Origin: Candidatus Buchananbacteria bacterium
Lineage (GTDB): Bacteria; Patescibacteriota; Patescibacteriia; CAIXNZ01
Assembly (NCBI GenBank): GCA_014729025.1
Contig: WJKP01000055.1
Coordinates: 1 to 40,385 of the forward strand
Reading direction: 5' to 3'
Length of the DNA stretch: 40,385 nucleotides
Of the stretch, positions 1-40,385 are shown piece by piece. Under the pieces are notes generated by a model. The model worked only from the letters and a program-made list of their open reading frames with translations. It did not search any database and had not been told where the DNA came from. How positions within the stretch are numbered: the stretch's first letter is position 1; every line of letters begins with the position of its first letter. The translations under genes were made by a program, and so were the position numbers.

Positions 1-1851
1 AAAAAAGCCCATTTCTTTGGCTACTTCATCAGGTTCACCTTCACCAATTCCTTCTTCCAGGGTAAAACCAGAAGTGATCTTGAAGTTTTTCACTCCCAGC
101 TGTTCAGCCATATAATAACTAAGTTCGGGGATTTGAGTAGACAGAACAGCGCTGACGCCAGCCTGGTTTAACCAAGTTGCAAAAGGTTTAACCACTGACA
201 TTACACTACCCTCAGTTGTGGCTGAACCCAGCTCATCAACAATGGCCAAAACATTTTCTCTTTGCGGTGGCAGCAATTTTTTAATCTTGGTTACAACTTC
301 CATATCTTTACGCAATTTGGCTTTAAAGGTACTGTCATCAGATACTCGTTCCAAAAAGCTCAACAGAAAATATCTTTTGATTGACAACTTGGCTGACTCG
401 GCAAAAACAGGTAACCCACACTGCGCCATAAGGCAAAGGTCAAGAATCGCCAAAAGTATTGTTGTCTTGCCAGAACCGTTACGGCCGGTCAGGTTAAGCA
501 TCTTGCCGTTAACTGAAAACTGGCTGAACGGCTGAATTTCTCTTTTTTCTCCCAGCCTGACAGGCGCGAACCGGCTGATTTCCAGGAGATTACCTTGGTC
601 TGAAACTTCAGGCATTACCAGCGGTAAACTGTATTTCTGAGACATATCATTTATTCGCTTGATAACCTGATAATAACTGTAAAGTTCCTTGAACAAATCC
701 ATTACTTTTTGGCGCCAGTTATTAATCAAATCCAGATGAGTCCTGTATTTTTCAACCACTTCAGCAAAAAGCATGGTACGATAATGAGCTGATGTTTCTC
801 TTGCGTCAATGGTTTTTAACTCAAGATAATTTTGCATACCGGATTCCAACTGCCGATACCTGGCATTTTTACCATTTTTGTTAAGAGATGCAACCAAATG
901 AAGACTAATCCTATGTTCGATTGCCGTATTTTCCAGCCCCCTGAAGTCGGGCGGATCAACATCTCTTTTATTATGAGTTGTGAAACCTGAAGCGTTATAA
1001 CTATAATCCAGGACTCTGACCCGCAGACCTTTTTTGTCATAAACATAGTAAACTTCCAGGCAGAGGTAGTTAAAGTTATTGAAAAACTCTTGCCTTGCCT
1101 GACAAATCTGAGTGAAATGATTTAAAATATCCAGCATAATTGGGGCCGGGATTGATTCAATCCGAGACCCTTTATGTTGCTGGCGTTCCTTACGCTTGTT
1201 AACTTTTTGCGCATAGTAACGGCCCAGCCAGCCTGTCCATTTAGGAGCCTGATAAGACTGGTAAACTTTTTCAGGATCAGACAGGTACAAGTTAACGCCA
1301 CAACAAAGCTTTTCTTCCCAGCTAAATTCACGATTCCTATGTCCAGGTTTTGTTATATTGATATTGACAATACCTTCTATGACAATTGATCTGGTCAGAT
1401 CATCCATCATGGCCTCTGTTAATTCAACCTCTTCCTGGTAGTATTCATTTTTTTCCTGCTCAATAACTTCAACTGCCCGCTCAAGTCGATCAGGCAATTT
1501 ATCCCTTTGAGGTAAATTAGGCAGTAATTTTTGTTCTAACCAGCACCAGAATTCAGTATTTTTTGCAGACAGGTTTTGCTGGTATGATAGAAAAGAACTG
1601 TTATTGTTAGTCGGAATAGTGAAATTACCATGTCTTTCCCAATGAGCAAAAACCTGATCAAAAGATTCCAGATTTTCCAGCAAATACTTAAAGACTTCTT
1701 GCCGTGCTTTGATTTCCTCCAGATCAGAAATTGCCCAAACACCAACTGGCCAATCAAGTACTTTTTCCAAATCTTCTTCCCTAGCATCACCACCAGGCAC
1801 ATGAACATTTGGCAGCTTGTGAAATAATTCAAGTTTGTCTTTTCTTTTCAT
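1..1851 (-). CDS. MutS-family ATPase (DNA mismatch repair MutS-like), 3' end beyond the window
   Basis: Absent from ORF track because it has no stop inside the window. I read all 617 codons from ATG at 1851 with no in-frame stop. Walker A-like LTGRNGSGKTT, then STFKAKLRKDMEVV, Walker B-like NVLAIVDELGSATTEGS and VLSTQIPEL follow the order of the MutS C-terminal ATPase domain. SD-like aggagaaaa upstream. Confidence 0.85.
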   Translation of the reverse strand, partial: MKRKDKLELFHKLPNVHVPGGDAREEDLEKVLDWPVGVWAISDLEEIKARQEVFKYLLENLESFDQVFAHWERHGNFTIPTNNNSSFLSYQQNLSAKNTEFWCWLEQKLLPNLPQRDKLPDRLERAVEVIEQEKNEYYQEEVELTEAMMDDLTRSIVIEGIVNINITKPGHRNREFSWEEKLCCGVNLYLSDPEKVYQSYQAPKWTGWLGRYYAQKVNKRKERQQHKGSRIESIPAPIMLDILNHFTQICQARQEFFNNFNYLCLEVYYVYDKKGLRVRVLDYSYNASGFTTHNKRDVDPPDFRGLENTAIEHRISLHLVASLNKNGKNARYRQLESGMQNYLELKTIDARETSAHYRTMLFAEVVEKYRTHLDLINNWRQKVMDLFKELYSYYQVIKRINDMSQKYSLPLVMPEVSDQGNLLEISRFAPVRLGEKREIQPFSQFSVNGKMLNLTGRNGSGKTTILLAILDLCLMAQCGLPVFAESAKLSIKRYFLLSFLERVSDDSTFKAKLRKDMEVVTKIKKLLPPQRENVLAIVDELGSATTEGSVMSVVKPFATWLNQAGVSAVLSTQIPELSYYMAEQLGVKNFKITSGFTLEEGIGEGEPDEVAKEMGFF

Positions 1852-1918
1852 TTTTCTCCTCCCTACGGTCGCCATAGCCCTTCAATAAATTCAGGACGAA
1901 GGCGACCTTTTCAAATTT

Positions 1919-2122
1919 TCAATCTCTACCACAATGCCTAGAAATATCGCCAATCAAAAGCCCGACAGAAAAGGCTCCTACGATCAAAAATCCTTGATAA
2001 TCCTCAAAAGCCCAACACATGGCAAAACCTGTTAAAACAATAAGTAAACCAAGCATGGTCAAAGGAAAATTGTCACTAAAACAATCAAACAAATTTAAAG
2101 CCAGGCATAAATATTTTTTCAT
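1919..2122 (-). CDS. small membrane protein (67 aa)
   Basis: Two hydrophobic segments; start overlaps the stop of the upstream ORF (ATGA). Confidence 0.6.
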   Translation of the reverse strand: MKKYLCLALNLFDCFSDNFPLTMLGLLIVLTGFAMCWAFEDYQGFLIVGAFSVGLLIGDISRHCGRD

Positions 2123-2253
2123 TTTTCTTTCTCCCTTCTCTTTTTTATACTTTCCTTAACAGAAAAATATAAAATTTTCAGGCAATAACCGATTGCAAAG
2201 CCTAGAAAGGCATAATTAATAAAACGAAGTAATATTTCTGAAATATCCATCAT
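2119..2253 (-). CDS. very small membrane protein (~44 aa), below the track cutoff
   Basis: Read from sequence: MMDISEILLRFINYAFLGFAIGYCLKILYFSVKESIKKRREKEK*. ATGA overlaps with both neighbours. Confidence 0.55.
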   Translation of the reverse strand: MMDISEILLRFINYAFLGFAIGYCLKILYFSVKESIKKRREKEK

Positions 2254-2489
2254 CCTCTCCTTTCTTTGATTTCTCTAAACCTGATATAACACCTTAAAGC
2301 AATAGTAAAACAGGAAAAGGCGACCCATATCCAGATAAAAGGAAACGCGAATTTGTCATGCGTAAGTTCTATTGGTGGCTGAAAAATACCAATAAAGGTA
2401 TGAATAGCCAAACCCAGCATAACTATACTTAAAGGCCCGAATAATAGCAGCCCAAACAGATCAAAAGCCATAACCAGTTTTCTTTTCAT
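2250..2489 (-). CDS. small membrane protein (79 aa), similar at the N-terminus to the 1919..2122 product
   Basis: Hydrophobic; MKRKLVMAFDLFGLLLFGPLSIVMLGLAIHT resembles MKKYLCLALNLFDCFSDNFPLTMLGLLIVLT. Confidence 0.6.
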   Translation of the reverse strand: MKRKLVMAFDLFGLLLFGPLSIVMLGLAIHTFIGIFQPPIELTHDKFAFPFIWIWVAFSCFTIALRCYIRFREIKERRG

Positions 2490-2560
2490 TTTTTTCTCCC
2501 TTCGCTCGCCGTAGCTTATGCAGCGGCGGACTTTCTTTCAAAGTACGTTTTAAATATTAA

Positions 2561-2589
2561 ATCATAACATCATTTTATATTTATGTCAA
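2561..2589 (-). promoter_or_regulatory. sigma70-type promoter for the 2489->1 operon
   Basis: Minus strand TTGACA (2589-2584), 17-nt spacer, TATGAT (2566-2561). Confidence 0.7.
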
Positions 2590-2616
2590 TAATCCCGACA
2601 AATGTTGGCGATTTTA

Positions 2617-2645
2617 TTGACATTTTAGTTTAAATATGATATAAT
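2617..2645 (+). promoter_or_regulatory. consensus sigma70-type promoter for the TrmB-family gene
   Basis: TTGACA (2617-2622), 17-nt spacer, TATAAT (2640-2645). Confidence 0.8.
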
Positions 2646-2679
2646 GAGAATGTCGAATATAATAACAAAAAATAAACAG

Positions 2680-2766
2680 AAAAGTGGCTTTAATGTCATG
2701 GTGAGGCTCTCGAACCATACATTTACCCTTCAAGAACCTCGGGGGGACAATCAGCTGGCCACTTTT
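2680..2766 (+). promoter_or_regulatory. large imperfect hairpin in the 5' UTR of the TrmB-family gene
   Basis: AAAAGTGGC (2680-2688) pairs with GCCACTTTT (2758-2766); inside, TGTCATGGTGAGGCTCTCGAAC faces CTTCAAGAACCTCGGGGGGACA. Confidence 0.5.
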
Positions 2767-2776
2767 ACTCATACAT

Positions 2777-3514
2777 ATGACTCTAAACGAACAACTCCAA
2801 ACGTTAGGTCTAAATGAAAAAGAAGCCAAAGTTTACTTAGCTTCCCTGGAATTAGGCCTAACTACAATTCAAAAAATTGCTAAAAAAGCAGGTATCAAAC
2901 GTTCTACTGTTTATGAAATTATGGATGATTTGATTGCGCAAAATCTAATTACTGTTATACCCAAAGGTAAAAAACGCTATTTTTTGGCGGCTGAACCGGC
3001 TAAACTGGCAGAAGTTATTGCCCGCAAACAAGAGGTTTTGAACACAATGATGCCAGAACTTGAAGCTTTAAGCAAAGTTTCCCCTATTAAGCCCAAAATT
3101 CGTTTTTACGAAGGCGAAGAAGGTATTAAAACTGTTTATGCTGATACAGTCAAAGAAGGTGAGGATATTTTGGCTTTTGTGGCTGTTAGTGAAGGTTATA
3201 AATCACCGATTAGTGATTATTTAACTAAACAATATGTTAACCAGAGGTCAGAAAAGAAAATCATGGCTAAAGTGATTGCCCCTGATTCTCCTCTGGCTAA
3301 AGCTTATAAAAAACGAGATAACAGAGAATACAGAAAAACCAAATTAATTCCCGAAGACGAATATCCTTTTTCCATTGAGATCAATATTTACGGCAACAAA
3401 GTTGCCTTTATCTCATATAAACCGGAAGAATTAATGGCAGTGATTATTGAATCAAAAGAAATTGCCAAAACAATGGCCTTGATTCATAAATTTTTCTGGA
3501 AAAACACAAAATAA
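2777..3514 (+). CDS. TrmB family HTH transcriptional regulator
   Basis: N-terminal winged HTH (LGLNEKEAKVYLASLELGLTTIQKIAKKAGIKRSTVYEIMDDLIAQNLI) and TrmB-like C-terminal region. Confidence 0.85.
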   Translation: MTLNEQLQTLGLNEKEAKVYLASLELGLTTIQKIAKKAGIKRSTVYEIMDDLIAQNLITVIPKGKKRYFLAAEPAKLAEVIARKQEVLNTMMPELEALSKVSPIKPKIRFYEGEEGIKTVYADTVKEGEDILAFVAVSEGYKSPISDYLTKQYVNQRSEKKIMAKVIAPDSPLAKAYKKRDNREYRKTKLIPEDEYPFSIEINIYGNKVAFISYKPEELMAVIIESKEIAKTMALIHKFFWKNTK

Positions 3515-3528
3515 GAAAACAAGAAAAT

Positions 3529-3639
3529 GTCATGCTGAGGTATCTCGAAGTACGACATTTTTTTGTTTTTTTATTAAATGACGAATTAAAAACCTATTGT
3601 TTAATCCTTCGAGACGCCTCAGGATGACAATAGGTTTTT
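3529..3639 (+). terminator. stem-loop after the TrmB gene containing the GTCATGCTGAGG-type element
   Basis: AAAAACCTATTGT (3588-3600)/ACAATAGGTTTTT (3627-3639) 13-bp stem; also CATGCTGAGGTATCTCGAAG near 3530 is nearly complementary to CTTCGAGACGCCTCAGGATG near 3607. Confidence 0.6.
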
Positions 3640-3664
3640 AATTTTATCTTTTTTTATAATTATT

Positions 3665-3955
3665 TTAATTTTTCCTCTTAGAGTACTTAACTAAATTTTT
3701 ATAATTTTGTTCAATCAAAGCTTCTTTTTTCTTTCTTGACCAACCCTTTATCTGTTTTTCTCTATCTATAGCATAATTAACATCATTAAAATCCTCACAA
3801 TAGACTAATTTAACTGGTCGTCTGCTATAGGTATAATGACTAGGATCTTTATCGTTGTTATGTTCCCACTCCCTACGTTCAATATTATTTGTAACACCAG
3901 TATAATAAGAATCATCACTACACTTAACTATATATGTCCAATAAGTCTTATACAT
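3665..3955 (-). CDS. GIY-YIG nuclease domain protein
   Basis: YWTYIVKCSDDSYYTGVTNNIERREWEHN ... DREKQIKGWSRKKKEALI matches the short GIY-YIG family. Confidence 0.93.
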   Translation of the reverse strand: MYKTYWTYIVKCSDDSYYTGVTNNIERREWEHNNDKDPSHYTYSRRPVKLVYCEDFNDVNYAIDREKQIKGWSRKKKEALIEQNYKNLVKYSKRKN

Positions 3956-3964
3956 AATAAAATT

Positions 3965-5524
3965 TTATTTCTTCTGCAACACAACCACCTGCACTTGCTG
4001 ATCTTTATCTGCAAATGATTTTGTTATTTGCAAATCAGTGCTGTCAGCCAATTTATCTAGTTCATCTACTTCGTACTTTTGTGAAACAAAAATAGTCACC
4101 TCTTCACCTTTTTTATATTCAATTTCTGACTCACCTCTTTTGACTGTTAAATCTTCCTTAATATGAATGATTTGTTTTATTTGATTATTAGCTTCATCAG
4201 CTACCATTCCCAATTCAACTTTATCCTCAGGAAAACCCAGATTACGCACCGTTGTCATGACAAACTCCCTGCCCTGCTCATTATCATAATTAGCCAATGT
4301 TTCTTGTAAATCCTTTTTCAAAGTTATGCCAACCAATAATGTGTCATCTTTAGTCATAGAATTACTAAGATTTTTTAATAAACTTTTCTGAAACTTATAA
4401 TCACCATTGCCTAAAGTATTACCCAACAAAGTAAATGTTTTGGGTTCGTCAGGTAATTTATCCTCTAATGATTGATTAAAATCCATTATTTCACCCTGAA
4501 TATTGACCTGAGGATTATCAATCTCCGCGGCAGCGGCAAAAACAAAAGCCGGATTAATATCAATCGGCACATAATCAATTTGATCTTGGGATTCCAATTG
4601 TTTTTGTAATAAAGGCTTTACTTTGGCTGCATCACCGGCACCCAAATCATAAATTATTTTATCACCCACTTCTTCGGCTAATTCGTCAATATGGTCTTTA
4701 ATCAAATCCATTTCAGTATTAGCCAGTTTATATTCTTGACTACGCAAAATTTCTAAAAATTTATCAGCACCTTCACCCTGATAAAAAATTGATTCATCAA
4801 ATGCACGGTTTTCTAAACCTTCAATAATTTTTTCTTCAGTTAGCTGGTCAATTTCCTGAGAAATTTCAGTATCTATTTTAAATTCCAAATCTTTAACATT
4901 CTCATCTACGGCTGCTAGAGGATAACATTTTTCCCAAATATATTTTTTGATTTCTTTAAAAATTTCAGGTAAAGCTCGGCGTAAAGCTGCTTGACCCAAA
5001 GAATGAGCCCGAGGAAAATCCACATTCAGCCCACCATTTTTAATATTTTTTTCCAATTGAGCTGTCAATTCTTTGGCACTTTCACTAGTTTTCCAATGCC
5101 TTTCTTTATCAGTTAACCCTATATCTAAAGTAAAATATTTTAATTTACCTAAACTTTCTTCATATAAAATAGCTTCCCAATCATATTCTTGAGGTTTATC
5201 ACCAAAAATTGGTCCGCTCAAATCAATCCGGCCTTTAACGGTTTCTACACTTTTAGGGGTTGAGAATCCGGCTGCACTATATTCTTCCCAAACATCTGTT
5301 CGTTCTCTGGAGCCTTTAGTAATCGATTCTATTTCTATACCATGAATTTCAAAATCCTCAAAAGATTCCCAGCCTTTTTCTTTGATATAAGCCAAAGCTT
5401 TTTTGCGTTTACTGATTTCTGCAAAAGAAGCTCCTTCTTTTGTCAAAGCCCAATACGAAAATTTCTCTTTTTTTTGACTTAAAGGTTTTTCCGGCTGAGA
5501 CATTTGTGGTATTTTTTCCGTCAT
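3965..5524 (-). CDS. EgtD-like SAM-dependent methyltransferase domain with a long N-terminal extension
   Basis: IIYDLGAGDAAKVKPLL, YVPIDINPAFV and FTLLGNTLGN resemble the histidine-specific methyltransferase (EgtD) family motifs. Confidence 0.7.
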   Translation of the reverse strand: MTEKIPQMSQPEKPLSQKKEKFSYWALTKEGASFAEISKRKKALAYIKEKGWESFEDFEIHGIEIESITKGSRERTDVWEEYSAAGFSTPKSVETVKGRIDLSGPIFGDKPQEYDWEAILYEESLGKLKYFTLDIGLTDKERHWKTSESAKELTAQLEKNIKNGGLNVDFPRAHSLGQAALRRALPEIFKEIKKYIWEKCYPLAAVDENVKDLEFKIDTEISQEIDQLTEEKIIEGLENRAFDESIFYQGEGADKFLEILRSQEYKLANTEMDLIKDHIDELAEEVGDKIIYDLGAGDAAKVKPLLQKQLESQDQIDYVPIDINPAFVFAAAAEIDNPQVNIQGEIMDFNQSLEDKLPDEPKTFTLLGNTLGNGDYKFQKSLLKNLSNSMTKDDTLLVGITLKKDLQETLANYDNEQGREFVMTTVRNLGFPEDKVELGMVADEANNQIKQIIHIKEDLTVKRGESEIEYKKGEEVTIFVSQKYEVDELDKLADSTDLQITKSFADKDQQVQVVVLQKK

Positions 5525-5693
5525 AATTTTAGATTAGCAAATTGGTAATTTAAACAACTGATTTATTAAAAATAATTATTAATGGTCAATTACCAATATA
5601 TTGAGTTTAATATAATTTATTTAAATTATCAACCAATTATTTAATTTTATAAACTAAAATTAGCCTAAAAATAAAGATTTATTTTAAAAACTA

Positions 5694-5722
5694 TTGACAA
5701 ATATTTACTCTTATGCTAAGTT
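5694..5722 (+). promoter_or_regulatory. putative promoter of the GC-rich lipoprotein gene
   Basis: TTGACA (5694-5699), 17-nt spacer, extended -10 TGC-TAAGTT (5717-5722). Confidence 0.5.
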
Positions 5723-5743
5723 GATATAATCTTTAAATAGAAA

Positions 5744-5820
5744 CAAAGGAGGTGTTCTTTGTAATCAATAAATATTTAATGGGTAAAGAAAACAAGTTAG
5801 CTTGCGTTTTAACGTAAGCT
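5744..5820 (+). promoter_or_regulatory. structured leader with a strong orphan SD and hairpin
   Basis: aaaggaggtg around 5745-5754, then TTG TAA at 5759-5764; AGCTTGCGTT/AACGTAAGCT inverted repeat at 5799-5820. Confidence 0.5.
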
Positions 5821-5860
5821 TGGGAAAAATCAACAAAAAAGGAAAGAAAGGAGAGAAAAC

Positions 5861-6994
5861 ATGAAAAGAGAAAGGCTTTCACTGATGGCAATGGTATTGG
5901 CTTTGGGCATGATCATGACCATGGCGATCGGCTGCGGCTCAGCCGAAGACGGCTACAACAACGTTCCCCAGAACCCGGTCATCGGCCCCGAAGAAATCGG
6001 CGAAGATCCGGCTCCCAACTCCAGCGACACCGAAAACGTAAGCGTGGCCATCGAGTTCACGGACGAGTACCTGGCTGCAACCCCCGAACTGGCCGAATGG
6101 ATGGCACTCAAAGAAGCCGAACAGGCCTGCGAAGAAAGCGGCGATATCTGCCCCCAGCTCGTAACCGGCGCCCCGCCTGTCCAGATCTTTGGAACTCTGG
6201 TTTCGCAGGACGCATGGCAAGACGATACTCGCTGGAACCCGTGGGATGAGACTCAGACCAACGTGAGAGACGTCTCCGCCTTTGTCAGCGGCAACGTGTT
6301 GACCATGTCGTTTACCGTCCCCGTGGGACGTTATTACCATCTGGGCTACATCGTCCAGGGCGTGATGATGTTCCATAACATCTCGGTCAACGGTGTGGCG
6401 ATTAACTCGTTCTGCACCCTGGGCGACCCGGTGAATTACTGGACTTGGGGGGTGGCCGCGTTCAAGGTCAACCGTCTCAGCGACGGATCGATAGTGGTAG
6501 AGGAGAGCGAATTCTGCACCGAAACCGGCTATACCGCGCTCTGGACATTGAGTGGCGTATCACAAGACAACCCGCTATACAGCGACAGTCCCTCGGTACT
6601 CCCCTACGATGACGGAGCTGACGGCGACGACGAAGGTCCGATCATGATGTCAAGCAATCTGATCTACAACACAGCACCGGTAGAAATCACAAACTTCAAC
6701 GCGGCCAGCGCCAGATATGAAGCGGATCTCTACCTGCTCGAAGGCATGGCCAGTCGGTTTGCCTGCTATCACCCGGGACGAGAAGTCACGGGCAGTACTG
6801 ACGTACCCTGCGCCGACCAGAAGCTGACCTTGACACCTCTGCCGTCCGGAACCGCTGGTGCCTCCCAGGAACTGAGGCATGCGGAAAATTTCCAGACCAC
6901 GTTGCCAGCGTACTACGAATTCACCATCAACGGCATCACCAGCGGTATACTCGACCAGGACGCCAACAATCGCGATACCGTCCTCGGTATCTAA
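5861..6994 (+). CDS. GC-rich predicted lipoprotein, function unknown
   Basis: SD ggagag upstream; signal peptide and lipobox-like MKRERLSLMAMVLALGMIMTMAIGC. The line at 5941 counts about 60% GC against about 38% for a MurA line (8941). Confidence 0.85.
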   Translation: MKRERLSLMAMVLALGMIMTMAIGCGSAEDGYNNVPQNPVIGPEEIGEDPAPNSSDTENVSVAIEFTDEYLAATPELAEWMALKEAEQACEESGDICPQLVTGAPPVQIFGTLVSQDAWQDDTRWNPWDETQTNVRDVSAFVSGNVLTMSFTVPVGRYYHLGYIVQGVMMFHNISVNGVAINSFCTLGDPVNYWTWGVAAFKVNRLSDGSIVVEESEFCTETGYTALWTLSGVSQDNPLYSDSPSVLPYDDGADGDDEGPIMMSSNLIYNTAPVEITNFNAASARYEADLYLLEGMASRFACYHPGREVTGSTDVPCADQKLTLTPLPSGTAGASQELRHAENFQTTLPAYYEFTINGITSGILDQDANNRDTVLGI

Positions 6995-7010
6995 ACCGTT
7001 TTCTTTACCC

Positions 7011-7043
7011 AAAAGCCCTGTACCATCCGGTACAGGGCTTTTT
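7011..7043 (+). terminator. rho-independent terminator
   Basis: AAAAGCCCTGTACC atcc GGTACAGGGCTTTTT. Confidence 0.9.
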
Positions 7044-7062
7044 ACATATTTAAAATTCAAAT

Positions 7063-8334
7063 TTATTCTTCATTAGCCATTAAAACTTCAAGAGCTTTAT
7101 CCATTTGCGGATCCAAATCCTGATTAAAATCTTCAACTGTTAACTCTACTTCCATATCCGGCTCGACTCCATCGCCTTCGATTGTATTTTCATTGGGTGT
7201 CAACCATTCAGCCACTGTTAATTTAATTGAAGAACCGTCTTTTAAGGGAAATAAAGTCTGCACAGAACCCTTACCAAAAGTAGTTTCACCAATCAAAGTT
7301 GCCAAATTATAATCTTTTAAAGCACCGGCTACAATTTCCGAACCAGAAGCACTGCCTTCATTAATTAAAACTACTGTAGAAAAATCCTTAAGTCTAGCCC
7401 GACCATTGACTTTATGAGGTTTTAATTTACCGTCTGCTGATTTTTCATAAACAACCACTTTATCTTCCACCCATTCAGCAGCTACATTAATTGCCGTATC
7501 CAAAAATCCACCCGGATTATTACGTAAATCCAAAATAATACCACGCGGATTTTTATTAATAATCTCCAAAACCGCCTGATTAAAATCATCGGTAGTGTCT
7601 TCATTAAAATAACGAATCTCTAAATGAACTATATTATTTTCTAATAATTCCCACTTAACACTTTGAATATCGATGTTTTGCCTGGTAATTTTAATTTCCT
7701 TAAAATCATCCAAACTATCACGACCGATTGTCAGGACCACGTCAGTACCCTTGGGTCCTCTGATTTGCTTAACAGCATAATCCAAACTAATCCCGGTCGT
7801 ATCCATGCCGTCAATTGCAAAAACTTTATCACCGCTTCGCAAACCGGCTTTTTTAGCTGGTGAATCAGGCAAAGGTGCAACAATAGTTAAACGATCATTT
7901 TTTATGGCTATTTCAGCGCCAATCCCTTCAAAAGTACCGGCTAATTCATCATTAAAATCTTTGGTTGTTTCCGGATCAAAAAACACTGAATGAGAATCAC
8001 CTAAAGCAGCCACACTGCCAGCCATTGAACCGTATAATAATTCTGTTTCATTGACTGGTTGATAAACATAATTATCTTCAATAATTTGCCAAACATCCCA
8101 GAAAAGGTCAAAATTAAGATCTTTAGATAAAAATTCCGGTTTTTCTGTTTTATTATAAATAGAACCATGATTATCATTTTTATAAACTATTTCCGGTTCA
8201 CTGGTCTGTCGACCGATCAATATCCCTAGAATAAAAACAATAAAAACTATCAACAAAATAGCGTATTGTTTTACAAATCTTTTAAAAACACTATCCGATT
8301 GATTTTTTGATTTAAATAATTTTGATTTAGGCAT
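7063..8334 (-). CDS. S41 family C-terminal processing peptidase (CtpA/Prc-like) with PDZ domain
   Basis: N-terminal TM segment, PDZ (GSGDKVFAIDGMDTTG-type region), catalytic NEGSASGSEIVAGAL and TTFGKGSVQTLFPL. Confidence 0.93.
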   Translation of the reverse strand: MPKSKLFKSKNQSDSVFKRFVKQYAILLIVFIVFILGILIGRQTSEPEIVYKNDNHGSIYNKTEKPEFLSKDLNFDLFWDVWQIIEDNYVYQPVNETELLYGSMAGSVAALGDSHSVFFDPETTKDFNDELAGTFEGIGAEIAIKNDRLTIVAPLPDSPAKKAGLRSGDKVFAIDGMDTTGISLDYAVKQIRGPKGTDVVLTIGRDSLDDFKEIKITRQNIDIQSVKWELLENNIVHLEIRYFNEDTTDDFNQAVLEIINKNPRGIILDLRNNPGGFLDTAINVAAEWVEDKVVVYEKSADGKLKPHKVNGRARLKDFSTVVLINEGSASGSEIVAGALKDYNLATLIGETTFGKGSVQTLFPLKDGSSIKLTVAEWLTPNENTIEGDGVEPDMEVELTVEDFNQDLDPQMDKALEVLMANEE

Positions 8335-8398
8335 AAAATAAGTTAAAAATTATATCTATATTTTAGCAAAATAAAATTAATCTGGCAAAATTTAAGAC

Positions 8399-8427
8399 TT
8401 GATTCTTTTTGTAAAATCTACTACAAT
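8399..8427 (+). promoter_or_regulatory. putative promoter for murA
   Basis: TTGATT, 17-nt spacer, TACAAT. Confidence 0.5.
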
Positions 8428-8450
8428 AAAAGCATAAATTTTATAAAATT

Positions 8451-9707
8451 ATGGAAAAATATATTATTAATGGCAATAATCAACTGTCAGGTGAAATTAA
8501 AGTTGCCGGTGCGAAAAATTTAGCTTTAAAAATATTTCCGGCAACAATTTTATCAGATCAGCCTTGCCTCATAAAAAATGTGCCGGAAATCGAAGATACA
8601 CTCCGTCTTTGGGAAATTATGGAAGATTTAGGTGTTAAGATTGAAAAAAATCAAACCGGTCAATATACTGTTTCAACCAAAAATATTACTAAAACTGAAT
8701 TAAATAATGAATTGGTTAAAAAATTACGAGCCTCAATTATGTTGGCCGGACCAATGCTGGCTCGCTTTGGCCAGGTTACTTTAGCGCATCCGGGTGGCTG
8801 TATAATCGGCAAAAGACCGATTGATCTCTTTCTTGAAGGTTTTAAAAAACTAGGCGCAGAGATGATTGATAATGGCGAAACTTATACTTTAAAAGCTGAT
8901 AAATTAATCGGTAATAAAATTATCCTGCCCCAAATTAGTGTTACTGTTACTGAAAATTTAATGATGGCTGCAACTTTGGCGCAAGGTACCACTCAAATCA
9001 AAAATGCCGCTATGGAACCGGAAATAAAAGCTTTAGCTGATTATTTAAACCAACAAGGCGCCAAAATTACAGGTGCCGGCACCCCGGAAATAACCATTGA
9101 AGGCGTTGAAAAATTAAATGCCGGTGAATTTAAAATTATTCCTGATCGAATAGAAACAGGCACTTTTACTATTTTAGGCTTAATTACCAATAGTAATATC
9201 AAAATAACCGATTGTCAGCCTGAACATATTGAAAATCTCCTTTATTCATTAAAAAAAGCTAATGCTCAATTGGAAATCGGTTCTGATTATATTATTACTA
9301 AACCCTCAAAATTAATCGCGACCAATATTATAACTCATGAATATCCAGGTTTCCCTACTGATTTACAAGCACCTTTTACTGTTTTAATGACCCAAGCAAA
9401 AGGTTTAAGCCTGATTCATGAAACAATTTTTGACGGTCGGCTTTTTTATACTGACATACTCAACCAAATGGGGGCTAATATAATTATGTGCGATCCTCAT
9501 CGAATCGTTATCCAAGGTCCGACTCAATTATATGGCAGAAATGTTGTTAGTCCTGATCTACGTGCTGGTATAGCATTAGTATTAGCTGCCTTAGCTGCTC
9601 AAGGCACAACGGTAATAGAAAACATTTATCAAATTAATCGCGGCTATGAAAATATTACTGAAAGATTACAAAAACTTGGTGCCGATATTAAACAAATTAA
9701 CCAATAA
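8451..9707 (+). CDS. murA: UDP-N-acetylglucosamine 1-carboxyvinyltransferase
   Basis: INGNNQLSGEIKVAGAKNLALKI, catalytic loop HPGGCIIGKRPIDLF, PGFPTDLQAPF, DLRAGIALVLAALAA. Confidence 0.95.
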   Translation: MEKYIINGNNQLSGEIKVAGAKNLALKIFPATILSDQPCLIKNVPEIEDTLRLWEIMEDLGVKIEKNQTGQYTVSTKNITKTELNNELVKKLRASIMLAGPMLARFGQVTLAHPGGCIIGKRPIDLFLEGFKKLGAEMIDNGETYTLKADKLIGNKIILPQISVTVTENLMMAATLAQGTTQIKNAAMEPEIKALADYLNQQGAKITGAGTPEITIEGVEKLNAGEFKIIPDRIETGTFTILGLITNSNIKITDCQPEHIENLLYSLKKANAQLEIGSDYIITKPSKLIATNIITHEYPGFPTDLQAPFTVLMTQAKGLSLIHETIFDGRLFYTDILNQMGANIIMCDPHRIVIQGPTQLYGRNVVSPDLRAGIALVLAALAAQGTTVIENIYQINRGYENITERLQKLGADIKQINQ

Positions 9708-9709
9708 TT

Positions 9710-11089
9710 ATGACTCTAATACAAAGAAGAATCATCATGATCATTTTTATTTTGGCTTTTTTTATTTTAGCTCCAATTTTAATTTTTTATGCTTCTGGTT
9801 ATCGTTTTGATCTTAAAAGAAAAAAAGTTTTAAGAACCGGAACCTTAATGGTAGAAGCCAAAGACATTAAAGATGCCCAGCTTTATATCAATGATCAGCG
9901 TTACGAAAAACCGTTTGATAAAAAAATATTTATTTACAACCTATTACCCGGCGAATATAATATTAAATTGACTAAAGAAGGCTATTATTCCTGGTCAAAA
10001 AAAATCACTATTAATAGCGGATTAACCACTTTTGCCAAAGATGTCATCCTATTTCAAGACAATATACCTTTGCAAATTATTGACGGACAAATTAGTAATT
10101 TTAAAATTTCACCTGATTGGCAAAAAATTATTTATGTTATCCAAAAACAACCTTTTTCCGAATTGTATGTTTATGATTTAAATAACAAAAATAATACTTT
10201 ACTTTATCGTATTTCACAAATCAATAAAATAAAATTAAGCTGGGCAGCCAGTAGTAAAAAAATATTATTTAATTTTAATGACAATTATTTGGTTTTTGAT
10301 GTTAATAATACAAATCAAGCCAAAGATTTAAATCAGCTTCTTGATTTTCAGCCCCAAAAAATAAACTGGGACATTTCAAGTGATAATTTACTTTATGCCA
10401 ATAAGCAAAAATCTATTTGGCAAATTGATTTGGTCAGTCAAACCAGTCAGCTTTTATTTGAAACGGAAAAAAATATAAATCCTGAATTTTTTATTGAAGC
10501 AAATGATATTTTTTATATTCAGCGAGAAGATAATCGTGATGTTTTGTTTAAATACAATTTAAATTTTAATACCAACAAAAAAATTAGCGCGCTAAATAGA
10601 TCGGATAATTATAAATTTATTGAAAGCAGTAATAATTTCATAGGTTTGCTGGATTTGGATTTGCAAAAATTATTTTTAATTCAAAAAGTCATAACTGATC
10701 GGGAAACCAATATTAGCCGTGAAGAGCCAATCCAGGAATTTGATGCCAAACATGCCGTATGGGATAATAATGAAAAACAACTTTTGATTTATAATGATTT
10801 TGAAATTACCACTTATAATACCGGGACAGGTGAAAAAACATTTATAAACCGTTACGGTCAAGAAATAAAAAAAATTGACTGGTATCCGAACTTGAATTAT
10901 ATAATAATTTTATTTGAAACTAAAATAGAAATAATTGACTTGATTTTAGGTAATGGTGTGAGAAATTCTACGCAATTAGTAGAATTTGATCAGCTTAATG
11001 ATTTTTATCTGGATGAAAAAGGAGAAAATATTTATTTTAACGGCCAAATCGGCAAACAGCAAGGAATTTATCGCCTGGAAATAAAATAA
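9710..11089 (+). CDS. membrane-anchored PEGA-domain protein with predicted beta-propeller-like region
   Basis: N-terminal TM; LYINDQRYEKPFDKKIFIYNLLPGEYNIKLTKEGYYSWSKKITI is PEGA-like. Confidence 0.7.
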   Translation: MTLIQRRIIMIIFILAFFILAPILIFYASGYRFDLKRKKVLRTGTLMVEAKDIKDAQLYINDQRYEKPFDKKIFIYNLLPGEYNIKLTKEGYYSWSKKITINSGLTTFAKDVILFQDNIPLQIIDGQISNFKISPDWQKIIYVIQKQPFSELYVYDLNNKNNTLLYRISQINKIKLSWAASSKKILFNFNDNYLVFDVNNTNQAKDLNQLLDFQPQKINWDISSDNLLYANKQKSIWQIDLVSQTSQLLFETEKNINPEFFIEANDIFYIQREDNRDVLFKYNLNFNTNKKISALNRSDNYKFIESSNNFIGLLDLDLQKLFLIQKVITDRETNISREEPIQEFDAKHAVWDNNEKQLLIYNDFEITTYNTGTGEKTFINRYGQEIKKIDWYPNLNYIIILFETKIEIIDLILGNGVRNSTQLVEFDQLNDFYLDEKGENIYFNGQIGKQQGIYRLEIK

Positions 11090-11100
11090 TATAAATAATA

Positions 11101-11133
11101 AAAAAAAAATCGCTTCAATAAGCGATTTTTTTT
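11101..11133. terminator. bidirectional rho-independent terminator between convergent genes
   Basis: aaaaaATCGCTTcaatAAGCGATttttttt. Confidence 0.85.
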
Positions 11134-11162
11134 ATTTAACTGGATTTTATATTTTAAATATT

Positions 11163-11876
11163 TTACTTTTGCGCCATTTTCAAATTAGCTTGTAATAAAG
11201 TCGAAAAAGTATCAAGATCAAACCAATCTTTTTTCAAAATATTATAGCCTAACTGATTTCTTTTCAAATAATAATTATTAACATCAGTAATTTCCAACTC
11301 CCCCCGAAAAGACGGCTGTAAATCATCGATAATTTGCCAGATTTGATTATCATACAGATATAAACCAGTAACTGCCAAATTTGATTTGGGTGAAACTGGT
11401 TTTTCTTCAAAATCAATTATTTTATTATCTTTAATAATCGCAATATCAAATTTTTCCGGCTGCTTGACTTCTTTGAGAAAAATCCTGGCCCCTTGATTTT
11501 GCTTTTCAAAATTTGAAATTATTTCAGTAATATCATCTTCTATAATATTATCGCCCAAGACAGCTACAATTTTTTCGCCTTTGGTCAATTTTTTACACGT
11601 TCGCAAAGCATCGGCAATACCGGCTGCTTGTTTTTGTACCACAAAATTAAAATTAACATTGGAAAATTTGCCATTGCCAGTTAAAAGTTTTTTAAATGAA
11701 TCTAGATTTTCTTTACCAGAAACAATAATAATATCTTTCAATCCAGCGTTAACTAAAGTATTTAACGGATAATAAATCATTGGCTTATTATAAACCAATA
11801 ATAAATGTTTATTAACCACTTTAGTTACCGGATAAAGCCTAGTACCGGCGCCACCGGCTAAAATTATACCTTTCAT
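11163..11876 (-). CDS. nucleotidyltransferase, glucose-1-phosphate thymidylyltransferase-like paralogue
   Basis: MKGIILAGGAGTRLYPVTKVVNKHLLLVYNKPMIYYPLNTL; AVLGDNIIEDD; FRGELEITDVNNYYL. Confidence 0.85.
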   Translation of the reverse strand: MKGIILAGGAGTRLYPVTKVVNKHLLLVYNKPMIYYPLNTLVNAGLKDIIIVSGKENLDSFKKLLTGNGKFSNVNFNFVVQKQAAGIADALRTCKKLTKGEKIVAVLGDNIIEDDITEIISNFEKQNQGARIFLKEVKQPEKFDIAIIKDNKIIDFEEKPVSPKSNLAVTGLYLYDNQIWQIIDDLQPSFRGELEITDVNNYYLKRNQLGYNILKKDWFDLDTFSTLLQANLKMAQK

Positions 11877-11892
11877 AATAATAAAACTATTT

Positions 11893-12618
11893 TTAGATAA
11901 TCAATTTATCCTGAAGTTTGTTTTTAGCTAAATTTTGCGCCTCCAAAAGACTGTCAAAAGTTCCGGCATCAATCCAATCGCCTTTAACCATAGCCATATC
12001 TAACTCGCCTTTTTGCAAATACCAGTTTTGAATATCAGTAATTTCCAATTCTCCTCTAGGACTTGGCTGTAAATTTTTAGCTATTTCAACAACCCGCTGA
12101 TCAAAAATATAAAGCCCGGTTAAAGCATGGCTGCTTACCCATTCCTGTGGCTTTTCTTTAATTTCAATTACTTTCATGTTTTTATCAAATTTTACCACAC
12201 CAAACCGTTCCGGATCATGAACTTCTTTGGCAAAAACTTTACCGCCTTTTTTAAAATTTTTAATTTCATCTGTAAAATCATCTTCAAAAATATTATCGCC
12301 CAAAATCATAGTAACGTCTTCTTCATCTATGAAATTTTCACCAATAATAAAAGCTTCAGCCAACCCCCCGGGTTTATCCTGAATTTCATAAGTAAATTTA
12401 ACACCAAAATCCTTACCGCTGCCCAATAAATTCAAATAATCACCAGCCCGTTCAGGTGAAACAATAATTAAAATTTCCTTAATACCGGCTTTTATTAAAG
12501 TATTTAAGGGATAATAAATCATGGGCCTGTTATAAACGGGCAGTAATTGTTTTGATGTAACTTTTGTACAAGGCCGCAATCTAGTTGCTGCCCCGCCTGA
12601 TAAAATAATACCTCTCAT
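11893..12618 (-). CDS. rmlA: glucose-1-phosphate thymidylyltransferase (RmlA-like)
   Basis: MRGIILSGGAATRLRPCTKVTSKQLLPVYNRPMIYYPL; MILGDNIFEDDF; PRGELEITDIQNWYL. Confidence 0.85.
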   Translation of the reverse strand: MRGIILSGGAATRLRPCTKVTSKQLLPVYNRPMIYYPLNTLIKAGIKEILIIVSPERAGDYLNLLGSGKDFGVKFTYEIQDKPGGLAEAFIIGENFIDEEDVTMILGDNIFEDDFTDEIKNFKKGGKVFAKEVHDPERFGVVKFDKNMKVIEIKEKPQEWVSSHALTGLYIFDQRVVEIAKNLQPSPRGELEITDIQNWYLQKGELDMAMVKGDWIDAGTFDSLLEAQNLAKNKLQDKLII

Positions 12619-12641
12619 AAATTTAGCTTATAGCTTATAGC

Positions 12642-12687
12642 AAATAGCTAATAGTATCGACTATTAATCATATGCCATTAGCTATTT
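12642..12687. repeat. inverted repeat between rmlD and rmlA
   Basis: AAATAGCTAA (12642-12651)/TTAGCTATTT (12678-12687), with internal AATAGT/ACTATT. Confidence 0.5.
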
Positions 12688-13533
12688 AACTTTTTCCAAA
12701 TATTCAGATAAGGCTTCCTGCCAATTCCTTAATTGCGGCAATTTAGTATTAATCAAAGCTGAATAAGCTGGACGCTGAGCCGGTCGAGAAAACTCGGCAG
12801 TAGTGCATGGCTGTAAATTAATTTTAATCTCAGCCAATTCAAAAATTTTTCGAGTAAAATCATACCAAGAAATTCCACCGGTTTGTGTCTCATTTATTAT
12901 ATGATAACTGCCAAAATCCAAATTATTATCTAAAATATATCTAATTTGTCTGGCCAAGTCAATTGTCAAAGTCGGTTTGCCAAACTGATCATTAACCACT
13001 TTTAAACTATCGTTTTCTTGAGCTAATTTTAACATGGTTTCTACAAAATTTTTACCATTTTTACCATATAACCAAGAAGTTCTAATTAAATAATATTTAT
13101 CAATTTTTTCCTGTAAAAGCAACTCACCTTTTAATTTTGACTGGCCATAAATATTTAAAGGTCCAATTTCTTGAGAATCTTCTTCATAACCATCTTTATT
13201 CTGACCATTAAAAATATAATCCGTAGAAATATGTATTAAAATCGCATCAAGCTTTTTAGTTATTTCAGCCAAATAACCGACGGCCGAACCATTAACCTGC
13301 ATGGCCAAATCCTGATTTGTTTCACAGCCGTCAACATCAGTATAAGCAGCGCAATTAATAACAATATCCGGTTTTAAATTTTTAATTTTAGAATTAATCT
13401 GATTTTGATCAGTAATATCAATTTCCGGCTGGTCCCATAAAATCAAATTGAAATCAGCTAAAAACTTGGCCATGTCTTGACCTAGCATCCCCCTGGAACC
13501 AATAATAAGGATTTTCTTATTCATATATAGCAA
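12682..13533 (-). CDS. rmlD: dTDP-4-dehydrorhamnose reductase
   Basis: KKILIIGSRGMLGQDMAKFL; PDIVINCAAYTDVDGCE; STDYIFNG; YGQSKLKGE; RTSWLYG. Confidence 0.93.
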   Translation of the reverse strand: MLYMNKKILIIGSRGMLGQDMAKFLADFNLILWDQPEIDITDQNQINSKIKNLKPDIVINCAAYTDVDGCETNQDLAMQVNGSAVGYLAEITKKLDAILIHISTDYIFNGQNKDGYEEDSQEIGPLNIYGQSKLKGELLLQEKIDKYYLIRTSWLYGKNGKNFVETMLKLAQENDSLKVVNDQFGKPTLTIDLARQIRYILDNNLDFGSYHIINETQTGGISWYDFTRKIFELAEIKINLQPCTTAEFSRPAQRPAYSALINTKLPQLRNWQEALSEYLEKVK

Positions 13534-13608
13534 TTTTAAACTATTTTAAATAATTTGACAAACTACAACACTTTAATTTTTTATAAAATTAAGCTATAAT
13601 TTTAAATA

Positions 13609-13663
13609 GAAAAAGCCCTTCGTCTTTTCATTGTTGATAATACAATGTTTAACAAAGGGCTTT
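13609..13663 (-). terminator. terminator whose 5' arm lies in the 3' end of the upstream CDS
   Basis: Minus strand AAAGCCCTT ... AAGGGCTTTTT with nested CATTGT/ACAATG hairpin. Confidence 0.75.
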
Positions 13664-14071
13664 GACGCTAAAAGGGTCTTCACCATCATCGTCATCCGTA
13701 GAAGGATGAGCAAGTCGTTCCTTAACATTAAGGACAATTTGCAGGTTGATGATTGGAGACCAATCATACAAAGGAAAGTTGCTTTGTGCTTCTAGCGCAT
13801 AAATCCGAGCAAAAAGGATAATCTCCTTTTGCCGAGATAGATTTGCCTCTTCTTCATAGAGTTTGGCCAAAATACCATTGATTATTGACAACCTGGCCGG
13901 ATCCTGTTCAAGCAGCCAATTAACTACGTCCGTAAAAGATTGCTGTTCCCTTCTAAGAGAAAAGTCAGCAACAATCTCTTCAAACTTCTGATGATTAAAA
14001 TCATCATTCAGTTGCTTGATCTTGTTTATAAAGTACTCTTCTTCAAAGTCGTCATAAAATATGCGCGCCAA
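13649..14071 (-). CDS. hypothetical protein, probable TTG start
   Basis: aaaaaggaggtgataaaaTTGGCGCGC; MARIFYDDFEEEYFINKIKQ... The track start (14080) lies inside the SD. Confidence 0.75.
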   Translation of the reverse strand: MARIFYDDFEEEYFINKIKQLNDDFNHQKFEEIVADFSLRREQQSFTDVVNWLLEQDPARLSIINGILAKLYEEEANLSRQKEIILFARIYALEAQSNFPLYDWSPIINLQIVLNVKERLAHPSTDDDDGEDPFSVKALC

Positions 14072-14104
14072 TTTTATCACCTCCTTTTTGTTTTCTTATA
14101 TTTA

Positions 14105-14133
14105 AGAATACCGCAAAAACAATCCTTTGTCAA
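14105..14133 (-). promoter_or_regulatory. promoter for the 14071->13649 gene
   Basis: Minus strand TTGACA, 17-nt spacer, TATTCT. Confidence 0.7.
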
Positions 14134-14142
14134 TGAAAACTG

Positions 14143-14171
14143 TTGACAAATTTATAAAAAAATGATATAAT
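14143..14171 (+). promoter_or_regulatory. promoter for the 14226 gene
   Basis: TTGACA (14143-14148), 17-nt spacer, TATAAT (14166-14171). Confidence 0.8.
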
Positions 14172-14225
14172 TATATTATAAATACAATAATTTTAATTAA
14201 ATTTTTATTCTTAATTTTAATAAAT

Positions 14226-14837
14226 ATGAACTTTGAATCTATGCCAAACAATCAACCGCAAAATCCCTCAGATGAGGGCATTGAATTACCACCAGAAGCC
14301 TTATCTGGCGAACCAGGTGATAAAGTACCTGGTCTGGAAACTGAAGAAGAAAAAGAAGGTGTAACCGGAGGAACAATGGAAGCTATGCAAAAATTCAGCG
14401 ACTGGGAAAAAGATATTGAAGAATTATCACCAGAAGATATGCCTGAATTTATCAGCAAATTAGGTCAAGAAATGAAAGATGATAAATTGCTAAAAACATA
14501 TCCGGAACTCAGATTTAATTATTTAAATGTCCGAGCCAAAGCTTTGCAAAAAGCCGGGCCACTTGCTTTGGATATATTAAGCAAACCAGGTGAAAAACCA
14601 ATTGATAGTGTTTTACAAGAAATGAAACAAGCCAGAGAAACTAAAAACACAAAGGTTAAAAAATATATCTATGAAAAAAATGAAAATGATTTAAGTGCTA
14701 TTATTAATGGTTATGAGGCACAATTAGCCAGTCCTGATATTTTACCGGCTCAAAAAGAAAAAACAGAAAGTGATTTAAAAGATGCCAAAGAATTAAAAGA
14801 TACTGTTGAACAATTTAAAAGTAACACTATACAATAA
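14226..14837 (+). CDS. hypothetical acidic protein
   Basis: Promoter and terminator bounded ORF, 203 aa; family not recognised. Confidence 0.8.
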   Translation: MNFESMPNNQPQNPSDEGIELPPEALSGEPGDKVPGLETEEEKEGVTGGTMEAMQKFSDWEKDIEELSPEDMPEFISKLGQEMKDDKLLKTYPELRFNYLNVRAKALQKAGPLALDILSKPGEKPIDSVLQEMKQARETKNTKVKKYIYEKNENDLSAIINGYEAQLASPDILPAQKEKTESDLKDAKELKDTVEQFKSNTIQ

Positions 14838-14838
14838 A

Positions 14839-14870
14839 AAAGAAGAGATCCATCAATGGGTCTCTTCTTT
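14839..14870 (+). terminator. rho-independent terminator
   Basis: AAGAAGAGAtCC atcaat GGgTCTCTTCTT TT. Confidence 0.85.
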
Positions 14871-15361
14871 TATTTCTGATTTTTATATTTTAATTTACGT
14901 ATTTTCTCATGATGATAATATAAATACAATAACCAAGTTGCAATTATAACACCAATAGAATCAATAAATACATCTTTATAATTCCCCACTCTGCCTTGCA
15001 CCAATGTTTGATGATATTCATCAGATATCGCATATAAAACAGCAAAAACAAAAGCCCAAAACAAATCCCAGTAAATATATCTTTTTTCAGTATATTTAAG
15101 GATCCTGAAAATCAAAAAAGTCAAAACGCCAAATTCAAAAATATGAGCAAATTTTCTAATAATCCAACCCCATTCATCAGTTGCTGATAAAAAAATCAGC
15201 GGTTGAGAAGATAAATAATAAATACCCCCTGCCCAAATAATCAATAATAACCATTTTTCAAATTTTTTAAATTTTTTATTAGCTAAAATTAATTGAGCTT
15301 TTTCATGCTTAATTATTCTTTTGACTTTTGGGACTATCTTGTCGTAAATTTTATTAAACAT
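14870..15361 (-). CDS. VanZ-like family membrane protein
   Basis: LSSQP ... DEWGWIIRKFAHIFEFGVLTFLIFR ... SDEYHQTLVQGRVGNYKDVFIDSIGVIIA. ATG at 15361 slightly overlaps rmlB, more plausible than the track start. Confidence 0.85.
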   Translation of the reverse strand: MFNKIYDKIVPKVKRIIKHEKAQLILANKKFKKFEKWLLLIIWAGGIYYLSSQPLIFLSATDEWGWIIRKFAHIFEFGVLTFLIFRILKYTEKRYIYWDLFWAFVFAVLYAISDEYHQTLVQGRVGNYKDVFIDSIGVIIATWLLYLYYHHEKIRKLKYKNQK

Positions 15362-16367
15362 TGCCTTGATATTGTTTTTTATAATATTCCTGATAATCAC
15401 CTGATTTCACATTTTGCCACCATTGCCGGTTATTTTTATACCAATCAATTGTTTGGGCTAACCCTTGCTCTAAGCTGATTTGAGGTTGCCAACCCAACTC
15501 ATTTTTAGCTTTACTATAGTCCATGGCATAACGCAAATCATGTCCCGGACGATCTTCAATAAATTCAATCATCTCATCACCTTTATCCATTAATTTAAGG
15601 ATCTTTTTTGTTAATTCGATATTGGTTATTTCCCCATTACCACCCAAGCAATAAGTTTCGCCAATTTTACCTTTTTTAATAATAAAATCAACTCCACGAT
15701 TATGATCATCAACATAAATCCAGTCACGTATATTTTTACCGTCACCATACAACGGAACCCTTTTACCTTCAAGCAAATTAGTAATAAAAAGTGGAATCAT
15801 TTTTTCCGGAAAATGATAAGGTCCGTAATTATTGGAACAATTAGAAATGGTAACCGGCAAGCCATGGGTGTGATAATAAGCTCTCACCAAATGATCAGCG
15901 GCTGCCTTGGATGCTGAATATGGATTACGGGGATTATATGGCGATTTTTCTGTAAAAGCTTTGCCAGCCAAACTCAAGTCACCAAAGACTTCATCGGTAG
16001 AAATATGATGAAACCTGACACCTCCATTATTTTTAGCAGCATCCAATAAAGACAGAGCGCCTTCAACATTAGTTCGGACAAAATCCCTGGAAGACATCAA
16101 AGAACGATCAACGTGACTTTCAGCAGCAAAATGAACAATTAAATCAACCTTGTCACTGATCAATTCATTAACCAAATCAAAATCACAAATATCACCTTTA
16201 ATAAATTTATAATTCTGATTATTTTTAAGATCCTTTAAATTTTCCAGATTTCCGGCATAAGTCAGCTTATCCAAATTAACTATAAAATCATCCGGATAAT
16301 TTTTTAGCCAGTAATTTATAAAATTTGAGCCTATAAACCCGGCTCCGCCGGTAACTAATAGTTTCAT
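15354..16367 (-). CDS. rmlB: dTDP-glucose 4,6-dehydratase
   Basis: KLLVTGGAGFIGSNFINYWL; FAAESHVDRS; STDEVFGDL; YSASKAAADHLVRAYYHTHGLPVTISNCSNNYGPYHFPEKMIPLFI. Confidence 0.96.
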   Translation of the reverse strand: MKLLVTGGAGFIGSNFINYWLKNYPDDFIVNLDKLTYAGNLENLKDLKNNQNYKFIKGDICDFDLVNELISDKVDLIVHFAAESHVDRSLMSSRDFVRTNVEGALSLLDAAKNNGGVRFHHISTDEVFGDLSLAGKAFTEKSPYNPRNPYSASKAAADHLVRAYYHTHGLPVTISNCSNNYGPYHFPEKMIPLFITNLLEGKRVPLYGDGKNIRDWIYVDDHNRGVDFIIKKGKIGETYCLGGNGEITNIELTKKILKLMDKGDEMIEFIEDRPGHDLRYAMDYSKAKNELGWQPQISLEQGLAQTIDWYKNNRQWWQNVKSGDYQEYYKKQYQGNV

Positions 16368-16499
16368 ATTTTTTTATCTAAGCGCTTTGGGGGATTGGGC
16401 ATTGAATAAAATGCTCAAAGCTTATTGTTCATAGCCCAGAGCTCATTATTATGTTAAAATATAAGTATAACTTATCATAAAAATTTATTAAAATCAATT

Positions 16500-16976
16500 A
16501 TGAAAATTGCTATTCGCAAGGGATTTAGTTTTGGATTAACCTCAGCTGTGATTACCACTTTGGGAATTATAGTCGGGTTAAGCGCTTCCACACAATCAAA
16601 AGTAGCAGTAGTTGCCGGTATTTTATCAATCGCGATTGCTGATGCTTTTTCAGATGCTTTGGGCATTCATATTTCTGAAGAATCAGAATTAAATAAAGCC
16701 CCCAAAAACCAATGGCTAGCCGCTTTATCAGCTTTTTTAACAAAATTTATTTTTGCTTTAACTTTTATTTTACCGATTTTATTTTTAACCGATGAACAAG
16801 CCATTATTATCAGTCTAATCTGGGGACTGGGCCTTTTAACAATATTTTCATATTATTTGGCTAAAAAACAAAAAATCCAGCCCTGGAAAGCCATTGCTGA
16901 ACATGTTTTAATTGCCATTGCTGTAATTACCATAACTCAATTGGTCGGTCAATGGATTCGTCAATTTTTCATTTAA
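16500..16976 (+). CDS. VIT1/CCC1-like membrane transporter
   Basis: FGLTSAVITTLGIIVGLSASTQSK and multiple TM segments resemble the VIT family. Confidence 0.7.
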   Translation: MKIAIRKGFSFGLTSAVITTLGIIVGLSASTQSKVAVVAGILSIAIADAFSDALGIHISEESELNKAPKNQWLAALSAFLTKFIFALTFILPILFLTDEQAIIISLIWGLGLLTIFSYYLAKKQKIQPWKAIAEHVLIAIAVITITQLVGQWIRQFFI

Positions 16977-17424
16977 TTAAATTCAAATTATCATTAATTA
17001 TAATCGGCTGCATGCCCTTGATTTCTTCATAATAAGAAATTTTCCTTGGAATCGGGTTTAAAAGATAAATCGGCTTTTTCAACCAGCAAGCAATACCCAT
17101 TTCCATTAAAGTATTCCCGCCGATATAACCGGGAATATTATTTTTGTCATAATTTAAAACCAAGATACAATCAGCCTGATTAACTTTATCAAAATGCCAA
17201 ATAATAGCTTCGTTTTTTCTCTGCCAAACCCAATTATCATTATCACCTCTTTCAATCATGCTTTTACGAACTTGATAATATTCTTCAACTGAAATAAAAT
17301 CACCCACCTCATTTTTCACTTGATGCGGTGGAATTAAAACTTGATGGCCAATAGCTTCAAGTTTTTCTTTTACCGCAATAATCTGCGGCCAAAATTTAAT
17401 TGATGCGCAAATAGTGATAATCAT
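16969..17424 (-). CDS. nucleoside 2-deoxyribosyltransferase-like protein
   Basis: MIITICASIKF ... ADCILVLNYDKNNIPGYIGGNTLMEMGIACWLKKPIYLLNPIP. Confidence 0.6.
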   Translation of the reverse strand: MIITICASIKFWPQIIAVKEKLEAIGHQVLIPPHQVKNEVGDFISVEEYYQVRKSMIERGDNDNWVWQRKNEAIIWHFDKVNQADCILVLNYDKNNIPGYIGGNTLMEMGIACWLKKPIYLLNPIPRKISYYEEIKGMQPIIINDNLNLIK

Positions 17425-17425
17425 C

Positions 17426-17944
17426 TTATCGATATTCAATTAAATCATTATTGTCTCTTAAAATTTTATTTTCCAATTTTTCATTAGGATCAGGATAACC
17501 AATCAATAACATGCAGATTGGCATGTTATTTTCTGGTATAGAAAATAAATCTTGAATTTCTTTTGCCCGTAAAGAATCATCTGGGTTGTAAGCTGACAAA
17601 TAAACGCTACCTAAACCCAAAGCATGAATAGCCAAAGCCATGTTTTGAGCAGCAATAACACCATCTTCAACAAATCTAGATGGCGATTTGTCTTTATCCA
17701 CACAAATTAATAATATAAAATCACAGGACAAAACTATTGGTTTATTCTCTTCATAACCCGTTTCAGCAAATTTTCCTTTTAATTTTTTATCTCTAATAAT
17801 ATAAAACTGCCAAGGCTGACAATCATGAGAAGAAGGCGCACATTTGCCTGTCTCAATAATTTTGCCAATTAAATCATCAGGAACTTCTTTGGCTAAAAAT
17901 TTTCGCTTTGATCTCCTTGATTTTATGCATTCAAATGTTTCCAT
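17426..17944 (-). CDS. nitroreductase family protein
   Basis: FECIKSRRSKRKF; APSSHDCQPWQFYIIRD; AAQNMALAIHALGLGSVYL. Confidence 0.92.
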   Translation of the reverse strand: METFECIKSRRSKRKFLAKEVPDDLIGKIIETGKCAPSSHDCQPWQFYIIRDKKLKGKFAETGYEENKPIVLSCDFILLICVDKDKSPSRFVEDGVIAAQNMALAIHALGLGSVYLSAYNPDDSLRAKEIQDLFSIPENNMPICMLLIGYPDPNEKLENKILRDNNDLIEYR

Positions 17945-17970
17945 AGATTAATATATTGGTAATTAAGGCT

Positions 17971-18375
17971 TTAAATTTCTATTTTTTTTCTTAATCGCTT
18001 TTTTTCTGAAATCTTTTTCTTTTGCCGGATTCTTTTTTCTTTATCTATTTTACTGGGCTTAGTCGGGATGCGTTTTTTTTGCGGCTGCAAAGCCTGATTA
18101 ACCAAATTATTTAACTTTGTAATTGCTTCTTTCCGATTCTGAGCTTGAGAACGTTGAGCTTGAGCTGAGATAACCAATTCGCCTTTTTCATTAATCCGAT
18201 TATAAAGTTTATGCAAAATCTTATATTTTTGCTCGGACGTTAAAATTGGCGAATTATAAACATCCCATTTTAATGTTACTTTTGTGCTGGTTTTATTCAA
18301 ATATTGTCCGCCCTTTCCCCTACTGCGAGAAAAAGTTATTAATAACTCGTTTTCCGGCACCTTAAACTCAGGCAT
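17971..18375 (-). CDS. ArfB/ICT1-like GGQ peptidyl-tRNA hydrolase (ribosome rescue)
   Basis: MPEFKVPENELLITFSRSRGKGGQYLNKTSTKVTLKW plus lysine/arginine-rich C-terminal tail. Confidence 0.85.
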   Translation of the reverse strand: MPEFKVPENELLITFSRSRGKGGQYLNKTSTKVTLKWDVYNSPILTSEQKYKILHKLYNRINEKGELVISAQAQRSQAQNRKEAITKLNNLVNQALQPQKKRIPTKPSKIDKEKRIRQKKKISEKKRLRKKIEI

Positions 18376-18394
18376 AAATTTATTTAAAAATAGT

Positions 18395-18811
18395 TTAAGC
18401 CAATTGATTTTTAATTTTTTCTGCAACTTCTTCGGCTTCACCTTCTCCATATTGTTTGCCCGGCCATTGTGTCAAGCCGTCACCTGATTTTCTTGGAATA
18501 ATATGCCAATGCAAATGAGGAATAACCTGCCCGGCAATTCGACCATTATTTAATTTCAGATTAAAAGCATCATATTCGTCAAAAGCCAAAATAATACCAG
18601 CGGCAACTTTACGAGTAACCAAAATCATTTCTTGTAAAATTTCGTCGTCAGCTGCCAATAAATCATTGTAATGTTTTTTAGGTGTAATTAAAATATGTCC
18701 AGGATTAACAGGGTTGATATCCAAAAAAGCAATCACATTTTCCGATTCATAAACTTTATGCGCTGATTCTTCACCAGCCGCTATTTTACAAAATAAATCG
18801 TCATTAGGCAT
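18395..18811 (-). CDS. HIT family protein
   Basis: DDLFCKIAAGEESAHKVYES; VNPGHILITPKKHY; PHLHWHIIPR. Confidence 0.95.
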   Translation of the reverse strand: MPNDDLFCKIAAGEESAHKVYESENVIAFLDINPVNPGHILITPKKHYNDLLAADDEILQEMILVTRKVAAGIILAFDEYDAFNLKLNNGRIAGQVIPHLHWHIIPRKSGDGLTQWPGKQYGEGEAEEVAEKIKNQLA

Positions 18812-18833
18812 AATTTTTTTATTTAATAATTAA

Positions 18834-19286
18834 TTAATCTATTTTAAACGGTGAATTTTGATCATGTTCCCATCTGATTTCATCAACTTCTGATTTTTTA
18901 AATTCACCGGCATAAAGTTTGTCGGGTAAATTAATAGAATAAGCCGGCTTTTCAGAAATACATTTATAACCATGAACAACACCTGGCGGCACCAAAACAG
19001 CAACTGGATTTTTTTCACCCACTTCAACAATCTGATTTTGACCATAAGTTTCAGAAGTTTCACGATTATCCCATAAATATAAAGCAAAATCACCAGGCCC
19101 GACAAACACAAAAAAATCAGTTTGTTCTTTATGCTCATGCGGACCACGACTAACACCGGGTTTGGTCACAGAAACATAGCTCATGACAGGCTGATAATCC
19201 ATTTCATCATTACGATAAACTTCTGTTAACCAGCCTCTTTCATCTTCAAACTTGTTTAGATTTTTAATAATAACATCTTTAATCAT
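18834..19286 (-). CDS. dTDP-4-dehydrorhamnose 3,5-epimerase-like (RmlC-like) protein
   Basis: FEDERGWLTEVYRND; SVTKPGVSRGPHEHKEQTDFFVFV; VLVPPGVVHGYKCI. Confidence 0.85.
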   Translation of the reverse strand: MIKDVIIKNLNKFEDERGWLTEVYRNDEMDYQPVMSYVSVTKPGVSRGPHEHKEQTDFFVFVGPGDFALYLWDNRETSETYGQNQIVEVGEKNPVAVLVPPGVVHGYKCISEKPAYSINLPDKLYAGEFKKSEVDEIRWEHDQNSPFKID

Positions 19287-19288
19287 AT

Positions 19289-19663
19289 TTAACGTCCTTT
19301 AAAAATTAAAATAATAAAAAAGAAACAAATTATAAAACCGGATAAGCCGATTAAAACACTTAAATAACCAAGCTGACTGGTTAAATAAATTAAAACAAAA
19401 CCAATTAAAATTGCCAAGAAAAATATTGTTAAATAATCATAAAATTTCAGTTTATTTTCTTTAAGTGGCAAAGGACTATATAAAGCAGTAATAATTCCTA
19501 ATAAAATTAAAACCAATAAATATAAATCCAAGTCAATATAATTAAGAATAATCTTAGGCTTAAGTAATTCTAAAAAAGAAAAAAATATAAATAAAATAAA
19601 AAGTGTTATAAACAAATCCCTGGTAATAATTAAAACTTTTTCTTTATTTAATTTCATTTTCAT
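19289..19663 (-). CDS. hypothetical membrane protein
   Basis: Four predicted hydrophobic segments; overlaps the 19644..21032 ORF end. Confidence 0.7.
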   Translation of the reverse strand: MKMKLNKEKVLIITRDLFITLFILFIFFSFLELLKPKIILNYIDLDLYLLVLILLGIITALYSPLPLKENKLKFYDYLTIFFLAILIGFVLIYLTSQLGYLSVLIGLSGFIICFFFIILIFKGR

Positions 19664-21032
19664 AATATCTTAAATATTTTTTAAAATTCGTTATTAGGCT
19701 TTCCTGCCAAATCGGTTTTCTTGACAAAGTTATCTTTAAATTTTCAAGTAAAACTCCCTGAGCTGAAGAACTTAAACCCGGTATAGAAATTATAAATCGT
19801 AATTTACCATTATTAAAATCTTTATCATGCAAATCAAAACTGACATTATTAATTTTAAAATCATTTTTGTTTAAAGGCAAGTTATATTGAGTTATGACAT
19901 AATTTATATTTTCCTTATCCAAATCAGTTGTCTTATATAAAGTTTTAAATAAAGGATTGAAATATTGCTCTTGCGAAAAAGCAAAAAGCCCTTCACCGGT
20001 AATCTGTAAATTGCCTTTGGGAATTATAACTTCTTTTGGGCCAGGCTCCAAATCAAGATTATGCTGTTGCCAAATTTCTGCAATTTCAAGATTCTTTTCA
20101 TTAATTTTTATTGTTTGCAAACCAGCATTATTAGTAGCTAAAAAAGTTAAATTATTGCTTTCAGTTATTAACTGTGCTGGACTGAGCAAATCAAAACCAT
20201 TAATAAAACTTAAATATTGCTGTTTTGTCTTAATACTTTTTGTCTGGACAAAATTATTAGTGGATAAAGCTAGTTTATAATAATCAGTCGGTAAATTTTG
20301 CAAGCTGGCTATAATTTTATTGTTATCCGGTGGAAAAATAGCGATATTATTATCCAAATTATCATAAACATACAAATTAGTATTTTCAGAATTAATCTCA
20401 ATTTCCTCACTGGCCAAATCAAACTCAAAATATAAATCCTCATTTTGAATATAAGTAAAAATTTCATACCCGCCGTCTAAACCTTTATTTAATTCTAACA
20501 ATTTTTCACTTGGCTGATAATTATCCATTTTATAATCATAATCAAAATTATAATTATAAGCAGCAATCTCTTTGACCGGCGGCAAGTCACTCAAAAACTG
20601 TCCAATTGAATTAAATTTGCGATCTCTTTGAAATAAAAACAAATTATCTTTTTCCAATTTAGGCCAAGTCAATTGATTAATAATTTTATTATCCAAAGGT
20701 TGCAAATCCCAATTATACTCGCCTATTTGAGGCCCGACTTCAATTAAATTATTGGAAAAATTTTTATAAGTAAATTCTAAATTGATTTTAGCAAAATCAC
20801 GCGGTAAATATACATCAAAATAAACAGGTTCTTGCTCTATATACGCCGAATCAAAAATTTTGACTCTTTCTTGCGGCATTAATAAAGAAACAAAAGGAGT
20901 AAATTTTTTAAAATCCGTTTTAAATGATAGTTTACCACTTAAAGCAAAATCTTTAGCCAGTAAAAATAAGATTAAAACCACGGCTGCAATAATTATGCCT
21001 AACCTGATTAATTTTAAATTATTCTTGTTCAT
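19644..21032 (-). CDS. hypothetical membrane-anchored extracytoplasmic protein
   Basis: N-terminal TM followed by a long soluble region; overlaps the preceding GT-C gene. Confidence 0.75.
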   Translation of the reverse strand: MNKNNLKLIRLGIIIAAVVLILFLLAKDFALSGKLSFKTDFKKFTPFVSLLMPQERVKIFDSAYIEQEPVYFDVYLPRDFAKINLEFTYKNFSNNLIEVGPQIGEYNWDLQPLDNKIINQLTWPKLEKDNLFLFQRDRKFNSIGQFLSDLPPVKEIAAYNYNFDYDYKMDNYQPSEKLLELNKGLDGGYEIFTYIQNEDLYFEFDLASEEIEINSENTNLYVYDNLDNNIAIFPPDNNKIIASLQNLPTDYYKLALSTNNFVQTKSIKTKQQYLSFINGFDLLSPAQLITESNNLTFLATNNAGLQTIKINEKNLEIAEIWQQHNLDLEPGPKEVIIPKGNLQITGEGLFAFSQEQYFNPLFKTLYKTTDLDKENINYVITQYNLPLNKNDFKINNVSFDLHDKDFNNGKLRFIISIPGLSSSAQGVLLENLKITLSRKPIWQESLITNFKKYLRYYENEIK

Positions 21033-22683
21033 ATTCTGTAAATTTAATTTTATATAATGTTTCTGTTTGATTAATTTTAACCGGTTGCATTAATTCAAAA
21101 CCATAATAATCATATAAATTATAATTAAATTCATCAATATATTCCTGTCCTTCAAAAGCATAATAATACAAGGGCACATCAGCTTTTAATAAATCAGCCC
21201 AATATCCGGCTTCGTCAAAACTCCATTTGGCAATAACTTTTCTTTGCGGAAAAAATATTTTATCGCTTCTTTGGCTGATAATGACTGCTTCTGGCTCTGT
21301 CAATTCAACGATTTTTTGATTACTTTGATTATAATCTTTAATATGCTGTTTTATATTTAAAAGATTATCATTGCCGCTTAAATAAACAACATTAACCGTA
21401 AAAGCAATAAAACAAAAAGCTAAAAAAGTACTTAGAGCAATTTTAAATTTTTTACTTTTTCCGCCTCTGGCGGTAAATAAACCTATTAAATGCAAATAAA
21501 AAATAGCAATCAAGGGCAAACATAAAATATAAATCGGTAAAAAATAACGAACATAAGAAAGACCGATTTTATTTAATTGCAAAGTCATTTGATCCTCAAA
21601 AATCCAGCTGCCATAATAAATAGCCAGATAAACCGATAAACAAAAAGTGATTAGTAAATAAACACCCTTGGCTTGTTTATGAAAATTTTTAATTAAGACA
21701 AACAGACCGATTACTGACGGAATAAACAGCCACCAAAATAATTGAATAAAATACTGATTAATATTATGAATAATTGCGCCGGCTGAAAAACCAAACGGCA
21801 AAATTAAAAATTTTATAAAATTATATATTGCTGATTGGTTGGCAGTTTGAAATTCCGGTGGCAATTGAGAAACAAGGCCATTGCCTTGCTCCAATTGTAA
21901 ATAACCAAATGACAAATAATCACCATAAGTAATTTGATTATAATAAAAAATCGGTAAAAACACCAAACAATTAACGGCTATAAAAATTAAAATATAATAC
22001 CATTTTAATTTACACCGATAAACTATAGCTAAAAATAAAATTACACCCAAAACCCAAACAAACTCATTGGTTCTGATAATTAAAGCCAAGGCAATAAAAA
22101 AAGAACCCAAAATCAGCCATAAAGTATTTTTTTTCTGATTTTTATTTAAATTTAATAAACAATAAAAACCAATCAGTAAAAAACTAAAAAAACTAATATT
22201 AGGCAGCATGCTTAAACTGGCATAATACCACCAGGCCGGATTAATAAAAAATAAAAGCGCGCTTAAAAAAGCAATATTAGATTTGAAAATTTTTAATAAA
22301 ATTTTATAAAAAAATAAACCGGAAATAACTGCCAGTAATGGAGTTAAAAATAAAATTAATTTGGTACCGATTATTTTACCGATTAAACCATAAATCAAAA
22401 GCATGCCTAAAAAAGAACCCGGCACCAAATTATTCTGATAAACATTAAAACTGCGCGGTTTAATTAAATTCGAGCCAATCTCATTCAAAGGTTCATAAAA
22501 AGAAAAATTACTATTATCAATATAGTTAGTAATAAAAAAATAATTAGCGGTTTCATCAGGCCAAGTAAAACGAGTCAACTCATTATCAAATATTAAAAAA
22601 GAATAGACAAAAAAGAAAATCACGCCTAAAATAATTAAAACTCCAAATTGGAATTTTTTATCATTTTTAAGTTTATCTAACAT
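21019..22683 (-). CDS. GT-C type membrane glycosyltransferase (GT39/ArnT-like)
   Basis: Multi-TM with an acidic first-loop motif RFTWPDETANYFFITNYI. Confidence 0.75.
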   Translation of the reverse strand: MLDKLKNDKKFQFGVLIILGVIFFFVYSFLIFDNELTRFTWPDETANYFFITNYIDNSNFSFYEPLNEIGSNLIKPRSFNVYQNNLVPGSFLGMLLIYGLIGKIIGTKLILFLTPLLAVISGLFFYKILLKIFKSNIAFLSALLFFINPAWWYYASLSMLPNISFFSFLLIGFYCLLNLNKNQKKNTLWLILGSFFIALALIIRTNEFVWVLGVILFLAIVYRCKLKWYYILIFIAVNCLVFLPIFYYNQITYGDYLSFGYLQLEQGNGLVSQLPPEFQTANQSAIYNFIKFLILPFGFSAGAIIHNINQYFIQLFWWLFIPSVIGLFVLIKNFHKQAKGVYLLITFCLSVYLAIYYGSWIFEDQMTLQLNKIGLSYVRYFLPIYILCLPLIAIFYLHLIGLFTARGGKSKKFKIALSTFLAFCFIAFTVNVVYLSGNDNLLNIKQHIKDYNQSNQKIVELTEPEAVIISQRSDKIFFPQRKVIAKWSFDEAGYWADLLKADVPLYYYAFEGQEYIDEFNYNLYDYYGFELMQPVKINQTETLYKIKFTEYEQE

Positions 22684-22725
22684 AATATTATTTATTTTAG
22701 CAAAATAATTTGTTTTTTAAAATAC

Positions 22726-22754
22726 TTGACAAAAACCCCATAAAATGTTATTAT
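22726..22754 (+). promoter_or_regulatory. sigma70-type promoter
   Basis: TTGACA, 17-nt spacer, TATTAT. Confidence 0.75.
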
Positions 22755-22783
22755 TTAGCATCAATTCAAAAGGAGGAATTCAG

Positions 22784-23050
22784 ATGATCAAAGTAAGATT
22801 AACTTATGTATGTCAGACTGCTAATTTCATCGCAACAAAAGAGATCAAACTTCCTTTTATACAAGAGGGCATGCAAATTTCGCAAATTTTTAATAGCGTA
22901 GTTGCTGATAATAATGAAGGTGAAATTTTTACCATTGTCAAAATCCGCTATCTTTTGCAAGAAAATAGCTATATTGCTTTTATAAAAAAAGCTTCTTATA
23001 GCCCCTATGATCGCGCTTCCTTTACGGAAGCAGGCTGGCAAACAAAATAA
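22784..23050 (+). CDS. hypothetical small protein (88 aa)
   Basis: aaaggaggaattcagATG; MIKVRLTYVCQTANFIATKEIKLPF... Confidence 0.8.
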   Translation: MIKVRLTYVCQTANFIATKEIKLPFIQEGMQISQIFNSVVADNNEGEIFTIVKIRYLLQENSYIAFIKKASYSPYDRASFTEAGWQTK

Positions 23051-23068
23051 TCAGCCAAAGTATAATTA

Positions 23069-23098
23069 AGGCTCGTCTTTTGCGGACGGGCTTTTTTT
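23069..23098 (+). terminator. rho-independent terminator
   Basis: GCTCGTC ttttgcg GACGGGC TTTTTTT. Confidence 0.8.
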
Positions 23099-23125
23099 AT
23101 TTAATAAATATGCTAAAATTAAAAT

Positions 23126-25177
23126 ATGTCTAAAATTTATCAAATTATAATAATTTTTGTTCTAATTTTAGCCATTTTATTAAATATAAACTGGCTGCAT
23201 TCAGCTGATTTGGGATTAATTAGCGGCTTGTTTTATATTTTAATTTTTAGTTTTTTATTAGGCAAAACCTTTTGGCCTGATTACCAATCGAGCAGCCAGC
23301 TGATTTTAGGCGGATTTAATTTAATGGCCAATTATTCATTAATCGGCGCTATTATTTATTATTTTTATAAACTTGATCAACTGACTATCAGCTTATTATT
23401 TATAATAATTTCATTAATTATTATTTATTTAAGTTATAAAACGCAGCCAATTAGCAATTTAAAAATTAAACTACCCCAAATAAAGCCTTATAATCTTATT
23501 TTAATTATTACTTATTTAATTTTAACTGCTGTTAATTTTTACTTGCTCTGGCAAGCCCAAACAGTCAATACTATTAATTCCCCCTGGCAAATCATTAATT
23601 CGGTGTTTTTTATTATTTATTTTTTAGCCAGCCTTAATTTAATTTTATTACTTTTATTTAACAAGAATTTCATTTCCAGTATTTTACTTGGCCTGCATTT
23701 TTTTCTAACAACCGGCATTGCTTTGCTTGTTTACAAATTAGGTTATGGGTTTGATCCTTTTATTCATCAGGCAACTGAACAAGCAATTTATCAAAACGGC
23801 TTTATTTTACCAAAACCTTTTTATTATTTGGGCCAGTATTCAATTATTATTTTTCTGGCTCATTTATTACAAACTTCAATTGACTGGCTTGACAAACTAT
23901 TGGTACCGATCAGCTTAAGTTTATTTTTGCCATATTTTATCCAATTCAGTCTTAATAAAAATTTTAACTGGCCCAAAAGCCGCTGCCGGCTCTTAGCTTT
24001 AAGTTTTTTATTTTTACCTTTTGGCTTATTTATTGCCACAAATCCGCAAGCCTTGGCTAATTTATTTACTATTATTATTTTATTTTTGTCATTTTTATAT
24101 TTAAAAAACAAACAAATTTCCTTTTACCTGCTTGGCTTTTTAACTTTAACAACAATTTTAATTCATCCCATATCCGGTATTCCGATTTTAATTTATTTAA
24201 TTATTATCTGGTTTTTAAATAATCAAAATAAGTTCAAAAAAATAATCTTGCCCATATTTGTTATTGCCGCTACCTTGGCCCTACCGGCGGCATTAATTTT
24301 AAATTCTTTTTTATCAATTTATAAAGTTAAAATAAATCTACAAATGATTAATTTTTTTAAACTGCCGGACATATTTGCCCAGCAATTTGATTTTTTCCTT
24401 GATATTGCCTATTTATACAAAAATTCAATTTATATTTTATTTATCATAATAGCGGCAATTACCTTGGTTTATTTAATTAAACAAAAAAAAGCCCGACTAT
24501 TTATGGCTTCAATATTAACTTTTATAATTTTAATAATTAATGCTTATTTGCTAAAATTAATAAAAGTTTCACATATTATTGATTATGAACAAGATTATTT
24601 TTCCGAACGAGTTTGGCAGTTAGCTTTTTATTTTTTACTGCCTATAGTTATTTATGGGTTATATTTATTTATTAAAATAAGTTTCAAGCACGCTTTGATT
24701 TATAAATTTTTTATAATTTTACTATTAGCAGCCGCTTTAATTGCCAGTCTGTACATCAGTTATCCCCGTTATGATGATTATGATAACAGTAATTTTGTTA
24801 ATCTTTCCCAATTAGATTTTGCTGCTGTTAATTATATTGAAGCCAACGCCAATGGCCAGGATTACATAGTATTGTCAAATCAAATGACTGCCGCTGCAGC
24901 TTTAAAAACTTTTGGCTTTAACCGTTATTACAATGGTTATTATTTTTACCCTATCCCAACTGGCGGGCAATTATACCAGTATTTTCTGCAAATGATTGAC
25001 AATACTAATCAAAAAATCATGCTGCAAGCAATGGATTTAACTGATGTTAAGCAGGCTTATTTTGTTTTACCCGGTTACTGGAGTCAATCTAAAATAATTG
25101 CTGAAAAAGCCGCCAAAGATGCTGAAATAGTTACCAAAATAAATGATCATATTTATATTTACAAATATTCAAAATAA
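23126..25177 (+). CDS. large multi-TM protein, possible GT-C type glycosyltransferase
   Basis: 683 aa, many TM helices, extracytoplasmic C-terminal region. Confidence 0.7.
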   Translation: MSKIYQIIIIFVLILAILLNINWLHSADLGLISGLFYILIFSFLLGKTFWPDYQSSSQLILGGFNLMANYSLIGAIIYYFYKLDQLTISLLFIIISLIIIYLSYKTQPISNLKIKLPQIKPYNLILIITYLILTAVNFYLLWQAQTVNTINSPWQIINSVFFIIYFLASLNLILLLLFNKNFISSILLGLHFFLTTGIALLVYKLGYGFDPFIHQATEQAIYQNGFILPKPFYYLGQYSIIIFLAHLLQTSIDWLDKLLVPISLSLFLPYFIQFSLNKNFNWPKSRCRLLALSFLFLPFGLFIATNPQALANLFTIIILFLSFLYLKNKQISFYLLGFLTLTTILIHPISGIPILIYLIIIWFLNNQNKFKKIILPIFVIAATLALPAALILNSFLSIYKVKINLQMINFFKLPDIFAQQFDFFLDIAYLYKNSIYILFIIIAAITLVYLIKQKKARLFMASILTFIILIINAYLLKLIKVSHIIDYEQDYFSERVWQLAFYFLLPIVIYGLYLFIKISFKHALIYKFFIILLLAAALIASLYISYPRYDDYDNSNFVNLSQLDFAAVNYIEANANGQDYIVLSNQMTAAAALKTFGFNRYYNGYYFYPIPTGGQLYQYFLQMIDNTNQKIMLQAMDLTDVKQAYFVLPGYWSQSKIIAEKAAKDAEIVTKINDHIYIYKYSK

Positions 25178-25192
25178 AAAGGAGGTGTAATT

Positions 25193-25564
25193 TTGAAATT
25201 AACCCCAAAAACTTTATGGGAAATTGTCAAGGAGGTTAACCAAAAATATTTTGACAATGAATTAAGCGTCAAGAAAATCAAATGGACCAAGGTCAGTACT
25301 TTATACTATTTATATCCTTGCCGTTATCGTTTATGGGCAGTCTGTGAACCTGACACTAAAACTATTTATCTGAATGAAAATATAAAAAAAATCAGCCACA
25401 AAATGCCCAGATATGTTTTAACCTATTTAATCTTTCATGAATGCATTCATTTGCTTTATTTAACTCATTGTCTTTCATTTGCAAAAATTGAAAAAAACTT
25501 TCCGCAATTTAAAAAAGCCAATCAATGGCTTTTAGATAATGACAAAAGACTCATAACCGGATAA
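25193..25564 (+). CDS. SprT/YgjP-like zinc metallopeptidase domain protein, TTG start
   Basis: aaaaggaggtgtaattTTG; HExxH motif in LTYLIFHECIHLLYLTHCLSF. Confidence 0.75.
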   Translation: MKLTPKTLWEIVKEVNQKYFDNELSVKKIKWTKVSTLYYLYPCRYRLWAVCEPDTKTIYLNENIKKISHKMPRYVLTYLIFHECIHLLYLTHCLSFAKIEKNFPQFKKANQWLLDNDKRLITG

Positions 25565-25590
25565 TCCAAATTTAGGCTTATCCGGTTTTT
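25555..25590. terminator. terminator between convergent genes, arm overlapping the CDS end
   Basis: AACCGGATAA ... TTATCCGGTTTTT. Confidence 0.8.
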
Positions 25591-27010
25591 ATTTTATTTG
25601 ACCGTTTTCAACATTAATTATATTTGAACAAGCATAATTATCTGACTGATCAATACTGCAAACTTGATAATAATAATTTCCAACACTGGTAATATTAACA
25701 CTGCTGTCAGCTAAATTGGGATTGCTGGTAGTAGCGAATTGATCAACCGGATAACTTGGATTTGTCTTGGCAATCGAACGCAACACAATATATTGTTTAA
25801 AATCGCTTTCAGTGTTTTTATTCCAAGTCAAACTAATTCCGCCAATAGAAATTGAAGCTGCCAAATTAGGCGCCGCCGGTGCTTCATTATCTATTATATC
25901 CTCTTGCTCTGCCTCTGCCTCGTCTTCTGGAATTAGCAAATTAACCACATTACCACAAACAACCTTATCACTGGTTTTTATCACACAAACCCGATAATAA
26001 TATTTTTCACCAGTCTCAATACTTTGATCCAAATAAGAATTAAGCCCCTGGCTTAAAGATGATTTTATTTCAGCATTATCAGGATATTTTAAATTATTAT
26101 TATTTTTTGATCTGATGATTTTATAATTCTTAAAATCATCGGCATGATAAATTGACCAAGATAAAGATACTCCGCTTTGCTTTAAATCAGCAGCCAATTC
26201 AAGACTCTGATCGGTTGTGCTAAAATCAGGTTCTTCATCTTCTTGTTCTATGTTTTTATTCTCAATCGGCTGGCCAATATTCTCATCCAAATCAAAATTC
26301 CATTGATACCAATCTTCTTTAATCAAATCATTCGGTTTAAATTCTTCAATTGTCAATTTATTATCAATTTCTTTATTAAAATCAATTAAAGCTTTTTGCT
26401 TATCTGCCAGACGCCTTGCTAAAATTAAACCTTGGTCATCATGTATTTCAACAATCGGCTGGCCAGTAAAATTTAAAGCGGCAATAAACGGCACCTCACT
26501 ATTGGTTATTAATTCAAATTTATTATTTAAATTTCGAACAATTAAATCCAAAGAGTTGATTTGAAAATTATTACTATCCTGTAAATTAAAATAACTGCGT
26601 CCTTGCGTCTGATTAATTATAACTTTATCAGTTAATAAACTTGCTAAAATTAATTCTGTATTTTGACCTAAACGAATAATTGAACCGTTTTCTAAATTTA
26701 AAACTGCTAAACCGTCCTGTCCGGTTTTTATTTTATCGCCTTGATGTAAAACCTTATCTTGAACAGCCAATTCATAAGCCTGGCCGTCTAGAGACATTAA
26801 AACATCGCCTTTTATAAAACCAAGACTAACCAATAATTTTTCTGTTAAGTCAGCTTTAACTGGTTGTTCAATCTGATCATCAGGCTGATTAATATCTATC
26901 TGACTAAAATAATTGGCATAAAACCAATAAATCAAAAAACCGAAAGCTATAATAATTATTAAAATTATTACCCATTTCCAAGGATTGGTTTTACGACGAT
27001 AATAATACAT
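25589..27010 (-). CDS. membrane-anchored FecR-domain protein with fibronectin-like repeats
   Basis: GDVLMSLDGQAYELAVQDKVLHQGDKIKTGQDGLAVLNLENGSIIRLGQNTEL (FecR-like); two LSWSIYHADDFKNYKIIRS / LTWNKNTESDFKQYIVLRS segments. Confidence 0.75.
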   Translation of the reverse strand: MYYYRRKTNPWKWVIILIIIIAFGFLIYWFYANYFSQIDINQPDDQIEQPVKADLTEKLLVSLGFIKGDVLMSLDGQAYELAVQDKVLHQGDKIKTGQDGLAVLNLENGSIIRLGQNTELILASLLTDKVIINQTQGRSYFNLQDSNNFQINSLDLIVRNLNNKFELITNSEVPFIAALNFTGQPIVEIHDDQGLILARRLADKQKALIDFNKEIDNKLTIEEFKPNDLIKEDWYQWNFDLDENIGQPIENKNIEQEDEEPDFSTTDQSLELAADLKQSGVSLSWSIYHADDFKNYKIIRSKNNNNLKYPDNAEIKSSLSQGLNSYLDQSIETGEKYYYRVCVIKTSDKVVCGNVVNLLIPEDEAEAEQEDIIDNEAPAAPNLAASISIGGISLTWNKNTESDFKQYIVLRSIAKTNPSYPVDQFATTSNPNLADSSVNITSVGNYYYQVCSIDQSDNYACSNIINVENGQIK

Positions 27011-27014
27011 AAAA

Positions 27015-28193
27015 CTAAAGACTTAATATTTTATATATATAATTTTTAATATCAAAATCATTTGCTTTTATTTTAGCATTTTCTGACATTTGTTCAAACT
27101 TATCCAAATTATAATAAGCTTGATTAAGTTTGTTAAGCAAACTAATTTTATTACCAGGCTCAAATAAATAACCGGTTACACCTTCTTGGACGACTTCCGG
27201 CACACCGCCAAGCGAAGCCGCAATAACCGGTGTCTCATATTTAAAACTGTCATAAACCACGCCCGGCGAATTTTCATAACAAAGTGAAGGCAATATAGTA
27301 TAATGGATATTTTTAAAAACCTGTTTGCCCAACTGGTTAGCCGGAATAAAACCTAAAAATTCGAGCCAATCCTGACTGCCATACTTTGCTTTCAGTATTT
27401 GTTCCAAACTACCCTTACCAACAATAATTAAACGGCTATTATCAAGCTGGTTAAATTCACTGAAAACATCCAATAAAAATAAAATGCCTTTATGTGTTTC
27501 CAGCTGGCCTAAAAATAAATAATTTACTTTTTTATCATTAAATTTTTTTTGCAATTTCTGATTATCCAAAACTAAAGGATTGGGCAAAATAACTTCTTTT
27601 GATTTTTTAAAAAAGCCGTATTGGCGATAAAAATCCATCAGCCATTTGGAAGGCGAGACAACCACTTCGGGGCTGGAAAATAACCAACGGGTAATCAAAT
27701 AATAAGGTGCTAAAAATAAAGATTGATTTTCCTGATTTCTAATCAATAACCCGGTCGGGTTAACCAGCTGAATATCATGCAGTGTATGAATATTTTTAAT
27801 TTTTAATTTTTTAACCGCCAATAATGTCAGATAGCCCAAACCTTTTAAATTATGCGTTAAAACAAGTTCTGGTTTTTCTTTTTTTAAAATCTTTTTGACC
27901 TGACGATACGAATGATAATTAAAAATATCAATAATATGCCAAATAATTCTTTGCCATAAAGGTTTTTGATTGATTTCAATAAAAGAAAAAATATTTTTCG
28001 GATAAAAACGATAAACTTTAATATTATCCATTTCTTGACAATAAAAATTTTTCTCATTCAGCTCACCTGAAATCGTAATTACAAAAACGTCATGGCCATT
28101 TTTTTTAAGTTCTTTAACTATAGTATTAAAAACCACTTCGGCTCCCCCGCGACGATAAGGTTTATATAAACTGTTGATTAGACAAATTTTCAT
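27015..28193 (-). CDS. GT4 family glycosyltransferase
   Basis: KPYRRGGAEVVFNTI; VNYLFLGQLETHKGILFLLDVF; YENSPGVVYDSFKYETPVIAASLGGVPEVV. Confidence 0.92.
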   Translation of the reverse strand: MKICLINSLYKPYRRGGAEVVFNTIVKELKKNGHDVFVITISGELNEKNFYCQEMDNIKVYRFYPKNIFSFIEINQKPLWQRIIWHIIDIFNYHSYRQVKKILKKEKPELVLTHNLKGLGYLTLLAVKKLKIKNIHTLHDIQLVNPTGLLIRNQENQSLFLAPYYLITRWLFSSPEVVVSPSKWLMDFYRQYGFFKKSKEVILPNPLVLDNQKLQKKFNDKKVNYLFLGQLETHKGILFLLDVFSEFNQLDNSRLIIVGKGSLEQILKAKYGSQDWLEFLGFIPANQLGKQVFKNIHYTILPSLCYENSPGVVYDSFKYETPVIAASLGGVPEVVQEGVTGYLFEPGNKISLLNKLNQAYYNLDKFEQMSENAKIKANDFDIKNYIYKILSL

Positions 28194-28204
28194 AAGATAA
28201 AAAT

Positions 28205-29185
28205 TTAGCCTTTATAATTTATTTCTAGAATATCACAGGCACCGCAAACTTTTTTTTGATTTATTCTAAACCGTTTCAAATCCACAGAATGCCATAGTTC
28301 ATTTATCTCTTTATTTAAAGTATCACCTATTTCGCATCTTGGCAAAGCACAGCAAGGCGTGGCTTGGCCTTTCACATTAATATATAAATCAGCCAAAGTT
28401 CTCAAACAAAACTTGCCGCGACGATGCAGCCAAGGATAAACTTTTTTATAAATTTGCCGGGCGAAACCGTTAAAAGCCAAGTAAGGCAAAAAATCGACCT
28501 GTACCCTTTTATTTTTAGTATAATTTTCCAATTGTTTTACAAATATTTTTTCTTCTTGGGAGCTGGGTCTAGCAAATTGCTGAAAACGTATATCCAATCT
28601 TGAAATTTTCACCCGGTCAACGCCGATTTTCTCAGCATAATCAATAATCTTTAAAATATTATCTTCACCTTTTTGCGGATAAGTTGTTTGAAAATAAATC
28701 TGTGTTTGTTTGCCTAATTGGTTTCTTAATTGAATTAGTTTTTTAATATTAGCCAATTGGCCGGCAAGCTTATGACCGATAGTTTTATCATTTGATTCCA
28801 GTTCATCAATAGAAAAAGTAACGGCTTCAATATTCTGCTCTAATAAAAAATTTATTTTATGTTCATCAAGCAAGCTGCCATTACTGGTAAAACGAATTTT
28901 AAAGCCCTTATCTTTAGCCAATAAAACCATATCCAAAAATTGAGGATGGCACAAAGGCTCACCCCAGCCAGTTAAAATCAAATCAGAACATTGACTGGCA
29001 TCTATTCTAGCAATTATTTTTTTAAATAAATCAAAATCCATATGCTGTAAATTAACTTTCAAATCAAAACGCTGGCACATTGGACATTTAAAATTACAGA
29101 TATTAGTTATACCGATTTGTATAGTTTGAGGATAAGCCGGAGGCAAATAAAATAAGCGTCTGATAAATTGGTTTAATATATTCAT
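28205..29185 (-). CDS. radical SAM/SPASM domain protein
   Basis: ITNICNFKCPMCQRF (CxxxCxxC), LTGWGEPLCHPQF, C-terminal ATPCCALPRCEIGDTLNKEINELWHS...VCGACD. Confidence 0.93.
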   Translation of the reverse strand: MNILNQFIRRLFYLPPAYPQTIQIGITNICNFKCPMCQRFDLKVNLQHMDFDLFKKIIARIDASQCSDLILTGWGEPLCHPQFLDMVLLAKDKGFKIRFTSNGSLLDEHKINFLLEQNIEAVTFSIDELESNDKTIGHKLAGQLANIKKLIQLRNQLGKQTQIYFQTTYPQKGEDNILKIIDYAEKIGVDRVKISRLDIRFQQFARPSSQEEKIFVKQLENYTKNKRVQVDFLPYLAFNGFARQIYKKVYPWLHRRGKFCLRTLADLYINVKGQATPCCALPRCEIGDTLNKEINELWHSVDLKRFRINQKKVCGACDILEINYKG

Positions 29186-30339
29186 AATTGCTGGAAAATA
29201 TTTTTTAATTGAGCGGCTGATTTGGCCCAGTTGTATTTTTGGGCTTTTAACAAAGCCGCCTGCCCCATTTTTTGCTGTAACCCGTCATTATTAATTAATT
29301 TAGCTATTTGCTCGGCCAAATCAGCCGCATCTTTAATCTTACAAATTAAACCGGAGATCTCATTATCATAAACCTGTCTGACACCCGGTAAATCAGTGGT
29401 AATAACCGGCGTGCCGGCAGCCATTGCTTCAGTAGAAACCAAACCAAACGCTTCAGCCCGGTTAATTGACGGTAAGACATTAACCGATGATAAATTATAA
29501 ACCGCATTTAATTGCTGATCGTTTAATTTATTTAAAATAAAAACCAGTTTATCGATTTTCAAGTCAACTGTTTTATTTTTAAATTCATCAACTAAATCAC
29601 CCCGGCCAACCAAACATAATTTCAAATTATTATATTTTTCATTTAACCGAACAAAAGCATCCAGCAAATAATCAACGCCTTTAAAATAATGGGTTGACGA
29701 TAAATTACCAACATAACTAATCACTTTTTCATTCTCCTGATAATCGATTAATCTGGCTATTTCTTGCAAAGTTTCGTCATCAGCCGGTAATTTTTTAAAA
29801 ATTTCATAATTCAAACCAAAAGGCACTTCAGCAAATTTATTTTTATTTTTTTCTAAATACTTGGCAAGATTGGAATTTTGCGCATAATCAAAAGACGAAA
29901 CAATTATTTTATCAGCTAAACGCAATAAAATCGGCAGCCAAACTAAATTATAAAATTTAAAAATTAATTTACGTAAAAAATCCTGAGGCGGCATTGAATC
30001 CTGATGATAATAAACAACCAGTTTTTGGTCAGGATTAAAAAGTTTGCGCAAAATAATCGGTTCAGTCCCGCCAAAAAAAGGGTAATGAAAAAATAAAATA
30101 TCATAATTATTTAATTCTTTATATAAACCAGGCACAAAAGCGGCATTGCCGCTAGCCAATAACGGTTTAATAGCTTTTATTTTAAATTTGTCATCAGCAA
30201 ATTCCTGGTTATCATATTTAGGAAAAAAAGTTGTAAGTTCTAAACCTAAAGGCTGTAACGCCAAAGCAAAATTATAAGCCGTATTACCGATACCACCTTT
30301 ATATGGAGGAAAAGTTGAAACAATTTGAGCTATTTTCAT
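29182..30339 (-). CDS. GT4 family glycosyltransferase
   Basis: STFPPYKGGIGNTAYNFA; EAFGLVSTEAMAAGTPVITTDLPGVRQV. Confidence 0.93.
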   Translation of the reverse strand: MKIAQIVSTFPPYKGGIGNTAYNFALALQPLGLELTTFFPKYDNQEFADDKFKIKAIKPLLASGNAAFVPGLYKELNNYDILFFHYPFFGGTEPIILRKLFNPDQKLVVYYHQDSMPPQDFLRKLIFKFYNLVWLPILLRLADKIIVSSFDYAQNSNLAKYLEKNKNKFAEVPFGLNYEIFKKLPADDETLQEIARLIDYQENEKVISYVGNLSSTHYFKGVDYLLDAFVRLNEKYNNLKLCLVGRGDLVDEFKNKTVDLKIDKLVFILNKLNDQQLNAVYNLSSVNVLPSINRAEAFGLVSTEAMAAGTPVITTDLPGVRQVYDNEISGLICKIKDAADLAEQIAKLINNDGLQQKMGQAALLKAQKYNWAKSAAQLKNIFQQL

Positions 30340-30433
30340 ATGGTTACTAATTTATACCAAAGACCCGCCTTTTGGTACCAATCTAATACGAATATGCTAA
30401 TTTTGCCAATTAAGCTAGTATTTATTAGGTTCA

Positions 30434-31480
30434 TTACCAAATTATCAATTTTTTAATTATTTGCCAATATAAATTAAAAATAGGATTGGCTATTTTATCT
30501 AAAAGCCAATTATCAATCTCCTGATTGGTAATTTTACCAGTAAAATATTTAATAACCTGCTTATCTTTAACTTGGCGATACTTTTTTTTCTCTTGGCGAT
30601 GCTGAAAAATTTTCTGCCAGCTTTGAGGCTTTAAAAAATAAAGATATCCGCGTATTTTTTCTTGCCAAAACCCTGATTTTAAAGAAAATAAAAATAAACC
30701 CAATTCCATAACCAGACAAGCCGGTGTTATTAATAAAATACTCAACCATTTATAATTTTCCAAAATACAAATATAACGATTGCGTTCCATATAATAATAT
30801 TTTTTGACTGATCTTGAAAATTCGTATTTATGATAAACAACAGATTCCGGCACTACCATTATTTTATAACCGGCCATTCTCATCCGCCAGCCCAGATCCA
30901 AATCCTCATGGTACATGAAAAAATCAGGATCAAACAAGCCGATTTGTTTTAAAACTTCACTTTTCATCAATAAAGCAGCGCCAGAAGCATAAGCTATTTC
31001 AAAAGATTGTAAATCACCGCTCAACGGTTGATTTGCGCCCAAAGAATAACCAAACCCCAAATAATGGATCGCATTACCCAAAGAATTAACTTTATCAGTC
31101 TGCGGATGCAGCATTAAACGCGGCTGGACAGCTGCTATTTTTTCATCTGCTTCAGCGACTTTAATTATTTTTGATAAAAAATCAGGCTGGGAAATCGTAT
31201 CTTGATTAATCAATAAAATATAATCAAAGTCCCGCTGTAAAGCTTTGGCCATGGCCACATTATTACCTTGCGCAAAACCTAAATTCTGCTGATTAACTAT
31301 TATTTCAACTTGCGGAAAATTATTTTTAACAAATTCAACGGAATTATCACTGGAAGCATTATCAACCAAAATAATCTTATACAATTCCTGCGGATAATCC
31401 AAACTTAAAAGACTGCTCAAACAATCATGTAAATATTCCTGGCCATTATAATTAACTATAATAATTGCGACTTTAGGCAT
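30434..31480 (-). CDS. GT2 family glycosyltransferase
   Basis: AIIIVNYNGQEYLHDCLSSLL; ILVDNASSDNSVEFV; DPDFFMYHEDLDLGWRMRMAGYKI. Confidence 0.95.
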   Translation of the reverse strand: MPKVAIIIVNYNGQEYLHDCLSSLLSLDYPQELYKIILVDNASSDNSVEFVKNNFPQVEIIVNQQNLGFAQGNNVAMAKALQRDFDYILLINQDTISQPDFLSKIIKVAEADEKIAAVQPRLMLHPQTDKVNSLGNAIHYLGFGYSLGANQPLSGDLQSFEIAYASGAALLMKSEVLKQIGLFDPDFFMYHEDLDLGWRMRMAGYKIMVVPESVVYHKYEFSRSVKKYYYMERNRYICILENYKWLSILLITPACLVMELGLFLFSLKSGFWQEKIRGYLYFLKPQSWQKIFQHRQEKKKYRQVKDKQVIKYFTGKITNQEIDNWLLDKIANPIFNLYWQIIKKLIIW

Positions 31481-31552
31481 AAGTTTTTTTAAGTTTTAAA
31501 AGAGCAGAGAGACCCCTGCCCTTTTATTGCCGAATATTTAAAAATATAATAA

Positions 31553-32584
31553 TTAATCTTTAACGTTTTTTACAGAAGCCCAATTAATCATAACTTTATT
31601 AGCTTTGGCATATTCAATGGTTATTTCCAAGCCTTTTTCCAAAGTAACTATGGGGAACCACTCGATTTTTTGTTTAGCTAAACTAATATCAGGCACGCCT
31701 AAGTTTGACATGAACAGCAATGGATCAGCATAAGTAATTTCTGATTTTGAGCCGGTCATTGCAATAATTTTTTTAGCTATATCAGCTATCTTATGCTTTT
31801 TGGGGTTGCCTATATTAAGCGGGCCGGCCTCGGTTGAAGCCATTATCTTCATAGTAGCATCAATCACATCATTAATATAACAAAGTGTTGTAGTTAACTC
31901 TTGATCGCCGTAAATAATTAAGGGTTTATCATCCAAAGCCGCCACAATAAAATCAGGTATCATATGACCGATAAATAAAGGCATGCGCGGGCCATAAGTG
32001 GTAAATACTCTGATAATCTTGGCGTCAATATTATAAAATTCACGATAAGTAAAAACCAAAGTTTCAGCAAAACTCTTGCCCTCATCATAACAAGCCCGCG
32101 GAGTCAAAGGACTTTTGGGAAAATATTCGTTTTCTTTAACCATGTCTTTATCTTCCGGTACATCACCATAAACCACTGCTGAAGAATAATGTAATAATTT
32201 GGCTTTATATTTAACAGCTAAATCCAAAGCTCTGATTGTGCCCAAACTGTTTGTCTGGGCAGTAATTATTGAATTTTGTTTGAAATTTTTAGGCGACGTC
32301 GGGCAAGCTAAATTATAAATTTCCTGAATACCTTGAAATTTAACTTGAAAACGCTCTAATTCAGAATAACGTTCCAGATCATAAAGATTATTAACATCTT
32401 CATTAATAAAAATAAAATTTTCATTTTGCAATAAATGATCAATATTGGCCCGATCGCCGGTAATAAAATTATCAACACAAATAACTTTATTATCAACAAC
32501 CAATTTATCACAAAGATGAGACCCGATAAAGCCTGCTCCCCCTAAAACTAAAACATTTTTTTTCTCAAAAACAGCTTGTGGCAT
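31553..32584 (-). CDS. NAD-dependent epimerase/dehydratase, UDP-glucuronate decarboxylase (UXS)-like
   Basis: VLVLGGAGFIGSHLCDKL; CPTSPKNFK; TPRACYDEGKSFAETL; RVFTTYGPRM. Confidence 0.88.
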   Translation of the reverse strand: MPQAVFEKKNVLVLGGAGFIGSHLCDKLVVDNKVICVDNFITGDRANIDHLLQNENFIFINEDVNNLYDLERYSELERFQVKFQGIQEIYNLACPTSPKNFKQNSIITAQTNSLGTIRALDLAVKYKAKLLHYSSAVVYGDVPEDKDMVKENEYFPKSPLTPRACYDEGKSFAETLVFTYREFYNIDAKIIRVFTTYGPRMPLFIGHMIPDFIVAALDDKPLIIYGDQELTTTLCYINDVIDATMKIMASTEAGPLNIGNPKKHKIADIAKKIIAMTGSKSEITYADPLLFMSNLGVPDISLAKQKIEWFPIVTLEKGLEITIEYAKANKVMINWASVKNVKD

Positions 32585-32712
32585 ATTTATTTGAAATTAG
32601 TAATTAAGAATAATTATTTTAACTTATTTTAACTTATTAAATTGCCAATCAATAATCTCCTTATTCAGTATTTTAACAAAATCTTCTTGAAAAATAAAGG
32701 TTTTGGCTAAGT

Positions 32713-33132
32713 TTATTTTAAAATCGGTTTTTTGAATGTCCAATAACGATTGGCCAAAAAATTCCAAAAAAGTCCGACCATTATGGCAATTACTTTGGCT
32801 AAAAGATCATAAATTTGCAAATATTGTACTAAAGTAAATACAATTGAATTATTTAAAACAAAATAAACCGCATTAACACCGACAAATTTTAAATATTGGG
32901 TTTTTACATTCTTGGCTTTATCTCTAAAAGTCCAATGTTTATTAAAAATAAAACTGGCTGTCATGGCAATCCCTACTGATAATAAATTAGCGTATAAAAA
33001 ATAAACTCCCAGGACACGGCTAAATAATAAGTAAAAAATATAATCAAGCGCAGTATTACCCAGGCCGACCAGACAAAATTTTACAAACTGCCGACAAATT
33101 TCTTTTTTTAAAATTAGCTTGATTAACCACAT
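32713..33132 (-). CDS. GtrA family membrane protein
   Basis: ICRQFVKFCLVGLGNTALDYIFYLLF; SFIFNKHWTFRD; NFLANRYWTFK. Confidence 0.93.
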   Translation of the reverse strand: MWLIKLILKKEICRQFVKFCLVGLGNTALDYIFYLLFSRVLGVYFLYANLLSVGIAMTASFIFNKHWTFRDKAKNVKTQYLKFVGVNAVYFVLNNSIVFTLVQYLQIYDLLAKVIAIMVGLFWNFLANRYWTFKKPILK

Positions 33133-33141
33133 TTAAGCCAG

Positions 33142-34728
33142 TTAATTAGTAAATAAACCTTTATTTTGATCAATAGCAACAACCGTGTTTTTTTCTAAAA
33201 AAGGATCAAAGTCTTCCAATTCTTCAATTGGCTGACCGATTTGATAATTAACAAAAAAAGCCGCTGAAATATCAATAACCTGAGACTGCCAATTACTGCC
33301 ATATAACCCACTGGCCAGTTCTTCATTTTTAACCCAGCGCAAAACACTGCCTTGACTAACAGCATAAACCTTGGCATCTGACTGGATTTTAATTAAACGA
33401 GTACCGGGCCGAACAGTAACATTGCCGGACAAAGTTATTTGTGATAATTCATTAGCATTTATTTTTATAATCTTATTAAAATCATCATACCAGCTAAAAT
33501 AAGTGGCTGAGTCAGGAAAAACATAACGTTTACCGTTAATGGCCTGATAATAAATCGTTGATGAACCAGGCGTCTGGATTAAACGGGTCTCACCCGAATA
33601 TGACAATAAACTTTGCCAAACTTTAACCGGATTAACCAAGCCGTTACCCAATTTACCGATAAAACCAGGATTAACATCATCAATATTGTCAGTATTGTTT
33701 AAAATCAAATCAGTAATTTGTTGATTATTTAAGCTTGGTTCATAAGATTTTATCACCGCAGCCAATCCTGAAATAAGCGGTGCTGCCAACGAAGTGCCGG
33801 AAAAACCACTGCCATAATAATCTTGTAATTTAGGGACATCTGAATCATGAAACAACGTACCCCAAAAATTATCACCCGGGGCTATTATGTCCACACAGCT
33901 TGAACCGTAATTGGAATAACCGGCCAGTTTATTGTCTTTATCACTGGCACCGACACCAATTATAATATTTTTATTATCAAAACCTTGATGACAAACCGGG
34001 TACATTTTTTCAATATCCAAATCAACAACTTCACCCAAAAAATCCTCATTACCAGCTGCTACCACAATTACAAGACCGGCCTGATAAGCTTCATTTAAAG
34101 CAAATTCCAAGGCCTGATCATAAGAATCACCAACAAAACTTAAATTAATAATATCTGCCTGATTATCAATCGCATAATTAATCGCCTGAATAACATCTAA
34201 AGTATTACCGGAACCGTTTTGGCTCAAAACCCTTAACGGCATTATTTTAGTTTGCCAGCCCATACCGGTCCCGCCAATACCGTTATTGCCAACAGCAGCT
34301 GCGACTCCGGCAATAAAAGTACCATGCACAATCGCTTCTTCAATGCAAGTTTGGCGTTTGAAACAATTAGGATCATATTTGGGCCGAGGATCATTATTTT
34401 CTTCTATAAAATCCCAGCCATTAATATCGTCAATATACCCGTTTTGGTCATTATCAATGCCGTCACCTAAAATTTCATCATTATTAACCCAGACATTGTC
34501 ATGCAAATCAGGATGATCAGGGTCAATGCCTGAATCAATCATGGCAATTACCACATTTTTACTGCCGGTTTCCTCGGCCCAGACTTGAGGCATGTTTAAT
34601 TTATCCAAATACCATTGTTTATCATAACCGGGATCATTTGGCATTAATTCAGCTGCCATAACAAAATTACCTGTTAAAAACAGGCTTAAAATTAAAAAAA
34701 AGACGATTATTTTTTTGTTTAATTTCAT
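33142..34728 (-). CDS. secreted S8 (subtilisin-like) serine protease with the C-terminal shared domain
   Basis: Catalytic triad motifs VIAMIDSGIDPDHPDL, HGTFIAGVAA, GTSLAAPLISG; C-terminal YYQAINGKRYVFP domain. Confidence 0.95.
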   Translation of the reverse strand: MKLNKKIIVFFLILSLFLTGNFVMAAELMPNDPGYDKQWYLDKLNMPQVWAEETGSKNVVIAMIDSGIDPDHPDLHDNVWVNNDEILGDGIDNDQNGYIDDINGWDFIEENNDPRPKYDPNCFKRQTCIEEAIVHGTFIAGVAAAVGNNGIGGTGMGWQTKIMPLRVLSQNGSGNTLDVIQAINYAIDNQADIINLSFVGDSYDQALEFALNEAYQAGLVIVVAAGNEDFLGEVVDLDIEKMYPVCHQGFDNKNIIIGVGASDKDNKLAGYSNYGSSCVDIIAPGDNFWGTLFHDSDVPKLQDYYGSGFSGTSLAAPLISGLAAVIKSYEPSLNNQQITDLILNNTDNIDDVNPGFIGKLGNGLVNPVKVWQSLLSYSGETRLIQTPGSSTIYYQAINGKRYVFPDSATYFSWYDDFNKIIKINANELSQITLSGNVTVRPGTRLIKIQSDAKVYAVSQGSVLRWVKNEELASGLYGSNWQSQVIDISAAFFVNYQIGQPIEELEDFDPFLEKNTVVAIDQNKGLFTN

Positions 34729-34778
34729 TTTTTTAAAAATTTAAAATATCAACCCTGAAAATGCCAAGATCAGCTAAT

Positions 34779-34858
34779 GCCCTCGCTTGTCACGGGTAGC
34801 ATGGAGCCCCTGCGCCATGCCTTCGCTTGTCACGGGTAGCATGGAGCCCCTGCTCCAT
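34779..34858. repeat. 40-bp direct tandem repeat, 2 copies
   Basis: gccctcgcttgtcacgggtagcatggagcccctgcgccat then gccttcgcttgtcacgggtagcatggagcccctgctccat (2 differences). Confidence 0.9.
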
Positions 34859-34898
34859 GTCGGGCAATTGCGCCAAGAGCAGAGACTCTTGGCTACCC
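34834..34898. repeat. REP/BIME-like pair of inverted hairpins with GGGTA(G) feet
   Basis: Plus strand GGGTAG CATGGAGC ccct GCTCCATG; minus strand GGGTA GCCAAGAG tctctg CTCTTGGC. Confidence 0.65.
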
Positions 34899-35184
34899 CT
34901 TTTTTTATAATAATCAATAATATTACGAGCTGAATAAGACTTTATATTTTGAACCACTCTTGAAATTGTCAAATCCGGATACTTTTCCAAATCAAAATAA
35001 ATTAAAAAATGCACATGATCAGGCATCAGACAATAACCGTAAATTTTCAATGCCCATTTTTCTCTATAAAAATCCAAATTGGCTAAAAATAATTGGCAAC
35101 ACTTTTCATCTTTAAAATAAGCCTTATTATTAAATGTCCGAAATGTCACAAAATGAATATCACCCGGCTGATTAAATCTTTGCA

Positions 35185-36825
35185 TTATAATAACCCTTTA
35201 TCCTGATTAATGGTCTTGATTTGTTCAATTAATTGCCCGGGGTTATAATCCTCGGAATTTTTAATCTCACCTGCCAACTCATAATCAGTAAAAAAAACAT
35301 CAGGCACATCTTTGATTTTTTGCTGCCAATTATTACCGTAAACTGAATTAGCTATATTTTCCGAAGTAATCCATTTTAATTGCCCGTCTTGGTCAACAGC
35401 ATAAACTTTGGGCTCGGTTGTTATTTTAACCAAATAAACACCCGGTTTATAAGTAACATTACCACCGATCGGAATCAAAGCCAATTGCTGGTCAGTTATT
35501 TTTTTTACCTGGGAAAAATCATCATACCAGCTTAAATAAACGCCTTGGCTGGGAAAAACATAACGTTTACCGTCAGCGCCATAATAATAAACAGCCTGGG
35601 TACTGGCTTTAATTAAATCACCATAATCAATATCAGTATCTGCTAAACCAGGTTCAACTACTTTAATTACTGCTTGCCCCAAAATTGTCTGATCAATTGA
35701 AAATTTAATATTATGCAAACCAGGCTGCACCGAATAAACGTCAAATTCAATTTCACCGTTTTTATCTGATAAATTATTAGGTAAATTAACAAAAAGACCG
35801 GGATCAGCCGTATAATCAACAGACCAATTAGCAATCGGCTGATTGCCAGTATCACGTAATTTAATAATGCCCATTGCCGGATCCAACCCGCTATTAGTAA
35901 TGGTCGTATTATTCATGACAATATCGGAATTATCAGGTGAAAATTCTTGATTTACAACATTAACAGTAATCGGCGCGGTTTGACTAAAATTACCCCAATC
36001 ATCATAAGCCTGCAAACTAAGGGTGTATTCTCCGTCTTTTATATTTTGCCAATCATAAGTCCATTGATACGGCAAAACATTATAATTGGTAATAGCTAAA
36101 AGCTGGTCATTGATTTTTATGGCAAAAGCTTTCAAACCATGATTACCCTGATCACGAGCCAAACCTTTAATTAAAAAATGATCATTATTAATAAAATCAT
36201 TATCAGTTAAATTAATTATAACCAATTTAGGCCCTGTTTCATCATAAGCGACATTGGAAACAACCTGATTACTGTTATTTGTTAAATTTTTATCAGTTGG
36301 CCCGTTATTGCCTGAATCAAGAAAAATCCCAAAATCACCAACATCAAAACTGTTATTATTGTTTACATCAAGCAAAGCCGGTATTTGCATTTGAATAGTA
36401 CCGGTTTCTTCAATCAAACTATAAGTTTCAATAGACACATAAAAATGTAAACTATCGTCAATTGATTCGCTTAAATTATCAATATACCAGGATTTAAAAC
36501 CCGAAGAATAATCAAAATCACCAACAACTCTATCAATACCCATGCCCTGAAACCCTAAAGGCCCGTCATCAACCCATAACGTCATATATTTAATATGATT
36601 AAAATTACCGGCTGAACCACGGTTACGCAAAGAAATCGCCCGCACAACATCAGGTTCAAGGCTAATTAAAGTAAAATCCAAAACTAAATCATCAAAAGTC
36701 CCGGCTAAAAAAGTATCATAAGGCGCATGTAAATTAACAATAGCATTAGACTCAAAAGCCAAGGTATTATTGGGTAATAAAACCAAAACTAAACTTATAA
36801 CAATAAAATAAATTAATTTTTTCAT
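35185..36825 (-). CDS. secreted protein with the C-terminal shared domain
   Basis: Signal peptide MKKLIYFIVISLVLVLLPNNTLA; C-terminal AVYYYGADGKRYVFP...NQDKGLL. Confidence 0.9.
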   Translation of the reverse strand: MKKLIYFIVISLVLVLLPNNTLAFESNAIVNLHAPYDTFLAGTFDDLVLDFTLISLEPDVVRAISLRNRGSAGNFNHIKYMTLWVDDGPLGFQGMGIDRVVGDFDYSSGFKSWYIDNLSESIDDSLHFYVSIETYSLIEETGTIQMQIPALLDVNNNNSFDVGDFGIFLDSGNNGPTDKNLTNNSNQVVSNVAYDETGPKLVIINLTDNDFINNDHFLIKGLARDQGNHGLKAFAIKINDQLLAITNYNVLPYQWTYDWQNIKDGEYTLSLQAYDDWGNFSQTAPITVNVVNQEFSPDNSDIVMNNTTITNSGLDPAMGIIKLRDTGNQPIANWSVDYTADPGLFVNLPNNLSDKNGEIEFDVYSVQPGLHNIKFSIDQTILGQAVIKVVEPGLADTDIDYGDLIKASTQAVYYYGADGKRYVFPSQGVYLSWYDDFSQVKKITDQQLALIPIGGNVTYKPGVYLVKITTEPKVYAVDQDGQLKWITSENIANSVYGNNWQQKIKDVPDVFFTDYELAGEIKNSEDYNPGQLIEQIKTINQDKGLL

Positions 36826-36831
36826 AATTTA

Positions 36832-37220
36832 ATTAATATCAATTTTAAAAACACGATGATCAGCTAATTTCCGCCACAGGCAGACAGGCAGCCTCTGGCT
36901 GACATAATTGCGCCAAGAACAATATTTATACTGCGAAATATCAGTGGTTAAGCCGTGTTTAACGGGATTATCATGAATATATTTTAATTTTTCCTCAAAT
37001 TTTTTATCAGAATAAACATTAAAATCATAAAACCCAGCCTGCCAAATTTTCAGACAATCACGTGTTGACAGATAATTAAAGCCTTTCTCCCTACGGGTAA
37101 ACAAGGCTTTTATGCCTTGTCTAAAAAATTTTTCCTGCCGAAGCATAAAAGCTTCGGTTGCCATGTTTAGTTATCAGATATTTTGAAATCAATGAATATC
37201 ACCTGATTAAATTTAGGCAT
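36832..37220 (-). pseudogene. second degraded RAYT/Y1_Tnp-like copy: C-terminal half kept
   Basis: IWQAGFYDFNVYSDKKFEEKLKYIHDNPVKHGL is typical of the family C-terminus; upstream ATGCCTAAATTTAATCAG..GTGATATTCATT aligns with the start of the other copy but is frameshifted. Confidence 0.7.
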
Positions 37221-37222
37221 CT

Positions 37223-37846
37223 TTAATCTTTGGGAATCTGATTATATTGACTCAAATATTCATTTAAACGTTGCTGGTATTGATTTTTGTTTTCCTGATC
37301 AAATTCCAAGGAACGGTTAATTTGCTCAATAAAAGCTTGATTCGGTTCCAATAATTTATCCTGATACAAGGTTAATAATTCTTTATAAGCCAAAGTGTAC
37401 AAAGGAAAAACTTCCAAAATCTCATAATAATGTTTTTCAGCTTCTTTAAACTGACCTTGATCGGTTCTGACCCGCGCTAAACCCAAAATAATTTCCGGAT
37501 CATAAGGATCAACATTCAAATGCTGGGAAAAGGCAGTAATAGCCTGTTCATATGCGCCCAAATCACGATAAATATAACCCAAATTCAATAAAGAAGTCCG
37601 GTCAAACGGTTCTTCCTTTAAAGTATCAATAGCTTGCTCATATAACGCAAATTTATCATCTGGCAAATCCTCAGCAGTTAATTTCATATACTGCATACCT
37701 TCCACTGTTTCATAATCAGGCGCTGTTGGTTGGCTTGGCTGGTAATAAACAAAAATCAAAACACCTAAAATAAGAATAATAACTACTCCCCCAATTAAAT
37801 AAACCAAATTTTGCTGATTTTTCATATTTTCTGACAACTTTTTCAT
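37223..37846 (-). CDS. membrane-anchored TPR protein
   Basis: N-terminal TM; SLLNLGYIYRDLGAYEQAITAFSQHLNVDPYDPEIILGLARVRTDQGQFKEAEKHYYEILEVFP. Confidence 0.88.
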   Translation of the reverse strand: MKKLSENMKNQQNLVYLIGGVVIILILGVLIFVYYQPSQPTAPDYETVEGMQYMKLTAEDLPDDKFALYEQAIDTLKEEPFDRTSLLNLGYIYRDLGAYEQAITAFSQHLNVDPYDPEIILGLARVRTDQGQFKEAEKHYYEILEVFPLYTLAYKELLTLYQDKLLEPNQAFIEQINRSLEFDQENKNQYQQRLNEYLSQYNQIPKD

Positions 37847-37953
37847 AAAAATACAATAATTTAATAATTAAGGATTTCTTTATTAATTTTAACTTAAAAT
37901 CAGGATAAATTCAACCAGCTTTAAAATCCATAAATTAATCATTTTAAATCAAA

Positions 37954-37976
37954 GAGCAGGTTTTAAACCTGCCCCT
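37954..37976. repeat. hairpin repeat GAGCAGGTTTTAAACCTGCCCC
   Basis: GCAGGTTT/AAACCTGC stem; related to 31501..31525 and 40314..40336. Confidence 0.5.
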
Positions 37977-38023
37977 ATAAATTTATGACTTCCAAATAAC
38001 AATAATAATCTATTCATACAAAA

Positions 38024-38046
38024 AAAGAAGCCTAATTAGCTTCTTT
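38024..38046 (-). terminator. rho-independent terminator for the 38193->38068 ORF
   Basis: Minus strand AAAGAAGC taattag GCTTCTTT followed by T-run. Confidence 0.8.
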
Positions 38047-38067
38047 ATATAAATGCCCTATAAAAAA

Positions 38068-38193
38068 TTAAATTACCGAAGTTTGCAATACATCAAATCT
38101 TTGATTTAAATCGGCCAAATCTTTTTTGCTGGCAACTTCTTCTCTGGTGGCAAATACTTTAACCAATTTTTCTATATCTTTATCTTCTAGCAT
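38068..38193 (-). CDS. small predicted coiled-coil protein (41 aa), below the track cutoff
   Basis: Translation MLEDKDIEKLVKVFATREEVASKKDLADLNQRFDVLQTSVI*; followed by a terminator. Confidence 0.65.
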   Translation of the reverse strand: MLEDKDIEKLVKVFATREEVASKKDLADLNQRFDVLQTSVI

Positions 38194-38264
38194 AAAAATA
38201 TTTATGACTTATATCAATATTATAACAATTTATTTAAAATTGTCAAAAAATTTTTATTGCTCAT

Positions 38265-38314
38265 TTTATTCTTCGCATGATTGCAGATTGCTGCGAATGA
38301 ATTCGCAGCTACCC
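38265..38314 (-). repeat. REP-like hairpin with GGGTA foot
   Basis: Minus strand GGGTA GCTGCGAAT tc ATTCGCAGC; 22-bp tttattcttcgcatgattgcag recurs at 40364..40385. Confidence 0.65.
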
Positions 38315-38337
38315 TAGGACACATTTTCCCTAAAAAC

Positions 38338-38366
38338 AAACCCAGCCCCTTAAAAGGGGCTGGGTT
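38338..38366 (-). terminator. strong rho-independent terminator of the 40189->38411 gene
   Basis: AACCCAGCCCCTT tt AAGGGGCTGGGTTT GTTTTT on the minus strand. Confidence 0.9.
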
Positions 38367-38410
38367 ATGAGAATGGTGCAAAGTCAGAAAACCTTGCGTA
38401 CAAAATTCAT

Positions 38411-40189
38411 TTAGAATGATGTGCCAAGACCATTAACCGGTAAGTTTTCTAATAAATAACCGTTAGAAGCAAGACCTGAACCATCAAGCCATTCAAGACA
38501 ATTATTATTCTTGATCGTATCAACATCAGAATCATCACAACCACCAGCACCAGCAGTATCATTTGAGATTAAATCAACAGTAATTGCATCATCTAAAACA
38601 GATGATGCACCTGTTGTATTTAATACAACTCTATAAGATTTACTTGTCGTTGGATTAATATTCATTGGACTGGAACCGGCAAGGCCTGGGTTATCCAATT
38701 CAACTACGACTTCAATAATATCTGGGCCAGCACCAAGACAAGACGTAGCTGAAGGTGTAGCTGTAATAGTAGCATTAGCAGCTAAATCAGTTGATAAATC
38801 ACCAGTATCATACAGTTCAAGAGTTGATGGGATAGAACAAGCCCAATCAGTACCAGCAAAATCAGAAGCACTTAATTTAAAAGTTAAATGATTAATAGTT
38901 GAAACATTCCCATTACTATTAGATAAATCAAAAATCAAATAATAATCCAGGCTCGGCACAGCATCAATTCTCTGTGGTGAGGCGATATTAAGTGAAAAAT
39001 CTAAAATAGTTTTTCTGGCATATAATGGGTTGCCAGTACTATCAGAGTCACCGGCATTATTCGCAGTCGCAAAACTACCAGTAGCCAGGCATTGGGCTTT
39101 TGTTAAAGCGTTAATAGCTGGATTCAAATCAGCGTCTTGAGACTCTAATGTTAAAGTAAATGGATTATTACCAGCCAAAGCACCAGCGGCATCAGTCTGA
39201 ACATTAACCATAGCTGACATATAACTGTCCACGCCTGCAGGCACATACCAATTCATTAAAGTAAATGAAGCAATACCACCAACCACGGCACTTGATTTTG
39301 TTTCATAAGTGGTTTGGCCGGCATCAGTTGGGTAAGAAATTGAAATACTGGCAACATTAACAGCGCCGCTACCGCCAACTGAAATAGTCGCCTCTGTTAT
39401 TTTAAAAGCCTGATTAGTTGCTTGCCCCAAAACTCTTAAAGCTTTTTGGTCAGTCGCACCCATTTGCACTAATCTGGTCGCGTATTCAGAATCAGCAATA
39501 TCAGCTGACAAACCTATAAAACCAGGTTCTGGAGCGCCACCAAAGCTAACCGGTGGCTGCGCAATTGGTTGCGTTGTTGATTCTTCAGTTGAATCTATTG
39601 GTTCTGCTATTTCTTCTGTTTCTTGAGGCGCTTGAGGTTCCTGTTGTTCTTCTGTTTCTTGTGTTTCCGAAACTAAAGACTTATCCATATCAATTGTCTG
39701 AACCGAATCCATAGCTTCTTCTTTATCATAATCAGCACAATCAGTAATGGGCTGGCCAATCGTATAATTAATAAAAAAAGCATCAGAAATATCTGCTACT
39801 AAATCTTCCCAATCAGCACCATATAAACATTCAGCAATAGCTTCAGTGGTGACCCAACGCAAGGTACCATCTTGAGAAACAGCATAAACTTTTGGGTCAG
39901 TATTAATTTTCACCATCTTGGTTCCCGGCCTAAAAGTAACATTACCGCCAATCGGAATAGCAGCCAATTCTTCGTCAGTAATTTCTTTAACTTCAGAGAA
40001 GTTAGCATACCATGTTTCGTATGTTTTTAGATCTGGAAAAACATAACGTTTAGCATCAACGCCATAGTAATAAACTGCTGAAGATGACGCTTTTATAAGA
40101 TCACCTGGCGCTAAATCAGCGGCGTAAACAGCCGGTAAAAATACTAAGCAAAACATGCCAAGCAAAGTCAAAAAAAGAATTTTTTTCAT
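38411..40189 (-). CDS. large secreted (possibly S-layer-like) protein with the N-terminal shared domain
   Basis: Signal peptide MKKILFLTLLGMFCLVFLPAVYA, domain AVYYYGVDAKRYVFP...DMDKSL, Q/E/P-rich linker, then a Ser/Thr/Ala-rich region. Start corrected to 40189 after SD gggaga. Confidence 0.88.
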   Translation of the reverse strand: MKKILFLTLLGMFCLVFLPAVYAADLAPGDLIKASSSAVYYYGVDAKRYVFPDLKTYETWYANFSEVKEITDEELAAIPIGGNVTFRPGTKMVKINTDPKVYAVSQDGTLRWVTTEAIAECLYGADWEDLVADISDAFFINYTIGQPITDCADYDKEEAMDSVQTIDMDKSLVSETQETEEQQEPQAPQETEEIAEPIDSTEESTTQPIAQPPVSFGGAPEPGFIGLSADIADSEYATRLVQMGATDQKALRVLGQATNQAFKITEATISVGGSGAVNVASISISYPTDAGQTTYETKSSAVVGGIASFTLMNWYVPAGVDSYMSAMVNVQTDAAGALAGNNPFTLTLESQDADLNPAINALTKAQCLATGSFATANNAGDSDSTGNPLYARKTILDFSLNIASPQRIDAVPSLDYYLIFDLSNSNGNVSTINHLTFKLSASDFAGTDWACSIPSTLELYDTGDLSTDLAANATITATPSATSCLGAGPDIIEVVVELDNPGLAGSSPMNINPTTSKSYRVVLNTTGASSVLDDAITVDLISNDTAGAGGCDDSDVDTIKNNNCLEWLDGSGLASNGYLLENLPVNGLGTSF

Positions 40190-40202
40190 AAATTTTCTCC
40201 CT

Positions 40203-40225
40203 GCTCTCAAAGAATTAATGAGAGC
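40203..40225 (-). promoter_or_regulatory. 5'-UTR hairpin just upstream of the secreted protein gene
   Basis: GCTCTCA ... TGAGAGC 7-bp stem next to the SD; TATAAT-like -10 (near 40258-40263) upstream on the minus strand. Confidence 0.5.
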
Positions 40226-40363
40226 AATTAAAATTAATTTTCATATTTTAATTACATTATACCATATTAACAATAATTTTTCATAAAAAAGCGCCAAAAT
40301 AAAAAAAATTCCCGAGCAGAGGCATTTTTACCTCCCCGCCTTGGGATCCGGGGTGGCAATGAA

Positions 40364-40385
40364 TTTATTCTTCGCATGATTGCAG
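40364..40385. repeat. second copy of the 22-bp repeat, at the window edge
   Basis: tttattcttcgcatgattgcag identical to 38265..38286. Confidence 0.9.

Follow-up and report, generated by a model that had tools for sequence, protein, structure and literature searches.

Three secreted proteins encoded in the window, that is, the whole 40,385-nt stretch of Candidatus Buchananbacteria contig WJKP01000055.1 analysed here, share a module that consists of two tandem repeats of ∼52 aa followed by a docked tail ending in the motif I-x-x-DKGL. The repeats are very probably of the EccB type, and the module probably serves, with some room for other readings, to bind a polymer of the cell envelope non-covalently. 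That the domain is shared is nearly certain: the copy in the 599-aa protein aligned with the other two at 50-53% identity (E 1e-44 to 1e-53), well outside what chance would give. An earlier note on this DNA had placed a common domain on these three ORFs at opposite protein ends, N-terminal after the signal peptide in one and C-terminal in two, with the closing motifs IDQNKGL, INQDKGL and IDMDKSL, and all of this was found in the sequences (Table 1). Its estimate of ∼145 aa was also correct, but the internal duplication had been overlooked, and the three copies that it counted in the window belong to a total of 11 matches in the 1.08-Mb genome, located on proteins of about 196 to 1,173 aa. Pfam and NCBIfam yielded no credible match in the module region of the three window proteins, and no prior description of the module was found in the open-access literature.

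Table 1. Positions of the module copies, the proteins that carry them and the adjacent genes in the window
Feature	Position	Strand	Evidence or remark
Neighbouring genes: radical SAM, glycosyltransferases (GT4, GT2), NAD epimerase/dehydratase, GtrA	28205..33132	-	Pfam
Secreted S8 (subtilase) protease, module C-terminal	33142-34728	-	528 aa; PF00082 E=8e-49; syntenic orthologues with module
S8 protease copy, whole domain	33154-33582	-	domain match
S8 protease copy, repeat 1	33433..33582	-	single-repeat HMM 47 bits, residues 383-432
S8 protease copy, repeat 2	33235..33396	-	single-repeat HMM 67 bits, residues 445-498
S8 protease copy, closing motif IDQNKGL	33154..33174	-	sequence; equivalent tail docked in model
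Secreted Ig-like (Big_1/Big_7) protein, module C-terminal	35185-36825	-	546 aa; Big_1 match below cut-off
546-aa protein copy, whole domain	35191-35628	-	domain match
546-aa protein copy, repeat 1	35464..35622	-	single-repeat HMM 65 bits, residues 402-454
546-aa protein copy, repeat 2	35278..35433	-	single-repeat HMM 57 bits, residues 465-516
546-aa protein copy, closing motif INQDKGL	35191..35211	-	sequence
Secreted S-layer-like protein, module directly after signal peptide	38411-40210	-	ORF of 599 aa
599-aa protein copy, whole domain	39674-40111	-	domain match
599-aa protein copy, repeat 1	39947..40105	-	single-repeat HMM 62 bits, residues 36-88
599-aa protein copy, repeat 2	39755..39916	-	single-repeat HMM 71 bits, residues 99-152; AlphaFold alone pLDDT 92
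599-aa protein copy, closing motif IDMDKSL	39674..39694	-	sequence; helix 142-145 of model

The two halves of the module can be aligned end to end (hhalign P = 9e-5). The alignment of 87 divergent copies gave a consensus that begins with GDLIK....AVYYYG.DGKRYVFPN.KTYFTWY.DF..VK.I.D..L..IPIGGNVTYRPG. and continues with KMVKITTDPKVYAV..GG.LRWV..E..A..LYG..WN..IDD.PD.FF.NY..G..I, and aromatic residues (F/W/Y) make up 19% of repeat 1 compared to a background of 8%. A single-repeat model, grown from the four repeats of a protein of the same genome (L018, contig C36), detected repeats in all 170 domain proteins, at least two of them in 169 and exactly two in 154, while the ungrown four-repeat seed alone matched 23 of the 170 at E<1e-3. 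Of 148 complete proteins, 124 have the closing motif behind the repeat pair when a loose pattern is applied. In four copies (L074, L029 and two in L094) the motif instead precedes the repeat pair; these copies carry one Cys immediately ahead of the domain and a second in VYYC, and the chain stops directly after repeat 2, an arrangement suggestive of a circular permutation locked by a disulfide. Such a permutation, in which the motif completes the fold, would account for chains being able to stop at the motif. As the genome has no STT3, the idea that the near-invariant NVT loop is N-glycosylated was dropped.

When a window copy was modelled with AlphaFold using the alignment of the 87 natural copies, the prediction reached a pLDDT of 97.4 and a pTM of 0.89 for the full 150 residues with the tail, and the second repeat modelled alone still gave a pLDDT of 92. 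According to the model, each repeat of about 52 aa would follow the order beta-beta-beta-alpha-beta-alpha-beta, and the end of the I-x-x-DKGL tail would pack on the fold, the docked motif having a pLDDT of 94-97. Comparison of the whole domain with the PDB using Foldseek returned EccB1, EccB3 or EccB5 chains as the top 11 matches (E 2.4e-3 to 6e-2, probability up to 0.95), with a sharp drop thereafter, the 12th match being noise. Superposition of the whole domain on EccB was poor (rmsd 12-19 Å), presumably because the repeats are arranged differently, and a single repeat was therefore compared: its top 9 matches were again all EccB (TM 0.50-0.66, 2.7-4.3 Å). No PDB match passed E = 1e-3. Both the whole-domain and the half-domain models displayed the EccB repeat fold, that is, a four-stranded sheet plus two helices within ∼50-57 aa. 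PlyCB was absent among the 50 PDB matches listed for the whole domain and the single repeat, and the endolysin LysIME-EF1 appeared as a weak single-repeat match (E 2.1). Among viral models, a Rhodococcus phage protein of 115 aa ranked first (E 1.3e-6, TM 0.60/0.74); M23, CHAP, lysozyme and amidase phage proteins were present among the weak matches. PDB sequence matches to PQQ and designed propellers, amounting to a few bits per stretch or a short motif, and to antibody heavy chains, via the short motif AVYY, were discarded as chance.

The earlier note could not name a family for the domain. It indeed has no Pfam or NCBIfam name, but the Foldseek results and weak matches to PF05108 (EccB) allow the assignment to be improved to EccB-type repeats. 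PF05108 did not match the window copies; it matched four-repeat paralogues of the class, at 6.6e-6 and 25.5 bits against a cut-off of 27 in L165 and at 4e-4 in L162. Across 58 genomes of the class there were six weak matches, none over the cut-off, and all six fell on repeat proteins, five of them with four repeats. The module has the same repeat fold and length (∼50-57 aa) as EccB, a protein of the mycobacterial type VII secretion core that has a TM helix at its N-terminus and four repeats, R1-R4, flanking a core domain. Unlike EccB, it has two repeats, stands alone without the core and occurs on unrelated secreted proteins; four repeats were restricted to paralogues of the L018 type, and the set of features that would make an EccB protein (four repeats, core, TM helix and a type VII system, the latter judged by PF05108 only) was not found. 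In EccB1, four such repeats are arranged around the core, and repeat 1 is weakly similar to PlyCB, the subunit by which a phage lysin is tethered to the wall (Wagner et al., PMC4769845). Wall binding by EccB is a suggestion of the same authors, who stress that experimental support was absent so far (PMC4769845). Like the module, PlyCB and endolysin wall-binding domains are fused to or partnered with wall enzymes; PlyCB, however, forms an octameric ring and shows no sequence match to the module.

Repeats of this kind, with a rough consensus DGTLVKxxxxxxVYLIENGKKRPFPSxEVFxxxGYxWxxVxxVSDxELxxYPxG, were also found beyond the module. PHROG_9616, a group of Streptomyces phage proteins, has two repeats of the wider family and is matched by the paralogue L018 at 2e-29; the S8 protease and the 599-aa protein of the window gave no match. 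A signal peptide is not obvious in the phage protein, whose gene lies between those for a minor tail protein and a holin. Two repeats follow the GT2 domain of Bacillus CgeD, a spore-maturation glycosyltransferase and, unlike the carriers of the module, not a surface protein. Further repeats close the sequence of a CDP-glycerol transferase from Priestia, accompany LGFP repeats in a surface protein of archaeal origin, and occur in a relative (L163) that ends in a D-Ala-D-Ala carboxypeptidase (PF00768, 8e-22). The CgeD and CDP-glycerol transferase sequences lack a signal peptide, and the repeat family is therefore not always extracellular; its common thread may be cell-surface polymers. It is conceivable, although we would not yet favour it, that EccB R1-R4, the CgeD tail, PHROG_9616, the repeats of wall enzymes and the Patescibacteria module form one unnamed glycopolymer-binding superfamily that in this class replaces SLH domains and sortase as the main means of protein retention, the S-layer-like protein included. 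A PDB search with the N-terminal half of L018 found nothing, and tblastn of phages and plasmids with a window copy gave no match.

Within the class sample, the module was present in 145 of 193 genomes, ranging from a single copy in several of them up to 16. In a sample of the phylum, nearly all genomes of the same class were positive; outside it, matches were fewer and mostly weak, and they probably reflect the general repeat. The module is thus almost confined to one class of the ultra-small Patescibacteria. The named organisms among the carriers were Ca. Uhrbacteria, Falkowbacteria, Kuenenbacteria and Buchananbacteria, which make up the group known as class ABY1.

The idea of a common cell-surface module, which the earlier note had put forward, found good support in the carriers themselves. 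A basic-hydrophobic signal segment was detected at the N-terminus of 161 of the 167 complete domain proteins (96%) compared to 92 of 364 background ORFs (25%), using a hydrophobicity rule rather than a trained predictor and a protein set that is somewhat redundant because some loci overlap. Carriers are thus not mostly cytoplasmic, the finding that would have spoken against such a module, and most of the six that lack the segment look like mis-called starts. No further TM segment was present in 163 of the 167, and LPXTG in none of them; the genome contains no sortase and no SLH domain (PF00395), the latter being also missing from the three window proteins according to Pfam. Regarding its position, the module was N-terminal in 108 of the complete proteins and C-terminal in 45; in 8 it was internal, and another 6 consist of little else. 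Its fusion partners include S8 peptidase, Big_1/Big_7, GH114, GH26, GH44, M23 (L074), cupredoxin and a YCF48-like propeller, as well as S-layer-like proteins of ∼1,200 aa. Big_1 is above the cut-off in L054, the orthologue of the 546-aa protein. The true start of the 599-aa ORF is probably the ATG at 40189, resulting in 592 aa, and in relatives the place of this gene is occupied by a protein of ∼1,140-1,340 aa with an N-terminal module. The possibility that the S-layer-like bodies form one conserved family was rejected; one body occurred in just 25 of the 145 genomes, and the module is therefore kept while the bodies diverge.

Relatives maintain the gene order of the region, namely glycosyltransferase(s), epimerase/dehydratase, GtrA, S8 protease, Ig protein and large S-layer-like protein, with orthologues at 38-77% identity. 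In one of them (L194) the S8 protease orthologue is devoid of the module, which is therefore separable from catalysis.

Duplication, fold similarity, secretion, modularity and class-wide distribution were demonstrated for the module, together with the absence of sortase and SLH from the genome. Taking its EccB/PlyCB-type fold, fusion partners and genome context together, the attachment role proposed in the earlier note is the most plausible, the binding itself, its ligand and the cell's own wall as target being putative. The aromatic richness of repeat 1 and the occurrence of related repeats on enzymes and proteins of cell-surface polymers also speak for this reading. The module would be a portable unit that binds an envelope polymer, either peptidoglycan or a wall-linked glycopolymer, and would retain at the surface secreted proteins that are otherwise unanchored: the protease, a peptidoglycan peptidase, glycoside hydrolases, Ig-type and S-layer-like proteins. 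It resembles the SLH domain, which likewise consists of small repeats at one or the other terminus of various secreted proteins, is present on S-layer-like proteins and adjoins polysaccharide genes, but the module differs from it in the kind and number of repeats and shows no sequence match. The module would thus work like SLH without being a member of it, just as it has the EccB repeat fold without being EccB.

Among the alternatives, docking between proteins fares best, although we hold it to be unlikely. In this reading, the repeat pairs would associate with one another or with an S-layer lattice, and a common protein scaffold rather than a polymer would receive the enzymes and adhesins. 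Dimerisation of EccB5 occurs mainly through R1 and R4 (PMC8131196), and a protein-protein role is therefore compatible with the fold; the sharing of the module by the S-layer-like protein of ∼1,200 aa and the enzymes of adjacent genes, and the many copies per genome, are likewise in line with docking. However, the S-layer-like protein has the same module as the others, hence a separate receptor is not evident, several genomes have one copy only, and members of the repeat family are also found on enzymes that act on glycans and on phage proteins.

Less probable still is that the module directs released enzymes and adhesins to the envelope of a host or prey cell, as endolysin binding domains do. 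Many Patescibacteria are epibionts, almost all carriers lack another anchor, M23, GH44, GH26, GH114 and S8 enzymes are among them, and the related Streptomyces phage gene neighbours tail and holin genes; the M23 and GH carriers in particular could target a foreign wall rather than their own. Against this, every cluster encodes one large S-layer-like carrier, which is expected to coat its own cell, the L163 relative bears a D-Ala-D-Ala carboxypeptidase, typically an own-wall enzyme, and the cluster is conserved beside polysaccharide genes. The sorting role also mentioned in the earlier note, a signal with I-x-x-DKGL as the motif recognised by an export machine, agrees with two window proteins ending at the motif but is highly improbable, given that the module is mostly N-terminal, with the motif then mid-chain, that nearly all carriers already have an N-terminal signal, that four permuted copies with a new Cys pair have the motif ahead of the domain, that the tail is docked in the model and that sortase is missing from the genome; the end motif belongs to the fold.

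Patescibacteria surfaces mediate contact with host cells, and to our knowledge the means by which these bacteria keep proteins there are largely unknown. With about ten surface proteins of a genome like this one marked by a single module, the surface proteome of the class becomes accessible, and the module could be used directly as a tag in tests of binding and localisation. The relationship to EccB also opens to testing the old suggestion that type VII secretion is fixed in the wall by EccB via its repeats, and a profile of the repeat would annotate many proteins now called hypothetical in bacteria, archaea and phages.

The module also occurs in other architectures (listed in the table below). 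The L058 gene and others like it, which join it to a cupredoxin-like domain, encode ∼265-aa proteins and often lie directly downstream of a ∼470-aa module protein. A typical class-type module protein is encoded on contig DYHP01000033.1 (L056), from a Candidatus Methylomirabilis MAG; this contig is probably mis-binned. As regards the four-repeat protein of the same genome (L018), comparison of its N-terminal half with Pfam and the PDB gave no match, and a related protein, L160, showed a weak glucosaminidase match. An ILATLQKEQS stretch in that half of L018 is reminiscent, at the sequence level, of lysozyme-like enzymes.

Coordinates of module and repeat proteins and of features around the 546-aa gene
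Feature	Location	Strand
Module + cupredoxin-like domain (L058)	6372-7169	+
Complete module present twice in succession on one chain, giving four repeats (L128, Ca. Falkowbacteria)	2376-5777	+
541-aa four-repeat protein (L018)	own-genome contig C36, 4922-6547	-
EccB-type repeats, then D-alanyl-D-alanine carboxypeptidase (L163)	508-2685	+
GC-rich 40-nt unit repeated once in tandem (two copies with 95% identity), 3′ end of transposase fragment	window 34777-34856	
Partial REP-associated tyrosine transposase, one side of 546-aa gene	window 34790-35185	-
Partial REP-associated tyrosine transposase, other side	window 36829-37164	-

Within the window, GC content reaches 47% at positions 6001-8000 compared with about 32% elsewhere, and a Pfam search with the 377-aa ORF of this GC-rich segment returned no match.

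The 546-aa gene is bracketed by two partial REP-associated tyrosine transposases, one covering the N-terminal part of the transposase profile and the other the C-terminal part. The unit length of the GC-rich tandem copies, 40 nt, is not a multiple of 3. Since the same cluster holds longer copies of this transposase (174-211 aa) in three relatives (L054, L196 and L197), the surface cluster seems to be a recurrent site for these elements.
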